Of a DNA stretch of 60,863 nt, positions 1 to 60,863 are shown one piece after another; the stretch's first letter is position 1, and the number at the start of each line of letters is the position of its first letter. Both the position numbers and the translations under genes were made by a program. The notes beneath the pieces were generated by a model. That model saw only the letters and a program-made list of their open reading frames with translations, did not search any database and was not told the DNA's origin. The DNA is from a virus. The stretch lies in IMG/VR virus record IMGVR_UViG_3300032333_000288, positions 1-60,863 of that record, one strand, 5' to 3'.

Positions 1-62
1 CCGAAGCCCCGCTCTCACTCCCGAATCTTGACGAGCCCGACCAGGACGGAGAAGCGCCATGA
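1..62 (+). CDS. 3' end of an upstream gene (partial)
   Basis: The third frame is open from the left edge and stops with TGA at 60-62, overlapping the ATG at 59 in the ATGA arrangement used throughout this genome. Only 19 residues are visible, acidic and proline-rich, ending DGEAP. A gene just before the large terminase is often the small terminase subunit, but nothing here can show that. Confidence 0.5.
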   Translation, partial: EAPLSLPNLDEPDQDGEAP

Positions 63-202
63 GCCGAGCCCACAAGCACGCCCACGCTCAGCGCCGCGGA
101 AACGGTCGCGCAGTCCGCCGCCGCGAGACCCGGTTCCAGGAGAAGGCCGCTCGCCAGGAGGCCCGGCAGGCGGTACAGATGGCACGACAGAGGCCGGCGT
201 GA
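59..202 (+). CDS. small basic protein of unknown function, upstream of terL
   Basis: This 47-residue ORF is rich in Arg, Gln and Ala and looks like one basic helix (MSRAHKHAHAQRRGN at the start). GGAG at 48-51 lies 7 bases before the ATG. Its stop overlaps the GTG of the terminase gene (GTGA at 199-202), so the two are probably translationally coupled. It is too short for a classical small terminase. No family recognised. Confidence 0.55.
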   Translation: MSRAHKHAHAQRRGNGRAVRRRETRFQEKAARQEARQAVQMARQRPA

Positions 203-1995
203 CCCGGGCTAAGCCCAAGCCCAAGGCCAAGGTCATCACCAAAGCCCGGCTCCCGAAGCTCTCAAAGACCGAAATCCGCACGAAGCAGGCTTCGACCGTC
301 TTCGACACGCCCCCAGACCCGAACCGCTTCACCGGCACCCGCGAGGAACAGGTCGCCGCCGCCTACGCGGCGAACCCGAGCCTCGCCAAGCCTCTGCCCC
401 CGCTGCACAAGACCGCCACAGCCCTGCAGAAGGAGCTGATCAGCCGGACGCTGGCTCGACGCCGCTTGTTGCCGTTCGTGCAGCGCATGAACGAGCGCTA
501 CGACGCCGGGTGGGTGCATGAGGACATCTGTCGGCGCCTGGAGAAGTTCAGCGACGACGTGGCCGCGGGCCTGAGCCCCCGGCTGATGATCCTGATGCCG
601 CCACGGCACGGGAAGTCGGAGCTGGCGTCCCGCATGTTCCCGCCCTGGCACCTGGGGCGGCACCCGGAGCACGAGTTCATCGCCTGCTCGTACAACCTGA
701 GCCTTGCGATGGGCTTCAGCCGGAAGGTGAAGCAGGTGATCGACGACCCGGCCTACCAGGGCGTGTTCCCGACGAAGCTGGACCCGAACAACCAGAGCAC
801 AGAAGAGTGGGGCATCGCCGGCGAGCGCGGCGGCTACGTCGCAGCGGGTATCGGCGGGCCTATCACGGGCAAGGGCGCCCACGTCCTGGTCATCGACGAC
901 CCGGTGAAGAACGCCGAGGAAGCGGACTCAGCCGACGGTCGTGAGAAGGTGTGGGAGTGGTACTTGTCCACGGCCTACACCCGCTTGGCGCCCGGCGGCG
1001 GTGTGCTGATCATCCAGACCTGGTGGCACGACGACGACCTGAGTGGCCGCATCCAGCAGATGATGGTGAACGGCGCGGACGACGACATCGACCAGTTCGA
1101 GGTCGTGAAATACCCGGCCCTGGCCACCGACGACGAGTATCTGGACGGCGTCACCGGGAAGATCGTCAACGAGATTCCGCCGCTGGACGCCGACCCGGGC
1201 GGCACCACGTACACCCTGCTGCGCAAGAAGGGCGACGCGCTGCACCCTGCGCGCTACGACGCGAAGAAGCTCAACAAGATCAGGGCGCTGAACCGCAAGG
1301 ACGACGGGACGGATGGGCGCTGGTGGAGCGCGCTGTACCAGCAGAACCCGGTGCCCGACGATGGCGGCTATTTCACGAAAAGCCAGTTCAAGCGCGCCCA
1401 GACGCCGCACATCAGCCGGTGCAACGTGTTCATCGCCTGGGACTTTGCGATCAGCGAGAAGAAGCAGAACGACTACACCGTGGGTTCCGTGGGCCTCCAG
1501 GACGAGGACGACATGCTCCACGTGGCCGAAATCGTGCGTTTCAAGTCCGCTGACAGTTTCTTCATCGTAGAATCTATTTTGAATCTGTCTGCGAGGTGGC
1601 CGAGTGCGAGCCAAGTCATTGGCTTTGAAGACGGTCAAATCTGGCGGGCAATCGAGGCACTACTCAAGAAGCGAATGCGAGAACGCCGGATGTACCCCGC
1701 CATCGTTGTGCTGCCGCCAATCACCGACAAGCTGGCGCGAGCGCGCCCGCTTCAGGGTCGCATGCAGCAGGGGATGGTCAGCTTCAGTTCGAGCGGCGAG
1801 TGGTTCGAGACGGCACGCAATGAGATGCTTCGTTTCCCGGCTGGCGTGCACGACGACCAGGTCGATTCGCTGGCCTGGATGACGAAGATGGCGATGGAGC
1901 GCGCGGCGCCCCGCAAGAAAGTTCACCCGAGCCTGCGGTCCTGGCGCGACAAACTGAAGCTCGCCGCCGGCGCCGGCTCACACATGGGAGCCTGA
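199..1995 (+). CDS. terL: terminase large subunit (packaging ATPase and nuclease)
   Basis: This is the motor that threads DNA into the procapsid and cuts the concatemer. The 598-aa protein has a Walker A-like loop MPPRHGKSE near residue 133, a Walker B strand VLVIDD near 230, and an RNase H-fold nuclease domain beginning with FIAWDFA near residue 414 and closing with the acidic cluster GVHDDQVDSLAW near 550. The frame is open further upstream, to a TTG at 28, but I prefer the GTG at 199 because it overlaps the stop of the preceding small gene and has AGAGG 6 bases upstream; the N-terminus is then a short basic tail. Length fits the family. The portal gene follows after three small genes, a normal packaging order. 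Confidence 0.95.
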   Translation: MTRAKPKPKAKVITKARLPKLSKTEIRTKQASTVFDTPPDPNRFTGTREEQVAAAYAANPSLAKPLPPLHKTATALQKELISRTLARRRLLPFVQRMNERYDAGWVHEDICRRLEKFSDDVAAGLSPRLMILMPPRHGKSELASRMFPPWHLGRHPEHEFIACSYNLSLAMGFSRKVKQVIDDPAYQGVFPTKLDPNNQSTEEWGIAGERGGYVAAGIGGPITGKGAHVLVIDDPVKNAEEADSADGREKVWEWYLSTAYTRLAPGGGVLIIQTWWHDDDLSGRIQQMMVNGADDDIDQFEVVKYPALATDDEYLDGVTGKIVNEIPPLDADPGGTTYTLLRKKGDALHPARYDAKKLNKIRALNRKDDGTDGRWWSALYQQNPVPDDGGYFTKSQFKRAQTPHISRCNVFIAWDFAISEKKQNDYTVGSVGLQDEDDMLHVAEIVRFKSADSFFIVESILNLSARWPSASQVIGFEDGQIWRAIEALLKKRMRERRMYPAIVVLPPITDKLARARPLQGRMQQGMVSFSSSGEWFETARNEMLRFPAGVHDDQVDSLAWMTKMAMERAAPRKKVHPSLRSWRDKLKLAAGAGSHMGA

Positions 1996-1996
1996 G

Positions 1997-2074
1997 ATGA
2001 AACCGACCCCGATCGCACTCGCAGTCCGCCAGCTCATCTGGGAAATCCGGTACGCGAAGGAGAAGAACCGATGA
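1997..2074 (+). CDS. tiny ORF of 25 residues between terL and the next gene
   Basis: It begins one base after the terL stop and ends in an ATGA overlap with the gene at 2071, so it is tightly packed into the operon. The peptide (MKPTPIALAVRQLIWEIR at the start) could form one amphipathic helix. It could be a real micro-gene or only a coupling leader for the next ORF. No function can be assigned. Confidence 0.4.
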   Translation: MKPTPIALAVRQLIWEIRYAKEKNR

Positions 2075-2340
2075 GCCCCGCCGAGTTCGTGTTCTGGCTG
2101 CGCGGCTTCATGCAGGCCGAGCCCGAGCTGACCCCGGAGCGCCTGAAGGTGATCCGTAGCGTGCTGGAGGACGTGATAGTGTCCCCGCCCCCGCCCGCGC
2201 AGGCGCGTATCCAGGGAGTTCAGGACGCTTGGCGCACTGATCTGCGCCGCAAGCTGGAGGAGGAGCGCAAGGAGTTCCTGAAGTCCTTGCCGCCGCACAG
2301 GCCCTGGAGCGTGATCCCGACGGCTGGGTGTGAGCTATGA
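2071..2340 (+). CDS. small conserved-type phage protein, unknown function
   Basis: An 89-aa acidic, mostly helical protein starting MSPAEFVFWLRGFMQ, with a proline run (SPPPPA) separating two helices. The FWLRGF pattern near the N-terminus is common in small phage proteins of unknown role. Both ends use ATGA overlaps (2071-2074 and 2337-2340), so it is co-translated with its neighbours in the packaging block. Confidence 0.75.
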   Translation: MSPAEFVFWLRGFMQAEPELTPERLKVIRSVLEDVIVSPPPPAQARIQGVQDAWRTDLRRKLEEERKEFLKSLPPHRPWSVIPTAGCEL

Positions 2341-2744
2341 ACGTCGCCGCCCAGCTCGTCGCCCGCTGCTTCGCGGCGCGCACCGCCGCTCACCTCGATC
2401 ACCTCACCACCGAGAGCTACGCCCAGCACATGGCTCTCGGCGACTTCTATGACGCCGTGGCCTCCGGGGCGGACGAGTTCGCGGAGTGCTACATGGCGCT
2501 CCACGGCAAGTTCACCTCGGCGGATTTCCCACGCATCAACACGACGCTGGGCGCCTCCATCAACACCATCACAGACCTGCGCACGTGGATCGTGGACAAC
2601 CGCGAAGAAGCGTGCGAGCCCCCAGGTGACAAGGACTCCGAGAACGAGCGCGAAGACATCGACTGCACCGAGTTGGCGAACCTCATCGACAACATCCTGG
2701 CAGTGATCGACCGCGCAATCTATAAATTGAAATTCCTCTCGTGA
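2337..2744 (+). CDS. hypothetical protein upstream of the portal
   Basis: A 135-aa acidic helical protein with paired central cysteines (EEACEPPGD, DIDCTE). It looks like a helical bundle with a conserved-looking Tyr-His pattern in the first third (ESYAQHMALGDFYDAV). It overlaps the preceding gene by ATGA and ends 7 bases before the portal. The position fits a packaging or head-assembly accessory, but no family was recognised. Confidence 0.7.
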   Translation: MNVAAQLVARCFAARTAAHLDHLTTESYAQHMALGDFYDAVASGADEFAECYMALHGKFTSADFPRINTTLGASINTITDLRTWIVDNREEACEPPGDKDSENEREDIDCTELANLIDNILAVIDRAIYKLKFLS

Positions 2745-2751
2745 GTCACCC

Positions 2752-4899
2752 ATGCCACTGAACACTGCCCTGTGCATGAAGACATGGAACAGGTACCAAT
2801 GGGCGCGTGACAACGGTCATCAGCGGTTCGTCGAGAAGGCCGACAAGTGCGAGCGCTTCTTCGCCGGGGACCAGTGGGACCCAAGCGACGTGGCTCGGCT
2901 CAAACTGGCGCGTCGCCCGGCGCTGACGATCAACAAGATCATCAGCACGGTCGGCAACGTGATGGGCGAGCAGATTTTCAACCGCTCCGAGACGAGTTTC
3001 CGGCCCCGCGCCGGCTCGCCGGATGAGGTCGCCGAGGCGCTGACGAAGGTCTACAAGCAGATCAGCGACAACAACCAGCTCGATTGGAAACGCAGCGACA
3101 TGTTCGCTGACGGGATCATCACGAGTCGGGGTTTTCTGGACGTGCGGCTGGGCTTCAAGGACAGCATGCAGGGTGAGGTACTCATCGAGAACCTGAACCC
3201 GAAGAACGTGATCATCGACCCGGACGGCGAGGAGTACGACCCGGACTCGTGGAGCGAGGTTTTCCTCACGAAGTGGGTCACGGCGGACGACATCGCGATC
3301 CTCTACAACAAGACCGACGCCGAGCTGCTGCGCAACCGCGAGCAGAGCTACTTCCCCTACGGCTACGACTCGATTTCAGCGCACCGGGACCGCTTCGGCG
3401 ACCGTCTGAATCCGATGTACCAGGGCGACTACGACAACTCGTCCGTCCTGCGCAACATCCGCGTGATCGAACGCCAGCACCGCATGCTGGACCGCCAGAA
3501 GCACTTCGTGAGCGCCGAGGGCGACATGCGGGCGATCCCCGAGGACTTCCCGCGCGACAAGATCGCGTGGTTCGTTGAGAAGTTCGGGTTCACGGTGACC
3601 TCGAAGCTCGTCCGCCGCATCCGCTGGACGGTGATCGCCGACAACATCGAGCTGCACGACGACTGGAGCCCGTACAAGCACTTCACGCCGGTGCCGTTCT
3701 TCCCGTATTTCCGTCGCGGCAGCACGATCGGCCTGGTCGAGAACCTCCTGGGCAGTCAGGAGCTGCTCAACAAGGTCAGCAGCCAGGAGCTGCACGTCGT
3801 GAATACCACGGCGAACAGCGGCTGGAAGGTGAAGTCCGGCTCGCTGACGAACATGACGCCCGAAGAGCTGGAGCAGCGCGGTGCGGAGACCGGCCTCGTG
3901 GTCGAGACGAACGGCGACCCGGACACGGATCTGGTGAAGATCCAGCCGAATCAGGTGCCGCAGGGCCTGGACCGCATCAGCTACAAGGCTGAGGAGCACA
4001 TCAAGACGATCTCCGGCATCAACGACTCGATGCAGGGCTTCGACCGCGAGGACGTGGCCGCGAAGGCGATCGACAAGAAGAAGCAGAGTGGGCAGACCGG
4101 GCTGGCGAAGCCCCTGGACAGCCTGACGCGCACCGACCACATGTTGGCGCGGAACATTCTGGACCTCGTGCAGGAGTTCTACACCGAGGAACGGCTCATG
4201 ACGATCACGCACAACCGTGCGACCGGCGAGACTGAGACGTTCGCGGTGAATCAGGCCACGCCCGAAGGCACAATCGTCAACGACCTGACTCTCGGCGAGT
4301 ACAGCGTGGTCACCACGTCCGTCCCGCACCGTGAGACGATGGAGGACAGCCAGTTCGACCAGGCTGTGGCGATGCGCGAGATGGGCGTGATGATCCCCGA
4401 CAGCGTGATCATCGACTCCAGCCGCCTCCTGAACAAGAAGGACATCATCAAGGCGATGGAGGGCGACAAGGAGAGCCCAGAAGCCCAGGCCCAGGCCCAG
4501 CTCCAGCAGCGCGCACAGGCCGCTGAGGTGGCGAAGGTCGAGGCCGAAGCCTCCGCCAAGGGCGCGGACGCTGGCCTGAAGAAGGCGAAGGCCGACAAGA
4601 CCGTCGTCGAGACCCAGGTGCTGGCGAACACGCCCATCGAGAACCCGAACAGCGGCGAAGACCCCGAGCTGGAGTACGCGAAGGCTGAGCATGAGGCGGG
4701 TCTCGCCGAGCGCGAGCAGGAGCGCAAGGAGCGCAAGGACTTCATGGACCACGGCCTGAAGCGTGAGGTCGAGAACAACAAGCTGCGCCTCCAGGCACAG
4801 GACATGGCAGCGAAGCGCATGGACGCCCGCGCTGCCGCTCAGGCACAAGCCGCAGCCGCGGCCCAGAAACCCCAACCCCAACGACAAGGACTCCGATGA
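2752..4899 (+). CDS. portal protein, P22 gp1-like
   Basis: This forms the dodecameric ring at the capsid vertex through which DNA passes and to which the neck attaches. The 715-aa length matches the P22-type portal family (about 725 aa). The N-terminal core is typical (RYQWARDNGHQRFVEK, then LKLARRPALTINKI and VGNVMGEQ near residues 45-70). The C-terminal 150 residues are Ala/Gln/Lys/Glu-rich and predicted helical, consistent with the barrel domain of P22 portals. It sits between terL and a scaffold-like gene, whose ATG overlaps this stop (4896-4899). Confidence 0.93.
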   Translation: MPLNTALCMKTWNRYQWARDNGHQRFVEKADKCERFFAGDQWDPSDVARLKLARRPALTINKIISTVGNVMGEQIFNRSETSFRPRAGSPDEVAEALTKVYKQISDNNQLDWKRSDMFADGIITSRGFLDVRLGFKDSMQGEVLIENLNPKNVIIDPDGEEYDPDSWSEVFLTKWVTADDIAILYNKTDAELLRNREQSYFPYGYDSISAHRDRFGDRLNPMYQGDYDNSSVLRNIRVIERQHRMLDRQKHFVSAEGDMRAIPEDFPRDKIAWFVEKFGFTVTSKLVRRIRWTVIADNIELHDDWSPYKHFTPVPFFPYFRRGSTIGLVENLLGSQELLNKVSSQELHVVNTTANSGWKVKSGSLTNMTPEELEQRGAETGLVVETNGDPDTDLVKIQPNQVPQGLDRISYKAEEHIKTISGINDSMQGFDREDVAAKAIDKKKQSGQTGLAKPLDSLTRTDHMLARNILDLVQEFYTEERLMTITHNRATGETETFAVNQATPEGTIVNDLTLGEYSVVTTSVPHRETMEDSQFDQAVAMREMGVMIPDSVIIDSSRLLNKKDIIKAMEGDKESPEAQAQAQLQQRAQAAEVAKVEAEASAKGADAGLKKAKADKTVVETQVLANTPIENPNSGEDPELEYAKAEHEAGLAEREQERKERKDFMDHGLKREVENNKLRLQAQDMAAKRMDARAAAQAQAAAAAQKPQPQRQGLR

Positions 4900-5930
4900 A
4901 ATTGCACTGGCTGCTCCGCGCTTTCCTCTGGGCGCTCTCTCCCGGCATTGTTGGCGGCGAAGGCGGCGGTCCCGTCGACCGCGGCGACGACTTCACCCCC
5001 ACCGGCCCCGACGCCGAGGAGCCGTCACCAGACGACAAGGCTGCTGCCGACGAGGCGCTGGCCGCTGAGGTCGCTGCCGCTGAGGCTGCGAAGGCGAAGA
5101 AGGAGAAGCCCGCCGTCGAGCCCGAGGCTGACGAGGGCGACGAAGACGGGGACAAGGACAAGCCGAAGGCGAAGAAGCGCATCCCGCTGGACCGCCACGA
5201 AGCGATCCTGAGCAAGGAGCGCGACCAGCGCAAGGCGCTCGAAGCCCAGCTCGCCCAGTACCAGCAGGGCGCGAAGGTCGCGGACATCAACGTCGAGCTG
5301 ACCGCTGCCGAGGAGAAGATCGGCAAGCTGGAGAGCGACTACGCCAAGCTGCTGGCTGATGGCGAGGTCGAGAAGGCCACGAAGGTGATGGCGGACATCC
5401 GCCGCACTGAGCGGGAAATCTCCGAGGCGAAGGCGGACATGAAGATCGCTGCGGCTACGGCCACGGCCATCGAGACCACCCGCTACCGCATGAGCCTGGA
5501 GCGGGTCGAGGCAGCGTTCCCGGCGCTGAACCCAGACCACGAGGACTTCGACGCCGAGCTGCTGGGCGACGTGGCGGACCTGAAGACCACGTACGAGCGC
5601 AAGGGCATGACGCCTACGGACGCGCTCCAGAAGGCGGTGAAGAAGCTGCTGCCGACCGAGACCGTCAAGCAGGACGACGCCGTCACGGTGAAGCCGAAGG
5701 TGGGTGCTGCGGACGCAGCCGCTGCGGTCGCAGCCGAGCGCAAGAAGGGCGCCGTGGCGAAGACCCTGGAGGCCACCAGCAAGCAACCTGCCAGCCTCGC
5801 GAAGGCTGGCATGGACAGCGACAAGGATGGCGGCTCGGTCAGCGCGAAGGACGTGCTGAAGATGTCGTTCAAGGACTTCTCGGCACTGGACGAGCAGACG
5901 CTCGCGAAGATGCGCGGAGACGTGCTGTAA
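4896..5930 (+). CDS. acidic coiled-coil protein, scaffold-like
   Basis: A 344-aa protein, very rich in Ala, Lys, Glu and Asp. Residues 25-95 are acidic and low-complexity, followed by long helices with heptad character at about 100-190 (KLESDYAKLLADGEVEKATK) and a short C-terminal domain. Composition, helix content and position between portal and capsid genes fit a scaffolding protein. There is no protease motif. It is coupled to the portal by an ATGA overlap with AAGGA 5 bases upstream. The first 20 residues are hydrophobic (HWLLRAFLWALSPG), odd for a scaffold, so the true start could lie further in. Confidence 0.75.
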   Translation: MKLHWLLRAFLWALSPGIVGGEGGGPVDRGDDFTPTGPDAEEPSPDDKAAADEALAAEVAAAEAAKAKKEKPAVEPEADEGDEDGDKDKPKAKKRIPLDRHEAILSKERDQRKALEAQLAQYQQGAKVADINVELTAAEEKIGKLESDYAKLLADGEVEKATKVMADIRRTEREISEAKADMKIAAATATAIETTRYRMSLERVEAAFPALNPDHEDFDAELLGDVADLKTTYERKGMTPTDALQKAVKKLLPTETVKQDDAVTVKPKVGAADAAAAVAAERKKGAVAKTLEATSKQPASLAKAGMDSDKDGGSVSAKDVLKMSFKDFSALDEQTLAKMRGDVL

Positions 5931-5953
5931 CTCAACTCACCCAAGGACTGACC

Positions 5954-6345
5954 ATGAACCACATCCAATCCCCCGCACCTGTGACGCCTCTATCGAGGAG
6001 GAAATCCTCGCCAAGGGCCTGACTGCGCCGCGCATCACGCCGGCGGACATTGAGGACAACATCGAGGCCGTGCACTATTTCACTGCTGCGGACGGCGTCA
6101 TCGCGGCTGCCGTGGAGAGCACTGGCTCCATCGGCGTGTACGGACCAGATCGCGGATCACCGCTGCATCTCCTGACCTTCTGCGTCTTGGTGCTCAAGAA
6201 CGGCTTCACCGTCACCGGCGAGAGCGCCTGCGCCAGCCCCGAGAACTTCGACGCCGAGGTGGGCCGCAAGATCGCCCGCGCCAACGCCGTGAACAAGGTG
6301 TGGCCGCTGATGGGCTACGAGCTGAAGAGCAAGCTGACCGCCTAA
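5954..6345 (+). CDS. N4 gp49 / Sf6 gene 66 family protein, reading frame broken near the start
   Basis: From about 5983 the frame ending at 6345 encodes a good match to the Gp49/Sf6-gene-66 family: TPADIEDNIEAVHYFTAADG, then LKNGFTVTGESACASPENFD, then GRKIARANAVNKVWPLMGY. That frame has no ATG or GTG before 6070, which would cut into the domain. The well-placed ATG at 5954 (AAGGA 6 bases upstream) is in another frame, which runs into TGA near 6020. A -1 shift between about 5969 and 5990 would join them; a five-C run at 5970-5974 lies there. The alternatives are a one-base sequencing or assembly error, a real frameshift mutation, programmed frameshifting, or a late GTG start at 6070. The function of this family is unknown. 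Confidence 0.75.
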
Positions 6346-6360
6346 ACCAGGAGAACTGAA

Positions 6361-6558
6361 ATGACCAAGCAAGTACGCATCGAGAACGCCGACCAAGCGC
6401 CCTACAAGGTGCTCGTGGAGGTGTGGGACAAGGGTTACCCGGAGGGGCAGCCCGACGTGCTGCAGAAAACTATCGAACTGAACCACCCAACGGCCATGAC
6501 CGGCAGCGACTGCTACCTCACGAGCACGCGCTACCTCGTCGTGAAGGAAGCGCCGTAG
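6361..6558 (+). CDS. small hypothetical protein before the capsid terminator
   Basis: A 65-aa protein with a strong AGGAGA ribosome-binding site 6-8 bases upstream. The sequence (MTKQVRIENADQAPYKVLV, then VEVWDKG and PTAMTGSDCYLTSTRYLV) suggests a small beta-rich fold. Gene pairs of a gp49-family protein with a small beta protein of this type are common in phages with the same capsid module. It ends in TAG, 25 bases before a terminator hairpin. Confidence 0.8.
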   Translation: MTKQVRIENADQAPYKVLVEVWDKGYPEGQPDVLQKTIELNHPTAMTGSDCYLTSTRYLVVKEAP

Positions 6559-6564
6559 GGTGAG

Positions 6565-6584
6565 ATCGAACCTCGAAGATAGAA
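6565..6584 (+). promoter_or_regulatory. copy of the 20-bp phage repeat element (site 1)
   Basis: The site ATCGAACCTCGAAGATAGAA belongs to the family described in the findings: two direct 7-bp units (ATCGAAC, CTCGAAG) and a third degenerate unit. It lies between the stop at 6558 and the terminator hairpin that precedes the capsid gene. It shares the 14-mer TCGAACCTCGAAGA with the site at 45981. Confidence 0.6.
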
Positions 6585-6608
6585 CGGCCCCACGGGGCCG
6601 TTTTTCTT
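6584..6608 (+). terminator. intrinsic terminator before the major capsid gene
   Basis: A hairpin ACGGCCC/GGGCCGT with a four-base CACG loop is followed directly by TTTTTCTTT. It would end or attenuate transcription from the portal block, leaving the capsid gene to its own 113-base leader, where TATAGT at 6612 is a possible -10 element without an obvious -35. Confidence 0.85.
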
Positions 6609-6721
6609 TGCTATAGTTCCGCCATCGTCAGCCTGCACGACAGCCAGGCACCCCGCGCGTCGGAGCGATATTCGACACCAAGAGTCGCAAGTCGAACCAA
6701 GAACGCAAAGGGGTAGCCGTC

Positions 6722-7867
6722 ATGGCAGTGACCAATTTCAGCCTGCTCACCTCGGAACAGAAAACCGTGTGGAGTATGGATTTGTGGAAGCAGGCTCGTA
6801 ATATGAGCTTCGTCAACAAGTTCCTGGGCAAAGGCCCGAACTCGTTGATCCAGCACATCACCGAACTGAAGAAGTCCGAAAAGGGCGCCCGTGCAGTCAT
6901 CACGCTGCTGGCCGACCTGACCGGCGACGGCGTTGCCGGTGACCGCCAGTTGGAAGGCAACGAAGAGGCGATGCAGACCTTTGACCAGGTCATCCGCATC
7001 GACCAGCTCCGCCACGCCAACCGCCACGAAGGCAAGATGGCCGACCAGAAGTCGGTTGTTGAATTCCGCGGCAACTCCCGCGACGTGCTGGCCTACTGGC
7101 TGGCCGACCGCATCGACCAGATGGCGTTCAGCGCCCTCGGTGGCCGTAGCTTCGCGATCCGCCCGAACGGCTCGACCCGCATCGGCTCGGACCTGCCGAA
7201 CCTGGAGTTCGCTGCCGACGTGACCGCGCCGTCCACCAAGCGCATGCTGCGCTGGGACAACGTGAACAAGGTGCTGAAGGACAGCGCCTCGGGCTCGAAC
7301 ACCAGCTCGGCCATCGTCAACACCGGCGCCGCGGTCAGCAGCGACTTCCCGGCTTGGCAGACCTTCGTGCAGCTCAAGGCGTACGCCAAGGACCGCTACA
7401 TCCGTGGCGTGAACGGCGAGGGCGGCGAGGAAACGTACCACGCGTTCCTGACCCCGCAGGCGTTCGCCAAGCTGAAGGCCGACAACGACTACAACCTGAA
7501 CCTGCGCCACTCGCAGCAGACCAGCAAGAACGACGCGCTGTTCACGGGTTCGAGCGTCAAGATCGACGGCATCTACCTGCACGAGTTCCGCCATGTGCCG
7601 AACGTGTCTGCCGGCATCAGCGGCACGAACATGTACGGCGCCGGTTTGAACCTGCCGGGCTCGCAGATCCTGTTCTGCGGTGCGCAAGCGCTCGGCATGG
7701 CCGACATCGGCGCCCCGGACTGGAACGAGAAGGGCTTCGACTACGAGAACAGCCAGGGCATCGCCATGGGCAAGATTCTCGGCTTCCTGAAGCCCAAGTT
7801 CGGGACGATCTACGAGAACAACACCGTCGAAGACTTCGGCGTGCTGTCTTGCTACGTGGCCCAGTAA
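6722..7867 (+). CDS. major capsid protein, N4-gp56 / DUF4043 type
   Basis: The shell subunit. The 381-aa protein begins MAVTNFSLLTSEQKTVWSM and contains segments typical of the DUF4043/N4-gp56 capsid group: FVNKFLGKG near residue 34, ITLLADLTGDGVAGDRQLEG near 60-80, and SRDVLAYWLADRIDQMAFSA near 120-140, ending in a beta-rich region with an aromatic GFDYENSQGIAMG. Codon use is more regular than in its neighbours, as expected for a highly expressed gene. AAAGGGG precedes the ATG. It is bracketed by terminators at 6584 and 8416, so with the next gene it forms a separate high-expression unit. Confidence 0.92.
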   Translation: MAVTNFSLLTSEQKTVWSMDLWKQARNMSFVNKFLGKGPNSLIQHITELKKSEKGARAVITLLADLTGDGVAGDRQLEGNEEAMQTFDQVIRIDQLRHANRHEGKMADQKSVVEFRGNSRDVLAYWLADRIDQMAFSALGGRSFAIRPNGSTRIGSDLPNLEFAADVTAPSTKRMLRWDNVNKVLKDSASGSNTSSAIVNTGAAVSSDFPAWQTFVQLKAYAKDRYIRGVNGEGGEETYHAFLTPQAFAKLKADNDYNLNLRHSQQTSKNDALFTGSSVKIDGIYLHEFRHVPNVSAGISGTNMYGAGLNLPGSQILFCGAQALGMADIGAPDWNEKGFDYENSQGIAMGKILGFLKPKFGTIYENNTVEDFGVLSCYVAQ

Positions 7868-7891
7868 CCTGAAGGCCAAGGAGAACACACC

Positions 7892-8392
7892 ATGAAGAAG
7901 CTCGCAAATCGCGTTGCCCAGAACGTCATGTCCCAGGAGTTCACCTTCGAGTGGAACGACTGGGTCATTGACTCCGCCGACGGTGCGAAGAAGACCCTCG
8001 GATCGACGGTCGCCCTGTCGAAGGACCCCGCCGAGTCCGGCCTCACCGGCCCGGTGGCGAACACCATCACCTTCGACGCGCTGCCGATGCCTGTGGGTGC
8101 GGTGCTGGTCGGCGGTGAGGTGATCATCGAGGCGGCGTACGCCGGCTCTACGGCTGCCACGCTCACGCTGGGCATCGCCGGATCGCTGACGAACATCTTG
8201 GCGTCCAACGACCTCAAGGCCGCGGCGAACACCCGCACCGCTCTGCTGTTGACCGCGGCTCTGACGTGCAACTCGGGTCAGAACATCCGCGCCACCATCG
8301 CCTACACCGTGGCAAACGCCACCGCGGGCAAGGTGCGTGTGCGTGTGCTGTACACGATCGACGGACGCGCCAACGAGATGGTCGGCGCCTGA
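7892..8392 (+). CDS. probable head decoration or minor capsid protein
   Basis: A 166-aa protein directly after the capsid gene, with AAGGAGA upstream of the ATG. It is rich in Ala, Thr, Val and Gly, with alternating beta strands (ATLTLGIAGSLTNILASN, VRVRVLYTIDG) and no charged helix. This composition and its place inside the capsid transcription unit, just before the terminator at 8416, point to a capsid surface or cement protein. No named family was recognised. Confidence 0.7.
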   Translation: MKKLANRVAQNVMSQEFTFEWNDWVIDSADGAKKTLGSTVALSKDPAESGLTGPVANTITFDALPMPVGAVLVGGEVIIEAAYAGSTAATLTLGIAGSLTNILASNDLKAAANTRTALLLTAALTCNSGQNIRATIAYTVANATAGKVRVRVLYTIDGRANEMVGA

Positions 8393-8415
8393 TTCACGGA
8401 CCAGCCGTGACCCAT

Positions 8416-8443
8416 AAGAACGGGGCCTGACGGCCCCGTTCTT
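8416..8443 (+). terminator. strong hairpin after the capsid unit
   Basis: A perfect 12-bp stem AAGAACGGGGCC/GGCCCCGTTCTT with a TGAC loop lies 24 bases after the stop at 8392. The U tract is part of the stem's A/T edge (GTTCTT), so it should work as an intrinsic terminator and could also protect the 3' end of the abundant capsid mRNA. Confidence 0.85.
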
Positions 8444-8469
8444 CCACCAGCAACCACAAGGACCTGACG

Positions 8470-8844
8470 ATGAAGTTCACCATGCCCCGCAACCGTACCA
8501 TCGCCTCGACGTGCGGCCTGTCGATCGAATTCAAAAAGGGCGAGCCCGCCCTGGTACCCCCGGCCATGTACGCCGAGGTCATCGCCGCCGGCGGAGTCTC
8601 GGAGGACGAGATCCCCGAAGACGAGCTGCCGACGAAAGCTGCCACGCCCGCTGCGCTGGCCGAGCGCGAAGCCGCGCTGATGGTGGCGTTCAAGAAGATC
8701 GCGTTGCGCAACGACAGCAAGGACTTCACTGCTGGCGGCATGCCGCATCTGGCTGTGATCCAGGCCGAGACCGGCTGGCGCGTGGACTCGAAGGAGCGCG
8801 ACGCCACCTGGGTGAAGTTCACGGCCGGTTCGGACCCGGACTAA
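8470..8844 (+). CDS. hypothetical head-module protein
   Basis: A 124-aa protein with a beta-rich N-terminus (MKFTMPRNRTIASTCGLSIE), an acidic linker (EDEIPEDELP) and a compact C-terminal helix-strand region (FKKIALRNDSKDFTAGGMPH, ending ATWVKFTAG). Phage heads often carry a protein of this size and shape between the capsid and adaptor genes, possibly a completion protein, but the exact family is not recognised. AAGGA lies 7 bases before the ATG. Confidence 0.7.
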   Translation: MKFTMPRNRTIASTCGLSIEFKKGEPALVPPAMYAEVIAAGGVSEDEIPEDELPTKAATPAALAEREAALMVAFKKIALRNDSKDFTAGGMPHLAVIQAETGWRVDSKERDATWVKFTAGSDPD

Positions 8845-8847
8845 GCC

Positions 8848-9507
8848 ATGACGCCCGGCGACCTGCTCACGCTGTTCCGCTCCGAGGTCAGCGACGTTGC
8901 GACGCCGTACCTGTGGATCGACGACGAGTTCTTCAGCTATGCCGACGACGCACAGAAGCAGTTCGCCCGCCTCACCTGGGGGCTGATCGACAGCTCGACG
9001 ACCGCCATCGTGGACATCCCGCTGGTGGCCGGCACGAACACCTACGACCTCAGCCCGCTGATCCTTGCCGTACGCGCGGCGCGCGTGACTGCCACGGGCC
9101 GCGGGCTCGACATCGTGAACCAGGAGGACATGCCCGTACGGCGCATGTACTTCGACGGCACGGAGGGCGTACCCCAGGCAGTGATCCTGGGCATGGACAC
9201 GGACAAGATCAGTGTGTGGCCCGTGCCGATCGAGGATGAGGCGATCAAGCTCTCAGTCTTCCGCCTGCCGCTGGCGGACATCACCAGCGCGAACGAGACG
9301 ACGCCCTTCGAGATTGCTCCGCAGCACCACCGGCACCTCCTGCTATGGGTGAAGCACCTCGCCTACCTCAAGCAGGACGCGGAGACCTACGACCGCATCA
9401 AAGCCGCTGAGTTCGGGGCCGCTTTCGAGGCGTACTGCGCACGAGCCAAGAAGGAACAGGACCGCTCGCGCCACAAACCCCGCTCCGTCACGTACGGAGG
9501 GATCTAG
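8848..9507 (+). CDS. head-to-tail adaptor (neck) protein
   Basis: A 219-aa protein with the hallmarks of podovirus neck adaptors: an N-terminal helical start (MTPGDLLTLFRSEV), a central beta region with NTYDLSPLILAVRAARVT, and a C-terminal helical hairpin of about 50 residues (HRHLLLWVKHLAYLKQDAET, FEAYCARAKKEQ). The role is to bind the portal ring and receive the tail hub. The stop TAG is followed immediately by TGA, and the next frame's GTG overlaps it; the better start of the next gene is further on. Confidence 0.75.
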   Translation: MTPGDLLTLFRSEVSDVATPYLWIDDEFFSYADDAQKQFARLTWGLIDSSTTAIVDIPLVAGTNTYDLSPLILAVRAARVTATGRGLDIVNQEDMPVRRMYFDGTEGVPQAVILGMDTDKISVWPVPIEDEAIKLSVFRLPLADITSANETTPFEIAPQHHRHLLLWVKHLAYLKQDAETYDRIKAAEFGAAFEAYCARAKKEQDRSRHKPRSVTYGGI

Positions 9508-9542
9508 TGATCCGCATCTGCTTCCGCTACCCGGAGAGTTCA

Positions 9543-10175
9543 ATGAAGCGCCACCTGACTGCCTTATTTCTCGCACTGTTCGCCTTGTTGTTGTTCGCCC
9601 CGATCCTGGCCCAGGCCGGCGAGTGCGGTGTCGGCGGCACGGCGAAAAACGTGGCGGGCATCGAGGTCACCAAGACCGACCAGGAGGCCAAGGACCAGCA
9701 GGCCCGCATCGGCTTCGACGGGTACTGGTGGACATGCCCGCCACCGAAGTTGGTTCCTCCTGTACTGCCCAAGCACTGCATACCCGAGAAGCACGAGGCA
9801 TTCCGCACCTGGACAGTCGGTGAGAACCACTGCACCACTTGGCGCAAGTACGCCACATCCCCGACTGATCCTGCGCGTGACCGCGTGATCCTCGAAGGTC
9901 GCACCGATGTGTGGCAGCAGTGGACAGGCACGATGCGCGGCATGCTGATCGAGCGTTGCGTAGCCGGTGTGCGGCAAGTGGCCGGTGCGACGTGCGAGCC
10001 GGTCACGCATTGCGATCACAAGTGGTCAACTTCAGCGGATGGCGGCAAGACGGTCTACGTGATCGACGCCCGGCCGAAACCCGTGCCAATCGGCGAAACA
10101 GTGCAGGCTGTAGCGGCCAACGGTAAGACTCTCGACGTGAAGTGCACCGTCAACGGCTTCGTGAGCCGCCGATGA
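9543..10175 (+). CDS. secreted cysteine-rich protein with signal peptide
   Basis: I start this at the ATG at 9543, which has GGAGAG about 6 bases upstream, rather than at the GTG overlapping the previous gene. The 210-aa product then begins with a clear signal peptide: charged MKRH, a hydrophobic stretch LTALFLALFALLLFAP, and a likely cleavage after AQA before GECGVGG. The mature part has about eight cysteines, including WTCPPPK, KHCIPEK, NHCTTW, ERCVAG and HCDHKW, suggesting disulfides in the periplasm. A periplasm-targeted protein inside the neck/tail block is unusual; it could be a superinfection-exclusion-type product or a tail-associated protein. No family recognised. Confidence 0.75.
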   Translation: MKRHLTALFLALFALLLFAPILAQAGECGVGGTAKNVAGIEVTKTDQEAKDQQARIGFDGYWWTCPPPKLVPPVLPKHCIPEKHEAFRTWTVGENHCTTWRKYATSPTDPARDRVILEGRTDVWQQWTGTMRGMLIERCVAGVRQVAGATCEPVTHCDHKWSTSADGGKTVYVIDARPKPVPIGETVQAVAANGKTLDVKCTVNGFVSRR

Positions 10176-10273
10176 ACTTCGATCACCAGCCGCAGGTAGC
10201 AGCCGCAGGTAGCAGCAGCGGCAGTGTGGCGAAGGACGCCGTGATCCACGAACTGAGTCGGGATCGCAAGTGA
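10172..10273 (+). CDS. tiny coupled ORF, 33 residues
   Basis: The ATG overlaps the previous stop (ATGA at 10172-10175), and the stop at 10271-10273 overlaps the next GTG (GTGA). The peptide MNFDHQPQVAAAGSSSGSVA runs into a short charged helix. Its coding region includes a small tandem duplication (GCAGGTAGCAGCC / GCAGGTAGCAGC at 10192-10216). Coupling at both ends supports translation; function unknown. Confidence 0.5.
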   Translation: MNFDHQPQVAAAGSSSGSVAKDAVIHELSRDRK

Positions 10274-10449
10274 CCGAACTCACCCTGGCCCCCTCCGATC
10301 TGGCGCGACTCCGCGAGGACGCCGAACTGCTGGCGTGGGTACTGGCGCACCCAGAGACTGCAGCCGAAGAGCTGGACGACGCGGCGGCGGGCGAAGGATC
10401 TGCCAGGGCCAACCTTGAACGGCGGCGCGACTCCACATTCACAGGCTGA
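10270..10449 (+). CDS. small hypothetical protein, 59 residues
   Basis: A GTG start overlaps the preceding stop. The acidic helical N-terminus (VTELTLAPSDLARLREDAEL, WVLAHPETAAEELDD) is followed by a polar tail. It ends one base before the ATG of the large fibre gene. It may be a small chaperone or regulator of the fibre operon, but that is inference from position only. Confidence 0.6.
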   Translation: MTELTLAPSDLARLREDAELLAWVLAHPETAAEELDDAAAGEGSARANLERRRDSTFTG

Positions 10450-10450
10450 C

Positions 10451-13400
10451 ATGGCAATCACCATCCTTGACCCCACCGTAGCCGCCGCAGTCGCTGCTGC
10501 CACGTCGCAAGAGGCCCAGCGCGCCGCGCTGCTGGCCCCGTTCGGCAGTGCCGATGTGACCGTGCGCGCACTCAACAGCGCCACCCTGCGCGAGACGATG
10601 ACCTACGGCGCCTGGGTGACGGACAGCCTGACGCCACGCGGCGCCACGCTTGGGCCGCTGCTGGCCCGGTCTGTGGCGTCCACGGGCGCACCCTCGAGCT
10701 TCGTGTTCAGGGCCGGAAGTCTGGACGTGTTCAGCATGACAGGCGGCGTGTCGCCCGAAGCGGCCGACATCGTGCTGGTGTCGGGAATCAGTGTCTCTGC
10801 CCGCACGAACTTGTCAGACGGCAGCATGAGCAAGGTCACGGTGACGGCCAATCCAGCACTTGCCGTCACGGACGCGGTTGCGACAGCCTTCGCGCTCACC
10901 ATCAGTTCCACCAGCGGAACGAACGGCATCGCTGTGACGCTCACGGTGACACCCAATGGCCCGATCCCTCCCGGCGGTGCATCGGTGACGCTGGCGGCCA
11001 GCAATGGCGGCACGCTGGGCACCACGAGCCTGTCTTTCACGTCCGGGTCGGTCGGTTCGCTGGGCACCACCCTGACACGTTCCACGGCTGGCACCAGCAC
11101 GGTCACGATGACCAACAACAAGGGCCTTTCCAACAACGGCAGCCCGGTGAGTTTCACCAGCGTGGCGCCTGCTGCTGTTGGCCCGACCCTGGCGACCCTG
11201 ACGCTGACCGGATCGGATGGCGCAAGCAAGCCGTTCACTGTAGGCCATGCCTTCAAGAAGGGCCATATCCCGGCCGGCGCGAGCATCCTGCTATCTGGCA
11301 CCAGCGTGAGCGCTCAGAGCACGATCAAGAGCACCTGGCCGGATGGTTCGGCCAAGATCGCGGTCCTGGCCGGCACGGCGACGATCTCAGGCGGCACAGC
11401 GGCGCTCACCGTGTCGTCAGGCCCTGCCGCCACTGGCACAGTGCTGACCACGGCTGACCTGATCGCCACGGGTGCCACGGCAGTGGTCGATGCTGGCGCG
11501 TTCGGGGCAGCATCGTTCGGCGATACGGAGTGGGCGGCGCCGTTCCAGGCATGGATCAGCGGGCCGCGGATGTCGTCGTGGGTGTACCGCAAGCCAGTCG
11601 GGAGCGATGCCCACCTCGTTGCGTGGCTGGAAGTGCGTCTGTACGCAGGCGGACAGGTCGAGGTGTTGCCGTGGGTCGAGAACGGATACATCACGGTGGC
11701 CGGGCCGACCAACAAGAGCGATACCTACACGTTCACGCTGGGCGGGACTTCGATGTTCAGCGCGGCCATCGACCTGAAGCACCACCAGCGCACACCGCTG
11801 GTCAGCGGGACCGCGCTTTCCTACTGGCTGGGATCGGACCCTGCCATCGTGCCACTGCACGACGCGGCTTATCTGCAGTCTACAGAGTTGGTCCCAACCT
11901 ACTTTGCAGCGATGTCGGCTGGCAGCGGTCGCGTGACGGCGCAGCCTACCAGTTTCACACCGCTGCAGGCCGGCAGCTTGGTGTACGACAGCGACAACAT
12001 GGCCTCTGCCGGGTATCAGCACCCCATCGGGCTGTTGCCTGAGCATGACGTGCTGCATCTGGTGGCCCACGCATCTGACAGGCAGACGACATACCGCAGT
12101 GTCGTGTGGAACGGCTACAGCGGTGGCCGGTACGGCATTCACTACCGCGACGAAAGCACAAACCGGCCGCTGCGCTTCAGTCAGCATCCGACGCTGAACA
12201 TCCGCAGCGGTCAAGGCTTCAAAGACACGGGCGGCAGCACGGGCAGCAATTACACGCCGGTCGTTTCCGGCGGCAACCCGCCGCAGTGGGATGTGGCACA
12301 TAGCCCGAATCTGGGGTACATGGCATACCTGCTGACGGGCCGCTTCTACTTCATGGAAGAAGTGCTGTTCGTTGCGACGGTCAACTACCTGGGCAACGGT
12401 GACAACTCGCAGTTGCGTACCGGGTCACAGGGTCTTGTGCAGACCGCCACGCAGGCATGGCAGACCCGTAGTTGCGCTTGGGATTGGCGTTCGCGGATCA
12501 TGGCTCTGACTGTCGTTCCTGATGACGACACCACGTTGCGCACCGAACTGATCTCGTGCGTCGAGTCCAACATCGCGCACTTTCACGGACGCTATGTGGC
12601 GCAGGCCAACAACCCGTTCGGCTTGATCTTGCCTGGCGAGGACGCCTATAGCGGCGGCGTCGACGAGGTCGCCATCTGGCAGCAAGATTTCGTGACAGCC
12701 GCATTCGGGTGGGCAGTGTCGCTTGATCTTCCCATCGGCACCACTCCAAAGTCGAACCTATCCGCGTTCTTCCAGTGGAAGGCGCAGAGCGTCACCATGC
12801 GGCTGGAGGCTTCGTCCGGGTGGTGGTACATCAACGGCGCCCCCTACACCATCAAGGTAGGCGGCAGCGTCAACCAAAACAGCTACAAGAATGGCACCGG
12901 CCCGTGGCCGGCAGACCCATCCGCTGTGTACGCCCTGACCTACGCTTCCCCTCCGGCATGGCTGGGCAGCACCGAGGGCACGCTGGCGTTTGATTTCCAG
13001 CCAAATTACGACGCAGGCGTTAAGGGGGTGTGGGGCAATCTGCAGCCGGCGCTGGCCTACGCGGTTCGGCATGGCGTGACTGGCGCGCTGGAGGGCTACA
13101 CGCGCATGGTCGAGGCCAACAACTGGAGCACGTTTGAAACTGCGTTTGCTAGCCGCCCGGTGTGGTCGGTCAAGCCCTCAGCCGGGCTCTTGCCAGCGTG
13201 GCTTCAGGACAAGCCTCTCAACTCGTGGTTCAGCATCCCAGGCACGACAGGGGCTGGCGGCGCTTCAGTCGATGCCTACAGCGGATTCGGCCTGCGGGAA
13301 GACACCAGCGAGCTATTTGTCATGTGCGCTGGCGGGCATCTGGACTCTTCCGACAACCGGGTCACCAGCATCAACCTCATGGACGATGCCCCGACGTGGC

Positions 13401-14245
13401 TGCTTCGTGGCGAAACGATCCCTGCGGCCCTGGACGGCAACGCATCAGCAGGCGCTGACCGGCTGATGAACGTCACCCACTACTTGGACGGCAGGCCGAC
13501 CAGCAGGCACACCTACTGGAACAACTTCTGGATGCCCGAGTTGAACCGGATGATCAGCGTGGGCGTGCGGGGCGAATACGCAGGCGCCACGGCCGGCGGC
13601 ACGGCAATAGACGGCTTTAATCCTGACACGAATCGATGGGATGCGGCCGGGACATGGCCCGACACAGCCGGCGCAGACATCATCGGTATTGGCAAAGACG
13701 GGTTTGGAGACGTTTGGACCGCCCCGCTCCGCCACAAGTTCAGCCATGACGGCCTGTATACCAACCCGTCCACATCAGGATCGTTCCCAGGCTGGCGCGG
13801 CCCGGCCAGGTGGGACGCAAACGCGCAGCGGCTTGTCGTCATCCAGTTCGGTGACGGATTCGGCTACGGTACACCAGTGATCAATATCACGCGGATGAAC
13901 CCGCTTAGCGGCGTTGGAGAGGCGATCTCCATTGCCGACAGCGCTGCAAAAACTCAGTTCATTGCTGATGCGCCGCTGAACGCTGGCTGTGATTACTGCC
14001 CGGACAACGGCAAGTTCATGTTTATCGATGGGCGCTCTGGCAAGCAGGGCCGCTTCTACTGGATCACGCCTAACTCTGGCACGACCTGGGACATGGAAAT
14101 CGCCACATTCGCGGCTGGTTCGGCCTCACTCCCCGCAGTGGGAAACGCCGGCACCCTGTCGAAGTTCCTATACATCCCGAGACTGAAGGGCTTTGTATTC
14201 ATGCCGACATCTGGAGCCGGCTTGTACTTCCTGCGCACAGCCTAG
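10451..14245 (+). CDS. large tail fibre / receptor-binding protein with carbohydrate-binding-type modules
   Basis: About 1,264 aa; the ATG at 10451, one base after the preceding stop, is preferred over an in-frame TTG at 10415. Residues 1-120 are probably the virion attachment part, followed by Ser/Thr/Gly-rich Ig-like beta repeats (about 130-240). From about residue 255 a module with PFTVGHAFKKGHIPAG and STWPDGSAKIAVLAG matches a pattern found in phage fibres and in exo-rhamnogalacturonan-lyase-type (PcRGLX/YetA-like) proteins. It continues with strands and an alpha-rich stretch to about 900. The last 300 residues look like a Kelch/galactose-oxidase-type propeller (WMPELNRMISVGVRGEY, FNPDTNRWDAAGTWPD). 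The likely role is host polysaccharide recognition, perhaps hydrolysis. It ends in TAG, in frame with the next gene. Confidence 0.8.
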   Translation: MAITILDPTVAAAVAAATSQEAQRAALLAPFGSADVTVRALNSATLRETMTYGAWVTDSLTPRGATLGPLLARSVASTGAPSSFVFRAGSLDVFSMTGGVSPEAADIVLVSGISVSARTNLSDGSMSKVTVTANPALAVTDAVATAFALTISSTSGTNGIAVTLTVTPNGPIPPGGASVTLAASNGGTLGTTSLSFTSGSVGSLGTTLTRSTAGTSTVTMTNNKGLSNNGSPVSFTSVAPAAVGPTLATLTLTGSDGASKPFTVGHAFKKGHIPAGASILLSGTSVSAQSTIKSTWPDGSAKIAVLAGTATISGGTAALTVSSGPAATGTVLTTADLIATGATAVVDAGAFGAASFGDTEWAAPFQAWISGPRMSSWVYRKPVGSDAHLVAWLEVRLYAGGQVEVLPWVENGYITVAGPTNKSDTYTFTLGGTSMFSAAIDLKHHQRTPLVSGTALSYWLGSDPAIVPLHDAAYLQSTELVPTYFAAMSAGSGRVTAQPTSFTPLQAGSLVYDSDNMASAGYQHPIGLLPEHDVLHLVAHASDRQTTYRSVVWNGYSGGRYGIHYRDESTNRPLRFSQHPTLNIRSGQGFKDTGGSTGSNYTPVVSGGNPPQWDVAHSPNLGYMAYLLTGRFYFMEEVLFVATVNYLGNGDNSQLRTGSQGLVQTATQAWQTRSCAWDWRSRIMALTVVPDDDTTLRTELISCVESNIAHFHGRYVAQANNPFGLILPGEDAYSGGVDEVAIWQQDFVTAAFGWAVSLDLPIGTTPKSNLSAFFQWKAQSVTMRLEASSGWWYINGAPYTIKVGGSVNQNSYKNGTGPWPADPSAVYALTYASPPAWLGSTEGTLAFDFQPNYDAGVKGVWGNLQPALAYAVRHGVTGALEGYTRMVEANNWSTFETAFASRPVWSVKPSAGLLPAWLQDKPLNSWFSIPGTTGAGGASVDAYSGFGLREDTSELFVMCAGGHLDSSDNRVTSINLMDDAPTWLLRGETIPAALDGNASAGADRLMNVTHYLDGRPTSRHTYWNNFWMPELNRMISVGVRGEYAGATAGGTAIDGFNPDTNRWDAAGTWPDTAGADIIGIGKDGFGDVWTAPLRHKFSHDGLYTNPSTSGSFPGWRGPARWDANAQRLVVIQFGDGFGYGTPVINITRMNPLSGVGEAISIADSAAKTQFIADAPLNAGCDYCPDNGKFMFIDGRSGKQGRFYWITPNSGTTWDMEIATFAAGSASLPAVGNAGTLSKFLYIPRLKGFVFMPTSGAGLYFLRTA

Positions 14246-14269
14246 TCCACCAAACTAAACGGGCGAAAA

Positions 14270-15787
14270 ATGACTGTCCTATATTCAAACGATTTTGAGG
14301 CTGAGACTACCTCGGCTGCGCTGCCGAACTGGGAGACTAGGGGTGGCGTCGGGTTGATTGTGTACGCCGGTACTACGGGATCGGCAGTGCCAATAAGCGG
14401 CACAAAACACTACGGTAGAAACAGCAATAATGACTCGTCGTTTTGGACTGGCGGATGGTCGCTGACAGATCAAGCGGTGCGGTGTGCGCAATCGCTGATG
14501 AGCAACGGGTCTTCGATTGGCATCGTTTTGCGAGCCGCATGGACAGACCAGAATTACTACTGTTTCTTTACGTTTGACGGCTCAAACATCTGGGCGAATA
14601 TCGACATACGAGACAACGGCAGAGTGTCGCTTCACACCGCGGCGTCAGGTGTAGCAGGCACTGCCGGCGACGTTGTGCACACTGAGGCAAGGGCCGTTGG
14701 CACGTCAATTGAGTATCGTGTATGGGTTAACTCTGATGCACGGCCATCCGCGGCAACCGTGTCTGTCACAAACGGTCTATACACATCAGGGGCGCCTGGG
14801 CTGCGGAAGTACGGCGCGACAGGTCACGCCTCGGTTGACAATCTTGTCATTACTGACGCGACCGGCGGCGAGGATTACTGGTACGCACCTGTAGCCCCCA
14901 CCGTCAGCGCGCACCCATCGGCGCAGTCCGTCACCGAGCCAGCCACTGCCGGGTTCAGCGTTACGCTTTCAGGCACCTACACGGGCATCCAGTGGGAATA
15001 CAGCACGGACGGCGGCACCAGCAGCGCCGGCAACGTGCCTGGCGGGACAGGCGCGACCTCCACGTCCTACACCACGGGCGCAACTGCGGTCAGCACTGGC
15101 AGCTACCGCAACGGCTACCGCTACCGTGCGGTGGTGACGTGGAGCGGCGGGACGGTCAACAGCAACTGGGCCACGCTCACGGTGTCTGCTGCCGGTACAG
15201 CGCCGTCCATCACCGTCCAGCCGAGCAACCAGTCTGTGGATGCCGGATCGACCGCGAACTTCTCGGTCACTGCCACAGGGACTGGCACGCTCACCTACCA
15301 GTGGCAGCGCCAGCCCAGCGGGGGCGGCGGGTACACCAACATCAGCGCCGCAACGTCCAGCAGCTACACCACGCCAGCGACGACGATCACGGGCGGGTCG
15401 GCCAACAACGGCGACACGTACCGCTGCGTGGTGACCGGAGACACCGCACCGCCGGCCACGTCCAATGCGGCGACGCTGACCGTCCTGCAGCCTGTTGCCA
15501 CCACCGTGAGCGTGACACTGACGACTGACGGCACGACCCCTGCGGCCAGCCTGACCGGCCTGAAGTGGGCCTTCTACGATCAGGTCACGCCTGACTTGTT
15601 CACTGCGGCACCTGTCGTCAAGGGGGCAGCAGAGACGACGGACGGCAGCGGGGTGTTCAGCGCCTCGATCACCGGCACGACGCTGCGGCAGGGTGATGTC
15701 GGCTACCTGATCGTCACCAACAGCAACGGCACGACGACGCAGGGCGCTGCGCTCAAGGCGTTTGCTGCACCTGTGGTGGTGGCCTGA
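14270..15787 (+). CDS. tail fibre protein with LamG-like and Ig-like domains
   Basis: A 505-aa protein. The first 200 residues resemble a concanavalin/LamG-type jelly roll (YSNDFEAETTSAALPNWETR, then NYYCFFTFDGSNIW). Two Ig-like repeats follow with the phage pattern SxxQSV..G..A.FSV...G: near residue 208 (SAQSVTEPATAGFSVTLSG) and near 305 (ITVQPSNQSVDAGSTANFSV). The C-terminal 80 residues are another beta domain. The first third is less GC-rich than the rest, suggesting a domain acquired separately. There is no good ribosome-binding site before the ATG, and the frame is continuous with the upstream fibre apart from a TAG. Confidence 0.8.
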   Translation: MTVLYSNDFEAETTSAALPNWETRGGVGLIVYAGTTGSAVPISGTKHYGRNSNNDSSFWTGGWSLTDQAVRCAQSLMSNGSSIGIVLRAAWTDQNYYCFFTFDGSNIWANIDIRDNGRVSLHTAASGVAGTAGDVVHTEARAVGTSIEYRVWVNSDARPSAATVSVTNGLYTSGAPGLRKYGATGHASVDNLVITDATGGEDYWYAPVAPTVSAHPSAQSVTEPATAGFSVTLSGTYTGIQWEYSTDGGTSSAGNVPGGTGATSTSYTTGATAVSTGSYRNGYRYRAVVTWSGGTVNSNWATLTVSAAGTAPSITVQPSNQSVDAGSTANFSVTATGTGTLTYQWQRQPSGGGGYTNISAATSSSYTTPATTITGGSANNGDTYRCVVTGDTAPPATSNAATLTVLQPVATTVSVTLTTDGTTPAASLTGLKWAFYDQVTPDLFTAAPVVKGAAETTDGSGVFSASITGTTLRQGDVGYLIVTNSNGTTTQGAALKAFAAPVVVA

Positions 15788-15788
15788 C

Positions 15789-16883
15789 ATGCCCGCAATC
15801 TACGCCTCGATGCGCAGCGCCTCAGACGTGGCGCTGTACCCAAGCATGGGCGAGGCGCCGCCTGTCGTCATCCCCAACGCCCCGACTGGTGTCAGTGCCA
15901 CCGCGACGGGCGGATCGACGGCCACATTCAGCCTGACCGACACCAACGGCGGGACGGCTGTCTACCGCTGGCAGATCAGCCTGGTGGGGTCTGGCACATG
16001 GGCCGACGCAGTGGGTGGCACGAACCCAGCCGTCAGCGCGACGTTCCTCGCTACGGGGGGCACGCCTGCGACCGAGTGGCTTGTGCGGGCGCGTGGAGAG
16101 ACGGGTGCCGGCGACAGCGCGTGGGTGCAGGCCAGCACCAGTTTCTGGTTCGACAACACGGGCGTGGGTGGCGGGACCATCGGCGCGGCCGACACGACGC
16201 CCCCAACGCTGACCGGCAGCATCGCCATCACAGCCCTGACGGCGGCCAGCTACACGGCAACGTGCCCAGTGGCATCCGATGCTGTTGGCGTGAGCGGGTA
16301 TCAGTGGCGCCTGGGTGGGTCTGGCGCATGGACAGATATCGCATCCGGTGGGAGAGTCGCCAGCTTCTCAGGCCGCACCCCGTCAAGCACCGACACGCTG
16401 GAGATGCGCGCCCGGGATGCGGCCGGGAACTTCTCTCCAGCCCTGACGACCAGCGTCACGCTGCTGGCTGTAGGCGTGGCGCCAACGGTCACGCTGCAGC
16501 CTGTCGGCGCAACGATTGTCGAGGGTGTCACTGCCACGTTCACGGCGAGTTTCGACGGCGTGCCGACGCCGACATATCAGTGGTACAGGGACGGCCTGGC
16601 GATCAGCGACGAGACGGGGCTGTCGTACAGCCTGGTCACTGTGCTGGCCGACAACGGGGTCATCTTCACTTGCGTTGCGACGAACGCGGCCGGGACCGTA
16701 ACGACCGACCCGGTGACGCTGCTGGTGGTCCCGCAAGGATCGGCAACCGCATCCGAAATCTGGAACTACGTCCTATCCAACGGGCAGACCGCTGAGGTGA
16801 ACGTCCTGGCGATCCGCACGCTACTTGAGAGCATGCCCGCCTCGGCCATCGCCGACGCAGTGTGGGCGAAGGTGCTGCCATGA
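15789..16883 (+). CDS. tail fibre-associated protein with Ig-like/fibronectin-like domains
   Basis: A 364-aa protein beginning MPAIYASMRSASDVALYPSM, one base after the previous stop. It has three beta-sandwich repeats: residues about 25-110 (PTGVSATATGGSTATFSLTD), 130-220 (a TPPTLTGSIAITALT pattern as in bacterial Ig-like adhesins) and 225-310 (VTLQPVGATIVEGVTATFTA, TYQWYRDGLAISDETG). A short helical tail ends in ADAVWAKVLP. Such domains extend fibres and bind sugars weakly. The next ORF overlaps by ATGA. Confidence 0.8.
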   Translation: MPAIYASMRSASDVALYPSMGEAPPVVIPNAPTGVSATATGGSTATFSLTDTNGGTAVYRWQISLVGSGTWADAVGGTNPAVSATFLATGGTPATEWLVRARGETGAGDSAWVQASTSFWFDNTGVGGGTIGAADTTPPTLTGSIAITALTAASYTATCPVASDAVGVSGYQWRLGGSGAWTDIASGGRVASFSGRTPSSTDTLEMRARDAAGNFSPALTTSVTLLAVGVAPTVTLQPVGATIVEGVTATFTASFDGVPTPTYQWYRDGLAISDETGLSYSLVTVLADNGVIFTCVATNAAGTVTTDPVTLLVVPQGSATASEIWNYVLSNGQTAEVNVLAIRTLLESMPASAIADAVWAKVLP

Positions 16884-17065
16884 CAACCGGCGCCCGTCTC
16901 GTTTCGCTCTCCGGGCTGTCGAGCGGCACGGCCATGGCGCATCTGCTGGCCATCGTCACGGGTGGCGGCTCGGGCATGATCGTGAATGACGGCATCGCAG
17001 TGGAGATGGCCCCCATGGAAGTAGAAGCGCTACTGGCGGACGTACCAATCGTGGCTGAGCTGTAG
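16880..17065 (+). CDS. small tail-region protein, apparently cut by an in-frame amber codon
   Basis: The ATG overlaps the previous stop. The 61 residues up to TAG (17063-17065) begin MTTGARLVSLSGLSSGTAMA and end ADVPIVAEL. The same frame then stays open for 20 more codons with similar acidic/hydrophobic alternation (DTATLVEVASAEPIIVEICE) and stops at TGA 17126-17128, exactly overlapping the ATG of the next gene as ATGA. So the ancestral gene was probably 82 codons, 16880-17128. Either the TAG is a nonsense mutation or it is read through. No family recognised. Confidence 0.65.
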   Translation: MTTGARLVSLSGLSSGTAMAHLLAIVTGGGSGMIVNDGIAVEMAPMEVEALLADVPIVAEL

Positions 17066-17124
17066 GACACAGCCACCCTGGTCGAAGTTGCATCCGCCGA
17101 ACCAATCATCGTGGAGATTTGCGA

Positions 17125-17460
17125 ATGACCGACATCACCCGCAAGCGCGGCGACACCTACGCCGACGAGTTCATCATCAAGAGCAAGACCACGAAGCTCC
17201 CGATCAACATCGCGGGGTACACGTTCACGCTCACAGTGGACCCGTCGAAGACCCCAGTCGATGACGCGGAGAACCTCTACCAGCTCGCGGGGACGATCCT
17301 CGACGCTGCCAACGGGCGTGTCGAGTTCGCACCCACTGCAATGCAAGCCGACCAAGTCGGCGCGTTCTACTTCGACGTGCAGATGATCGACGGTGCAGGA
17401 CGCAAGCGCACCATCGAAGGCGGCAAGTACAAGTACGAGCAAGACATCACAAAGACCTGA
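17125..17460 (+). CDS. small tail/baseplate-type beta protein (BppU N-terminal-like)
   Basis: A 111-aa protein with the start chosen at ATG 17125 because GGAG lies 8 bases upstream. The pattern DITRKRGDTYADEFII, then LPINIAGYTFTLTVDP, then a strand-rich end with GGKYKYEQDITKT, resembles the small immunoglobulin-fold proteins related to the N-terminus of phage upper-baseplate/fibre-holder proteins. It lies between fibre genes and the lysis cassette and is likely a virion component. Confidence 0.7.
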   Translation: MTDITRKRGDTYADEFIIKSKTTKLPINIAGYTFTLTVDPSKTPVDDAENLYQLAGTILDAANGRVEFAPTAMQADQVGAFYFDVQMIDGAGRKRTIEGGKYKYEQDITKT

Positions 17461-17464
17461 CAAA

Positions 17465-17484
17465 ATCGAAGCTCGAACATAGAT
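17465..17484 (+). promoter_or_regulatory. copy of the 20-bp phage repeat element (site 2, before the lysis genes)
   Basis: ATCGAAGCTCGAACATAGAT lies 4 bases after the preceding stop and 11 bases before the TTG start of the lysis block. A weak -35/-10 pair (CTGACA at 17457 and ATAGAT at 17479) could be read over it, but the same core recurs elsewhere without that -35. Confidence 0.65.
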
Positions 17485-17495
17485 CGGAGTACGAC

Positions 17496-17819
17496 TTGAA
17501 TGCACACACAGACAACGCGCCCCTCGATTCGCCAACGCCACCACGGCGGAAACCAGTCTTCGATCCGACCATCAACTTGGGGCACATCCTGACGTTCCTC
17601 GGCTTCATCGCCGTCGGCGGCGGGGCCTACCTGAACATCGAGAAACGAGTCACGGTGCAGGAGGTTCGCAGCGAGCTGACCTACCGCGCCATGGAAGAAG
17701 AGAAGGGGCGTAACAACTCCAACCTCAACGAGATCAAGAACGACATCAAGGAAGTCCGTCGCGGCATTGACGAGCTGCGCAGCAACAACAGCAACACCGG
17801 CAACGGAGGCCGCAAATGA
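17496..17819 (+). CDS. single-span membrane protein of the lysis cassette (holin/antiholin-like)
   Basis: A 107-aa protein. TTG is chosen as start because CGGAG ends 6 bases upstream and nothing else fits. The cytoplasmic N-terminus is polar and proline-rich, then one membrane span of about 20 residues (LGHILTFLGFIAVGGGAYL), then a charged coiled coil (VQEVRSELTYRAMEEEKGRN, IKEVRRGIDELR). This layout is common for the first membrane protein of lysis cassettes. It overlaps the next gene by ATGA. Which of the two proteins is the holin cannot be decided from sequence. Confidence 0.75.
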   Translation: MNAHTDNAPLDSPTPPRRKPVFDPTINLGHILTFLGFIAVGGGAYLNIEKRVTVQEVRSELTYRAMEEEKGRNNSNLNEIKNDIKEVRRGIDELRSNNSNTGNGGRK

Positions 17820-18022
17820 AACTCGTAGCTGACTGGAAGAAGAGCTGGACGTGGTTCAGCATGTGGGCCGCGTCGGTCATTGTGGCCTGGGGCTTAATCC
17901 CCTACGAAGGTCAAGTGGCCATCGCCGCGCTGCTGCACATCCCCGCCCCTGCGATCCCTGCCGTCCTCGGCCTCATGGTCATGGCGGGCCGGCTGACCAG
18001 TCAGACGAAGGCACCCGAGTGA
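17816..18022 (+). CDS. small two-span membrane protein, probable holin
   Basis: A 68-aa protein with a basic N-terminus (MKLVADWKKSW), two hydrophobic segments (WFSMWAASVIVAWGLI and IPAPAIPAVLGLMVMAG) and a short polar tail. This is the size and topology of class II-like phage holins, which permeabilise the inner membrane at a set time. Its stop overlaps the GTG of the DUF5675 gene, and the spanins follow, so the lysis assignment is well supported by context. Confidence 0.8.
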   Translation: MKLVADWKKSWTWFSMWAASVIVAWGLIPYEGQVAIAALLHIPAPAIPAVLGLMVMAGRLTSQTKAPE

Positions 18023-18420
18023 AGCTCGCCCTGCGACGCACTGCGTACACGCTCAACAGCACCATCGGCGAGCTGAGCGTGGACGGCGTCTTCGAGTGCT
18101 ACACGCTCGAAGACATGGTGCGCAACAACGGGGTGAAGGTCTACGGCAAGACCGCCATCGACCCAGGCACGTATGCCGTGGAGCTGACCCGCAGCCCGAG
18201 GTTCAAGCGCATCCTGCCGCTGCTGATCAACGTGAAGAACTTCACCGGCGTGCGCATCCATCCGGGCAACTCCGCCAAGGACACCGAAGGGTGCATCCTG
18301 GTCGGGCGCGTCAAGGGCATCGACTGGATCGGCCAGAGCGTGGCGGCGTTCGACAAGCTCTTCGCGAAGCTGGACAACGCCATCAAGTGTGGCGACTCAG
18401 TCTCACTGGAGATCACATGA
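18019..18420 (+). CDS. DUF5675 family protein in the endolysin position
   Basis: A 133-aa protein starting at GTG 18019 (GTGA overlap with the holin). It fits DUF5675: LRRTAYTLNSTIGELSVDG, CYTLEDM near 28, GKTAIDPGTYAVELTRSPRF near 43-62, and HPGNSAKDTEGCILVG at 81-96. The His81 and Cys92 pair in an HPGN...TEGC motif recalls the H...GC active site of L,D-transpeptidase-like enzymes. The gene sits between holin and Rz, exactly where an endolysin belongs, and no lysozyme, amidase or peptidase gene was seen elsewhere in the window. I infer that it is the lysis enzyme or supports it; the family has no firmly known activity. Confidence 0.8.
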   Translation: MKLALRRTAYTLNSTIGELSVDGVFECYTLEDMVRNNGVKVYGKTAIDPGTYAVELTRSPRFKRILPLLINVKNFTGVRIHPGNSAKDTEGCILVGRVKGIDWIGQSVAAFDKLFAKLDNAIKCGDSVSLEIT

Positions 18421-18869
18421 TCGCTGTCTATGCCGCCCTGGCCTCCGCTGCCGTCTCGCTCGCCCTCGGCGGCTGGCTCGGCGTGCGATGGGAAGAAGGC
18501 AACCAGGCCATCGCCCTGAAGGCCGCGAACGATGCCCGCAAGGTCGCCGAACAGAACGCTGCCGACGTGGCGCTCACTCACGCCAACAATACCGCCGCGA
18601 TTGCGGCCCAACTAGGAGACCTCCGTGTTCGCATCCGCTCCCTCACGACTGGCCGTGATTGCCTCAGCGCTGCTGCTGTGCGCGTGCTCAACGACGGCTC
18701 CGCCCCCGGTGTGCCCGCCGCTGCCGCCCAACCTGCAAGTGCGCCCGAAGCCGCTGCCACCGATCAAGATGTCGGGGACGCCCTTGCCATCTGCCGCAGC
18801 GGTTACAGCCAGCTCTCCGAGCAACTGAACGCCATCCTCGACATCACCACAGCAAATTCGCGGCACTGA
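18417..18869 (+). CDS. i-spanin (Rz-like)
   Basis: A 150-aa inner-membrane spanin that, with Rz1, fuses the inner and outer membranes in the last step of lysis. The N-terminal anchor is MIAVYAALASAAVSLALGGW, followed by a periplasmic helical domain with coiled-coil character (ALKAANDARKVAEQNAADVA) and a conserved-looking C-terminal helix (ALAICRSGYSQLSEQLNAIL). It overlaps the DUF5675 stop by ATGA. The Rz1 frame lies wholly inside it. Confidence 0.88.
   Translation: MIAVYAALASAAVSLALGGWLGVRWEEGNQAIALKAANDARKVAEQNAADVALTHANNTAAIAAQLGDLRVRIRSLTTGRDCLSAAAVRVLNDGSAPGVPAAAAQPASAPEAAATDQDVGDALAICRSGYSQLSEQLNAILDITTANSRH
18625..18828 (+). CDS. o-spanin lipoprotein (Rz1-like), embedded in the Rz gene
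   Basis: A 67-aa ORF in a second frame inside the Rz gene, starting at GTG 18625 with TAGGAG 7 bases upstream. It has a lipoprotein signal (ASRLAVIASALLLCAC-type, lipidated Cys at position 21) and a short proline-rich mature part (TAPPPVCPPLPPNLQVRP, then KPLPPI). The embedded arrangement is the classical lambda-like Rz/Rz1 overlap. It acts at the outer membrane, which implies a Gram-negative host. Confidence 0.88.
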   Translation: MFASAPSRLAVIASALLLCACSTTAPPPVCPPLPPNLQVRPKPLPPIKMSGTPLPSAAAVTASSPSN

Positions 18870-18972
18870 CCAGTGGCGGGTGTCGCCGCAATACGGTAAA
18901 GGATCGGAGCCGTTACCCAACCCGCCTCAGCGCCGCGCAACCGAATCCTTGACCGGGAACCGCGGCGCACCC

Positions 18973-18992
18973 ATCTAACTTAGAATCAGCTA
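18973..18992 (+). promoter_or_regulatory. weak copy of the 20-bp repeat element (site 3)
   Basis: ATCTAACTTAGAATCAGCTA lies 18 bases before the ATG at 19011 in the 141-base gap after the spanin genes. Only the first 7-bp unit fits well; the rest is divergent. The gap also has TTGACC at 18949, but no matching -10 at normal spacing. AGGAG precedes the ATG. Confidence 0.35.
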
Positions 18993-19010
18993 ACCCCACA
19001 GGAGCCCACC

Positions 19011-19439
19011 ATGGCCAACGCTCTCTACGCCAAAGGCAAAGAAAAGCTGCTCAGCGCGACGAGCGCGATCAGCCTGGATACGGACACCATCAAGGCGTGT
19101 CTGATCATCAACACGTACGGGCAGAACCTGTCTACTGACGAGTTCTACACGTCGATTAGCGCGTACCTCGCAGGCGGCGCAAGCGCGACGATGAACACGC
19201 AGACGCTCGGGACCAAGAGCATCACCGACGGCGTGTTCGATGCGGCCGACATCACGTTCCCTGCCGTCACTGCCGGCGCGACGTGCGAAGCCGTCGTGCT
19301 CTGGAAAGACACTGGCGTCGCCGGCACCTCACCGCTGATTGCTTACATCGACACGATCACCGGCTTCCCGCTGCTCACGAACGGCGGTGATGTGACGGTG
19401 CAGTGGGACAACGGCGCGTACAAGATTTTCAGCCTGTGA
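19011..19439 (+). CDS. conserved phage structural protein
   Basis: A 142-aa beta-rich protein of a recognisable phage type: MANALYAKGKEKLLSATSAI, DTDTIKACLIINTYGQNLS, DGVFDAADITFPAVTAGATC, and the end GGDVTVQWDNGAYKIFSL. Proteins with this exact layout are widespread next to phage tail genes and are presumed virion components, but no precise role is established. It opens a new block after the lysis genes and has a strong AGGAG site. Confidence 0.78.
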   Translation: MANALYAKGKEKLLSATSAISLDTDTIKACLIINTYGQNLSTDEFYTSISAYLAGGASATMNTQTLGTKSITDGVFDAADITFPAVTAGATCEAVVLWKDTGVAGTSPLIAYIDTITGFPLLTNGGDVTVQWDNGAYKIFSL

Positions 19440-19447
19440 GCTGAGCT

Positions 19448-20413
19448 GTGCCCACCGTCAGCGGCGTGATCTACGACTCGACGGCGAGCGCTGTCGCCGG
19501 TCGAACGGTGCGCGCCTACCGGCGCGACACTGGGGTGCTGCTCGGCTCGGCGGTCAGCAGTGACGGCAACGAGACCCCGGGTGACGCGAGCTACAACAGC
19601 ACCGAACTGCTGATCCGCTGCGCCGGGGCGGACGACAGCACGGCGTTTACGAGCGAGGCGTACGTTGCGCGGGCAATCAGCAACCCATCGAGCAATGTCA
19701 AGGTGAAGACCGGGGTCTCGCCGCCCGTCGGCGGAAACTCAGCGTACTTCAACAACTCGACCTCGACCTACCTCACCGTCGGCGCAGCAGCGGACTACAA
19801 CTGGTTCTCGGCGATGGACGAGTCGTGGACCTACGACGGCTGGGTGTACGTCTCGAACGTGACGGGGACGAAGGCCCTGCTCACCAAAGGCACGAACAAC
19901 AGCACCATGGCAGCGCCGCTCATCACTGTGAGTGGCTCTACCTTCTACTGCGATGTCTACAAGTCGAGCACGTACGGCAGCGGCGGCGGGGCCTCGAAGA
20001 GCGGCATCACGGCGACGACGTGGCAGCACGTCATGGTCACATACGACAACACTACGCGCACTCTCAAGGCCGCGGTCGATGGCGTGTTCGGTGCTGGCGG
20101 AACCGTCGTCGCCAGCTCGAACTTCTCGACGGTGAACGGGCAGCTCCTGACGATCGGGCGATTCAGCGACGCTTTCTCCCCGATGGACGGGTACATGGCA
20201 CAGATGCGGCTGACGCGCGGGATCGTGCGCGAGACGGCGAACTTCACTCCGCCGACGCTCCCCGCCTACGCCAATCTCTACGTCGCCGCCACGCCGCTTG
20301 GCAGTTACAGCATCGACACCGCCGGCCACACTGGCGAACTCAACGTCATCGCGCTCGATGACGTGGCAGGCTCGACAGAGAACGACCGCATCATCCGCAC
20401 GACGGGGGTGTAG
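19448..20413 (+). CDS. tail protein with a LamG/concanavalin-like domain
   Basis: A 321-aa protein with GTG start. Residues 1-95 resemble a carboxypeptidase-regulatory/prealbumin-like beta sandwich (VSGVIYDSTASAVAGRTVRA). Residues about 110-270 are a LamG-type jelly roll (YFNNSTSTYLTVGAAADYNW, MDESWTYDGWVYVSN, ATTWQHVMVTYDNTTRTLKA, FSPMDGYMAQMRLTRGI). Such modules bind glycans. It ends TAG, then CCA, then TGA overlapping the next ATG. Confidence 0.8.
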   Translation: MPTVSGVIYDSTASAVAGRTVRAYRRDTGVLLGSAVSSDGNETPGDASYNSTELLIRCAGADDSTAFTSEAYVARAISNPSSNVKVKTGVSPPVGGNSAYFNNSTSTYLTVGAAADYNWFSAMDESWTYDGWVYVSNVTGTKALLTKGTNNSTMAAPLITVSGSTFYCDVYKSSTYGSGGGASKSGITATTWQHVMVTYDNTTRTLKAAVDGVFGAGGTVVASSNFSTVNGQLLTIGRFSDAFSPMDGYMAQMRLTRGIVRETANFTPPTLPAYANLYVAATPLGSYSIDTAGHTGELNVIALDDVAGSTENDRIIRTTGV

Positions 20414-20415
20414 CC

Positions 20416-21546
20416 ATGAGCTACACACCGCCTGCCGGCGACGAAGCGGATCTCCAGTTCGCAGGGGCCTACGTCCCGTTTGCCGGCGACCGCGCCGACC
20501 TGACGTTCGAGGAACTGGCCGCAGGCGTCACCCGCGCGCAGGGGATCTCACCAGCAACTCACTTCGGTTCACCGAAGGTGCTGGTCTCAGCCATTGGCTG
20601 GCTCGCGACTCACTTCGGCACGCCGTTCACGAGGGTCTTCACATACGCGAGCGGGTTCACGTCCACGACCTTCGGTGCGCCGCGATGGGGCGTCAACACT
20701 CAGCACACCGCCGCTGCGCCCTCGACGGCGTTCGGCACCGCGGCCATCGAGCCGCACGTCATGCCGATCTACAGCACGGTGTTCGGCACCCCGAACTCAC
20801 CGTACCTGCAGACCGGCGTAGCCACCGGCTTCTTGACGACGCAGCTCGGCCCCGACCCGAGGCTTATGACCGTCGGGTATGCGCTCTCCTCGCCGCCGAG
20901 CACCGTCGTCTCCACGGCCTACACCGCCACCGACCAGACCGCTGAGGCCAGCGGCACAGCATTCACGAAGTTCGGCACGCCGTTCTACGGTACTCCGCCG
21001 GGGATCATCATCAACTGGCGCTGCGTCGCTCGTGGGTGGGAGACCACGAACTTCGGCACACCGCGCGCACCGCACACCGTCGCGACCCAGGCGACTGGGT
21101 TCCGCTCGACCCGGTGGGGCTGGCCGAAGGGCTTCTCGCTCGGCGCCTTCTCCCGGCTCGGTACGCCCCACGCGATCCGGGTGCAGCCCACCACCGGCTG
21201 GACGAACACCGCGTTCGGCACACCGCATGTGGTGTACGTCGCGGCGCCAATCTATGACACGGCCTTCGGCGCGCCCGCCGCCAAGGAAGGGCATCTGGTC
21301 CTGCCTCGCGCTCCGCGCACGCGCTTCGGGAACCCGGCCAGCTTCATCGGCGGACACATCGCGTTCGGCATCCAGCTCGGGCGCTTCGGCCAGCCGTCAG
21401 CGTCCAGCGCGCTCAACCGCAGCGCGTCAGGCTGGACCTCGACTGCGCACGGCGCGCACACTGCGCGGCTGACCTACAAGGCCACCCACATCCCGCCGCC
21501 GAACAAGATGGGCGTGCCTCTGCTGCGAAGGAACACGACATGCTGA
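20416..21546 (+). CDS. FGTP-repeat tail protein
   Basis: A 376-aa protein made almost entirely of about 15 copies of a short unit with the core T-x-F-G-T-P, spaced about 20-28 residues apart (ATHFGTPF, TTFGAPRWG, TVFGTPNS, TKFGTPF, TNFGTPRA, TAFGTPHV, TAFGAPAA, TRFGNPAS, GRFGQPSA). Each unit carries a variable stretch that often contains TG-W or TA-Y. This looks like a solenoid of short beta turns. It lies among tail genes and overlaps the next gene by 7 bases. The family function is unknown; a structural fibre or sheath-like role is inferred. Confidence 0.75.
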   Translation: MSYTPPAGDEADLQFAGAYVPFAGDRADLTFEELAAGVTRAQGISPATHFGSPKVLVSAIGWLATHFGTPFTRVFTYASGFTSTTFGAPRWGVNTQHTAAAPSTAFGTAAIEPHVMPIYSTVFGTPNSPYLQTGVATGFLTTQLGPDPRLMTVGYALSSPPSTVVSTAYTATDQTAEASGTAFTKFGTPFYGTPPGIIINWRCVARGWETTNFGTPRAPHTVATQATGFRSTRWGWPKGFSLGAFSRLGTPHAIRVQPTTGWTNTAFGTPHVVYVAAPIYDTAFGAPAAKEGHLVLPRAPRTRFGNPASFIGGHIAFGIQLGRFGQPSASSALNRSASGWTSTAHGAHTARLTYKATHIPPPNKMGVPLLRRNTTC

Positions 21547-22709
21547 AGTTCGAGAAGTTCTCCGGGATCGACAACGTCGCCCAACCCCACCGCCTGACGA
21601 AGGATCAGCTCACCGTCGCCGAAAACGTGGACATCGGCCTGAGCGGCGAAATCTTCCGCCGAGGTGGGTACTCCGGTGCGTCCGGCGTGTGCCACAAGAA
21701 CGTGTGGCAGGGCAGCGGGTTCATGCTTGCAACGACCGACGGCGGCGACCTCGCCGTGACGACAGGCGCGACGCAGACCGTGCTCTACGCCTCGCTCGGC
21801 ATCGCCCGGGTCTGGTACTGCAACCTGCCCGACGGGCGGACGACTTTCAGCAACGGCCTCATCAACGGGATCACCGACGGCGCTGTGACGACGAAGTGGG
21901 GCGTGCCTATCCCTTCCGGCATCGGCGCCGTTACCGACGTGGCCGGCAACCTGCACCCCGGCAGCTACCAGTATCAGGTCACGCACGTGCGCTCTGCCGA
22001 CGGGCTCGAAGGTCCGCCTGCGTACTCGAACCCGGTGCCGCTGCCCTCGGGCGGGATCGTGCTGACCGGCCTGCCTGTGCTGGCGGGCCACACCACGAAC
22101 GTCTACATCACCGGGCGCGACGGCGGCACGGGCTACTACGCCGGCAACACAGCGAACGCCGCCTTCTCGTTCACGGGCACGAACGAGCAGCTTGTGCTGC
22201 CGTGCCGAACCGAGTTCCTTGACGTGATGCCCGTCGGCACCGTGACGGCGTTCTGGCGCGGGCGCACGCTCGTCGCGGTCGGCCCGACCCTGTACGCCTC
22301 GCAGCCGAGCCAGTGGGAGCTGTGCGACATGCGCAAGAACTTCAAGCAGTTCAGCGGCGACATCACGCTGATCCAGCCTGTCGACGGCGGCATCTTCGTC
22401 GGCACGACGAAGGAGTTGGCATTCCTGGCCGGCACGGAGTTCGACAAGCTGAGCTACGAGCCGAAGGTGGTGGGCAGCACCGTGCTCGGCTCGGGCGTCT
22501 CTGTCCGCGGCGAGCTGATCAAGCAGCGCGAAGGCGCTGCCCTCGGCACCGCCATGATCTGCATTGCCGACGGGGTGCTGACCGCGGGGTACAGCGACGG
22601 CAACGTGGTACGTATGACGGAGGGGCGGTACGAGACAACTGCGACCGAAGTGGCAGCGACGTTCCGCATGATCGACCGCATTCCCCAGTACATCGCCATC
22701 CCGCAATGA
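21540..22709 (+). CDS. tail hub/nozzle-like protein
   Basis: A 389-aa beta-rich protein beginning MLKFEKFSGIDNVAQPHRLT, a start seen in podovirus tail tube or stabilisation proteins that open with a FxGIxN...RL pattern. Several blade-like repeats follow (GSGFMLATTDGGDLAVTTGA, RTLVAVGPTLYASQPSQW, GGIFVGTTKELAFLAG), consistent with a beta-propeller nozzle. A likely role is the distal end of the short tail that closes the DNA channel. It overlaps the next gene by ATGA. Confidence 0.7.
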   Translation: MLKFEKFSGIDNVAQPHRLTKDQLTVAENVDIGLSGEIFRRGGYSGASGVCHKNVWQGSGFMLATTDGGDLAVTTGATQTVLYASLGIARVWYCNLPDGRTTFSNGLINGITDGAVTTKWGVPIPSGIGAVTDVAGNLHPGSYQYQVTHVRSADGLEGPPAYSNPVPLPSGGIVLTGLPVLAGHTTNVYITGRDGGTGYYAGNTANAAFSFTGTNEQLVLPCRTEFLDVMPVGTVTAFWRGRTLVAVGPTLYASQPSQWELCDMRKNFKQFSGDITLIQPVDGGIFVGTTKELAFLAGTEFDKLSYEPKVVGSTVLGSGVSVRGELIKQREGAALGTAMICIADGVLTAGYSDGNVVRMTEGRYETTATEVAATFRMIDRIPQYIAIPQ

Positions 22710-25069
22710 GCCTGCTCAATCCTCACTGGGCTGCTATAGGCGGCGAAGCCATGTCGGGGAAACCACCCCCGACACTGACTGTGCATGCACCGCCCGGGAC
22801 AGAGTTGAGCGCGGAGCAGCTTACGGGGGTCGTCCACGCACACAAGTTGTTCTGCGACGCGATCCGGGTCTCAGTAGACCCCAACATGGTCCACGTGGAC
22901 TATTGCATGCTCTCTGACGGAACGCAGATCCAGCTCACTTCGATCCAAGGTGCGCACGAAGTCTCGGTGTGGCCGTCAGGCGTGAAGAAGCCAGAGCCTC
23001 CGTACCGGGGCTTCGTCATTCGCCCGATCAGGACGGACAACCCCGCTTTCTCGTTCCCGAACAGCAACGTGCTGCTGCACTGCGTCCCCGACGACGCAGA
23101 GGTGCTGCACTGGGAGCCGTGGCTCTCCCCGTACCGGATCGGGAAGGACGAGATCCAGATTGAATACTTCGTTGACACCGAACGCAAGATATACGACGAG
23201 AGCGTAGCCCCGAGGGCGGACGCACGGTACTTCGACACGTACACTCGCGACGGCGAGAAGATTTACAGAAACGCCGAGAAGGAAATCTACCTCGCCGTCC
23301 CCGCCGGCACCCGCGTGCCAGTCCGGGCGAAGAGCATCGACGACGTTGCGTGGTTTTCGATGGGCGAGTCCGAGCTGCAGCGCATCGTGTTCGACCCGTC
23401 GAACCCACCGACGCTGTCCCCGCTGTGGAGCCGCGCAGAGATCGAGCCGCCGTTCGCTGGACTGTTGACTTACTCTGGAGGGCGACCGACAGAGAACATG
23501 ATCGAGTACATCGGCTACAACGTTCGAGAGACCACCTGGGACACACGGCGCCGCGCGCTCGGACTGCTCACCGCCGCGCCATGGGTGACGGGGGCGACGG
23601 TCTTCGTCCAGTATTACCGGCTGACCCCGTTCTTCCCGACGGGCGGGTGGGTGTCGGACAGCTACGAGATCCCCACGCTCGCGCCGCTGCGCCCGAACAC
23701 GGACCCAGAGTCGTACTGGCTCGGCACGGGGAACACCAGCGGCAAGATGTACGCGACGGATATCTCGTCTCCTGACTCCCGCACGCAGCTCGACTACGTC
23801 AAGCTGCTGACCGACTCCAGCACCGTACCGATGTTCGACGGCATCAGTGCGACAGTTCGGCGCGAGGTCAACCTCGACGCCCACCGGACGAACGGCATCG
23901 TGACGTGGTGGAACGAGTGGGCGGCAGGACCGATGTGGACCGCTTCGATCAATGGACCAGTGGTAGGCGAGTACCCCGACCAGTACACCGACTGGACCGG
24001 GTACATCTACGTCCAGGGGCCGCGGGCGCCATCCCCGAACTCCCCTGGCGTCGGTGCCGGCTTCCGCTACAGCATCAACACCCAGGAGGGCGGCGGCGAC
24101 CTCAAGCTCGACGAGACGGCGGTCGCGGAAATCCTGATGACGAGCCCGGAGAGCCGCATCAAGACGATCTTCAGGACCGAGTCGATCCGGAACCTCGACC
24201 AGATCGAGAGTACCCACGACAAGCGCGTTTGGACTGGGGTCTATGACGGGTACGCCGGAGACGGCACCGGCAACAACGGGCACTACGTCCCTGAAGGGTT
24301 CCACGTAGCTGACGAGTGGACCAACATCAGCGAGTCCTTCGACGAGTTCACGGAGACGACGACCTTCAACTGCGTCTCGCGGGACTACCTGCTGGCCGAC
24401 ACGGTCAGCCATGTCTACGTCTACATCGAGGGCGTGCTCGTCGGGAGCCACGTCAGGCACGTGGACTACGACACCCCGGCGAACGACTCGTCGGTGAGCG
24501 CGTGGACGCTGCAGATTTACCTCGTCGCGGAGTTCGCCGACCAGGAGGTGCGCCGGCTCATCAAGACAGCGACGGGCCCCGAAGCGCTCGACGCAAAGCT
24601 CCTGGTGCCGGGTGATATCACCCAGACATTTGCGAACCGCGTCATCCGCTACTCCAGCCCGACCGGGGCGATCCCGATCTTCGCCCCGCTCTGGTTCGAC
24701 CAGGGCGCATGCCCTTACATCGCCTACACGACGAAGGCAGAACTGGAGCAGGAGCTGCCCGACGGCACTCCGGAGATCGTGCGCAAGCAGCTCAAGAAGT
24801 TCCTGCTGTCCCTGCGCTTCCGCCTGCTGGTGTCCTCACGCCCGCTGTTCGCGGACCCAGCACCCATGTCCGCCGTCGATCTTGCTCTGTACGTGCCAAT
24901 GCTGGAGCAGATGTTCGGCGCAGTGTGGGAAGGTATCTCGTTCTACAAGCTGGTCGAGATTCTGGAGTCCGACAGGTTCACTGTGAACATCGCCTTCCCT
25001 GATGAAGACGTGCATGCGAAAATCGGCATCGCCGACGCCAACCCCGAGTCGAGGTACTACCGCACATGA
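22706..25069 (+). CDS. large virion structural protein, unknown family
   Basis: A 787-aa protein starting at ATG 22706 (ATGA overlap); the frame is open further upstream but overlaps the hub gene. It is rich in Trp, Tyr, Asp and beta strands throughout, with no membrane span or catalytic motif I can recognise. Sections read like repeated beta sandwiches (EVLHWEPWLSPYRIGKDEIQ, TGATVFVQYYRLTPFFP), and a helical C-terminal part has EQELPDGTPEIVRKQLKKFL. Length and position point to a tail or internal virion protein. Confidence 0.7.
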   Translation: MSLLNPHWAAIGGEAMSGKPPPTLTVHAPPGTELSAEQLTGVVHAHKLFCDAIRVSVDPNMVHVDYCMLSDGTQIQLTSIQGAHEVSVWPSGVKKPEPPYRGFVIRPIRTDNPAFSFPNSNVLLHCVPDDAEVLHWEPWLSPYRIGKDEIQIEYFVDTERKIYDESVAPRADARYFDTYTRDGEKIYRNAEKEIYLAVPAGTRVPVRAKSIDDVAWFSMGESELQRIVFDPSNPPTLSPLWSRAEIEPPFAGLLTYSGGRPTENMIEYIGYNVRETTWDTRRRALGLLTAAPWVTGATVFVQYYRLTPFFPTGGWVSDSYEIPTLAPLRPNTDPESYWLGTGNTSGKMYATDISSPDSRTQLDYVKLLTDSSTVPMFDGISATVRREVNLDAHRTNGIVTWWNEWAAGPMWTASINGPVVGEYPDQYTDWTGYIYVQGPRAPSPNSPGVGAGFRYSINTQEGGGDLKLDETAVAEILMTSPESRIKTIFRTESIRNLDQIESTHDKRVWTGVYDGYAGDGTGNNGHYVPEGFHVADEWTNISESFDEFTETTTFNCVSRDYLLADTVSHVYVYIEGVLVGSHVRHVDYDTPANDSSVSAWTLQIYLVAEFADQEVRRLIKTATGPEALDAKLLVPGDITQTFANRVIRYSSPTGAIPIFAPLWFDQGACPYIAYTTKAELEQELPDGTPEIVRKQLKKFLLSLRFRLLVSSRPLFADPAPMSAVDLALYVPMLEQMFGAVWEGISFYKLVEILESDRFTVNIAFPDEDVHAKIGIADANPESRYYRT

Positions 25070-25503
25070 ACACCATCGTGATGAACACCATGACCGGCGC
25101 GGTGTCGGAGTACAGCGCCTTCGACTTCCAGAGCATCACACCGACGCACGCGGGCAGCGCTACGGGGCTCTTCCTGCTCGGTGGCGCGCTCGACATCGAC
25201 GCGCCGATCAGCGCCCGCATCCAGACCGGCAAGACTCAGTGGGGCGGCTCGCTGAAGAAGTTCGTGCGGAAGCTCTTCTTCGGTCTGAAAGGTGAGGGCA
25301 CCTTCACCGCGCACGTGAGCGGCGAGAACGACGACTACGAGTACGACTTCCCCGCCATCGAGACGGGCGAGTCTCGCGCGCAACCCGGGCGCGGGATCAG
25401 AGAGACCTACCTGTCCTTCGGCCTGTCGAACACCGACGGGCAGGAGTTCCAGCTCGACAACATCGAGGTCGAAGAGACGACCTCTACCACCAGGAGGGTT
25501 TGA
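25066..25503 (+). CDS. small virion-module protein
   Basis: A 145-aa beta-rich protein (MNTIVMNTMTGAVSEYSAFD, FQSITPTHAGSATGLFLLGG, ending LDNIEVEETTSTTRRV) with ATGA coupling to the previous gene. Neighbours on both sides are structural. Small proteins of this type, with a repeated LFLLGG/ARIQTGKT-like layout, occur as pairs with large podovirus tail proteins. Function not known. Confidence 0.65.
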   Translation: MNTIVMNTMTGAVSEYSAFDFQSITPTHAGSATGLFLLGGALDIDAPISARIQTGKTQWGGSLKKFVRKLFFGLKGEGTFTAHVSGENDDYEYDFPAIETGESRAQPGRGIRETYLSFGLSNTDGQEFQLDNIEVEETTSTTRRV

Positions 25504-27344
25504 TGCCCGGCGCCTCAGCACAAGTCTCGTCGGTCTTCTCACAAGCGGCGGCTTACGCCTCCGCTGCGCAGACCGCCGTCAACGCATTCACAAGCGCACT
25601 GTCCGCCTCGATCTACACCGTGCCGACGATGGACGTGGTGTGGGATTCCCCCGCTGCACCGACTCTGCCGTCCGTGCCGACCGCCCCGACGCTGCCCGAC
25701 ATCACCTTCGTCGCCCCGGCAGCGACGCCGTCAGCGCTGGCCCTGGCCGAGCCCGGCATCACCATCGACGACTTCGTCACGTCGGAGCCCACGCTCACCT
25801 TCCCATCGGCCCCGACGGTCTTCTACGACTCGGCCCCGCTGGTCCCTGCCGTCGCCGCAGTGACTGTGCCGGCGGCTCCGACCGTCGCTGCCGTGACCCT
25901 GCCGACGATGCTCGCGCTGAGCACGATCACCGTGCCGACGATCGATCTGCACGAGAGCTGGCTGACGCAGCTTGAGACGATCCCGACGCTCTCGCTGCTG
26001 GCGCCCACACCCTACAGCTACAGCCGCGGGGCGGCGTACGCCTCAGACTTGCTGGCTGACGTGAAGGCGAAGCTCGAAGAGCGTATCGCTGGCGGCACCG
26101 GCCTCTCGGCTGCCGTCGAGCAGGCGATCTGGGACCGCGCCCGCGACCGTGAGACCCGCACCGCGCAGGCGAACATTGATCAGGTCGCGCGTACGAACGA
26201 GGCGCTGGGCTTCCCACTGCCGAGCGGTACGCTGGCGTCTCAGCTCCGCGAGGCAGAGCAGAACTACTACGACAAGCTGTCGGAGTTCTCGCGTGACGTG
26301 AGCATCAAGCAGGCTGAGCTGGAGCAGGCGAACCTGAAGGACACGATTGCCGCCGGCATCCAGCTCGAAGGCCAGCTCATCGACTACTCGTGGAAGATGG
26401 AGAACTTGGCGTTCGAGTCCGCGAAGCAGTACGCCGAGAACGCGATTCAGATCCACAACGCCGCCATCGAGAAGTTCAAGGCGCTGATTGACGGGTACCG
26501 CGCCTACGCCTCTGCCTACGACACGATCATCAAAGGCCAGATGGCCGCGGTCGACATCTACAAGGCGCAGCTCGAAGGCGAGCAGACGAAGGCGAACATC
26601 AACACCGCTCTGGTGCAGCAGTACAAGGCGCAGATCGATGCCGGGCTGGCCCAGGTCGAGGTCTACAAGGCTCAGGTGCAGGGCGCGCAGACCCTGATCC
26701 AACTGGAGCAGACGAAGGTCAGCGCAGCTGCCGAGACGATCCGCGCCTACGTCGCCCAGGTGAATGCCGAGACCGCGAAGGTCGAAGCGTACAAGGCGTC
26801 AGTGCAGGCCGAGTCCACGAAGATCGAAGTGTTCCGCGCTCAGGTCGAAGCGTACAAGGCGAAGGTCGGCGCGCAGGCAGATCAAGCCCGCGCCGAGGTC
26901 AGCCGCTACTCCGCGCTCTTCCAGGCGAAGGCGTCCGAGTGGGAGGGCTACAAGGCCCAGGTCGGCGCCGAGAGCGAGCGCATCCGTGCACTGGGCATCC
27001 AGTCCAGCTCGCTGCTCGACGGCTTCAAGGCCGAGGTCGGTGCGGTACAGGCCGAAGCCGAGATGGCGACGACGGTGTGGAAGGGCACCGTGGCCCAGTA
27101 CGAAGCCGGCCAGAACATCGCCATCCAGACGGCGAAGTTCAACACCGATGCCTTCATCGCCACGAAGACCGCGGCCATGGAGGCAGCGAAGACCGGCGCT
27201 CAGGTGTACTCGCAGCTCACCGCATCCGCCTACAGCATGATGCGCGCCTCGGCCGCCATCCAGGGAACGGACCAGATGGCGGTGCAGTTCCAATACTCCG
27301 GCCAGACCTCATCGTCAGTCAGTCCGACCACCTCGCTTGGCTGA
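25503..27344 (+). CDS. long helical virion protein with repeated coiled-coil segment
   Basis: A 613-aa protein; ATG 25503 overlaps the previous stop and AGGAGGG lies just upstream. Residues 1-165 are Pro/Thr/Val/Ala-rich and largely beta (PTLPSVPTAPTLPDITF). From about 175 to 560 it is an uninterrupted helix-rich rod, with tandem units such as VEVYKAQVQGAQTLIQ, VEAYKASVQAESTKIE and VEAYKAKVGAQADQAR at about 28-residue spacing. The C-terminus is Ser/Thr-rich. Such a rod suggests a fibre, a tape-like element or an ejected internal protein. Confidence 0.72.
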   Translation: MPGASAQVSSVFSQAAAYASAAQTAVNAFTSALSASIYTVPTMDVVWDSPAAPTLPSVPTAPTLPDITFVAPAATPSALALAEPGITIDDFVTSEPTLTFPSAPTVFYDSAPLVPAVAAVTVPAAPTVAAVTLPTMLALSTITVPTIDLHESWLTQLETIPTLSLLAPTPYSYSRGAAYASDLLADVKAKLEERIAGGTGLSAAVEQAIWDRARDRETRTAQANIDQVARTNEALGFPLPSGTLASQLREAEQNYYDKLSEFSRDVSIKQAELEQANLKDTIAAGIQLEGQLIDYSWKMENLAFESAKQYAENAIQIHNAAIEKFKALIDGYRAYASAYDTIIKGQMAAVDIYKAQLEGEQTKANINTALVQQYKAQIDAGLAQVEVYKAQVQGAQTLIQLEQTKVSAAAETIRAYVAQVNAETAKVEAYKASVQAESTKIEVFRAQVEAYKAKVGAQADQARAEVSRYSALFQAKASEWEGYKAQVGAESERIRALGIQSSSLLDGFKAEVGAVQAEAEMATTVWKGTVAQYEAGQNIAIQTAKFNTDAFIATKTAAMEAAKTGAQVYSQLTASAYSMMRASAAIQGTDQMAVQFQYSGQTSSSVSPTTSLG

Positions 27345-27381
27345 CAGGCAAGAGGTCTGCCGGACACCCGCACGAACTACA

Positions 27382-27401
27382 ATCTAAGCTCTAACACAGA
27401 T
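27382..27401 (+). promoter_or_regulatory. copy of the 20-bp phage repeat element (site 4)
   Basis: ATCTAAGCTCTAACACAGAT lies in the 68-base gap and ends 11 bases before the ATG at 27413. Its two direct units (ATCTAAG, CTCTAAC) are the same as in the site at 56232, read on the minus strand. Confidence 0.65.
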
Positions 27402-27412
27402 CGGACAGAGAC

Positions 27413-29272
27413 ATGGTGCAGCCAGCAAACGAAGCAACCGGCGCGAAGTCCACCGGCTGGTTTAAGCGCACAGCGAACGCGCTGCGAAATCCCGTTCAGA
27501 CCCTGTCCTCGGCAATGCCGACGGTGCAGGGAGCGAGCAAAGCCGCCGGGGCAGCAACAGCACGCTTTGGCCCGGCGGCGGCGGGTGCCGGGGTCGTCTC
27601 CCACCTGAACGACTTCAAGATCGACGACCCGACGAACGACTCCACTGTCGGCGGCACGTTCAACGCACTGCGCAAATCTAGCGTGGCGGACGCAGTCAGG
27701 ATGCTGAACCCTGCAGCTGCGCTCGGCGCTGTGGCTGGCGGCGGGCTAGGCGACGTAGGCCGAAGCCTCAGCAAGGGCGCGCTCGAAGCAGGCATGGACC
27801 TGGGCTCGGCGGCGGCGAACGTCGCCGACATCTTCGTACCCGGCAAGGCTCCGGTCTCGACGGCGTACAACAGCTCGTTGCGTGAGAAGTTCGGCGATCA
27901 GCTCGTGGACCGCACCGGCACGGCCCCGGCTGCGCTTGCGCCGCAGCCCCAACCGGCCGCTGCCAAGGTCAACCCCCACTACGGCAACGAACACCTCCGC
28001 GCACCCTCCGCGCCCGCAACTACACCCGAGGCGGCACCAGTCAACCCCAACGGCGTCATTACGCGCGGCCCAGGCAACAGCTACTCGGGCACTGCCAACG
28101 CAAAGGCCGGCGCCGACATGGTGGACCCGCAGGGGGCTGCACTCGACGCGGCTACAGGCGTGAAGAGTGGAGCCCGTGCGGGGTACGGTGTCTCGACGAT
28201 CGACGGCATCGGTGTCGAGGGTCACCTGCGCCAGCTCGCCAACATCCGCGCGCTCGGTGGACCCGGCGCAGGCGAACCTATCAACACCGGCGCCGCGGGC
28301 TTCGGCGGCGCCACGCTGAGTAGCGCGCTCCGAGAGAAGGTCGAACGCGAGAAGACCCCCAGCATGAACGGCCTGTCTGCGCAGCAGGCCGTCGCGGCGC
28401 AGCAAGGGCAGCGGCAGCTCGCGCAGGGGTTTGATCTCGCCCAGATGCAGAACGCCACGGCCCAGGCCGGGCAGGCGAACCAGCTCCGCACGGCGGAGAT
28501 GAACAACGCCACGCTGCGCGAGAACAACGCAAACACGGCGCGCGTAAATCTGCGCGGGCACGAGCTGGACTTCGAGCGTGGCATGGCGCCCATCCGGTTC
28601 CAACAGCAGCAACGTGCGCAGATCGCCGACCTCCTGAAGAGCACGAACGGCGACCCGGCAGCGGCGGCGCAACAGGCGCTTGCCGCAGGGCGCGTCGATC
28701 TGGCCGAGACCCTGTCGAAGCCTGTCGCCACGATGCAGGGCGAAGCGGAGAAGCGCGACGGACTGATCGAGAACAAACGCAAGGAGATCGCTGCCGGTGT
28801 GAAGGGCGCGTTCAACCACATGGACAAGGACGGTCAGCCGAAGATGTCCGAGGCGCTCGAAGCGCAGGCCATCGCCCGGTTCATGCGGGCCAACCCCGAC
28901 TTCCACAAGGAAGGCGACCCCGTCAAGCGCCAGCAGATGCTCGACGACGCGCTCGGCGACGAGGAGCTGATGGCCCGATTCAGCAAGCCAACATCTGGCG
29001 GGTGGGCGAGCCTTGTGCCGAACTTCATCTCTGGCAACAAGCCGATGCTCCGCCAGGACAACATCCCGAACGCAGAGCTGCTGGCGAAGGGCAAGATCAG
29101 CGGCGCCATCGGCGGCGTCCGCGGCGCGCTGAGCCCAGACGCGGAGAAGGGCGACCGATTCTTCGACCCGGGCGACGGCTACGAAGCCGTGAACATGGGC
29201 GACCTGAGCGCACGCGCGCTGGCCCGCCTGGAGAAGCACCGCAAAGAAGCAGCCGAACGGCTGAGGAAGTAA
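27413..29272 (+). CDS. probable internal (ejection) virion protein
   Basis: A 619-aa Ala/Gly-rich protein. The N-terminal 130 residues are small-residue-rich with weakly hydrophobic stretches (AGAATARFGPAAAGAGVVSH, ALGAVAGGGLGDVG). The middle is low-complexity, Pro/Ala-rich linker. From about 330 onward long helices are predicted (QAVAAQQGQRQLAQGFDLAQ, QAGQANQLRTAEMNNATLRE). Together with the giant gene 3 bases downstream, this is the layout of podovirus internal proteins released with DNA. No enzymatic motif seen. Confidence 0.65.
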   Translation: MVQPANEATGAKSTGWFKRTANALRNPVQTLSSAMPTVQGASKAAGAATARFGPAAAGAGVVSHLNDFKIDDPTNDSTVGGTFNALRKSSVADAVRMLNPAAALGAVAGGGLGDVGRSLSKGALEAGMDLGSAAANVADIFVPGKAPVSTAYNSSLREKFGDQLVDRTGTAPAALAPQPQPAAAKVNPHYGNEHLRAPSAPATTPEAAPVNPNGVITRGPGNSYSGTANAKAGADMVDPQGAALDAATGVKSGARAGYGVSTIDGIGVEGHLRQLANIRALGGPGAGEPINTGAAGFGGATLSSALREKVEREKTPSMNGLSAQQAVAAQQGQRQLAQGFDLAQMQNATAQAGQANQLRTAEMNNATLRENNANTARVNLRGHELDFERGMAPIRFQQQQRAQIADLLKSTNGDPAAAAQQALAAGRVDLAETLSKPVATMQGEAEKRDGLIENKRKEIAAGVKGAFNHMDKDGQPKMSEALEAQAIARFMRANPDFHKEGDPVKRQQMLDDALGDEELMARFSKPTSGGWASLVPNFISGNKPMLRQDNIPNAELLAKGKISGAIGGVRGALSPDAEKGDRFFDPGDGYEAVNMGDLSARALARLEKHRKEAAERLRK

Positions 29273-29275
29273 CTC

Positions 29276-32200
29276 ATGGCGACCCTGCGCGACCTCGTCC
29301 CCGGACTCGATCAATCACTCGCGGGCCTGGTCCCAGGCTCTGGCCCCTCGCCCGTGCAGCAGGGGCTTCGTGGCCCGGCCACGGCCCTGATCGAGGATGA
29401 GGCGGAAGCCGCAGGCATGGGCCAGCTCCGCCGTGGCTTCACCACCGGGCGGCTCCAGGCAGACGCGAACGCGCTGGCCACTGATGAGTCTGCTGCCCGC
29501 GCTGCGGGCGACACTGCTGCAGCCGACGCACTGCGCCTGCGCATCGGCGGGCTCCAGCAGCGCGCCAAGACCTTCGCCCCCACCGAGCAGGACGTGACCC
29601 AGCTTGACTGGCAACCCGGGCGCATCCTCGATTACGGCCTCGCCACGATGGGGCAGGGCGCGGCGAGCATGACGGACCCGCTGGCCGTCGGCGTTGGTGC
29701 GAACGCTGCAGCCGGCGTGCTCGGCCTCATCCCTCACCCGCTGGCACAGGGCGGCGCGAAAGCGCTGCGTGCCGGCGGCATCCTGGGTGGCGGCTACCTG
29801 AACTACCGCCAGAACAAGGGCGAGTTCTACAACCAGGCAGTCGAAGATCCGACGCTGCTGGCCGGCAGGACCGCGCAGGAGATCGACCGGGCCGGCACGG
29901 GCCACGGCGTTGTGGCCGGCGCTCTGGACACCGCACTGCCGGCCTGGGCGGCGAACCGCATCGTGCCGGGCGGCACGAAGGTGCTGTCAGGGCTGGGCGG
30001 CGGGATGAAGGCCGCGCTCGGCCTGGGCGGCGAGGCAGTGACCGAGACACTGCAGGGCGAGAGCAAGCGCGGCATCCTGGGTCTCCTGAACCCGCAGCGC
30101 GACACCAGCGGCGACGCGGCGGAGCGCTGGAACGACGCCGTGGGTGGCGCCATCGGCGCGGCGCCGATCGTGGGCTTGAGCCACCTGGGCGACAAGGCGA
30201 ACGCCCGCCTGGGCGTGAAGGACGACACCTCCAGCGACGACGTGAGCGGCGGCAAGACGATGCCCGGGGCACCGAAGCGCGAGAAGCTCACCGACTCCCT
30301 GAAGCGCGGCGCGGCGAAGTACACCGACGACGACGCAGCAGAGAAGTGGAACGAGACCCTGCAAGGGCTGCACAACCCCGACCAGGAAGTCGCCACGACC
30401 GAGCAGCACGCTGCCCTGCTGAAGGAGCTGGGCGGGCGCGCGGCAAAGGGCGACACCGTCGCGCAGCAGCACATCGACGCGCTGAACAAGCTCGACCCCG
30501 CGGACAGCGCCACGTGGTACGGCGCACCGCAGCGTGACGCCGCCTACGAGCACATCCTGGGCGACGGCACGGACCACGAGAAGGTCATCGAAGCCTACAA
30601 GGGCCGCAAGCTGAACGCGCAGGGCGGCAGCGACACGGCCCCGGTGCGGCTCGCGGCCAGCATCCTGAGTAGCTCGCTGCCCGAGAACGCCGACCAGGCG
30701 CTGCACGCGGAGGCGAAGGACATCGCCCGCGAGCTGGCCAGCTTCGCCGACGTGGCGGAAGGACGCGGCAAACTGCACGACCCGCTCAAGGCGCAGGGTG
30801 TGGCTCAGCGCATTGCTGACGTGTTCCCCGGCAAGACCGCCGCCGCGCTGGTGGCGAAGGTAGCTACGGCCATCGGCGTCGAGACCACCCCGCTGTTCAA
30901 GCAGCTCCAGCAGAACCTCGCCGGGGCGGCAGACATCGCGAACGTGAAGAAGAGCGGGCGTACCAGCCGCGCCGCCGTGGGCGATCAGCTCGTGGCCCTG
31001 ATCCCCGCGAGCAAGCAGCTAGCCCTGCGCAACGAAGGTATCGACCTGACCAGCCCGGCCTACAAGGCAGCGCTGGTGGACTACGTCGAGCAGCTCGGCA
31101 AGGCGATCAGCTACGGCGCCACGGACAACAAGGGTGAGCCTATCGCCGTGTCCCCGTCGGCCTACGCGAAGCTGACAGCGAAGGTCGGCAGTGAGGCCGC
31201 GGTAGCGATGCTGGACATGGTGTCGCCCGGCAAGATCATCGAGAAGGAGTCGGACGCACCGAAAGAGAACGGCGGCGGGACGACCGGGCCGGCGAAGGAG
31301 AGCGACCGCGAAGGCGAGAAGCGCAGCGGTGGCTTGGGCGACGACCTGGAGATGGACGACTTCGACATCGACGCCGCGAAGAAGAGCATGGAGCGGGCGC
31401 CGGGGGCGAAGCTGTACCTGACGAAGGGCAAGCGCGGGATCGCCACTGCCGGCGACACCGAGGGTGCGCACCCGTTTGTCCGGGACAAGAAGACCGGCAA
31501 CTTGCCGAAGCTCTCACTCGCTGACGACACGGACACGAAGTCCGGCTTCAACACGCTCGAAGCAATGGAAGAGCGCGCGTACGAGATGCTGACCGGCAAG
31601 CCGTGGGAGCCACTGCCAGGCGACGATCTGAAGGACATGGAGACCTACTGGACCTCCATGCAGAAGACAGTAGAAGAGGGCGGCACGAAGGTGACACGCC
31701 GCACGACGCAGGAGCTGTCGCCCGGCCAGTACATCAAGAACGACGACCCGAAGGCTCAGCCCGTGCTCGGCATCGGCAGCTTCCGCATCCGCCGCATCTC
31801 GGCGAAGGACGTGATGGACGACCGCGGCGTGGCCGCTGGCCGGCGCACGACGCTGCTGCGGCAGTATCTGGCGCAGGACGGTGTACTCGGCGAGGACGAC
31901 CGGACCCTGACGCAGCTCGCCACGCTCAGCCGCAAGATTCGCGAGCTGACCGATGAGGCTCAGCCGCAGCCCGTGAAGCGCAACCCCCAAGCCGTGCCCC
32001 TGGCCGGTCAGGGCGTAGCCGAACTCGAAGAGCTGAAAGCCCAGCGCACCGAGGTGATCGCCAAGCTCGCCAAGAAGATCGGCGTCGAGGCGAAGGACGA
32101 CGCCACCGTCGAAGACCTGGCGAACGCCTACTTCGGCCAGCGCTTCCTGATCACCGCCGAGCAGATGGCCGAGAAGGACCAGCTCCGCCTGAACCAGGCG

Positions 32201-35200
32201 GAGGTGCTGGCGATGATCCGCAAGGGCAACCAGTACATCAACAAGAGCACGGACCCGACGCTCGGCCCCTCGCCCGTCGAGGTGCAGGCGGACATGAACC
32301 TGATCCGCTTCCGCTCGAAGTCCGCGATCACGAAGAGCGACGAGAAGCGCGGCATCGCCGTGATCCCTGCCAGCGAGCTGGTGGCCTGGGTCTTCGCCAA
32401 CCGCAACGACTACAAGGGCGTTGAGGGCGGAAAAGAGAGTGCGTTGGAGTACCGCAACGCGCTGATGGAAGGCATCGGCGCGCTGGCCGAGGGCGGCTAC
32501 ATGGACGCGCTGCCGTTCATGATCAACGCCGAAGGCAACATCGAGCGCTTCGGCTCGAAGAAGCATGGCGGGTTCCCGCCATCGCTGAAGCTGGGCGGCA
32601 TGCGGCAGGCGGACCTGAACGAGGGCTCGAAGCGCATCGTCGCGGCGATTGTCGCCACGGACAAGGCGGAAAAGGAGATCCTCGACAAGATGACGCCGAA
32701 GCAGCGCGCCAAGTACGAGGCGGCTGCTGAGAAGAAGCGGAACGACGAGGTCGCCCGAGACCAGGAGAAGACTGAGAAGGTCAAGAACACGGACCCGGAT
32801 GAGCTGGTGAGCGAAGGGCGCGAGCACAACCCGAAGACCGCTGCGCGCCCAGTCGCTCAGCGCTCGCTCGATCTCGTGCCACCGTCTAAGGGCGAAGCCG
32901 GGCCTCACCCTGTCCTCATGTCCACGCCGGCCAAGGAAGCCCCGCCTGCACGGTACTGGGACGCGCCTGCGGCAGAGCCGACGGAGCCGGCGGCGTTCAC
33001 GAACCCTGAGTTCGACAACCCGCTGGGCACGCCCGACCGGCGGTTCGTGGGCGGCACCCAGATCCAGGGCGATCTGCCGGGCATGCCCGAAGCGCCCGGC
33101 CCGAACACCGGGGTCGAGCGCCCCTACACCACAGCCGTCGGCGTGTCCCGGCCCAGCCAGAAGGTGGACGAGAAGCGCTCAGGGCGCTTCCCCGTCGCCC
33201 CCGAGACCGTCGAGACCCGCCGCGACAACGTCGAGCGCACCCAGCTCGACTGGGACCTCAAGGCCCAGGACGGCGGGGTGCCGACGGACTTCACAGCCGC
33301 CCAGATGGCGAAGGCCGTCGCTGACGCGGCGCTGACAGAAGGCGAGACCCGCCCACTGACCCCGACGAACGCCACGGCCCGCGCGCCGGCCCTGGCGCGG
33401 GAGATCCTGTGGCAGCTCGACAGCTTCGACGGCCTGTTTGAGGGCAAGCGGGTGACGAGCGACGTGCCTGCCGACCCGCAGGGCGCCTTCCAGCGCATCC
33501 AGCGCCTCGTGGCGGCACTTTCTCGACCCGTCAGCACCACAGGTAGCCGCCCGGCCGGCGGGAGGCACTACGCGGCTCCCTTGGCCCTGATCCTGACTCC
33601 GGCGAACGTGAAGGTCCTGATCAGCAAGGCGCAGAACAAGGCCGCTGCCGGCCCGCGCCTGGAGCGCATGCGCGACAAGGTAGCACGAGCGCTGCTGCTG
33701 GCAGACGACAACGACCTGTCCCTGGCTGGGCGGGTGGTGGCTGCGCGGGCACTGCTGGGCAACGACGCCCTGACCAGCGCGACGATGAAGGCCCCGCTGA
33801 AGGTCATGGCTGACCGGGAAGAGAAGCGGCAGGCGGACGCGGCGGCGGACCAGCACCTCGAAGAGGTGGCGCGGAAAGCGAAGATTGCTGCGGTGCAGCA
33901 GAAGCGTTCAGCGAAGCCCATGCAGGCGAAGACTGAGGCGCCCGCAGAGGTCGACCTGTTCGGCCCTACGCCCAACGGGCGCCGCGCGCTGAAGACCGCG
34001 AGCATAGACACGCTGCTGAACGCCCGGGAGAAGGCCGTCAACCAGTTGCGCTACGACGACGCAGGCGTTGAGTACAACCCGGAACTCGATACGGATGCCG
34101 CAGTCATCCTTGCAACGCGCGTGGAAGCGCCGCCGGATGACGAGTTTTCGGCCGGGGTACTGCGAGCTATCGACGCTATCGACCACGAGATCAAGCGGCG
34201 TCGCGGCGAGGTGGGGACGCAGGCGAAGACCGAGCCGGCCAAGGTCAAGCTCAACGGCACGAGCGCCTACGTCGCCAAGGATCAAGCCAAGGCGGACAAG
34301 GCCAACAAGTTCATTGGGCGCGGCTCGGAGAGCAGCAGCACGGCCCAGTACGCCAAGGACTTCGGCCCCGCTGCCAACACCGGGACCTACGTCAGCACCG
34401 ACCGCGTGTTCGTGTCCGCTGAGGGCAAGCGCGAAGGGCGCGTGAACCCTGACCGCGCGGAGCTGGACAAGGCGGTGGCCGCGGGCGTGACGTTCATCAC
34501 CGACGACGCTCCGAACCGCGAGCGCGGCTACAACGTCGGTGAGCGGCAGATCGCGAAGTACCTGACCGAGAACGGCTACGCCGAGACGGCGCCGGGCGAG
34601 TGGATGAAGACTGAGGCCCCCGCCCAGACTCAGCGCTCCGTCCGCGACATGCCGATGAACTACAAGGACGGCACGAACGGCATGCGCATGCGCCCAGCGC
34701 TGGTCGGCAAGTCCACAATGGACCTGATCCGTGAGGGTGTCCGCACGGCCACGACCGGCGCGCTGGAGCGCTTCCGCGGTCTGAAGGTGGGCGACGTGTT
34801 CACGGTCGTGGGTGCAGACGACGAGCGCATCCAGGTGCGCATGACCCAGAACCCGCGCCCGGTGTCTGAGCTGACGCCGAGCGAGTGGGCCACGCCCGAG
34901 GGCTGGGCGACGGTGAACTACGCGAAGTACAAGGATGCATGGCAGATCAAGTACGAGCTGGTGAATAAGCCGGTTGCGACAGAGGCCCCGGCCCCCAAGC
35001 TCAACGCCATGCGCGGCCCGGCCCGGCCCACTCGCAAACTCAACGCCATGTCCGCGCGCATCCACAGCGAGCTGGGCCGGGCAGGATTCCCCGCCACGCA
35101 CGACTCGCCGATCCGGCACGAAGGTCGGTTCGACTGGCGCGAGCACGCCATGAAGGGCGAGGGCGCCATGGTCAAGGGCGCCGGCACGTACCTCAGCACT

Positions 35201-38200
35201 TCTGAGAGCGTGAACAAATACTACAAGGGGATGTTCACGGCGAAAGTCGAACCCGAATACGACTACGTGGCGGCTGACCGCATCAATACTCAGTTCATCA
35301 AAGCCGTCGGCGCGCGGACTGAAGTCAGCAGCGACGCCGCGAAGATCGCCGTCGGCAAGGGCAAAGAAGAAGCCGTCGCCTTCGTTCAACGGACCCTGGA
35401 CGAGCACCTCAAAGATGGGCCCGAGTCCACGATCTCGCAGGCCGAGTTCGATAAGTGGACAGAGCGCTACGAAAAATTGTTGAGGGCTATCAAAGCCATG
35501 CCGGAAAGCGAGATGCGTCCAAAGCGCATAGACGGGTTCCGAAACGACAAGTCCCCCACCTACGAAGTCTCCGTGAACATCCCGCAGGAGCAGCTCCTGA
35601 ACTGGGACAAGCCGCTGAGCGAGCAGAGCACGAAGATGCAAGAGGTGGCGAAGAAGGTGGCGGGCGAAGGGAAGATCGCAGACCTCTCACTGAAATGGAA
35701 ACAGGACGCCGACGATCTGTACACGGCAACTGACCCCGACACTTTCGCCATCTACACAATCCAGCAAGTCACCCCGAGCAAGTTCATCCTCACCGATGGG
35801 ATCGAAGAGATCGTCGGGATATACAGCTCACTCGAACAAGCGAAGCACGAAGCCGAGAAAGTGACGTTCGCCGGGCCTGACTCCGACAGGAAGATACTCA
35901 ACTACAGGGGCGAAGACTTCTACCGCGCGCTCTCGGACCACTTCGCTCCGGGCGACCGCGACACGGGCGACCGGCAGGCCAGCGACTACCTCCAAGCCGC
36001 TGGCATCCTGGGCCACCGCATGAAGGCCAGCGCCAAGGACGGCACGCAGAATCCAAACTACGTCATCTACGACGACAGCAAAATCACGACGAACTACGTT
36101 CACTTCAACGCCGAGACCGCGACCAAGGTCTCGTCGGACGCCGAAGTGGCCGAAGCCCTTGCCATGCTGAAGAAGACCCTCGGCCCGAAGATCATGGTCG
36201 AGGTCAGCAAGGACTTCCCGAATGCGGGCGAGTACCTCGAAGCTGAGCGGCTCATCAAGTTGTCCACGGTCATCGGCCCAGGCGTGCTCTCCGTGGCGTA
36301 TCACGAGGCACTGCACGACGCCTGGGCCAACGTGCTGAAGAACCACCCCGGCGCACGTGAGGCGCTGAGCAAGGTGATGTCGAGCCCTACCATGCTGGCC
36401 CGTCTTCAGGACAAGCTGGCGAACGAACCCGATGCCCTGGCGGCTATCGCCGACGGTGCGCCGCACGCAGCCGAAGAGCGCGTCGCCTACGCCTACCAGT
36501 TCTGGGCCGCGGGCGAGCTGGACGTGGACAAGCCGGCGACGACTCTGTTCGCAAAATTCCGCAAGATGCTGCGCAAGGTGCTGGGCATGGTGCGCGAGAG
36601 CGAGACCGCGCTCGACATCATGACCGCCCTGCACGACGGCAAGCTGGCTGAGCCCAGCGCTGCCGGGCGCGTGCTCAAGGAGATCATGGCCCGCGAGACC
36701 TGGAACGCGGACGTGAAGCGCAAGTTCGACAAGGTGATCCAGAACAGCTTCGCTGCGATCGCACCGAGCAACGACGTGCTGCGCCGCGAGACCCTCAGCG
36801 GCACGGCCCGGCTGCTGGGCAAGATCATGTTCTCGAACCCGGGCGAAGAGGCTGCGGGCGGCGACCAGGGCTACCTGAACGCACGCAAGCAGAAGATCGC
36901 CCAGTACACGAACTACCTGCACGCAGCCCTGAAGGGGCTGAGCGAGCGCGATCTGGCCGAGGTGGCGAAGCAGCTCCAGCTCAAGACACCTCTGGAGCAG
37001 ATCACCTACGCCCCAGTGCGCGACGCCGTCAAGGGTGTGCGTGCGCTGACGAAGCGGTACTACGAGTACGCCACCCAGAAGTCGCCGCACGGTGAGCCGG
37101 TGCTGAAGCTGGAGTTCCTCGGCGAAGACCACTACCCGCGCGTGTGGGACTTGCGCAAGCTCGTCGACGACGGTGACGGGCAGGCGAAGTTCATCGCCAT
37201 GCTGCTGCAGCCGAAGTACAAGAAGCCCATGGCCGCTGCGATGGCGATGGCGAACGCAGGCCGCAAGGTCATGACCCCCGTAGAGGTGGGCATGGCGATG
37301 GTGCGGGGGGAGAAGATCAACGCCGCATACACCGCCGAGCAGATTGCCCTGAAGATGTACGAGCGCCTCGTCGAGAAGAACGGCGTGGACGACATGTCCG
37401 CGGACAGCGACCGCATGGACGACGAGCTGCTCGACCCGTTCTTCGCCAGCCAGAAGGAGCGCAGCTTCAAGTGGCTGGACGACGCGGATGTGGAGCCGTT
37501 CCTGGACAAGGACGTTGTCTCGGCGATGACCCGCTACCTACACCAAGGCATCCGCGCTGTGGAGTTCAGCCGGCGCTTCGGCGAGCGCGGCAAGTTCCTG
37601 CGCCCGCTGCTGGTTATGAAGGGCGACCCGGTGTTCAACTCCGAGACCGGCAAGGTCGAACCGGCGGAGACCCACGGGCGCATCGCCAGCGAGATGTACG
37701 AGAGCCTGAAGAAGGCCGGCACGAAGGGCAAGGAGGCGGACCTGATCGTCGCCCGGCACATGGACGACGTGCGCAAGGCAGTCGCCGCGCATGAAGGCTC
37801 TCTAGGCCACACGATCAGCCCGACATGGCGCAAGTTCAGCAGCGCGGCGATGGCCTACCAGAACCTGCGCCTGCTGCCGCTGAGCCTGTTCGCTGCGTTC
37901 GGCGACACGATCGGCATCGCAGCACGTTTCGGCGAAGGTGGCGGGAAGCTGGCTTTCCAGGCGTTCACGCAGGGCCTGCGTGACGTGTACGCCCGCTGGA
38001 AGGACGCCGCCAGCGACATGCCGGCTGAGCGCCAGAAGACGGTCTGGGAGAACATCGCCGAGATGGTCGGCGCGGTGGACAGCCACATGCTCCTGGAACA
38101 GATGGGCAACGCTGCTGCCAGCGAGTTCACGACGGACTGGGCACGCAAGGCGAACCGTGCGCTGTTCATGGCGAACGGCCTGACCGCCTGGGACCGCAGC

Positions 38201-38929
38201 ATGCGGGTCTCAGCCACGAAGGCGGCGGTGCTCTTCCTTCAGCACCACGCCAGCCTGCCTGACAAGCAGCACAGCGCCCGCTGGCTCAAGGAGCTGGGGC
38301 TCAAGGTCGAGGACATCCCACTGGATGCCGACGGCAAGCTGATCTACGACCGGCACGTGCTGGCCGCGGAGAAGGGCATCTCCCTGGAGGACGCGACGAA
38401 GCAGGCCGAGAAGGTCCACTACGCCATCACCCGCTGGGTCGAGGGCGCGGTGCTGACGCCGACGGCAGGCCAGCGCCCGACCTGGGCGAGCGACCCACAC
38501 TACGCGGTGCTCTTCCACCTGAAGCAGTTCACGTACAGCTTCCACCACACGATCCTGAAGCGGGCGTTCAACGAGGCGGGCCACGGGAACATGGCCCCGA
38601 TCGGCGCGCTGATGATGGCTGTGCCAACGATGGTGGCTGCGGATCTGGTCAAGGGTGTCGTGGTGGGTGGTGGCTCGCTGCCAGCGTACATGCAGCAGTG
38701 GGACCTGGGCGATCACATGATGCACGGGTTCAACCGCGCCGGCCTGGGCGGCATCGGCCAGTTCGGCATCGACGGGCTGCGCGATCCGTTCAGTGTGCTG
38801 GGGCCGACGGTGCAGCAAGTATCGGAGTTCATCCTGAACCCGCTGGACATCGGGCACAACCTGCACAATGCAGTGCCGGGGGCTCGGTACATCAAGGGGC
38901 TCCCCGATCTGGCACGCGTGGCTGAGTGA
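29276..38929 (+). CDS. giant polyvalent virion protein, 3,217 aa
   Basis: The largest gene of the window, with no internal stop across 9.6 kb. The N-terminus (1-320) is Gly/Ala-rich with amphipathic helices. Around residues 1655-1770 a segment TAQYAKDFGPAANTGTYVST ... TFITDDAPNRERGYNVGERQ is typical of phage polyvalent proteins. Near residue 1942, HDSPIRHEGRFDWREHAMKG ... GAGTYLSTSE looks like an ADP-ribosyltransferase-type fold of these proteins. A metallopeptidase-like AYHEALHDAW (His2343, Glu2344, His2347) follows. The last 700 residues are helical and match the large-polyvalent-protein C-terminal region, with WDRSMRVSATKAAVLFLQHH and YAVLFHLKQFTYSFHHTILK. I infer that it is packaged, ejected and acts in the host; none of the activities is proven. 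It is not recognisably an N4-type virion RNA polymerase. Confidence 0.85.
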   Translation: MATLRDLVPGLDQSLAGLVPGSGPSPVQQGLRGPATALIEDEAEAAGMGQLRRGFTTGRLQADANALATDESAARAAGDTAAADALRLRIGGLQQRAKTFAPTEQDVTQLDWQPGRILDYGLATMGQGAASMTDPLAVGVGANAAAGVLGLIPHPLAQGGAKALRAGGILGGGYLNYRQNKGEFYNQAVEDPTLLAGRTAQEIDRAGTGHGVVAGALDTALPAWAANRIVPGGTKVLSGLGGGMKAALGLGGEAVTETLQGESKRGILGLLNPQRDTSGDAAERWNDAVGGAIGAAPIVGLSHLGDKANARLGVKDDTSSDDVSGGKTMPGAPKREKLTDSLKRGAAKYTDDDAAEKWNETLQGLHNPDQEVATTEQHAALLKELGGRAAKGDTVAQQHIDALNKLDPADSATWYGAPQRDAAYEHILGDGTDHEKVIEAYKGRKLNAQGGSDTAPVRLAASILSSSLPENADQALHAEAKDIARELASFADVAEGRGKLHDPLKAQGVAQRIADVFPGKTAAALVAKVATAIGVETTPLFKQLQQNLAGAADIANVKKSGRTSRAAVGDQLVALIPASKQLALRNEGIDLTSPAYKAALVDYVEQLGKAISYGATDNKGEPIAVSPSAYAKLTAKVGSEAAVAMLDMVSPGKIIEKESDAPKENGGGTTGPAKESDREGEKRSGGLGDDLEMDDFDIDAAKKSMERAPGAKLYLTKGKRGIATAGDTEGAHPFVRDKKTGNLPKLSLADDTDTKSGFNTLEAMEERAYEMLTGKPWEPLPGDDLKDMETYWTSMQKTVEEGGTKVTRRTTQELSPGQYIKNDDPKAQPVLGIGSFRIRRISAKDVMDDRGVAAGRRTTLLRQYLAQDGVLGEDDRTLTQLATLSRKIRELTDEAQPQPVKRNPQAVPLAGQGVAELEELKAQRTEVIAKLAKKIGVEAKDDATVEDLANAYFGQRFLITAEQMAEKDQLRLNQAEVLAMIRKGNQYINKSTDPTLGPSPVEVQADMNLIRFRSKSAITKSDEKRGIAVIPASELVAWVFANRNDYKGVEGGKESALEYRNALMEGIGALAEGGYMDALPFMINAEGNIERFGSKKHGGFPPSLKLGGMRQADLNEGSKRIVAAIVATDKAEKEILDKMTPKQRAKYEAAAEKKRNDEVARDQEKTEKVKNTDPDELVSEGREHNPKTAARPVAQRSLDLVPPSKGEAGPHPVLMSTPAKEAPPARYWDAPAAEPTEPAAFTNPEFDNPLGTPDRRFVGGTQIQGDLPGMPEAPGPNTGVERPYTTAVGVSRPSQKVDEKRSGRFPVAPETVETRRDNVERTQLDWDLKAQDGGVPTDFTAAQMAKAVADAALTEGETRPLTPTNATARAPALAREILWQLDSFDGLFEGKRVTSDVPADPQGAFQRIQRLVAALSRPVSTTGSRPAGGRHYAAPLALILTPANVKVLISKAQNKAAAGPRLERMRDKVARALLLADDNDLSLAGRVVAARALLGNDALTSATMKAPLKVMADREEKRQADAAADQHLEEVARKAKIAAVQQKRSAKPMQAKTEAPAEVDLFGPTPNGRRALKTASIDTLLNAREKAVNQLRYDDAGVEYNPELDTDAAVILATRVEAPPDDEFSAGVLRAIDAIDHEIKRRRGEVGTQAKTEPAKVKLNGTSAYVAKDQAKADKANKFIGRGSESSSTAQYAKDFGPAANTGTYVSTDRVFVSAEGKREGRVNPDRAELDKAVAAGVTFITDDAPNRERGYNVGERQIAKYLTENGYAETAPGEWMKTEAPAQTQRSVRDMPMNYKDGTNGMRMRPALVGKSTMDLIREGVRTATTGALERFRGLKVGDVFTVVGADDERIQVRMTQNPRPVSELTPSEWATPEGWATVNYAKYKDAWQIKYELVNKPVATEAPAPKLNAMRGPARPTRKLNAMSARIHSELGRAGFPATHDSPIRHEGRFDWREHAMKGEGAMVKGAGTYLSTSESVNKYYKGMFTAKVEPEYDYVAADRINTQFIKAVGARTEVSSDAAKIAVGKGKEEAVAFVQRTLDEHLKDGPESTISQAEFDKWTERYEKLLRAIKAMPESEMRPKRIDGFRNDKSPTYEVSVNIPQEQLLNWDKPLSEQSTKMQEVAKKVAGEGKIADLSLKWKQDADDLYTATDPDTFAIYTIQQVTPSKFILTDGIEEIVGIYSSLEQAKHEAEKVTFAGPDSDRKILNYRGEDFYRALSDHFAPGDRDTGDRQASDYLQAAGILGHRMKASAKDGTQNPNYVIYDDSKITTNYVHFNAETATKVSSDAEVAEALAMLKKTLGPKIMVEVSKDFPNAGEYLEAERLIKLSTVIGPGVLSVAYHEALHDAWANVLKNHPGAREALSKVMSSPTMLARLQDKLANEPDALAAIADGAPHAAEERVAYAYQFWAAGELDVDKPATTLFAKFRKMLRKVLGMVRESETALDIMTALHDGKLAEPSAAGRVLKEIMARETWNADVKRKFDKVIQNSFAAIAPSNDVLRRETLSGTARLLGKIMFSNPGEEAAGGDQGYLNARKQKIAQYTNYLHAALKGLSERDLAEVAKQLQLKTPLEQITYAPVRDAVKGVRALTKRYYEYATQKSPHGEPVLKLEFLGEDHYPRVWDLRKLVDDGDGQAKFIAMLLQPKYKKPMAAAMAMANAGRKVMTPVEVGMAMVRGEKINAAYTAEQIALKMYERLVEKNGVDDMSADSDRMDDELLDPFFASQKERSFKWLDDADVEPFLDKDVVSAMTRYLHQGIRAVEFSRRFGERGKFLRPLLVMKGDPVFNSETGKVEPAETHGRIASEMYESLKKAGTKGKEADLIVARHMDDVRKAVAAHEGSLGHTISPTWRKFSSAAMAYQNLRLLPLSLFAAFGDTIGIAARFGEGGGKLAFQAFTQGLRDVYARWKDAASDMPAERQKTVWENIAEMVGAVDSHMLLEQMGNAAASEFTTDWARKANRALFMANGLTAWDRSMRVSATKAAVLFLQHHASLPDKQHSARWLKELGLKVEDIPLDADGKLIYDRHVLAAEKGISLEDATKQAEKVHYAITRWVEGAVLTPTAGQRPTWASDPHYAVLFHLKQFTYSFHHTILKRAFNEAGHGNMAPIGALMMAVPTMVAADLVKGVVVGGGSLPAYMQQWDLGDHMMHGFNRAGLGGIGQFGIDGLRDPFSVLGPTVQQVSEFILNPLDIGHNLHNAVPGARYIKGLPDLARVAE

Positions 38930-38973
38930 CCCCTTTCCCCGTGCCCCATTCCCAGTAGTAGAGAGAAAGAGAG

Positions 38974-39000
38974 AAGCCACCGCGAGGTGGCTTTGTTCTT
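38974..39000. terminator. bidirectional terminator between the convergent arms
   Basis: Stem AAGCCACC/GGTGGCTT with a GCGA loop, followed on the plus strand by TTTGTTCTT and preceded by a purine-rich GAGAGAAAGAGAG that reads as a pyrimidine-rich tail on the minus strand. It lies between the stop of the giant gene (38929) and the last minus-strand stop (39003), so it can end both arms. Confidence 0.8.
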
Positions 39001-39002
39001 GG

Positions 39003-39215
39003 CTATGAAGCGTGTCGGCGTAGAGCCTCTTCGTGTTCTGAGCCCACAGTGAAGCACCAGCAGCCGTCTGGGTAAGGTTCTGTGTGAAGAGGTTCCATGT
39101 GGAAGGCTCGGCCTTCGTCAATCATGGAGAGGGCCACGGCCTTGGCCCACTCGATGGTGGGCACCATCAAGAAGAACTTCCTGATGTTCGAGCTGGGCTG
39201 GATGACGGGGTCCAC
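39003..39215 (-). CDS. small hypothetical protein, last gene of the minus arm
   Basis: A 70-aa protein with a GTG start at 39215 and AGGGAG 7 bases upstream. The middle (IEWAKAVALSMIDEGRAFHM) is helical and the end contains DGCWCFTVGSEHEEALRRHA. It resembles small phage proteins with a WAKA...I.EGR pattern but no role is known. The frame is continuous with the upstream 45-aa gene except for a TAG codon. Confidence 0.65.
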   Translation of the reverse strand: MDPVIQPSSNIRKFFLMVPTIEWAKAVALSMIDEGRAFHMEPLHTEPYPDGCWCFTVGSEHEEALRRHAS

Positions 39216-39218
39216 GGC

Positions 39219-39356
39219 CTACTCCCTGTGTGCGCGGTCGGCGTCGTCGATCAGGTCAGGCGCCTGGCGCCAACCTGTCCGTTTGCGGTAGAAGAACTTG
39301 TCCCAGACGAACAGGGCAAGAAGGATGATGAGGACGAGAAGGTATTCCACGTTCAC
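39219..39356 (-). CDS. 45-residue membrane protein
   Basis: A GTG start overlaps the stop of the gene upstream (GTGA). The N-terminal helix YLLVLIILLALFVWDKFFY spans a membrane and is followed by a basic stop-transfer segment (RKRTGWRQ) and an acidic tail. Coupled placement and a clear hydrophobic profile support a real gene. It ends TAG in frame with the next gene, leaving a 115-codon fusion possible by readthrough. Confidence 0.65.
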   Translation of the reverse strand: MNVEYLLVLIILLALFVWDKFFYRKRTGWRQAPDLIDDADRAHRE

Positions 39357-39622
39357 TCGATGCTGATGAGGGTTGTTGACCAGGTGGCATCTGTCTCGAT
39401 GCGCACGAAGCGGGTTTTGGGGTTGGTGGGGTCGGCAATGTAGCGGGAGACGATCGGGCCGTGTCTCAGCATGCTCTCGGCGTTTCGGCGCCGCTCACGT
39501 GAGGTGATCAGTCCATGCTCGTTGATCGCGTGCCGGGCCACCAGATCGTAGGGCAACCGCTTCAGCGTCATGCGCGCTTCGGGGGTGAGTTGAAGGGTGC
39601 CCAGGAGAAAGTTGGTCTGCAT
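39353..39622 (-). CDS. hypothetical protein, 89 aa
   Basis: The sequence begins MQTNFLLGTLQLTPEARMTL and contains a basic stretch (ITSRERRRNAESM). The end (DPTNPKTRFVRIETDATWST) looks like beta strands. It is the first gene after an AT-rich gap that carries possible promoter sequence for the minus strand. No family recognised. Confidence 0.65.
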   Translation of the reverse strand: MQTNFLLGTLQLTPEARMTLKRLPYDLVARHAINEHGLITSRERRRNAESMLRHGPIVSRYIADPTNPKTRFVRIETDATWSTTLISIE

Positions 39623-39654
39623 GAGGGCTTCTAGTATTCTGGTCGCCGCGACTA

Positions 39655-39745
39655 CCTCTTATAGGAATCCTTCTTACTCTCTTCTCTTTTTTCTATAGGG
39701 TAAGTAAGTAGAAGAGTAGAAGAGTAGAAGAATAGGGTGATCTAC
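39655..39745. repeat. AT-rich, strand-asymmetric intergenic stretch with three tandem AGTAGAAG units
   Basis: The 169-base gap at 39623-39791 is unlike the surrounding GC-rich DNA. A pyrimidine run (CTTCTTACTCTCTTCTCTTT region, 39669-39692) is followed by CTATAGGG and then AGTAGAAG x3 at 39707-39730, preceded by TAAGTAAG. CTCTTCT and AGAAGAG units can pair across it. On the minus strand TATAGA and TATAAG could be -10 elements for the gene at 39622. Possible promoter region or replication-related site. Confidence 0.5.
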
Positions 39746-39791
39746 ATAGGTGGCCGCGGCCTTCCAGTCTGCTTCTGAACTGGCTCGAAAA

Positions 39792-40007
39792 TTACGCAGT
39801 TTGCGCGTTCAGAAGGGCCAGCAGCCCTTGCTTGTTCGTCTCGAACTCCACCTCTTCCGTTGTAGGGCTTGCGCCGTGGTTTTCAGCCTTTGCCGCAGTG
39901 CGTGCTTTCGACGCGTCGGACGCCGACGATTGCCAGGTCGCGACCTTGCGGAATGCGCCCTTGGGGTCGTCAGCGCCAGTGGTGAAGGAGGTCTTGTAGA
40001 GCTTCAT
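39792..40007 (-). CDS. hypothetical protein, 71 aa
   Basis: The sequence begins MKLYKTSFTTGADDPKGAFR and contains a central Ala/Lys/Ser-rich helix (SASDASKARTAAKAEN) and an acidic end (TEEVEFETNKQGLLALLNAQ). The pattern of a strand followed by a shared-substrate-like loop (SSASDASKAR) is seen in many small phage early proteins of unknown role. The ATG overlaps the preceding stop by ATGA. Confidence 0.65.
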   Translation of the reverse strand: MKLYKTSFTTGADDPKGAFRKVATWQSSASDASKARTAAKAENHGASPTTEEVEFETNKQGLLALLNAQTA

Positions 40008-40234
40008 GTGGGGGTGCCTTTCAGGCAGTGGTTGGAAAAATTGCGAGCGTCGCGCACGACGTTCGCGATGGTGTGGTCGGTGTTCTTGGGGGAGCCGGCC
40101 ATGGTGAGGGTGCGTTCTTCGCTGGTGGGTAGGCGTATCGTGAGTTTGGTGTGACCCTTGTGCTCTCGTCGCTGGACGATGCTCACCCCGATCTTGCTCA
40201 GCGCCCGTTGAACCTCACGGTCGAGCTTGTTCAT
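40004..40234 (-). CDS. small HicA/dsRBD-like-fold candidate, unknown function
   Basis: A 76-aa protein starting MNKLDREVQRALSKIGVSIV, then basic HKGHTKLTIRLPTSEERTLT and the helix HTIANVVRDARNFSNHC. The order helix-strands-helix with a GH-K core recalls the small HicA-type double-stranded RNA-binding fold, but the similarity is weak and no antitoxin partner is adjacent. Coupled by ATGA at both ends. Confidence 0.6.
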   Translation of the reverse strand: MNKLDREVQRALSKIGVSIVQRREHKGHTKLTIRLPTSEERTLTMAGSPKNTDHTIANVVRDARNFSNHCLKGTPT

Positions 40235-40503
40235 GCCGGGGTGGTCTCCAGCGGCATGGTGCACGAGTCGCCATCGACGACCTCGGGCTTGGGAATCCAA
40301 ATCCACGCCATCACGTAGGCGCCGCTGGGCGTCTCGCTGACGTAGGTGGGCTCGCCCAGCTCCAGCACACCGACCTCGTGGTGCTGCCGGGCCAGGACGA
40401 CGTAGGGGTCGTTCTCGTCGGCAACGAAGGCGTGAATGCAGTCGGCGAGCGTAACGTCTGCGTCGTCGAGCACGGCGCGGAGGTCAGCAGGCTTGCAGGG
40501 CAT
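40231..40503 (-). CDS. hypothetical protein, 90 aa
   Basis: The ATG at 40503 is chosen because GGAG lies 8 bases upstream (inside the end of the preceding gene, a 20-base overlap). The protein is acidic: MPCKPADLRAVLDDADVTLA, a central LARQHHEVGVLELGEPTYVS, then PSGAYVMAWIWIPKPEV. It resembles small phage beta-sheet proteins with a conserved Trp pair. No function assigned. Confidence 0.6.
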   Translation of the reverse strand: MPCKPADLRAVLDDADVTLADCIHAFVADENDPYVVLARQHHEVGVLELGEPTYVSETPSGAYVMAWIWIPKPEVVDGDSCTMPLETTPA

Positions 40504-40759
40504 AGTTAGTCTCCAAAGTGAAGAGCGGGTAACACTCATCGAGCGCGCAGCGGACCAGGTGGGCGGGCAGGTAACGGCCCAGCTCGTGGTAGCCGAGCAC
40601 ATAGCAGAAGTGCCGCACCGGCTTGAGCATCAGCAGCGTCGGGCTGACGTCGGTGAAGACTCGCTCGACGACACCGATGTGCCGGTGCATCACGGGTGTG
40701 TAAGGGTCACGCTTCTCGTGTTCACCGACGACGACCAGTGTGCCGATTGCGGGGATCAC
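40484..40759 (-). CDS. hypothetical protein, 91 aa
   Basis: GTG start at 40759 with GTGA coupling. The first half reads IPAIGTLVVVGEHEKRDPYT ... MHRHIGVVERVF, suggesting a small SH3-like beta barrel (G-T-x-V and H-x-G-V-V strands), and the second half is aromatic and Cys/His-containing (PVRHFCYVLGYHEL, CALDECYPLF). No known family. Confidence 0.6.
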   Translation of the reverse strand: MIPAIGTLVVVGEHEKRDPYTPVMHRHIGVVERVFTDVSPTLLMLKPVRHFCYVLGYHELGRYLPAHLVRCALDECYPLFTLETNYALQAC

Positions 40760-40989
40760 GCCCGGTCCTTCTTCAGTTCGTAGCGGTCGTTGCCTTCGTC
40801 CGGTTCGATGAGCAGCGCAGCTTCGCAGACTGGACACTCGCAGCGTGAGTGCAAGGTCGTCGGGGCGTCCACCACCTTGCGCCAGCGGAGCAGCAGCTCC
40901 TGGATCAGCGGGCTGTAGATCGCCGCTTCCTCGGCCTTGGCTTCGAGCACGTCGTCAGGCATGCCGGCGTACTTGGTGACGGTGTTCAC
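40756..40989 (-). CDS. hypothetical protein with a C-x-C-x2-C motif
   Basis: A 77-aa protein, GTG start. The N-terminus is helical (MPDDVLEAKAEEAAIYSPLI, QELLLRWRKVV), and the C-terminus carries SRCECPVCEAALLIEP, which could bind one zinc ion, perhaps as a dimer because only three cysteines are present. Coupled by GTGA on both sides. Confidence 0.65.
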   Translation of the reverse strand: MNTVTKYAGMPDDVLEAKAEEAAIYSPLIQELLLRWRKVVDAPTTLHSRCECPVCEAALLIEPDEGNDRYELKKDRA

Positions 40990-41363
40990 TTCAGGGCCTC
41001 TTCAATCGCTTGATAAGCAATGTTCATCGAGAGTAGATGCCCGTGATCGTCCGTGAAGTTGCAGCGACGCGCTTGCTCGACGAGCTTGGCCATCATCTCG
41101 CGGTACGCGCCCAGCTTCAGGATCAGTTTCGCTACGTCAATCGGCCGCGCGCCGGCCTTGGGTGCGAGCTGCCAGTCCAGGACAATCAAGGACTCGGTGG
41201 GGATGTCGGCGCAGGCATTGACGCAGGCGATGATGCGCTCGGCCTCGACTTTGTCTGCTTCCTTGAAGACGACATCGCCAGTGGCCGACATGACTTCCCA
41301 CCAGCCGCCGAAGCCAGTTTCAATGTGCCAGGGCGTCGGATAGTGTTCTCGTGGGGCATTCAT
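40986..41363 (-). CDS. hypothetical phage protein, 125 aa
   Basis: The start is ATG 41363 (MNAPREHYPTPWHIETGFGG). The first 60 residues follow a common phage pattern, PTPW..E......W.V....G..V.....AERIIACVNAC, found in many small early-region proteins. The rest is helical (DVAKLILKLGAYREMMAKLV). It ends in GTGA coupling and directly follows the ligase. Function unknown. Confidence 0.7.
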   Translation of the reverse strand: MNAPREHYPTPWHIETGFGGWWEVMSATGDVVFKEADKVEAERIIACVNACADIPTESLIVLDWQLAPKAGARPIDVAKLILKLGAYREMMAKLVEQARRCNFTDDHGHLLSMNIAYQAIEEALK

Positions 41364-41365
41364 GC

Positions 41366-42265
41366 TTACGCCCCCGCCGGCCGCAGGCCCAGGTAGACCG
41401 GGTGGCGCGGCTTGTCCTTCACACCGACGGGGAAGGACTTGTACTTGATGGTCGGTGCGTCCACAGACGCGTCGCGCAAAGTGAACCACGTCCACCAGTA
41501 GCGTCGGTCTTCAGCCGTGAACCCAGTGCCGATGTTGAACTCGACCCCGGTCTTCGCGTCGCGCACGATGAGCGCGCCCATCGTGCCCTTGCCGGTGAGA
41601 CCGGCCTTCGCAGTGGAGCGCTTCGTGCGGCCCAGCTCATTTGTCTGCGCCTCGTTGCCGTTGTACATCTCTTCTTCGATGCCGATGACCACAGCCTCGC
41701 TGTCCACGAAGCGCTTGACCTTCAGCAGCTCGCCGCCCTTGGGTGTGGCGCGACCGAACTTGTAGAAGCCGGTCGGGCTGTTCACCATGACGCCCTCGTA
41801 GCCGGCGAGCACGCGGCTCGCCTCATAGGCGTCCAGCTCTTCGCGGTTGTGGATGATCGTGTGCTCGACCTGGACGACGTGCGGGTGGTTCAGCTCAGCG
41901 AGCTTCGTCTGGAGCAGCACCATGCGTGAGCTGAAGGGCAACGTCGGGTCGGCCCAGTAGTCGAACACGTACCACTTGAAATCGGGCGTCTTGTCGTCGG
42001 CCATGATGCCGCTGACGGTGTCGCGATAGCACGTGGGGCTGGTGGGTGGGCCGACGATCAGCTCGCCGTCCAGATGCTTGAACTTGGCGAAGTTGAACAT
42101 GTTGTAGACATGCCGGCTCGGGATCTCTTTGAGCGTGCGGCTGAGCAGCCGGCCATCGACGTTCGAGGCACGGATGCCGTCGAGCTTCGGGCTGAGGTAC
42201 AGCGGATACTCCAGCTTGTCGAGATCGGCAGGGCTGGCAAGCATGGGGCGGAAGGTGCGGCTCAT
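41366..42265 (-). CDS. ATP-dependent DNA ligase
   Basis: This enzyme seals nicks during phage replication and repair, using an AMP-lysine intermediate. The 299-aa protein has the nucleotidyltransferase motifs in order: motif I SPKLDGIR with adenylated Lys27, an LSRTLKEIPS segment (motif Ia), motif III LDGELIVG near 65, motif IV YEGVMVNSPTG near 155, and motif V LLKVKRF near 180. A C-terminal OB-fold region (GTMGALIVRDAKTGVEFNIG) follows. It is a compact T7-like size. It is coupled to its neighbour by ATGA and belongs to the same transcript as the polymerase and helicase. Confidence 0.95.
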   Translation of the reverse strand: MSRTFRPMLASPADLDKLEYPLYLSPKLDGIRASNVDGRLLSRTLKEIPSRHVYNMFNFAKFKHLDGELIVGPPTSPTCYRDTVSGIMADDKTPDFKWYVFDYWADPTLPFSSRMVLLQTKLAELNHPHVVQVEHTIIHNREELDAYEASRVLAGYEGVMVNSPTGFYKFGRATPKGGELLKVKRFVDSEAVVIGIEEEMYNGNEAQTNELGRTKRSTAKAGLTGKGTMGALIVRDAKTGVEFNIGTGFTAEDRRYWWTWFTLRDASVDAPTIKYKSFPVGVKDKPRHPVYLGLRPAGA

Positions 42266-42450
42266 GGGGTGTCCTCGATGACGGTGGGGTACTTCGCTTT
42301 GTCCTCGTCAGTGGCTGTGCCGGCGTCGATCCAGCCGATGCCAACCCACTCACGCTTCACGTTCCCGTCGATGACGACAGGGATGTTGTCCTCGTTGCCA
42401 GCGACCATCTTCCAGGTGGAAAGGTCGCTGCGTTTGACGGTGGCGCTCAT
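42262..42450 (-). CDS. small hypothetical protein upstream of the ligase
   Basis: A 62-aa protein: MSATVKRSDLSTWKMVAGNE then VVIDGNVKREWVGIGWIDAG. Beta-rich, with a repeated V-G/W pattern. ATGA coupling at both ends. The WVGIGWI stretch recurs in small phage proteins of this position, without a known function. Confidence 0.65.
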   Translation of the reverse strand: MSATVKRSDLSTWKMVAGNEDNIPVVIDGNVKREWVGIGWIDAGTATDEDKAKYPTVIEDTP

Positions 42451-42890
42451 GAGGTGATGCGCTTAGTGACGAGGGCGAGAGTGAGGCGTTGACAGGCGTC
42501 AGGATCACCTTTGTCGCCGTCGTAGACGAACCACTCACCGTCCTTGAACAGGTAGGCATACTCTTGGCCGGACTCGATGGCGAGGAAGGCTTCGACATTG
42601 GCGCTGGTCTTTGCCCCGCAGTCCTTCTCGTTGCGGTCTCGCCCATAGGCGACCGTGGTGCGCGGGGCCCTGTTGTCGTAGGAATGAGCTACGCCAGCAG
42701 GCGGTGTCAACTGTTCGTACAACGATGAGAGGTCACCCAAGGCGACGATAGCTTTGGCTGCGGTCAAGCTGTTGTGGTGCGTATGGAGCTGGTGGCCGAC
42801 GCCGGCCTCGACGTAGCCGTCGTTGTGACAGTACACTGACTTGACCTCGCCGCTGGGAAGTAGGTAGCCGATCCGAGAGCGTGTGCTCAT
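42447..42890 (-). CDS. hypothetical phage protein with two repeat-like strands
   Basis: The ATG at 42890 (MSTRSRIGYLLPSGEVKSVY) is chosen because it overlaps the preceding stop by ATGA. The 147-aa protein has HNDGYVEAGVGHQLHTHHNS near the N-terminus, ALGDLSSLYEQLTP in the middle and ESGQEYAYLFKDGEWFVYDG near the end. The pattern G.I....DG......Y.H.DGY...VG..L...Y is a recognisable phage early protein type. No biochemical role is known. Confidence 0.7.
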   Translation of the reverse strand: MSTRSRIGYLLPSGEVKSVYCHNDGYVEAGVGHQLHTHHNSLTAAKAIVALGDLSSLYEQLTPPAGVAHSYDNRAPRTTVAYGRDRNEKDCGAKTSANVEAFLAIESGQEYAYLFKDGEWFVYDGDKGDPDACQRLTLALVTKRITS

Positions 42891-43114
42891 GTCTTGAGTC
42901 CTTGCATGACGCACCGCAATGCCTTGAGAGCGAGTGCGTCGTTGTTACGGGCCCGGCCTGTGACGAGGTTCATGGCGTCACTGGCACGGGAGAGGGGTGG
43001 GGTGAACGTGATGGGCAAGACCTGGGGGCGGGCCTTGCCGGTCTTCAGGTCGAAGACCTGAACTAGCTGCCAGCCTTGACTTCGAGCGGCGACGATTTCG
43101 TGGGGGTCGAGCAC
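42887..43114 (-). CDS. small hypothetical protein overlapping the nuclease gene
   Basis: Starts at GTG 43114 with GGAG 5 bases upstream, giving 75 aa (VLDPHEIVAARSQGWQLVQV ... ALKALRCVMQGLKT). The open frame extends upstream, but that part overlaps the nuclease gene fully. A 52-base overlap with the nuclease C-terminus remains. Function unknown. Confidence 0.5.
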   Translation of the reverse strand: MLDPHEIVAARSQGWQLVQVFDLKTGKARPQVLPITFTPPLSRASDAMNLVTGRARNNDALALKALRCVMQGLKT

Positions 43115-43512
43115 ACTTTCTCCGTGATCAAAGCGGCAAGGGCCTTGCGGGTGAGAATTCGTCGTCGGAACTCCGAGGCGGGCAAAGGAGCCCAGTAGCC
43201 AGGCGGAAGGTACACGCCGCCTTCTTTGCAGCCGACGATGACAGCCACGTTGCGCCCTTCGTTGGCCCGATCGGTACCCCACTCGGCTTGAAGGGCACTG
43301 AGGTCAGGGACGACTAGCGTGGCGTCGCGCTTGGGCAGCACGACGAACTTGTACTCGATCCAAAGATCGGCGGAGTCTTCACCCTTGCCGCTATACCAGC
43401 AGTCGAACACACCGCCGACATACTCGTTGTGGTTCTTCATCCAGTACAGCGTCGCACGGTCCAGGTGGGCGTGGACGCTGTTGGTGAAGGTGGTCTCAGG
43501 CTTTGCGGCCAT
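43063..43512 (-). CDS. PD-(D/E)XK nuclease superfamily protein, probable
   Basis: A 149-aa protein with the core of a restriction-endonuclease-like fold: a helical N-terminus (FTNSVHAHLDRATLYWMKNH), then GGVFDCWYSG with Asp37, then ADLWIEYKFV with Glu53 and Lys55 (the ExK pair), then a conserved-type helix LSALQAEWGTDRANEGRNVA and a strand VAVIVGCKEGG. This resembles the VRR-NUC/Holliday-junction-resolvase-like group. The likely role is processing of branched or broken DNA during replication. It overlaps the upstream gene by 17 bases. Confidence 0.72.
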   Translation of the reverse strand: MAAKPETTFTNSVHAHLDRATLYWMKNHNEYVGGVFDCWYSGKGEDSADLWIEYKFVVLPKRDATLVVPDLSALQAEWGTDRANEGRNVAVIVGCKEGGVYLPPGYWAPLPASEFRRRILTRKALAALITEKVCSTPTKSSPLEVKAGS

Positions 43513-43942
43513 GGTTCTCGGCCTTCACCAGGTCAAGCTCCAGAGCCGCGAGAGCGTTCCAGGCGACCTGGGCGAGGTGTAGGCACTGAGTGTCTGCATC
43601 GACCTGTTCGCCACGCCCCAGAGCCAGCATATGGCGCACCATGGCGTCCATGTATCGCTCTTGCCCGTTGGGTACTTCCTTCCACCCGTTGGGGCTGTAT
43701 TTGATGGCCCCCTTGGTGGTCACGTCGGCCACTGCTGCCAGGGCACGCGAAAAACCGCCGACGCAGAGCCACGCTCGGATCTTGCCGGCGTCGAGCTTGG
43801 CGCCCGGGGTGTTGGCCGGCACGCCGAAGGGGTCGGCCTCGGCGCGTCGGTCGGATGGGTGGGGTAGCTCTTGGCCAGTGAGCATGGCGCACCACGGGGC
43901 GTGCTTGCCTCCTGCGACGATGCAGTTGCACGGCGTGCTCAC
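43496..43942 (-). CDS. DUF5664 / MazG-fold nucleotide pyrophosphohydrolase-like protein
   Basis: A 148-aa protein, GTG start coupled by GTGA. After a small Cys-rich N-terminus (PCNCIVAGGKHAPWC), it follows the DUF5664 layout: AKLDAGKIRAWLCVGGFSRA, VADVTTKGAIKYSPNGWKEV, RYMDAMVRHMLALGRGEQVD, and HLAQVAWNALAALELDL. This all-helical family is annotated as dATP/dGTP diphosphohydrolase and includes the MazZ-type enzymes of phages that replace adenine. No PurZ gene is in the window, so the most that can be said is a nucleotide-pool role. Confidence 0.8.
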   Translation of the reverse strand: MSTPCNCIVAGGKHAPWCAMLTGQELPHPSDRRAEADPFGVPANTPGAKLDAGKIRAWLCVGGFSRALAAVADVTTKGAIKYSPNGWKEVPNGQERYMDAMVRHMLALGRGEQVDADTQCLHLAQVAWNALAALELDLVKAENHGRKA

Positions 43943-44484
43943 GTCTTCACCTTCTTCCCGTTCATCGCCGCGAAGATCGCCTGGATGAGTTGCGCCTGGT
44001 AGATCGCGTCCTGCAAGGCGTTGTGGTGCGTGCCCAGGCGCGGCACGGACACGTTCTTCGCCGCCGGCAGGTTCTTCAGCGTGCGCAGGCAGCGGTTGTT
44101 CCAGAACTTCCAGGGGATCGGGACAGTGGTCTGGGTGTAGGCCAAGGCCAGCATGGGCTGATCGAAGTCAGCCCCGTTGCCCCACATGAAGCTGTCGGTG
44201 CCGCCGAGCCAGTCGCTGAATTCGCACAGCGCAGTCTCCAGGCTCACCTTGTTCGGTTCATGGAACACCTTCTGCGCAGCAGGCGACTGTTTCGTCCACC
44301 ACACCAGGGTGTCCTCCTGGATGCGGCGCTTGTAGTCCAGATTTGAGTCGATGCTGATGCAGCGGTAGAAGCCGCCATCGTCGATCTGGTTGGTGTCAGG
44401 ATCGAAGCGCACGGCCCCGATTGACAGGATCACCGCGTCAGCCACGGTGCCGAGAGTTTCGAGGTCAACGGAGACGTGATTCAA
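43939..44484 (-). CDS. DnaQ-like 3'-5' exonuclease
   Basis: A 181-aa DEDDh exonuclease of the Rv2179c-like type. Start codon TTG at 44484, with GGAG 6 bases upstream. Motifs: exo I VDLETLGT with Asp7 and Glu9, exo II near residues 100-107 (FMWGNGADFDQPML), and exo III GTHHNALQDAIYQAQ with the catalytic His and Asp. It removes 3' nucleotides from DNA or RNA; in this block it probably supports replication or RNA turnover. Coupled by GTGA to the DUF5664 gene. Confidence 0.9.
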   Translation of the reverse strand: MNHVSVDLETLGTVADAVILSIGAVRFDPDTNQIDDGGFYRCISIDSNLDYKRRIQEDTLVWWTKQSPAAQKVFHEPNKVSLETALCEFSDWLGGTDSFMWGNGADFDQPMLALAYTQTTVPIPWKFWNNRCLRTLKNLPAAKNVSVPRLGTHHNALQDAIYQAQLIQAIFAAMNGKKVKT

Positions 44485-44549
44485 AGCAGCTCCAAAGAGA
44501 AGGGAGAGGCCCCGCCTCGTGGCGGGGACTGTCGAAGCGAACCGAACGA

Positions 44550-44942
44550 TCAGGCCGTGGCGGGCGCCGCCACCTTGGGGCCGCGCTTCGCCGGTTCGGC
44601 GGGCGTGGCAGCAAGCGCGGTGAGCTGACCGTTCAGCTTGTCGCGGCCCTTGCCGGCGGCGTCGAAGACCTTGGTGTGCTTCTTCGTCGCGGCGTCGAGC
44701 GCCTTCTGGGCGGTGGCGATCAGCTTGTCGCCTTCCTTCTGGGCGGCGGTCACGGTCTTGCTGGCCGTGGCGACCAGGGCGTCGGCCTGCTTCTTGGCGG
44801 CAGAGAGGGCCTTCGTCGCGGCTGCGACTTCGGTCTCACTGGTCTTGACGCCGGCGTTCACCAGCTTGAGGGCCTGCTTCAGGCCGGTCTCGGCCTGCTT
44901 CTTTTCGGCCACGGAGAGGATTTTCGAGGGAGCGCGTGCCAT
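44550..44942 (-). CDS. Ala/Lys-rich helical protein, histone H1-like in composition
   Basis: A 130-aa protein, more than half Ala, Lys, Thr and Val. Residues 8-105 form one long amphipathic helix with repeated TKALSAAKKQADAL-like heptads, and the tail (AEPAKRGPKVAAPATA) resembles the basic Pro-containing tail of H1-like proteins. AAGGAAAAA lies upstream of the ATG. It could coat or compact DNA, or be a coiled-coil partner of the replication proteins. The first 107 bases are also covered by the end of the upstream gene in another frame. Confidence 0.65.
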   Translation of the reverse strand: MARAPSKILSVAEKKQAETGLKQALKLVNAGVKTSETEVAAATKALSAAKKQADALVATASKTVTAAQKEGDKLIATAQKALDAATKKHTKVFDAAGKGRDKLNGQLTALAATPAEPAKRGPKVAAPATA

Positions 44943-45153
44943 GGAATTTTTCCTTGAGTTGGCGGTTGTAGGACAGCTCGTTGAGTCGGACTGCCCGGGA
45001 AATGAGACGGTCCAGGATGGACTGCCTCCGCTGGCTTGATGCCTCCAGGTGAAGGCAGGCCAACACTTCTTCTTCAGTCAGTTCGTCGAGTGTCGAGGTC
45101 AGGCTCTTGTACGAGACGAGAGCCTGGTTGATGTAGTACCGGCGAACTGCCAT
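44836..45153 (-). CDS. hypothetical protein whose 3' end overlaps the H1-like gene
   Basis: A 105-aa ORF. The first 68 residues (MAVRRYYINQALVSYKSLTS, LDELTEEEVLACLHLEASSQ, RLISRAVRLNELSYNRQLKE) look like a real helical protein. The last 35, translated from the region shared with the H1-like gene, are basic and low-complexity (RGRKEAGRDRPEAGPQAGER) and may be only a fortuitous extension. Ribosome-binding site weak. No family recognised. Confidence 0.6.
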   Translation of the reverse strand: MAVRRYYINQALVSYKSLTSTLDELTEEEVLACLHLEASSQRRQSILDRLISRAVRLNELSYNRQLKEKFHGTRSLENPLRGRKEAGRDRPEAGPQAGERRRQDQ

Positions 45154-45191
45154 GAAGTTTCAGTCAGTGAAGAGGGGCTTGCGCCCCGGGA

Positions 45192-45974
45192 TCAGCGGCG
45201 CACTTGCGGGCGCTTCGGCGCGGCCTTGGCCGGGGCCTTCGCCACACCGTAGCCCGACACGTCGGGCTCGACAGCCAGCATGGCCTGCGCCTCGGCCTGA
45301 CGCCCGAAGTGGTCGCCTAGGTTCGGGTTCGGCTGCGGGTCGCTGAACACCAGCTTCGGGTAGGTCTCGTTGGCGTCCAGGCCCACCTCGACGACCACGC
45401 CCGCGGGCACGGTCTGGAAGGTGCGCGCGACGCCGGCTACAAAGCCGTCGAAGCCACGGATGCCGGTCGGGCTCACGTTGAGCTGCCACAGCGGGGTCTC
45501 GGCATCGCCATCGGGCGGCAGCACGGCCAGCGAGCGCTCGTTCTTGCACGCCTTGCCCTTGCCCTTCGAGCCGAACATGTTCATCGGGCAGACGGCGCAG
45601 CTCGCGGCTTGGGGCAGCGGGCTGTTCGGGCTGGGCACCAGCTTGAGCGGGTTCGTGCCGATGGCGAAGCAGACGGGCGACTCGATGTTGTTCGCGTCGT
45701 AGTCGTTCTCGTAGAACATGTTGCGCGCCACGAAGTCCACCACCACCATCGGCACGGGGCCGGGGGTTGCGGTGCCGTCGGGCATGGTCATCTTGCCGGC
45801 TTGCAGCTTGATCTTGCTGCCGCCGGGCGGGGCGATGCGGTCACCGAGGGCGGCGATCTGAGCGGCAATGGCCTCCTTGATGGAGACGACGCCGCCAGCG
45901 CTGGGCTTGCGGACAGCGACGGAGGTGGAGGCCGGGCCGTTGGCCTGGAGGGGTTGAGCTTTCTTGGTAGCCAT
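45192..45974 (-). CDS. phage replication-region protein with Cys cluster, ssDNA-binding candidate
   Basis: A 260-aa protein. After a flexible Ala-rich N-terminus the core is beta-rich: SKIKLQAGKMTMPDGTATPG, VVVDFVARNMFYENDYDANN, then a Cys motif ASCAVCPMNMFGSKGKGKAC (C-x2-C and a later Cys, possibly a metal site), LWQLNVSPTGIRGFDGFVAG, and VGLDANETYPKLVFSD. The C-terminus is a disordered Pro/Ala/Lys tail. Proteins of this shape lie beside polymerase genes in many phages and may bind single-stranded DNA, but that is inference. A copy of the 20-bp element sits just upstream of its ATG. Confidence 0.65.
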   Translation of the reverse strand: MATKKAQPLQANGPASTSVAVRKPSAGGVVSIKEAIAAQIAALGDRIAPPGGSKIKLQAGKMTMPDGTATPGPVPMVVVDFVARNMFYENDYDANNIESPVCFAIGTNPLKLVPSPNSPLPQAASCAVCPMNMFGSKGKGKACKNERSLAVLPPDGDAETPLWQLNVSPTGIRGFDGFVAGVARTFQTVPAGVVVEVGLDANETYPKLVFSDPQPNPNLGDHFGRQAEAQAMLAVEPDVSGYGVAKAPAKAAPKRPQVRR

Positions 45975-45980
45975 GTGTCG

Positions 45981-46000
45981 ATCTTTCTTCGAGGTTCGAG
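45981..46000 (-). promoter_or_regulatory. copy of the 20-bp phage repeat element (site 5)
   Basis: Read on the minus strand: CTCGAACCTCGAAGAAAGAT, ending 6 bases before the ATG at 45974. It shares TCGAACCTCGAAGA with the site at 6565. Its place directly before the start codon means a bound protein or transcription start here would also affect translation signals. Confidence 0.6.
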
Positions 46001-46001
46001 A

Positions 46002-46472
46002 TCAGGTGGACAGCGTGCGCAGGTTGATGCGACGCTTGAGGAAGGGCATGACGCCCGGGACGTGCTTCTTCGCCGTCTTCACGTCGAAGTCAGCGCCTGC
46101 GCCGTTGAGAGCGGCCAGAACTTCCTTGTAGGCGGCGTCAGAGACACGGCGGTGGAGGAGATGGAAATACTTCTTCTTGGCGATGAACTCGTAGAAAGCC
46201 TTCCAGCCTTCTTCGCCTTGGACATCCGCGGCGACGCTGTACGTGAAGGACAGAGACGCGGCCTTGCCGGTGGCCTTCTGGAGCCCGTCGGTGTCCATGA
46301 CGGTCATCAGCTCCTCCTCGATCGCCTTCATGTCTTTGCCGAGTTTTTCGAGGGCGGTGTCGTGGACGCGCTTGGCTTCACGCAGCGCCCAGAGCTTGTC
46401 GATCAGAGTACCGACGGAGCGCGCAGAGGCGACCTTGACGGCGAGTTTGGGAGGGGCGGCAACAGCGACCAT
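46002..46472 (-). CDS. conserved helical replication-region protein
   Basis: A 156-aa protein; the start is ATG 46472 with AAGGAG about 9 bases upstream. The N-terminal half is a coiled coil (LIDKLWALREAKRVHDTALE, KLGKDMKAIEEELMTVMD); the second half has FYEFIAKKKYFHLLHRRVSD and a basic end (KRRINLRTLST). It pairs with the Cys-cluster protein downstream and looks like a small DNA-metabolism accessory. No precise family. Confidence 0.7.
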   Translation of the reverse strand: MVAVAAPPKLAVKVASARSVGTLIDKLWALREAKRVHDTALEKLGKDMKAIEEELMTVMDTDGLQKATGKAASLSFTYSVAADVQGEEGWKAFYEFIAKKKYFHLLHRRVSDAAYKEVLAALNGAGADFDVKTAKKHVPGVMPFLKRRINLRTLST

Positions 46473-46511
46473 GTGTTCGGGCTCCTTGAACGGATCGTTA
46501 GAGAAAGTGTA

Positions 46512-46531
46512 ATCTAAGTTCGATCTTAGAT
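46512..46531 (-). promoter_or_regulatory. perfect inverted-repeat copy of the 20-bp element (site 6)
   Basis: On the minus strand, ATCTAAGATCGAACTTAGAT: a 7-bp arm ATCTAAG, six-base centre, and exact inverse CTTAGAT. It lies in the 79-base gap before the gene starting at 46472, 39 bases upstream of its ATG. Confidence 0.7.
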
Positions 46532-46551
46532 GTCGAAGGGTGAGAAAAATT

Positions 46552-46866
46552 TCAGGTGTGCACGCTCCACTTGTGTTCGAGGCCGGTCTTCTCCAGGCTG
46601 ACGGTGAGGGCCGGAGAGCTGCCGTCCAGAGGCTGGCCGGGGCCACTGTAGATTAGCCCGCCGTTGAACCAGCGGGTGCCGTCGGGTTTCTTCATGAGGA
46701 ACTCGAAGCTGTGCGGGGCGAAGTCGCGATGCAGCTCGACGGTGTTGTCACCTTCGCCGTAGCCGGCGAGGTAGTCGAGACGTTCGGTGAGCTGCTTGGC
46801 GCAGTTGTTCGCGACGGCCCACTGGAGGGTCATGAGAAAGTGGTCGGGGTCTTTGAACTCGATCAT
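46552..46866 (-). CDS. hypothetical protein, 104 aa
   Basis: An acidic, aromatic small protein: MIEFKDPDHFLMTLQWAVAN, LTERLDYLAGYGEGDNTVEL, then APHSFEFLMKKPDGTRWFNG and SLEKTGLEHKWSVHT. It resembles small phage proteins with the HRDFAPHSFEF...G..W.NGGLIY layout and no known role. It follows the gene ending at 46872 with TAG, TCG, ACA, TGA running into its ATG. Confidence 0.68.
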   Translation of the reverse strand: MIEFKDPDHFLMTLQWAVANNCAKQLTERLDYLAGYGEGDNTVELHRDFAPHSFEFLMKKPDGTRWFNGGLIYSGPGQPLDGSSPALTVSLEKTGLEHKWSVHT

Positions 46867-46871
46867 GTCGA

Positions 46872-47447
46872 CTACTCCGCGCGTACGGTGAACCCGAAGG
46901 CCATCAGATCGGCCAGCAGGTTGGAAGTCGTCGCTAGTGGGTAGGGCTTGGCGATCTTAGGGATGTGCGGGGCCAGTTCAGGCAGGCGCTCCAACGCCTT
47001 CTCGACCGTGCGGACGCTGTTGAGCACGGCACGCAGTTGGCTCTTCGTTCGCAGGTACGCTTCAGCCAGCGCGGTTGCCTCAGCCGTCAGCTCCACGAAG
47101 TCGGCCTCGTGAACTTCGTCCTTGTGATGCGCGGTCGTGGGCACTGCGGGGTCGACCTGAACGCGATGCCCACCATAGTGCATGGTGGACTCGAATGCCT
47201 GATCGAGGATCTTGTGCGGGTTCCACTCTGCGTTGCCTGTCCAGACAGAGTCAGTCCACTGCAGCCACTCACGTGGCACCGTCTTTGAGAGGGCCACCAG
47301 CCCCGGAGGAGCGTCGCGCTCCAGCATGGCACACGCATGAGCACTAACGCGCTTCTCTAGCGCGTCACGTCGCTCCTGGAAAGTCGTCGAAGCGAGGACG
47401 CTGGAGACGATCTCGTCGATCATCGTCTTGTTGAGTCGTGTTGCCAT
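46872..47447 (-). CDS. helical phage protein, possibly Nmad5-like
   Basis: A 191-aa protein starting MATRLNKTMIDEIVSSVLAS. The first 60 residues (a basic helix, RRDALEKRVSAHACAM) followed by LVALSKTVPREWLQW and a C-terminal helix (SQLRAVLNSVRTVEKALERL, LPELAPHIPK) resemble the Nmad5 nucleotide-modification-associated group in order and size, but I cannot confirm the family from memory. If right, it would hint at modified bases in this phage. Confidence 0.55.
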   Translation of the reverse strand: MATRLNKTMIDEIVSSVLASTTFQERRDALEKRVSAHACAMLERDAPPGLVALSKTVPREWLQWTDSVWTGNAEWNPHKILDQAFESTMHYGGHRVQVDPAVPTTAHHKDEVHEADFVELTAEATALAEAYLRTKSQLRAVLNSVRTVEKALERLPELAPHIPKIAKPYPLATTSNLLADLMAFGFTVRAE

Positions 47448-47520
47448 GGGTGTTCCTATTGAGTGATCCGTTGAGTGACGATGTGGAGGGCCGCTTTGCG
47501 GAGTTGATCTGAGCCATAGC

Positions 47521-49629
47521 TCACTTGCTGTAGTTGAAGGCGTGTCCACCCTCGGAAGACAGCGGGAGGTCTTTGCACCAGTCGAGCGGTACGGTCATGC
47601 GCTTGAGCATCTTGGCCGACGCAGACGACGCCTGAGCCTTCTTGACGCAGGCCACCATCTCGTCGTGCGTGGTCATCACCATGCGCATCGACTTGCTGAG
47701 GTCGAGCATCTGGTACATGACGATGATGCGGGCCAGGGCCTGCACGATGTTCTCGCAGAGGAGACCGCCGTAGATTTTCTTGCGGATGGGCTGGCCCTTC
47801 AGCGTCGAGGCGTAGGTCCACTCGTCCCACCCCTTGTCGCCGACGACCTTTCTCAGGTCGGGGTAATGCAGCCGCATGCCGTTCGGCAACCAGATGCAGT
47901 CTTTCTCCCAGTTCAGTGGGCCGTGGCTGCCTTCGCGGCCAGCAGCCATGTCTTCGATGATGTTGTTGCAGATGTCCCAGCCCTTGGCGATCTTGTCGTT
48001 CTTGCGGCGGTAGGTCTGCACCCAGCGCTTCGCTTCTTCGAGCGTGATGAAGATGGGCGGGCCACCGAGCGCACCCTTCGCCAGGGTGATCTGGAGCTTG
48101 GTTGGCCCCATCTGGAAGCCGAGGCCGAGGGTCAGCACTTTGCCGACGAAGCGCTCAGTCTTGTCGTCCTTGGTGATCGTGCGCCCATAGATGAGCGAGG
48201 CCATCAGGCAGTATGGGTCGGCGCCGGTCTTCGCGTCGCTGGCCTTGAACGCAGCCAGGATGTCGTTCTGCTTCCAGAGCCATGCGTTGACCCGTGCCTC
48301 GATTTGGCCTGAGTCACCGACGGCCAGCTCGTAGCCAGGTGGGGCTTCGATGGACTCGCGCAGGGCGCCGCCACGCTTGAGGTTCTGCAGGTTCCGTTTG
48401 TCGCCGCCGCCCAGCCGGTGCGTGTGCGCGCGGCTGTAGGCGTAGTAGGCGGGCAGAGTGCCATGCTTCGCTGAGGTCAGCATGCGCTCGGCGCGGGTGA
48501 TGTTCGTCGTGCTCTTGACGGCAATACGGGTGTCCACGAGCAGGCGCAGACGCTCGGACTTTGCTGTCATCTGCTTGATGCCCTCCGTGGTGTTCACGTC
48601 GGGCACAGCCGTCCAGCGCGTGGTGTCGTCAGGCAGGTTGACGAACTCCACGTCATCCTTGGCAAAGGCATAGGCCCATTTGCCGTCTTCGTCAGCCTCA
48701 CGCGCAGCTTTGTCCTTCTTCATCCAGGCTGGGCTGAGCTTGACCGGCGGGTCCACGCCTTCTGCGATCAGCAGATCGGCGAAGCGGTTCGTGCTGCCCA
48801 CGATGCGCTTGACGATCAGAATGTCGCGCTCCTTGCCTTCGAGTGCGCGTTCGACCTTTGTCTTGAGCACGGTCTTGTCGGTGTAGAACGGCTTCGGGTC
48901 GAGCACGGAGAGGAAGAGGGTCTCGCGTTCGGCCAGCTCGCGCGCCAGCTCGGCTTCGACGCGGGCCACGTTCACACGCAGGACCGGCTCGCAGAACATG
49001 CGGACCAGCACGTCGATGAGGTCGATCTCTTCGCTGGGCAGCGCGTAGACCATCTCTTGGAATACGCGCAGAGTCTCGTCGCCGTCGTTCAGGCAGTACG
49101 TCGAGGCTTCGGCATAAAGGGCCGGCGACCAAACGAGAATGCCTTTGGTCTTTTCGAGTACGTCGTGAATCTTGCCTGCTCCGCCGTAGAAGACTGAGAC
49201 CTCATCCAGGCCGGCGCCGATTTCGTTGGAGTGGATGCCGCGGGCCATGGACAGAGTGTCGTAATAGAAACTCGGAACCACACCGTAGTGGTGGCTGAGA
49301 ATGAGGCCGTCGAATTGGGTGTGGTGGCAGAGCAGGCCATGGGTGCCCCAGTTGATCTTGCGGAGTTCGGCTTTGATCTTGTTCGGCGGGATGATGCGGG
49401 CCGGCTTCAGGCCGACCTTCAGATACATCATCTGCGCCTTGAAGCGCGGGTCGCGGACGTATTCGGAAGTGGACAGTTTGGAAAGCGTGTAGTCCTGGTC
49501 GTAGTAGGTTTCTATGTCTACTACAACGAGTCTGTTCCAATCAACTTCTTTGGCTTGAAATGCAGGGCGGGCAAAATCCGGAGCGATGCGGCTAGTGACC
49601 TTACGAAGAGTGTTTTGCCAAGCGTTCAT
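47521..49629 (-). CDS. DNA polymerase, family A, with proofreading domain
   Basis: The replicative polymerase, 702 aa from ATG 49629, whose A overlaps the stop of the HNH gene (ATGA). The frame is open to 49749 but inside that gene. Exo I is LVVVDIETYYDQDY with Asp38 and Glu40. Pol motif A reads VGDSGQIEARVNAW near residue 438, motif B KVLTLGLGFQMGPTK near 505, and motif C MVMTTHDEMVACV near 654. The ribosome-binding site is weak, so expression may depend on coupling. It forms the core of the replication block with helicase, ligase and exonuclease. Confidence 0.94.
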   Translation of the reverse strand: MNAWQNTLRKVTSRIAPDFARPAFQAKEVDWNRLVVVDIETYYDQDYTLSKLSTSEYVRDPRFKAQMMYLKVGLKPARIIPPNKIKAELRKINWGTHGLLCHHTQFDGLILSHHYGVVPSFYYDTLSMARGIHSNEIGAGLDEVSVFYGGAGKIHDVLEKTKGILVWSPALYAEASTYCLNDGDETLRVFQEMVYALPSEEIDLIDVLVRMFCEPVLRVNVARVEAELARELAERETLFLSVLDPKPFYTDKTVLKTKVERALEGKERDILIVKRIVGSTNRFADLLIAEGVDPPVKLSPAWMKKDKAAREADEDGKWAYAFAKDDVEFVNLPDDTTRWTAVPDVNTTEGIKQMTAKSERLRLLVDTRIAVKSTTNITRAERMLTSAKHGTLPAYYAYSRAHTHRLGGGDKRNLQNLKRGGALRESIEAPPGYELAVGDSGQIEARVNAWLWKQNDILAAFKASDAKTGADPYCLMASLIYGRTITKDDKTERFVGKVLTLGLGFQMGPTKLQITLAKGALGGPPIFITLEEAKRWVQTYRRKNDKIAKGWDICNNIIEDMAAGREGSHGPLNWEKDCIWLPNGMRLHYPDLRKVVGDKGWDEWTYASTLKGQPIRKKIYGGLLCENIVQALARIIVMYQMLDLSKSMRMVMTTHDEMVACVKKAQASSASAKMLKRMTVPLDWCKDLPLSSEGGHAFNYSK

Positions 49630-50054
49630 GTTTTGTTTCGTGAATTGGGCGTAAAGACTGCGTCGTACGTCAGTGTGTTTCGCCTGTGTCGCCAGAGGCG
49701 ATGGTGTAGAGTCGTCGGCAGAATTCGTAGCTTTTCGGCCCACTCCCAAGTCTTGAGCGTCTGCCCTCGGTATGTAATGTTTAGGGTGTAGTTGCGGTTT
49801 CGAGATTGAGTTCGTTTGTCGGCCCAGCGGCAGTTGTTTCTTGAGTAGCTGCGTTTGTTGTCGCGACGATCTAAAGTTGTTCCGTCAGGACGAAGACCCA
49901 TTGACGCTACAAAACCTTCATAGGTAAGCCACGATGAGGGAACAGTGATTCCTCTTGCACCGTAATAGGCAAAGTCTGTCGCGTTCGGGTTGAGGCAGCG
50001 GTTTTTCATCATCTGCCAAGACCGATAAGTAGGCTGATGTACGTTCTTCTTCAC
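49626..50054 (-). CDS. HNH homing endonuclease-like protein, between helicase and polymerase genes
   Basis: A 142-aa protein, GTG start overlapping the helicase stop (GTGA), stop overlapping the polymerase start. It has the phage HNH pattern: YRSWQMMKNRCLNPNATDFA, YYGARGITVPSSW, TTLDRRDNKRSYSRNNCRWA and then NRNYTLNITYRGQTLKTWEW, a region that resembles NUMOD-type DNA-binding helices. It is related to the protein at 55626. The local sequence is less GC-rich than its neighbours, a sign of recent arrival. It may spread by cutting the helicase-polymerase junction of relatives. Confidence 0.85.
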   Translation of the reverse strand: MKKNVHQPTYRSWQMMKNRCLNPNATDFAYYGARGITVPSSWLTYEGFVASMGLRPDGTTLDRRDNKRSYSRNNCRWADKRTQSRNRNYTLNITYRGQTLKTWEWAEKLRILPTTLHHRLWRHRRNTLTYDAVFTPNSRNKT

Positions 50055-51457
50055 ACCGCTGCCTCCTTCGCCGGGCGTTTGATCCTGTACGCCCCGGCAG
50101 TCAATGTCTCGAACATGCCGAGCAGGTTCGCCATGCGAGCGCCCTTGCCCATGCAGTTTGTGTAGGCCCAAGCGTCGGCCTCGCAGTCCTCGGCCAGGAT
50201 GACGATGGTCTCGGTCTTCTGCGTCTGGCCAATGCGGCGCTGGCGTGAGGATGCCTGAATGAACAGGGCGGTGTCGTGCGTGGGCGAGGACCAGATCGTC
50301 GAGGTGCCACGGGTCAGAGTCTGCCCGTGGCCGACAGTTTTCGGGTGAGCGAACAGGGCGTCGAACTCGCCGTTCTGGTAGCGCTGCACGTAGGCTAGGC
50401 GGTCAGCGTCGCTGGTGCCGCCGTCGAAGACTGCGTACTTCAGGCCGCGCTTGTCGACTTCAGCGACGAGCAGATCACGCTGGTGCTTCCACATGAACAA
50501 CACGAGCGGATGTACACGCTGTTCGACCAGGTCGAGGATCATCTCGTAGCGCCCAGTGTCGATGACATGGTACTGGTCAGGCGACGAGTAGACCGCACCG
50601 CTGGCGACTTGGAGTAGCTTTGTGGCCACAGCAGCAGCGTTGATGGCGGTGATGCCACCAGCCTTGCCCAGGTTCAAGAGCTGGGTCGCGGCCATCTCTT
50701 CATAGGCTCGGCGCTGAGTTGCCGACATCGTGTAGCTCAGCGTGTACTGGTGGTTCTCAGGGATGTCGGCGCAGTCGTCGAGCCGGTGGCGAATCGTGAT
50801 GTCGGAGAGCAGGCTGAACACTGCTTCTTCGGCACCGTCCTTGTCCTGCCACTCGATCATCTTCGAGCCGTGGCCGACCTGGACGGGCGTGCACACGGAC
50901 TGACGGAAGGGGAAGTACAGCTTGCCCAGGCGAGCGCCGCCATCGAGCAGCAGGGCCTGGTGCCATACGTCTATGATCGTGCGGCTGTTGGGCGTCGCAG
51001 TCATTGCGGCGCGGTAAGTGAAGTGCTTGACGATCTTGAAGATGGCTTTCGAGCGCTGGCTGTTGTAGTGCTTGAAGGCGTCGCTCTCATCCATGATGAT
51101 CTCGCTGAAGCGGGCGAAGAACGCCTTCGGCTGCTTGGCGAGCCAGTTCACGGCATCATGGTTCGTGATGTAGGCGTCGGCCTTCGTGGCGAACGCCTCG
51201 GCGCGGTTGTTGGCGTTAGCGACGACGGTCTTCAGGCCAGGGGCGAACTTCTTGAAGTCCGCGGCCCACACGGAGCGCAACGTGGAGCGGATGCCGATGA
51301 CGAGGGCACAGCCACCGCCTTTCTTGCGGCGTTTCTCGAAGGCCCAGATGCGCACAGCAGTCTTGCCTGTGCCGGCGTCGCTCATGTCGAAGACGATGGG
51401 CGTCTTGTCGTTGTGCTTGAGGCTGACGACCTGGTGCTTGAATGGCTTGTAGATCAT
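50051..51457 (-). CDS. SNF2-type superfamily 2 helicase
   Basis: A 468-aa DNA-dependent ATPase. Motif I is SDAGTGKT with Lys32 of the P-loop; motif II is IIMDESD near 118-125; motif III is TATPNSR near 155; the second RecA lobe has VLFMWKHQRDLL near 310; motif VI is QASSRQRRIGQT near 400, a SNF2-family Q-x-x-x-R-x-x-R-x-G-Q signature. The likely role is replication or recombination fork remodelling. ATGA coupling upstream. Confidence 0.93.
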   Translation of the reverse strand: MIYKPFKHQVVSLKHNDKTPIVFDMSDAGTGKTAVRIWAFEKRRKKGGGCALVIGIRSTLRSVWAADFKKFAPGLKTVVANANNRAEAFATKADAYITNHDAVNWLAKQPKAFFARFSEIIMDESDAFKHYNSQRSKAIFKIVKHFTYRAAMTATPNSRTIIDVWHQALLLDGGARLGKLYFPFRQSVCTPVQVGHGSKMIEWQDKDGAEEAVFSLLSDITIRHRLDDCADIPENHQYTLSYTMSATQRRAYEEMAATQLLNLGKAGGITAINAAAVATKLLQVASGAVYSSPDQYHVIDTGRYEMILDLVEQRVHPLVLFMWKHQRDLLVAEVDKRGLKYAVFDGGTSDADRLAYVQRYQNGEFDALFAHPKTVGHGQTLTRGTSTIWSSPTHDTALFIQASSRQRRIGQTQKTETIVILAEDCEADAWAYTNCMGKGARMANLLGMFETLTAGAYRIKRPAKEAAV

Positions 51458-51744
51458 GGCTTGAAGGTAAGGGCGCGGTTGAGGCGATAGACCCAGTCTT
51501 TCGCCCAGATGTCTTTCTCGATCTGTTCGATGAATTCGAGAGGAAAGCCGTACATCTGGGCGATGCGGCTCAGAGACAACTTGCAGCAGCGGATGTGTGC
51601 CTCAATGGCGGGCGTGTCTCGGATGCGTCGCACCGTGTAATCGGTTTGGTTGGATACGTCGTCGCGTTTTGCTCGACGAGCAGTGAGGTTCAACGGGGCC
51701 TGCGCACGTGAGCCGCCGGCACCATGAAACACGTACGACTTCAT
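51454..51744 (-). CDS. small HTH-like protein
   Basis: A 96-aa basic protein. The C-terminal half EAHIRCCKLSLSRIAQMYGF followed by PLEFIEQIEKDIWAKDW looks like a helix-turn-helix of the kind used by homeodomain-like or sigma-like DNA-binding proteins. The N-terminus is loop-rich (YVFHGAGGSRAQAPLNLT). It sits between two nuclease/helicase genes and may be a DNA-binding accessory or regulator. Coupled by ATGA. Confidence 0.65.
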   Translation of the reverse strand: MKSYVFHGAGGSRAQAPLNLTARRAKRDDVSNQTDYTVRRIRDTPAIEAHIRCCKLSLSRIAQMYGFPLEFIEQIEKDIWAKDWVYRLNRALTFKP

Positions 51745-51995
51745 GAGGTGATCCTCTCGGTGACGCGTTGAAGCTGGTACGCATCGATCAGCTTCTGGCA
51801 GGCAGCGTCAGGGTCGTCGAGACCAGTGTTCATCTTCAGCCAGGCAAGTTCACTTGCCTGGATGCCTTCATGGTTGTGGAGGCGAATGAGCAGGCTGGCG
51901 GCGAAGCCGCCTGCATAGGCGACGAACTGATCAGACTGCTCGACCTCGACGAAGTCTTTGGTGACGCCGGCCTCGTTCTCGCCCCAGACACTCAT
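51741..51995 (-). CDS. hypothetical protein, 84 aa
   Basis: Starts at ATG 51995, overlapping the nuclease stop (ATGA). Acidic helical sequence: MSVWGENEAGVTKDFVEVEQ, YAGGFAASLLIRLHNHEGIQ, LKMNTGLDDPDAACQKLIDA. No family recognised. Probably an accessory of the nuclease/helicase operon. Confidence 0.65.
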   Translation of the reverse strand: MSVWGENEAGVTKDFVEVEQSDQFVAYAGGFAASLLIRLHNHEGIQASELAWLKMNTGLDDPDAACQKLIDAYQLQRVTERITS

Positions 51996-52696
51996 CGCTG
52001 CACTCCGACCTGGCATTGCCCCCCGTTCCACGGCCCGTACTGGCACCACTTGCACGAGTACACGTTCGGGTTGGGCGGGAAGTCGGTGCAGTCGGTGACC
52101 GCGTGACCGCGGCGGTCGAAATTCGGCTTGAAGCGCAGAATTTGCGCGCGGGTGAAGGTAGCAGAGGTCAGCTCCTTCACGTCGAGATACCACAGCTCGG
52201 TGGTGACCTCTTCGATCTCGGGGTAGCGCAGCACGGCGTTGAGGGCGTAGAGCTGGGTCTGCTCAGCGTGTTTGACCTCGTTGCCGAAGCGCTTGCCTGA
52301 CTTGTAGTCGATGACGATGGCTGAGTGCTTGTTGGGCAGCACGATGGCGTCCACCTTCGAGCGGTGCCAGCCGGTGCGCCAGTCCGTTGGCATCCAGTCC
52401 CGGTCTACGGCCCATTCGCCTTCGAGGCTGACGATGCCGGAAGGGTAGAGGCGGCGGAGGTGGTCGAACTCCTGGGCGAACTCGCGCATCTCAGGGATCT
52501 GGGCATCTACCTTGCCGGTGACGTAGTCTTCAGCGTGCTGGTGGATGCGGGTGCCGCGGTCGTTGGCGTGCTCGGTCTGACCAGGCTTGAGGGGGCGTTC
52601 AGGTTCGGGGATTTTCTGGTCGTGCTTGAGCCAGGCCAGGAACTTGCACTTCTCGAAGTCGCCGAGCTTCGAGTGACTCCAGCTTGAGATGGTCAT
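51992..52696 (-). CDS. Cas4/RecB-like PD-(D/E)XK exonuclease with Fe-S cysteine pattern
   Basis: A 234-aa nuclease. RecB-type motifs: GTRIHQHAEDYV (Gly48 to His52), Asp116 in KVDAIVLP, Asp130 and Lys132 in VIDYKSG, and QTQLYALNA near 146. Cysteines are one N-terminal (Cys17, FEKCKFL) and three C-terminal in SCKWCQYGPWNGGQC (215, 218, 228), the Cas4/AddB-like arrangement for a 4Fe-4S cluster. There are no CRISPR genes here. It is likely the phage's DNA end-processing exonuclease for recombination. A 20-bp repeat element precedes its ATG. Confidence 0.9.
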   Translation of the reverse strand: MTISSWSHSKLGDFEKCKFLAWLKHDQKIPEPERPLKPGQTEHANDRGTRIHQHAEDYVTGKVDAQIPEMREFAQEFDHLRRLYPSGIVSLEGEWAVDRDWMPTDWRTGWHRSKVDAIVLPNKHSAIVIDYKSGKRFGNEVKHAEQTQLYALNAVLRYPEIEEVTTELWYLDVKELTSATFTRAQILRFKPNFDRRGHAVTDCTDFPPNPNVYSCKWCQYGPWNGGQCQVGVQR

Positions 52697-52715
52697 GATC
52701 GCCTTGTGTTGTTGG

Positions 52716-52735
52716 ATCGAACTACGATCTTAGAT
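52716..52735 (-). promoter_or_regulatory. copy of the 20-bp phage repeat element (site 7)
   Basis: On the minus strand ATCTAAGATCGTAGTTCGAT, arms ATCTAAG and GTTCGAT (5 of 7 inverted matches). It ends 19 bases before the ATG of the Cas4-like nuclease and overlaps the last codons of the gene upstream. Confidence 0.6.
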
Positions 52736-53395
52736 CAGAGCGCCCGACTCTTCAAATTCGTAGGTGCTGTCTGAGAAGAATTCGTCGATGTGCTCGTCGG
52801 AGGTGAGGTAGTCGTTCTCAGCTTTGAGCTGGGAGTAGATCCAGTCGGCGAAGGCGCGCATGAGGCGAGTGAGTTCTGCGTCGTCCTTGATGTCTGGGCT
52901 GACACCATCTTCTTCGTCGACGTACGTGACATCGACATCCATCGTGTGTGAATGATAATATCCAGAACCACCAAGTTTGATGGTTGCTTCGAGCAGTCGC
53001 CCATGTTTGAGTCGGGTTGAGACTTGAAGCAGAGCGAGCTGTTCGGCGATTCGATGAAGTTCGCTATCTGTGACGAACTCGTTAGCGATTTGATCGACAG
53101 CTTCGGACCCAGATCTGGGCGAGTACCGCCCTTCAAACGAAGCACCGTCGCCCTGGCTACAAAAACCACTGAAGTAGATGCGGGGGTCAAGACGAACATT
53201 GCCGTTTCGTAGCGTGACGGGCTTGGTGTCGATGGTGATGCCGAGCACCTCTGCTGCTTCAACCGCTTGCTCATAGACAGCATCCCACCAGTCGTAATGG
53301 AGGTCGTGGTCTCGGTACGCGTCGCGTGCGCGTTCCTTCGCCTTGTCACTCGGCTCGTCGAACTTGTAGACCGTGCGCTCGATGATGCAGGGCAT
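52730..53395 (-). CDS. conserved phage/plasmid protein, IYFSGFxSQGDGAxF family
   Basis: A 221-aa acidic protein of a type I recognise from many phages and plasmids but cannot name functionally: TVYKFDEPSDKAKERARDAY, DWWDAVYEQAVEAAEVLG, RIYFSGFCSQGDGASFEGRY, and GSGYYHSHTMDVDVTYVDEE. It is mixed alpha/beta with no catalytic residues that stand out. It follows the VWA gene and precedes the nuclease; the 20-bp element overlaps its 3' end. Confidence 0.8.
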   Translation of the reverse strand: MPCIIERTVYKFDEPSDKAKERARDAYRDHDLHYDWWDAVYEQAVEAAEVLGITIDTKPVTLRNGNVRLDPRIYFSGFCSQGDGASFEGRYSPRSGSEAVDQIANEFVTDSELHRIAEQLALLQVSTRLKHGRLLEATIKLGGSGYYHSHTMDVDVTYVDEEDGVSPDIKDDAELTRLMRAFADWIYSQLKAENDYLTSDEHIDEFFSDSTYEFEESGALI

Positions 53396-53403
53396 GGCTC
53401 CTC

Positions 53404-54510
53404 CTACACGTCAATCTTGATCGTTTCGCCAAAGGGCGCGACCACGTCGGTGGTCATCACCCACATGACGGGGTAAGGTGGTGGCTCCTTCGGGAATGGT
53501 CCCTCACCGTCGGTGAGGTAGATGAAGCAGGCCGGCTTGAGGTCGTTCTTCTTGACGTACTCGAACGGCGGGCGGAAGTCCGTACCGCCACGACCAGGCA
53601 TCTTGAATTCGGGCACCTGGTACTCGTCGTACGTGTCCACCTTCTGCACGCGCGCGTCGCAGTAGATGTTGACCATCTCTTGCGGCTTGGCCATCAGCTT
53701 GATGGCGTTAATCTCGCTACCGAAGGCGTCGAGCTGGAACTGATCGACGGAGCCGCTGGTGTCGATGCTGTTGATGATGCGGCCCATGGCCTCGTTGTGC
53801 AGGCTCGGCAGGTAGTAGCCGAAGGGCACCATGCGGCGTTGTGGCCGGCTCCAGGAGAAGTCGGTCTTCGCGTGCAGCATGGCGAAGCGGCGCAAGCGCT
53901 CGCGCCAGTTCAGTTTGCCGCTGGTCAGCTTCTCGACGAAGCTGGTCATCGAGCCGGGCAGTTTGCCCTGCTTCTTCGCCTCGGTCGCAGCCTGAATGCC
54001 GGCGATCTTCCACTCGACAGCATTCGCTTCAATGGCCGAAGGGTCGCCGGGCTTGAGTGAATCGAGCGCGCCTTGACCCTTACCATTCTTCGCGCCGCCG
54101 CCGGGCGGCATGTCAGGCAGCAAGGTGTAGATGTGATCGGCGGACATGCCATCGAAAGCCTGGTCGTAGAGCCAGGTCTCGCCGATCTTCATGCCGTCGT
54201 TCTTGATGTTCGCGTTGACGACGTAGTCGATGGCGTGATTCCACTTGTCGGGATCGCGCGGGCCGCAGCGGTCGATGTGATCGAGCAGTGCATGCTGGAC
54301 TTCGTGGCAGACCGCCGACATCTGGAGTTCTTCGTCGAGTTCGAGGAAGAACGTGGGGTTGTAGTAGATGGTCGTATTGCTCACGCACAGCGTCTTGATT
54401 GACGGGTCCTCTTCAATCGCCAGGCGCAGGGCCAGGATGCCGTAGAACGGCTGGTCGATGTAGAGCGCCGTGCGGGCACGAATCATCGCAGTGTGAGCAG
54501 CCTTGTTCAC
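53404..54510 (-). CDS. metallopeptidase-like / VWA-domain protein (DUF2201 type)
   Basis: A 368-aa protein, GTG start coupled to the DUF3150 gene (GTGA). The N-terminal domain has CHEVQHALLDH with the zinc motif His69, Glu70, His73 and following HAIDYVVNANIKN. The C-terminal domain is VWA-like with the MIDAS motif DTSGS near 249 and a strand ending YLTDGEGPF. This two-domain layout is the usual partner of a MoxR-type ATPase, which is encoded at 56287. The trio probably forms a metal-dependent chaperone or protease-like complex; substrates unknown. Confidence 0.88.
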   Translation of the reverse strand: MNKAAHTAMIRARTALYIDQPFYGILALRLAIEEDPSIKTLCVSNTTIYYNPTFFLELDEELQMSAVCHEVQHALLDHIDRCGPRDPDKWNHAIDYVVNANIKNDGMKIGETWLYDQAFDGMSADHIYTLLPDMPPGGGAKNGKGQGALDSLKPGDPSAIEANAVEWKIAGIQAATEAKKQGKLPGSMTSFVEKLTSGKLNWRERLRRFAMLHAKTDFSWSRPQRRMVPFGYYLPSLHNEAMGRIINSIDTSGSVDQFQLDAFGSEINAIKLMAKPQEMVNIYCDARVQKVDTYDEYQVPEFKMPGRGGTDFRPPFEYVKKNDLKPACFIYLTDGEGPFPKEPPPYPVMWVMTTDVVAPFGETIKIDV

Positions 54511-55340
54511 TGGTATGCCTTCATCTTGGCCAGGATGGCGTCCGCGGCGTCTGCGGTCTTGGTGCGGGTCTGGGCGTTGGCGCGCAGCGCGTTCGGGCTG
54601 GGCAGCATGGCGTCCAGTTCTTGGCGCAGCTCTTCGAGGATCGGATCGCCGGTGAGGTTGAGTGCTGGCAGGCAGGCCACCAGGTCACGAGCATTCGTGA
54701 TCAGGGTGTCGAAGATGCGCGGATCTTCCTTGCGCAGCGTAGTGCTGATGTGGCCGACGACATCCTGCACGCGCGTGTAGCACTCACGCATAGCCGCTTG
54801 GAACTTGGCGTCGTTCTCGGCAGTGAGTTGTTCACGGATCAGCGCTGTGGCCTCGTCGCCTACGTTGACGCGGAAGTCGTCGGCGCTGGGGATGGGCTTG
54901 AGGCTGATGCGGATGTCGAACTTGTCCGCGATCTGAGCGACCGTCGGGAAGTCCTTGGGGTTGTAGAGCGTGCCCAGGCGCTTCGGCGCAGCAGCCAGAA
55001 GCTGCGGATAGAGCGCGACGAAGTCCTTGCGAAGCTTCTCGTCGGCCAGGCGCATGTGCTTGATGCCTGACGTGTACTCCTGGTACAGGGCTGACGGCAG
55101 GAGCCGGTCGCTGTTGTTATCCCACGGCAAGGTCAGCTTGTTGTGGAACGCGCGCATGGCGCTCGCGCTGGCCGTGAGCGGCTTGAGGTGGGCACGGTCC
55201 ACGAGGGTCTTGCGGAAGTCGCCGCTGTCGCTCGTGGCGTTGTGGGCTTGGGTCACTTCACGAGTGACCTTGCTGTCGATGCGCTGTGCTGTCCACCGGG
55301 AGATGGACAGATTGGCGAGCATGGCTTTGTTTTGCAGCAT
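54507..55340 (-). CDS. DUF3150 family protein
   Basis: A 277-aa helical protein of the DUF3150 family: LANLSISRWTAQRIDSKVTR, FHNKLTLPWDNNSDRLLPSA, YQEYTSGIKHMRLADEKLRK, YNPKDFPTVAQIADKFDIRI, and DFRVNVGDEATALIREQLTA. In phages and bacteria this family is found with MoxR-like ATPases and VWA proteins, as here. AAGGAG lies 6 bases before the ATG. Its transcript leader is the structured region at 55352-55625. Confidence 0.88.
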   Translation of the reverse strand: MLQNKAMLANLSISRWTAQRIDSKVTREVTQAHNATSDSGDFRKTLVDRAHLKPLTASASAMRAFHNKLTLPWDNNSDRLLPSALYQEYTSGIKHMRLADEKLRKDFVALYPQLLAAAPKRLGTLYNPKDFPTVAQIADKFDIRISLKPIPSADDFRVNVGDEATALIREQLTAENDAKFQAAMRECYTRVQDVVGHISTTLRKEDPRIFDTLITNARDLVACLPALNLTGDPILEELRQELDAMLPSPNALRANAQTRTKTADAADAILAKMKAYQ

Positions 55341-55351
55341 GTGGACTCCTT

Positions 55352-55625
55352 ATTGGGTGCGGTCTCTCCCGCCGTCACACGAAATTTCTTGTGCTGTTGC
55401 TTGACGTAAGGGTTGGCTACCTTCTCGCCTCACACTGGTGAATCGTGTATTACCGCTGCTAGGGTGGGCGAACTGCACAGTGCTGGGGAGCGGTCCTACC
55501 GACTCACTGTCACGGCACCCGTTGTTAAGGGATGCTGGAGATTCGTTCCGGCTTCAGCCAGACTCGCCCCTACGTGCTCAGGTCTTCGATCCGCTATAGC
55601 AGGGTGTGCAGTTCACCCATTGAAC
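55352..55625 (-). ncRNA. candidate structured RNA between the HNH and DUF3150 genes
   Basis: The gap has no credible gene but strong secondary structure on the minus-strand transcript. A 14-bp closing stem (55618-55605 with 55479-55466) encloses hairpins at 55561-55548 (CUGGC/GCCGG, UGAA loop), 55535-55515 (GCAUCC/GGGUGC) and 55501-55491 (CGGU/ACCG). In three helices the odd pair is a G-U wobble on the minus strand but an A-C mismatch on the plus strand, which fixes the strand. Downstream, small hairpins (CACA/UGUG, GCGG/CCGC) lead to the AAGGAG of the next gene. No known class matches; group I intron core sequences were not found. Confidence 0.65.
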
Positions 55626-56225
55626 TTAATTTCGTTGCGCTCCGACTGGAGTGAGACAAGCGTCTTTGATTGACCAGCCCATCCTCAGACGAGTGATGAT
55701 TAGCGTGTCGCAGCCACCAAGTTCCCGTGTCCAATCGATCATCAGTTGTGTGCGTCCGCCGGCGGTGAGCTTGCGGTTGTGGCGAGTATTGCGATGCTGT
55801 TCGAGGGGCGTAGCCCAGTAGCAGTTGGCTGGGCTGTAGTCCTTGTTGTTGTTCCGTCGGTCAATAGACGTATTCGGCGGACGCTCTCCCATGTCGTGAA
55901 GGAACAATTCAAAGTCATCCCACCGTTTGCAGACCTTGATGCCACGTCCACCGTAGTGTTTGAAGTCTTTTGACCGTGGGTTGTTGCAACGATCACGCAT
56001 GTTCGTCCACACCCTGTGCAGTGGCGAGCCAGTCAGACCATGTGTACGGCGGATGCAGCCGCACGAAGTTACTGCTCCTGTTCGCAGGCTTTTGCTATCA
56101 GTCGTTTTGAACTTGAAGCAACTGCAAAGACAGATCCAAGATACTCGGCCGTTGTAATGAGGGGCCTGGGCCACAACGGTTAGACGGCCGAAAGTCTCGC
56201 CTACGAGATGGACGGGGTCAGACAT
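55626..56225 (-). CDS. HNH homing endonuclease-like protein interrupting the MoxR-DUF3150-VWA operon
   Basis: A 199-aa protein from ATG 56225 (AGAGG 5 bases upstream; a GTG at 56231 is possible). The N-terminus has a Cys cluster (ICLCSCFKFKTTD, TSCGCIRR) that may bind zinc. The HNH part reads VWTNMRDRCNNPRSKDFKHY, GGRGIKVCKRWDDF, NTSIDRRNNNKDYSPANCYW, as in the protein at 49626. The region is less GC-rich than its flanks. Inserted with the downstream RNA between genes that normally adjoin, it looks like a mobile unit. Confidence 0.85.
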   Translation of the reverse strand: MSDPVHLVGETFGRLTVVAQAPHYNGRVSWICLCSCFKFKTTDSKSLRTGAVTSCGCIRRTHGLTGSPLHRVWTNMRDRCNNPRSKDFKHYGGRGIKVCKRWDDFELFLHDMGERPPNTSIDRRNNNKDYSPANCYWATPLEQHRNTRHNRKLTAGGRTQLMIDWTRELGGCDTLIITRLRMGWSIKDACLTPVGAQRN

Positions 56226-56231
56226 ATGCAC

Positions 56232-56251
56232 CTCTAAGTTAGAGCTTAGAG
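56232..56251 (-). promoter_or_regulatory. perfect inverted-repeat copy of the 20-bp element (site 8)
   Basis: On the minus strand CTCTAAGCTCTAACTTAGAG: arms CTCTAAG/CTTAGAG exact, centre CTCTAA. It ends 6 bases before the HNH ATG, so its last bases are part of the ribosome-binding site. Only the 55-base gap after the MoxR gene separates it from the upstream operon. Confidence 0.65.
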
Positions 56252-56286
56252 TGTAAGACAGAAAAGGTAGGAGCGCAAACCCCCAA

Positions 56287-57462
56287 CTACACGAGAATGT
56301 CTTGATTCGCCAATCCCCATTTTGCGTACCTCCCCGTGCTCAGGATGTTCTTGTCGCGCGCCGTGGCGGCGCGGACGAAGGCCACCTGGATCTCGCGGCT
56401 CAGCCGTTCGACGTAGTCCATGACACGGTCGAAGTTGCTGGCCTTGGTCTTGTCGCTCAGCGTCATGACCACCGCGTGGGTGACAGGCGTGGAGCCCGGC
56501 AGTTGTGCACGCTTCGGATCCATCATGATGCTGTCGATGTCAGGCATGTCCTTGATGTCGCGGACGAAGCCGGTGAACTCGCCAGCGGCGCCTTCACCCA
56601 CGGTGCCCTTGATCAGCTCGAACTTCTCACCGGCGGTGTAGTCGCGCTTGTAGATGCGGTCCACGCCGTACCAGGCGCGCGGCGTCGGGAAGCAGCGCGG
56701 GTTCGCCGTGGTGTCGAAGGCGTGCAAAGCGTGGGTTTTCAGCTTGATGAAGGCACGGATGTGCGGGTGAATATCGTCGTCCGCTGCACGCATCAGCCAG
56801 TCGGTGGAATCCACCTCGTAGTCGATGTGCAGGAAGCGGTTCGCCAGCGGCGCGGCCATCTGGTACGTGATGCCTCGGTCGCCCTGATTGTTGCCAGCGG
56901 CCACGATGCTCCAGTTGTCGGGCAGTTCGTACTGGCCGATGCGGCGGTCGAGGATGAGCTGGTAGCAGGCGCTGGCCACAGCGGGCATGCCTCCGTTCAT
57001 CTCGTCGAGGAACAGGACACCAGGAGCGTCGCCCTTGCGCGGCAGGAAGTCGGCGGGCAACCACTCCATCTGCTTCTTCTTCGTGTCGGGCATGGGGAAG
57101 CCGCGGAGGTCGATGCTGTCGAGCTGGCTCACGCGCACATCGGCGAGTGAGCGCTTCGTGGCCTGAGCGATCTGGCTGACGACGCTGGACTTGCCGGCGC
57201 CCGACGGCCCCCAGATGAAGACGGGTTGCCGATCGTCGAGTAGCTTAGGGAGGACATGAGCAAGAATGGAGGGTTTCACGGATTTGGTTTCCTTGGGTGG
57301 GTTGTAGGTGGCGACGAGATAGCCGATGCCGAAGAACAGTGCGGCGACGAAAGCGAAGGTGCCGACGACGATCAGCAGCAGAACGCGGAATTGCTTGGTG
57401 CGGGACAGGGGAAGGAAGAGAGGCCGGCCGATTTCTTCCTCGTAGCTTTGGTTTTGGTTCAT
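56287..57462 (-). CDS. MoxR-like AAA+ ATPase with an N-terminal membrane helix
   Basis: A 391-aa protein. Walker A is GPSGAGKSS (Lys91), Walker B VLFLDEMN (149-156), sensor 1 AAGNN near 188-192, arginine finger ANRFLH (Arg209). The core is of the MoxR/CobS type and pairs with the DUF3150 and VWA genes downstream. Unusually, residues 27-51 (VLLLIVVGTFAFVAALFFGI and on) form a hydrophobic span after a short polar N-terminus, in the same frame with no break. If the annotated start at 57462 is right, the ATPase is anchored in the inner membrane, cytoplasmic domain C-terminal. Confidence 0.88.
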   Translation of the reverse strand: MNQNQSYEEEIGRPLFLPLSRTKQFRVLLLIVVGTFAFVAALFFGIGYLVATYNPPKETKSVKPSILAHVLPKLLDDRQPVFIWGPSGAGKSSVVSQIAQATKRSLADVRVSQLDSIDLRGFPMPDTKKKQMEWLPADFLPRKGDAPGVLFLDEMNGGMPAVASACYQLILDRRIGQYELPDNWSIVAAGNNQGDRGITYQMAAPLANRFLHIDYEVDSTDWLMRAADDDIHPHIRAFIKLKTHALHAFDTTANPRCFPTPRAWYGVDRIYKRDYTAGEKFELIKGTVGEGAAGEFTGFVRDIKDMPDIDSIMMDPKRAQLPGSTPVTHAVVMTLSDKTKASNFDRVMDYVERLSREIQVAFVRAATARDKNILSTGRYAKWGLANQDILV

Positions 57463-57503
57463 AGGCTACTCTTTGTTGTCAAGTGGGTTGGTGTACCACT
57501 GCA

Positions 57504-58043
57504 TTAAAAATCTCCCGACGCTACCTGGGCGCAGACGATGCCGTTGCGCCGCCACATATCGACGACGCGCTGGCGGTCGTCGAACACCATGACGAGGCGA
57601 GCGCGGTCTTCGGGGCTCATGGCGTGGAGCCAGGATTCCTTGAGCTGGTCATCGGGCGTGTAGTCGCCGGCGGGGCGCATCTTGACCAGCATATCGAACG
57701 GACCTGTGTACTTAAGGGAGACGTTCTGGTCAATCCAATCGAGTGTTTGTTCCCGCACAGTTTCCATGCGGCCTGACCAGATCCAAATCTCGGTCTTGAG
57801 ACAAGACAACGCCCAAACGATGTTAATGACCGGCTGAATCGGCGTATCGCCCACGCACGCGGCGTGGAAGGCGTCCCAGTTGGGCTTGAATGGGTGTTTG
57901 GCGCCACAAATGCACGTCGCTCGATCATTCGAGTTCCAGCAGGACAGACACCTGACACTTGGCCGCTCAACGAAGTGCCGGCGATGCTTCAGATCCGCGA
58001 GCGTGCCGTCGAGGTCGAAGATGTAGAGGGGTGTGGTGTTCAT
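57504..58043 (-). CDS. HAD-family phosphatase with a zinc-knuckle-like insert (PNK 3'-phosphatase-like)
   Basis: A 179-aa HAD enzyme. Motif I is IFDLDGTLAD (Asp10, Asp12); motif II IWSGR near 88-92; motif III Lys135 in DDQLKESWL; motif IV VFDDRQRVV (Asp155, Asp156). The layout matches the phosphatase domain of phage polynucleotide kinases, which removes 3' phosphates, but there is no kinase domain. Between motif I and the cap, Cys32, Cys35, Cys44 and Cys46 (RCLSCWNSNDRATCICG) likely bind zinc. Start ATG 58043 is coupled by ATGA. Confidence 0.87.
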   Translation of the reverse strand: MNTTPLYIFDLDGTLADLKHRRHFVERPSVRCLSCWNSNDRATCICGAKHPFKPNWDAFHAACVGDTPIQPVINIVWALSCLKTEIWIWSGRMETVREQTLDWIDQNVSLKYTGPFDMLVKMRPAGDYTPDDQLKESWLHAMSPEDRARLVMVFDDRQRVVDMWRRNGIVCAQVASGDF

Positions 58044-58171
58044 GACGCCGTCCGAAGTTTGTGGTTCATGCATTTGACATGGTTGACTGCGTTCCACCAG
58101 TCGCGCGCGTTGACGGGCTGTTTGTCGGAAGTGACGTGCCAGCGACCGCGTTTGAAGTAGAAGCGAATCAT
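58040..58171 (-). CDS. 43-residue basic protein
   Basis: Starts at ATG 58171 inside an ATGA overlap with the gene before it, ends in an ATGA overlap with the HAD gene. The sequence MIRFYFKRGRWHVTSDKQPV then ARDWWNAVNHVKCMNHKLRT is aromatic and basic, as in small nucleic-acid-binding proteins. The double coupling supports a real gene. Unknown function. Confidence 0.6.
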   Translation of the reverse strand: MIRFYFKRGRWHVTSDKQPVNARDWWNAVNHVKCMNHKLRTAS

Positions 58172-58404
58172 GCTTCCTTCTTCCTCTCGCCACGTTGACG
58201 CGCAGGGCGTGCATCTGCCAGCCGGTCCAGTGGAATCTCGACGCCGCCACGATGCACGAAGACAGCGTAGGGCCCGGCCTGCCGGCGCGCTGCGCGGATG
58301 ATGCGGTATGCCAGTTCGGCGGTGCCTGCCAGGGTGGTGTACGTCCAGCGCTGCACCAGGGTGCCGTAGGGGCGGTGCAGTTCGACCACGTAGGGTGCGC
58401 TCAT
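58168..58404 (-). CDS. hypothetical protein, 78 aa
   Basis: Starts at ATG 58404 (MSAPYVVELHRPYGTLVQRW). A helix (LAGTAELAYRIIRAARRQ) is followed by a short strand region (GPYAVFVHRGGVEIPLDRLA) and a basic tail. Coupled by ATGA at both ends. No family recognised. Confidence 0.6.
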   Translation of the reverse strand: MSAPYVVELHRPYGTLVQRWTYTTLAGTAELAYRIIRAARRQAGPYAVFVHRGGVEIPLDRLADARPARQRGERKKEA

Positions 58405-58616
58405 GGTTGACCCTTCACCCACGCTATTGCAGCCAATACCCTGGCGTTGTGAGCTCCGTATTCCGCAAGAATCTCGGCGCGCGTCTGGTCGCTTTGGCCG
58501 TACTTTTGCGCCATCTGTTCGGGTGTGCAGTTCCTGAACGCAGCGCGGGCGCGGTACAGGTCATCGCCGAGCATTTGCTCCAGCGCTCGAATTGCTAGTT
58601 GCTTATGTTCGTTCAT
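58401..58616 (-). CDS. hypothetical helical protein, 71 aa
   Basis: An all-helical small protein: MNEHKQLAIRALEQMLGDDL, CTPEQMAQKYGQSDQTRAEI, YGAHNARVLAAIAWVKGQ. The TPEQMA...YG.S..T..EIL pattern is shared by small phage proteins of unknown role. It overlaps the HNH stop by 14 bases. Confidence 0.65.
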   Translation of the reverse strand: MNEHKQLAIRALEQMLGDDLYRARAAFRNCTPEQMAQKYGQSDQTRAEILAEYGAHNARVLAAIAWVKGQP

Positions 58617-58914
58617 CTTCCCTCCTCTTGCGTTGGATGGCGGCTGCTAGCTTGCGGAAGTCGTGCCTGGGTTGCTTGGGCGCTAAGCCCTTCAGCTGCA
58701 TCGCCAGCCGGTGTGGGATCGGCGTGTTACCACGCGCGTTGTTGCATGGCTTGCATGCCAGCTTGAAGTTCGACTCGACATCGCGTCCGCCCTTGCTCTT
58801 GGGCTGCAGGTGGTCGACCGTGGCCGTGCTGCGGAACAACTGGCAGTTGCACATCCAGCACCAGCGCGGCTTGCGCCCCTCGAACTGCTTGTCAAGGTAC
58901 TCGGTCGGTCTCAA
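58603..58914 (-). CDS. HNH nuclease, classical zinc-ribbon type
   Basis: A 103-aa HNH protein, TTG start with GGAG 8 bases upstream. WCWMCNCQLF (two zinc cysteines), ATVDHLQPKSKGGRDVESNF (the catalytic DH and the N of HNH), and KLACKPCNNARGNT (second zinc pair with HNH histidine position replaced by N-x-A-R). A basic C-terminus follows (QRKRREDERT). This is the free-standing HNH type seen beside terminases and in phage early regions. It is unlike the two other HNH genes. Overlaps both neighbours by short frames. Confidence 0.85.
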   Translation of the reverse strand: MRPTEYLDKQFEGRKPRWCWMCNCQLFRSTATVDHLQPKSKGGRDVESNFKLACKPCNNARGNTPIPHRLAMQLKGLAPKQPRHDFRKLAAAIQRKRREDERT

Positions 58915-59305
58915 GCCCCAACTCCCACACGCTGTTCGGGCCGCGCTTCTTGATTGGCGCCGCCTCCTTGGCAGGGACGATCTGTCGCTTCAACGGCAGC
59001 AGGTCAGCTGCGTCGATCTTCTCCAGGGCACGCTGCTCACACTTCTGCCTTGCTCGCAGCTCGGCGTAGGCTGCGCGGTCGGCGTACAACAACTCGATTC
59101 GACGTGCGACGGTGCCGGGCGGACCCCAGTAGATACCTCGACCACGCCTACGTGTGCGTTCGACGAGCTTGCGCTTCTCCAGAGTGACCAGGATGTGGCG
59201 GATGACACCGGGCGTGAGGTTGAGCTTTGCTGAAAGGTCGCTGACCTTGAGGCCGTCGGTCCCGACTTCGACAAGGGCGGCGTGGACGAGGTCGGTGTGG
59301 GTCAT
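58892..59305 (-). CDS. winged-helix DNA-binding regulator
   Basis: A 137-aa protein starting ATG 59305 (ATGA overlap). Residues 1-65 form a winged helix-turn-helix: [60 protein letters not shown]. The rest is a helix that may dimerise ([20 protein letters not shown]) and a basic tail. As the only clear transcription-factor-like protein in the window, it is a candidate for binding the 20-bp elements, but this is untested. Confidence 0.8.
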
Positions 59306-59790
59306 GTCAGCGAATCTTTCGGCATATTCTCCAGCGCTTTCGCAGGGTAAATCTGCACACTGCCTGGGTGGGCGTCGGACTCCACGGCATAGCCATCGGG
59401 CGTCAACGTCGTGCAGTATTCGCCCACCACGCGGCCCTGCCATGCAGACCCGCTGCGCTTACGCACACGGTCGCCACGGTTGAACGTGGGCTGCGGATGC
59501 TGGGCCTGAGGTGCTGCGTATAGCGGAACAACACGCCCACCAAAGTATTCGTCTGGCTCCCCGGTGTCAGCCCTAAATTCGCTGGGCGGCTCCGCGCCAA
59601 CGTAACTGCACTTCGGATTCTTGGGGTGCCATACCTTGTACGCCACCGGCTCAGACTGCGGCTCGGTCTTCCCAGTGGCAAGCATCCGGTCTATTTCGGC
59701 AACTACCTTGGCCGGGCAGTCCCGGTCATACTGCCAAGTCACGACCAGCATGCGCAGGTCTTCCAGTTGTTGGGTTACTGTGGCGTTCAT
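59302..59790 (-). CDS. protein ending in a type II (R67/DfrB-like) dihydrofolate reductase domain
   Basis: A 162-aa protein. Residues 103-155 match the R67/DfrB SH3-like DHFR closely: [17 protein letters not shown], then [18 protein letters not shown] and [14 protein letters not shown]. The known functional residues line up: Lys111 (R67 Lys32), Trp117 (Trp38) and Gln146-Ile147-Tyr148 (Gln67-Ile68-Tyr69), with identical spacing of 35 between Lys and Gln. R67 works as a homotetramer around one pore, reducing dihydrofolate with NADPH and resisting trimethoprim. Here a 100-residue N-terminal part ([20 protein letters not shown], and an EPVAYKVW ... VPLYAAPQ stretch common in phage early proteins) is fused in front. 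Whether the tetramer still forms is unknown. Confidence 0.85.
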
Positions 59791-60494
59791 TTCGTCTTCT
59801 CGCAGTTCTTGGCGTCGTCAGCGTGCTGGCAGATGTCAGTGCCCTGCCTGTCGCACCATGGGCACGTCATTGATTCCAGCGCAGTGCTGCAGTCTTCCCA
59901 CATCCAATCGTTTTGAGCGGCAGGCTCAGACTTAGGCTGCTCTAGGGCGTCACGTTCTGCGCACGCCTTTCCGTCTGCAAGGCCGGCGGTGTAGCCGGCG
60001 ATGAAGTCGGGGCGCTCCTTCAGAGGCTGTAGGGCGTGACCATTGCGCCATTCGTCGATCTCTGCTTGCTGTGCAGCAACCACCTCACTCGCACTGCAAT
60101 TCATCGGACTGCGCGGCAAGCGTTCCTGCCAGGGCTTCACGAACCGTGGTTGCTGGGCCTGTGGCACTTGCAGGGCAGCGATCCACTCATCGCCAATACT
60201 TCCAAGATCGTTTTCTCGGATGTAGCAGATGATTTCTCGTATGGTGCGAGACTGTGCCCCCGGCTCAGGCTGCGGCTCGGCTTGTTTGCATTTGCCCTCC
60301 GCTGCACACGGCTTGCAGACCAGCCAAGGACTGTCGTTGTCAGCACATTCGTGGACAGGCTGCGGCTCGGCCAGGGCGGCGCGGAGTGCTTCGGCATGCT
60401 CCCTAATGTCGTCATCGCATGCGCCTGTTTTACGCCAGCGGCGGTCAAGGAAATCTTCTGCCGCCTGCGCGGCTGTTCTCAGTTGCTCAGTCAT
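59787..60494 (-). CDS. Cys-rich early-region protein, unknown function
   Basis: A 235-aa protein; ATG 60494 (a GTG one codon earlier is possible, with GGGAG 5-8 bases upstream). It is a patchwork of a helical N-terminus ([20 protein letters not shown]), Pro/Gln/Glu linkers, and two Cys sections: [17 protein letters not shown] near 60 and [20 protein letters not shown] near the end. A central helix has [20 protein letters not shown]. It looks like the Ea22-like early proteins of lambdoid-type phages in style. Overlaps the next gene by ATGA. Confidence 0.65.
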
Positions 60495-60687
60495 CACTCA
60501 ATCTCCCGTGAAGGTTGACCGGCGGACCCACGTCCACCGGCTTGATCGGGCAGCGCTCGGTGCTGCACTCCCAGTACCCGCTGGACACGGCGCGCAAAGC
60601 GCTGCCGGTGCGCTTGCACTTAGGGCATGTGTCGGGCAGCTTCAGGCCCGTGTAGACCGGGCCATCGAGGGGGTGAGATTGGGTCAT
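60487..60687 (-). CDS. small zinc-ribbon protein
   Basis: A 66-aa protein with DTCPKCKRTGSALRAVSSGY then WECSTERCPI: four Cys in a C-x2-C ... C-x4-C zinc ribbon. Small proteins like this often bind nucleic acid or ribosomal partners in phage early regions. Coupled by ATGA at 60687, overlapping the next gene. Confidence 0.7.
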   Translation of the reverse strand: MTQSHPLDGPVYTGLKLPDTCPKCKRTGSALRAVSSGYWECSTERCPIKPVDVGPPVNLHGRLSDD

Positions 60688-60863
60688 GAGTGCCTCGGCT
60701 CGTAGCGCGCCGCGTGCGGCCCGCAGGCGCCGGCAGGATGGCGAGCGTCGATGCAGTAGCCGTACTCCACGCCCTTGGGGCCGCCCTTGCCGTGCGGATT
60801 GGGCTGAATCTTGCAGCGCTCAGCGTCCCTAGTGCCGCCGTCGTACATGTGGTGCGCGCAGGC
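60684..60863 (-). CDS. partial small Cys/His-rich protein
   Basis: The frame runs off the right edge; 59 residues are visible (HHMYDGGTRDAERCKIQPNP, then GKGGPKGVEYGYCIDARHPA, then GACGPHAARYEPRHS). Cys and His placements (AC-AHH, RCK, YCIDARHP, ACG) suggest a metal-binding fold. The stop overlaps the next ATG as ATGA. Confidence 0.65.
   Translation of the reverse strand, partial: ACAHHMYDGGTRDAERCKIQPNPHGKGGPKGVEYGYCIDARHPAGACGPHAARYEPRHS

Follow-up and report, generated by a model that had tools for sequence, protein, structure and literature searches.

A very probable, previously undescribed functional RNA within a phage AAA+/DUF3150/VWA operon, separate from the HNH gene inserted beside it

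Several kinds of structured RNA and mobile gene that have been described in phages and bacteria invite comparison with the locus presented here. Intercistronic RNase III hairpins of the T7 type are long, imperfect sense-strand rods with internal loops that lie between genes of one operon, the phi29 pRNA is a compact phage RNA with a terminal closing helix and a branched apex, the HK022 put RNAs act in cis within phage transcripts, and bacterial Y RNAs of the YrlA type end in a long stem, branch distally and keep MoxR ATPase and VWA protein genes as neighbours. Peripheral stem-loops of functional RNAs often vary at a neutral rate. In broad terms, the element dealt with below is a structured RNA of phage intergenic DNA; none of the families described in Rfam 15 accommodates it, and a literature search returned no description of such an element.

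The window (the whole stretch of DNA analyzed, i.e., the 60,863-base IMG/VR virus record IMGVR_UViG_3300032333_000288) carries terminase, P22-type portal and DNA polymerase A genes, as well as a minus-strand operon in which an AAA+ ATPase gene, an HNH gene, the RNA element region, a DUF3150-type gene and a DUF2201/VWA gene follow one another, with the genes flanking the RNA element complete on both sides. The DUF3150-type protein has no Pfam or PHROG match of its own, and a search with it led to the relative contig L011, whose corresponding protein is 92% identical. Elsewhere in the window, an open reading frame of 3,217 residues without a Pfam hit spans 29276-38929, and a second HNH gene (49626-50171) overlaps the 3' end of a helicase gene; at the latter position the L011 contig carries another gene, about 115 codons long and apparently unrelated. 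The locus is organized as follows.

56287-57462, minus strand: upstream gene, MoxR-like AAA+ ATPase
55625-56290, minus strand: insertion of about 666 bp holding the HNH gene, located after the AAA+ stop and ahead of the element; absent from L011
55626-56231, minus strand: HNH homing-endonuclease-like coding sequence, a neighbour outside the RNA element
55462-55624, minus strand: structured RNA element of 163 nt, 91% identical in L011 (3584-3746)
55342-55461, minus strand: spacer separating the element from the DUF3150 start, 120 nt in the window and 18-19 nt in L011; unstructured, unconserved, outside the element
54507-55340, minus strand: downstream DUF3150-type gene, named from an annotated homologue in phage MinM2
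53404-54510, minus strand: DUF2201/VWA gene

In L011, the end of the AAA+ gene is followed by the 163-nt element (90.8% identity, no gaps) and then by the start of the DUF3150-type gene, with no HNH gene at the same site. Because this relative keeps the RNA without the HNH gene, the latter is, on the comparison of the two genomes, a separate insertion independent of the RNA element; the HNH protein matches PHROG HNH families and shares ~37-44% identity with HNH genes from many phages, and among nine loci that carry related HNH genes not one contained the element RNA. The suggestion that the RNA travels with the HNH gene is thereby refuted. The adjacency of an HNH gene and a structured RNA might also be taken to indicate an intron or a ribozyme-type mobile element carrying the HNH gene, a reading whose likelihood is negligible, as it is contradicted by the empty site (L011 lacks only the HNH insertion and retains the RNA, with no split gene and no exons joined), by the complete flanking genes and by the lack of any group I, group II or ribozyme family match in Rfam on both strands at E<=10. 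The original prediction had itself reported no group I core, which holds even at that permissive threshold, while its proposal of a ribozyme or riboswitch found no positive evidence and no intron signal. Within the HNH insertion (window 56232-56290), a promoter-like TTGCGC-17 nt-TACACT arrangement can be seen by eye upstream of the HNH start, which stays below the scan threshold.

The downstream flank differs as well. The distance from the element to the DUF3150 start is ~120-121 nt in the window and 18-19 nt in L011, a sixfold difference, and the spacer (55342-55461) folds like shuffled sequence (z -0.54) and is unalignable with its L011 counterpart. As L011 is without the HNH insertion, and as the spacer differs, cannot be aligned and has a random-like fold, the element, judged by these flanks, is a unit with sharp borders, independent both of the HNH gene and of what remains of the originally reported region. 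The extent of 55352-55625 initially assigned to the structure has, thus, to be cut back, since 55352-55461 lies outside the element, in spacer that is random-like and missing from L011. A stretch of that unconserved spacer (55436-55455, minus strand, TAATACACGATTCACC) loosely resembles a T7-type promoter, probably by chance.

Folded as minus-strand RNA, the 163-nt core (55462-55624) reaches a z of -3.51, with 0 of 200 shuffles folding as well, and is less distinct on the plus strand (z -1.86), whereas for the originally reported 274-nt region the minus strand is only slightly ahead of its shuffles (z -1.82); the expectation of better-than-shuffled folding thus held for the core and only weakly for the region as first drawn. 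The predicted fold, which is the same in L011 (z -2.29), is a rod made of a 15-bp closing stem and helices of 4, 5, 5 and 7 pairs, set apart by internal loops or a bulge, and topped by two apical hairpins. The 14-bp long-range stem seen earlier is, therefore, present, with its inner 14 pairs at a probability of ~1.0 also within 463 nt of native context and a fifteenth pair if the outer U-A is counted, while the multibranch region with three hairpins gives way to the rod with two apical ones. The parts of the element are listed below.

55605-55619, minus strand: 5' arm of the closing stem (15 bp), pairing probability ~1.0 in native context except for the outermost pair
55465-55479, minus strand: 3' arm of the closing stem; 3 pairs differ in L011, 3/3 of them still paired as minus-strand RNA
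55591-55595, minus strand: 5' arm of helix 3, pairing with 55489-55493; its pair 55593/55491 reads C-G in the window but U-A in L011, a double compensatory change
55494-55590, minus strand: conserved core, i.e., the upper rod and the apical hairpins 55537-55570 and 55515-55535; 3 substitutions per 83 nt outside the variable tip
55548-55561, minus strand: variable hairpin tip, 5/14 positions different from L011 (approximately the neutral rate); contains the sole broken pair
55594-55620, minus strand: mini-ORF of 8 codons (MGELHTLL + stop) that overlaps the 5' arm; 2/2 L011 differences synonymous, significance doubtful

By fold energy, the element takes 12th place among 1,014 windows of equal size from the same phage, and, with 11 others above it, the rank was dropped as proof of the element: the decisive evidence is conservation, fold energy alone being unexceptional. 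Three other windows of this phage (8281-8443, 20761-20923 and 38881-39043) fold much better than shuffles, with z of about -4 to -5, two of them on both strands.

Silent sites of the neighbouring genes provide a neutral yardstick by which conservation of a non-coding RNA shows up even though no more than two genomes are compared. Fourfold-degenerate sites of seven nearby genes differ between the window and L011 by 24-39%, whereas the element differs at 15 of its 163 positions (9.2%), and its core outside the hairpin tip at 3/83 (3.6%), so that silent sites have changed three to four times faster than the element. The binomial P for 15 or fewer differences is 1.5e-6 at the lowest neutral rate, 8e-13 at 33% and 1e-17 at the top of the range, values to be read as indicative, since fourfold sites stand in for neutral non-coding DNA and the ends of the block were set by the alignment. 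The first hairpin tip, on the other hand, has changed at the neutral rate (5/14). No preserved open reading frame crosses the element, all six frames containing stops or 8-10 amino-acid changes per ~54 codons and being thus either interrupted or altered as much as the DNA itself, which bears out the earlier statement that there is no matching ORF. Selection at the sequence level thus seems close to certain, and the figures show, as far as sequence comparison goes, that the element is non-coding and under strong purifying selection, its conservation against the neutral rate (9.2% vs 24-39%) being the kind that marks a structured non-coding RNA under selection.

The same yardstick bears on two further explanations. 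One is that of a functionless chance fold sitting in a recently exchanged segment of DNA: phage genomes are mosaic, with identity differing among segments, and other windows of this phage fold equally well by energy; none of the seven neighbouring genes, however, shows such low silent divergence, the tip has drifted at the neutral rate while the core has not, and the changes keep pairs, all of which makes this explanation highly improbable. The other, improbable to a slightly lesser degree, is that ribosomes which have terminated on the upstream gene restart on the 8-codon ORF, open the closing stem and thereby alter the fold and downstream expression. The mini-ORF is kept in L011 with its two differences synonymous, and its ATG lies 5 nt past the HNH stop in the window and 6 nt past the AAA+ stop in L011, but a good ribosome-binding site is missing, conservation extends over the entire stretch in any case, and a pair of synonymous changes would come up about one time in ten.

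The two sequences were also compared pair by pair. Seven base pairs are altered, 6/7 of which are still paired in the minus-strand RNA, one by a double change (C-G to U-A) and five by exchanging Watson-Crick pairing with a minus-strand wobble; the seventh, located in the variable tip, is broken. When the same substitutions were placed at random, one broken pair or fewer was seen in 0.7-0.8% of trials; random mutants folded as well as the real counterpart in 28% of cases starting from the window sequence (compared with L011) and in 3.6% in the reverse direction. The covariation anticipated for relatives is thin (the double change and five one-sided wobble exchanges, set against one broken pair), and it rests on two sequences, for which a shuffle control is powerless. 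As for strand-specific wobbles, the minus-strand fold does hold five G-U pairs and zero A-C pairs, but such a single-sequence count is partly circular, because the folding program permits G-U only on the strand being folded; the independent test of strand-specific pairing is the comparison with L011, where the bias among altered pairs (5 minus versus 1 plus, one-sided P ~0.11) is only suggestive. Taken together, selection on the minus-strand RNA fold of the element is likely.

A function at the DNA level, either as a single-strand hairpin or protein site (in replication, transcription initiation or recombination) or as the target site of the HNH enzyme, is a further explanation. G-T wobbles are tolerated in single-stranded DNA too, and the HNH gene directly adjoins the element, just as free-standing homing genes often adjoin their target; the strand asymmetry of the fold and wobbles, the variable tip and the conserved internal-loop core nevertheless suit RNA better, and we regard a DNA-level role as rather improbable.

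How widely the element is distributed was addressed by several searches. Rfam 15 gave no match to it on either strand, at the gathering threshold or at E<=10, and searches of 50,697 phage records, of 72,556 plasmids and of E. coli genomes yielded no similar DNA. Pattern scans, which reach close relatives only, recovered from IMG/VR nothing but the L011 contig with three core patterns, and that contig plus one match in L031, unconfirmed by the covariance model, with a fourth, shorter one; a loop-pattern scan of one genome per species across 84,980 species gave 22 matches, 0 of which were confirmed by the covariance model. The covariance model itself, run over whole contigs of relatives, found only the window and L011, and L012, L013 and L021, three relatives that are more distant and share the gene order, are without the element. 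In L021, an array of telomere-like TAACCC repeats occupies 3790-3831, where the AAA+ gene adjoins the DUF3150 gene. The same junction in another of the more distant relatives (L014 4755-4960) holds two elements in succession, each closed by a long stem (GGGGGTGGGTGCTG...CAGCATTCCACCCCC and CCCAAAAGATAGATCGG...CCGATCTTTCTTTTGGG), which fold with a z of -4.27 and have no match in the phage records or Rfam; they were considered as homologues, and their ends do look similar (GTTCAAcGGG, CACCC...TTTC), but their sequence similarity to the present element is not above that of shuffles, and the candidate was dropped. The original idea of an unclassified minus-strand non-coding RNA has, accordingly, gained support from L011 (conservation without coding, structure-preserving substitutions) and from the missing Rfam match, and the minus strand of 55462-55624 very probably harbours a real, previously undescribed functional RNA.

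What such an RNA might do is best approached through its surroundings. The block has stayed contiguous though both of its flanks have changed (the HNH gene directly upstream, a 120-nt versus an 18-19-nt spacer downstream), and neither phage has a promoter-like site or terminator directly flanking it, so the element is probably transcribed as part of the operon message. The reading we favour, at a probability of roughly 0.4, is that of a self-contained structured RNA of ~155-163 nt within the AAA+/DUF3150/VWA operon which would act autonomously, its autonomy being read solely from the changes in its flanks. The long closing stem would bound and protect the element, RNase III-type cutting of the rod is possible, and the almost invariant core loops might be bound by a protein of the phage or its host, or by some other partner. 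A self-contained RNA is preferred over a switch on the ribosome-binding site of the next gene because the element is intact while its upstream neighbour and downstream distance have changed; direct masking of that site, in particular, is argued against by a DUF3150 distance of ~121 nt in the window versus 19 nt in L011.

The autonomous RNA is preferred over cis-acting intercistronic control, in which the rod, never a separate RNA, would set the relative expression of the AAA+ and DUF3150-type genes, be it through processing by RNase III, as a stability barrier or as a translational operator to which a protein binds. Such control is a tentative but serious competitor: the element is in sense orientation, fits closely between the stop codon of the preceding gene and the start codon that follows, ends in L011 ~19 nt before the DUF3150 start with the ribosome-binding region partly paired in the model, and is a long imperfect rod like known phage intercistronic RNase III substrates. 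Against it, the element has remained intact although the distance to DUF3150 varies sixfold (19 vs 121 nt) and the HNH gene now separates it from AAA+, its core conservation far exceeds the needs of a simple RNase III hairpin, and the three distant relatives share the gene order without any such element. An extension of the autonomous reading, namely a trans-acting phage RNA of a new family, released from an early operon and forming a ribonucleoprotein with the MoxR-like AAA+ ATPase, DUF3150, the VWA protein or a host factor, is conceivable yet unlikely.

If the element works together with the AAA+/VWA operon, it could offer a handle on the part which that module plays in phages; structured phage RNAs are under-sampled because few relatives have been sequenced. 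The practical result is a correction: the HNH gene is one thing and the RNA another.

Set against the described systems, tRNA or tmRNA (no ARAGORN match) and a retron non-coding RNA (the reverse transcriptase PF00078 is absent from the record, controls being positive) were rejected, as was identity with a Y RNA, for which TROVE/Ro60 (PF05731) is absent from the record (control genome positive), though the host might encode it, and there is no Rfam or tRNA-like match, even though the terminal long stem, branched distal part and MoxR/VWA neighbourhood are shared. The phi29 pRNA, with its closing helix and branched apex, and the cis-acting HK022 put RNAs are likenesses, unlike the element in genomic position, in having no linked function here and in giving no Rfam covariance match. 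Free-standing phage HNH homing endonuclease genes are a parallel to the neighbouring gene only (PHROG HNH matches, an empty site in L011), as the HNH gene lies outside the RNA, which is present at the site without the insertion. The T7-type intercistronic RNase III hairpins are alike in their place between genes of one operon, sense strand and long imperfect rod with internal loops, whereas the present element is larger (163 nt), carries two apical hairpins and has highly conserved unpaired bases in its core.

Follow-up and report, generated by a model that had tools for sequence, protein, structure and literature searches.

Does a phage gene in which an R67-like (DfrB-type) domain follows an unrelated N-terminus encode a trimethoprim-insensitive dihydrofolate reductase (DHFR), and do such phage genes bear on the origin of the DfrB resistance enzymes? 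The gene lies in a window that comprises a whole IMG/VR virus record of 60,863 bases, whose nearest named relatives are the Pseudomonas podoviruses KPP25 and phiR18 (portal 48%, DNA polymerase 37%). The original prediction of an R67-like domain in this open reading frame is confirmed far beyond chance. Residues 100-155 match the Pfam family DHFR_2 (PF06442, R67 dihydrofolate reductase) with E = 4.9e-30 and 103.6 bits against a gathering cut-off of 25, and phmmer aligns the protein to the R67 chain 1vie with E = 1.2e-24. The gene product thus belongs to the R67/DfrB domain family as a phage representative. Searched against DfrB proteins and phages, the check proposed with the prediction, the domain finds phage relatives as well as plasmid-borne DfrB1 and DfrB4 (74.5% and 76.4% identity; for DfrB1, 40 of 53 residues, about 75%). 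The R67 core was predicted to be in order at residues 103-155 with Lys32, Trp38, Gln67, Ile68 and Tyr69 in register, and the ungapped alignment bears this out and adds H62: K32, W38, H62, S65, V66, Q67, I68 and Y69 of R67 correspond to K111, W117, H141, S144, V145, Q146, I147 and Y148. The interface residue W38 is thereby kept; the position of W45 is occupied by E124. The AlphaFold2 model of the domain (pLDDT 92-96) superposes on R67 with an rmsd of 0.8 Å over 58 residues (Z 12.2), compared to Z 8.7 for the next unrelated fold. Foldseek/VIA also pair the domain with KOW, Tudor and chromo domains (Z up to 8.7), which we attribute to a general SH3-barrel likeness and set aside.

Strictly speaking, the protein should nevertheless not be counted among the DfrB resistance proteins, as it scores 109.9 bits with the NCBIfam resistance model NF000331, below the curated cut-off of 137. 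The resistance enzymes are stand-alone proteins of about 78 amino acids with a short N-terminal tail, whereas the window protein counts 162 residues, around 100 of which form an unrelated N-terminus. It belongs to the type of fused phage DfrB homologues, in which the domain lies inside a longer phage protein. Residues 100-155 also match PHROG 31682, a family without assigned function. The features of the gene and its surroundings are listed in Table 1.

Table 1. Coordinates of the fusion gene, its parts and the two adjoining genes in the window.
Feature	Position	Strand	Description or basis
Fusion gene	59302..59790	minus	162 aa, ATG start, TGA stop; N-terminal region, PVAW/PLYAAP module, Pro/Gln-rich linker and C-terminal DfrB (DHFR_2) domain
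DfrB/R67-like SH3-fold domain, residues 101-157	59320..59490	minus	Pfam, R67 match, AlphaFold2 model, superposition
Pro/Gln-rich linker, residues 92-100	59491..59517	minus	Sequence; no secondary structure in the AlphaFold2 model
EPVAYKVW ... VPLYAAP module, residues 49-91	59518..59646	minus	Three predicted strands (AlphaFold2), motif counts, gene order in phage contigs L041 and L076
N-terminal residues 1-48	59647..59790	minus	Predicted helical, low confidence; no family match
Upstream gene, 236 aa, no assigned function	59787..60497	minus	Stop overlaps the fusion-gene start by 4 nt (ATGA)
Downstream gene, winged-helix protein (MarR-like, below Pfam cut-off)	58892..59305	minus	ATG at 59303-59305 overlaps the fusion-gene stop by 4 nt (ATGA)

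The fusion gene sits in an operon on the strand that also carries the genes for DNA polymerase A, a helicase, a ligase and a nuclease. That this strand is the early one may be presumed. Neither ThyA, ThyX nor FolA is encoded in the window. Other genes on the minus strand include an Nmad5 (nucleotide modification associated) domain gene that adjoins the DNA polymerase gene (46872-47549), a MoxR-like AAA_5 ATPase with a hydrophobic N-terminal stretch near a DUF2201 metallopeptidase/VWA-like protein (53404-54510 and 56287-57462), and a polynucleotide kinase phosphatase-type (HAD_PNKP) protein (57504-58250) with a small HNH endonuclease nearby (58603-58914). The plus strand contains an open reading frame of 3217 residues (29276-38929), which is very large for a 61-kb phage.

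The domain is widespread in viruses. Profile-guided scans yielded 267 DfrB-domain relatives encoded in 2.9 million viral contigs and 52 in 84,980 bacterial and archaeal species (one genome each); both counts are pattern-based and hence lower bounds, and the two collections are unmatched in size. This suggests that the domain resides chiefly in viruses and supports the earlier proposal that phages may serve as its reservoir. Of the 26 phage records found to contain a DfrB domain, none is KPP25 or phiR18. Among 178 unique phage contexts, 61 appear to be fused, 95 stand-alone and 22 unclear. Elsewhere, genes for SSB, ERF, YqaJ, HNH, N6/N4 methylase and integrase proteins are found as neighbors of DfrB-domain genes. 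A distinct DfrB-like lineage, mostly of 71-74 amino acids, occurs in the Alphaproteobacteria (L131-L134 and L136-L139, from Bradyrhizobium, Ensifer, Sphingomonas, Novosphingobium and Mesorhizobium). It reads KKGRASWRGKIVGWYRTDLT ... EPGSVQIYP, retains K32 and SVQIY, and mostly has no phage-like neighbors. In addition, one Polynucleobacter MAG contig (L113, around 7800-8866) carries two different DfrB-domain genes on opposite strands.

Across 202 unique domains, the residues that line the pore in R67 hardly vary. S65, V66, Q67 and Y69 are present in all 202, I68 in 200 and K32 in all 200 in which it could be aligned, while position 62 is either Glu (n = 128) or His (n = 74) and W45 and the surface are variable. 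The invariance is not only a product of search bias, since domains recovered with a pattern outside the pore motif still show SVQIY (160 of 162) or SVQLY (2 of 162). Together with a dN/dS of 0.257 over 76 independent pairs, which shows purifying selection in the family, this conservation means that the pore is under selection in phages.

R67 is a homotetramer with one central pore, in which K32 and the VQIY strand aid the binding of NADPH and dihydrofolate, and hydride transfer proceeds without a catalytic acid (R67 literature and PMC9835603). By analogy, four C-terminal SH3-like domains of the window protein would assemble into a D2 tetramer as in R67, and its single central pore would bind NADPH and dihydrofolate and let hydride pass between them. 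Since this pore bears no relation to the FolA site, trimethoprim should not inhibit such an enzyme. The N-terminal 100 or so residues (helices, PVAW/PLYAAP module and Pro/Gln linker) would remain outside the tetramer on a flexible tether and may derive from shuffling with neighboring phage genes. Made along with the replication genes, the enzyme could supply tetrahydrofolate for dTMP synthesis by the host thymidylate synthase. In our judgment, the best explanation, and a reasonably probable one, is a DHFR tetramer that withstands trimethoprim and carries its N-terminal module on a tether, in line with the domain match, the superposition on R67, the invariant pore residues, the dN/dS value and the operon on the replication strand.

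Experimental data on relatives are informative in this respect. Longer proteins that contain a DfrB domain have been assayed from two phages (of Pseudomonas and Vibrio) and two bacteria, and the Vibrio phage protein conferred trimethoprim resistance (PMC9835603). The homologues DfrB-H4 (Vibrio phage), DfrB-H5 and DfrB-H6, all less DfrB1-like than the window domain, gave resistance to 600 µg/ml trimethoprim in Escherichia coli with or without their extra domains, the cut-out domains being sufficient, and DfrB-H5 forms a DfrB-like tetramer (PMC9835603). The window protein is likely to be competent as a DHFR in vitro. Against this stands DfrB-H3, the one published homologue without activity, for which a lack of soluble expression was blamed (PMC9835603): it is most likely identical to the 'dehydrofolate reductase' BAR92343 of Pseudomonas phage PS-1, the nearest named match to the window protein over its full length.

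The physiological role is a separate matter. A survey of 50 phage records carrying DfrB identified ThyA in seven, ThyX in one (all separate records) and FolA in none, so that 42, the window included, encode neither thymidylate synthase. The idea that the domain travels with a phage thymidylate synthase is not supported, as ThyA is not significantly enriched over SSB-carrying control phages (7/50 versus 2/40, p = 0.29). Both observations, as well as the slowness of DfrB enzymes, speak against DHFR as the selected role in the phage, a reading we hold tentatively and would put just short of even. One could alternatively regard the phage domain as a tetramerizing module that acts in DNA recombination or replication and in which the pore accommodates a different ligand, be it a nucleotide, some other pterin or just NADPH, with DHFR activity being adventitious. 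The scarcity of thymidylate synthase among carriers fits such a role, as do the recombination, replication, HNH, methylase and integrase genes in the neighborhood and the very different partners to which the domain is appended. A native function unrelated to DHFR has indeed been suspected, the activity being proposed as adventitious in proteins without known function (PMC9835603). However, the residues of R67 that handle dihydrofolate and NADPH are invariant over very divergent phages, distant members still function as DHFR (PMC9835603), and no other ligand is known, which makes this alternative possible but on the doubtful side. The survey leads one to ask what phages, most of which lack thymidylate synthase, gain from a slow pore enzyme that depends on NADPH.

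Returning to the preferred reading of a DHFR domain on a tethered N-terminal module, the DfrB-type domain and the unrelated N-terminus do form one phage gene, as originally proposed: the N-terminus belongs to the gene because of the ATGA overlaps at both of its ends. That the fusion is an annotation artefact, with the domain translated on its own from an internal start like the many stand-alone phage genes of 59-80 amino acids (95 of 178 unique contexts), is highly improbable, as the first ATG is pinned down by the overlapping upstream gene, no internal start codon lies just before the domain (no ATG, GTG or TTG between codon 49 and codon 109, the latter already inside it) and most of the fusion protein can be aligned with a phage protein of 167 aa, in all likelihood the one from PS-1.

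The N-terminus itself has no Pfam or PHROG family. Searching its 101 residues alone against 50,697 phage records returned nothing credible (best E about 10), and a whole-protein single-sequence scan of the viral contigs found no relative, so that domain alignments were needed. AlphaFold2 predicts weak helices at residues 3-38 and, with moderate confidence, strands at 50-55, 58-64 and 86-90, followed by the linker. The suggestion that this region anchors or regulates the tetramer finds no family, confident fold or conservation in its favor. A strict motif search for the PVAW module proved too narrow, and a looser pattern was used instead. With this pattern, 11 of 91 fused proteins, PS-1 among them, have a P-V-A-W ... 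L-Y-A-A-P stretch ahead of the domain. In phage contig L041, a similar stretch belongs to a gene of its own (249 aa), which shares a 4-nt overlap with a stand-alone DfrB gene; in phage contig L076, a similar PVAW/PLYAAP-type stretch comes after the DfrB domain. Outside DfrB proteins, the pattern matches 11 open reading frames versus 13 shuffled ones (of 7805), showing no excess; the case for a shared module is therefore built on the 11 fused proteins and the gene orders in L041 and L076. On the domain tree, 21 changes between fused and stand-alone forms are needed, given fusion calls that depend on the choice of start codon. Fused and stand-alone forms interchange, an outcome that we ascribe to genes being shuffled in phages.

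Where the DfrB enzymes that confer trimethoprim resistance originated is an open question. No relatives of theirs have been characterized, and trimethoprim has been proposed to have promoted the extraction of the DfrB domain from longer proteins (PMC9835603). Burkholderiales have been named as the original hosts of dfrB in a paper whose text leaves phages unmentioned (PMC11662351). The survey makes the question testable, as the dfrB genes group with a phage gene inside a phage-rich clade, the bacterial copies lack phage surroundings and a stand-alone phage copy is 81% identical. In a domain tree of 138 rows (53 columns, unsettled bootstrap, midpoint root), a supported clade (97/94) unites a single phage gene (L012) with the mobile dfrB genes and those of Burkholderiales. 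It is nested in a supported clade of 40 rows (99/90), in which the window is accompanied by 30 rows from phages, eight from genomes and one from a plasmid. The phage gene is a stand-alone 69-aa DfrB gene (L012:7971-8177) in a 36.9-kb contig, and its domain is 81% identical to those of DfrB1 and DfrB3. Ahead of it lies a processivity-factor gene, and behind it come a serine-type integrase gene and tail genes; the contig is a real phage. The 23 genome loci of the dfrB clade have at most one flanking gene in common with the flanks of phage DfrB genes, while 15 of the 28 other genome loci share at least two and are prophage-like (p = 2e-5 versus the dfrB-clade loci). AU tests over the 53 columns do not decide exactly where the window sits beside the dfrB clade (p = 0.10 with the window kept in the group, p = 0.22 for a group of just the six dfrB rows, L012 left out). 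No Pfam family at E up to 10 provides a sequence-level outgroup for rooting.

The flanks and the tree would fit a capture from a phage, followed by life in bacteria and then in integrons, a course that is plausible but unproven given the short domain and the lack of an outgroup. One scenario, for and against which the arguments appear evenly balanced, is that the DfrB domain has its ancestral pool in tailed phages, where it is shuffled between stand-alone and fused early genes, and that the chromosomal dfrB genes of Burkholderiales, and later the integron genes, stem from one capture of an L012-like stand-alone copy. A root within the dfrB clade is a possible alternative to a phage origin. Of the original proposal that phages may be the ancestor of the family, the grouping of the dfrB clade with one phage gene in a phage-rich clade holds; ancestry itself is a suggestion, the root not being inferable. 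The reverse course, in which the phage recently acquired the window gene as a resistance gene from an integron or from a host carrying dfrB, is very unlikely. Its domain is 74-77% identical to those of DfrB1, DfrB3 and DfrB4 and has a Cys at R67 position 47 in common with the dfrB domains, but the closest domains are phage or prophage-like (L009 with 82.7%, L090 and L010 with 79%), the surrounding genes show no integron-like features, and the family is far more diverse in phages.

Fused phage homologues have been published before (DfrB-H3 and DfrB-H4 in PMC9835603; PMC12466917) and are already annotated in GenBank, and a claim of discovery for the fusion was in that respect overstated. As far as the open literature shows, the wider phage picture of the domain has been undescribed so far. 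Virome open reading frames similar to DfrB2 (67%; PMC7265639) and DfrB6 (75%; PMC10580818) and the eight dfrB candidates counted in lytic phages (PMC12466917) are phage-borne DfrB-like sequences like the window gene; in the parts of these sources available to us they are reported as candidate resistance genes, without domain architecture or phylogeny. DfrB-H4 (Vibrio phage), DfrB-H5 (Methylobacterium) and DfrB-H6 (Sphingobium) similarly carry the domain within longer proteins without known function. They differ from the window protein in having unrelated extra domains, a lower domain identity to DfrB1 and, in the corresponding relatives of our survey (L006, L128 and L121), Glu rather than His at position 62. 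The PS-1 protein comes closest over the full length: it is a 167-aa phage protein with an N-terminal region, a P-V-(A/S)-W ... L-Y-A-A-P module, a short linker and a C-terminal DfrB domain. Its N-terminal part resembles that of the window protein only loosely, its domain is farther from DfrB1 than the window domain (31/53 versus 40/53 identical residues) and, in a further difference from PS-1, no DNA methyltransferase gene was found adjoining the window gene. R67/DfrB1 (type II DHFR, PDB 1VIE) is a 78-aa protein borne on integrons and plasmids that lacks a fused partner and has a Trp where the window protein has Glu (position 45), yet the two have the whole SH3-like core, all pore residues, H62 and the fold in common.
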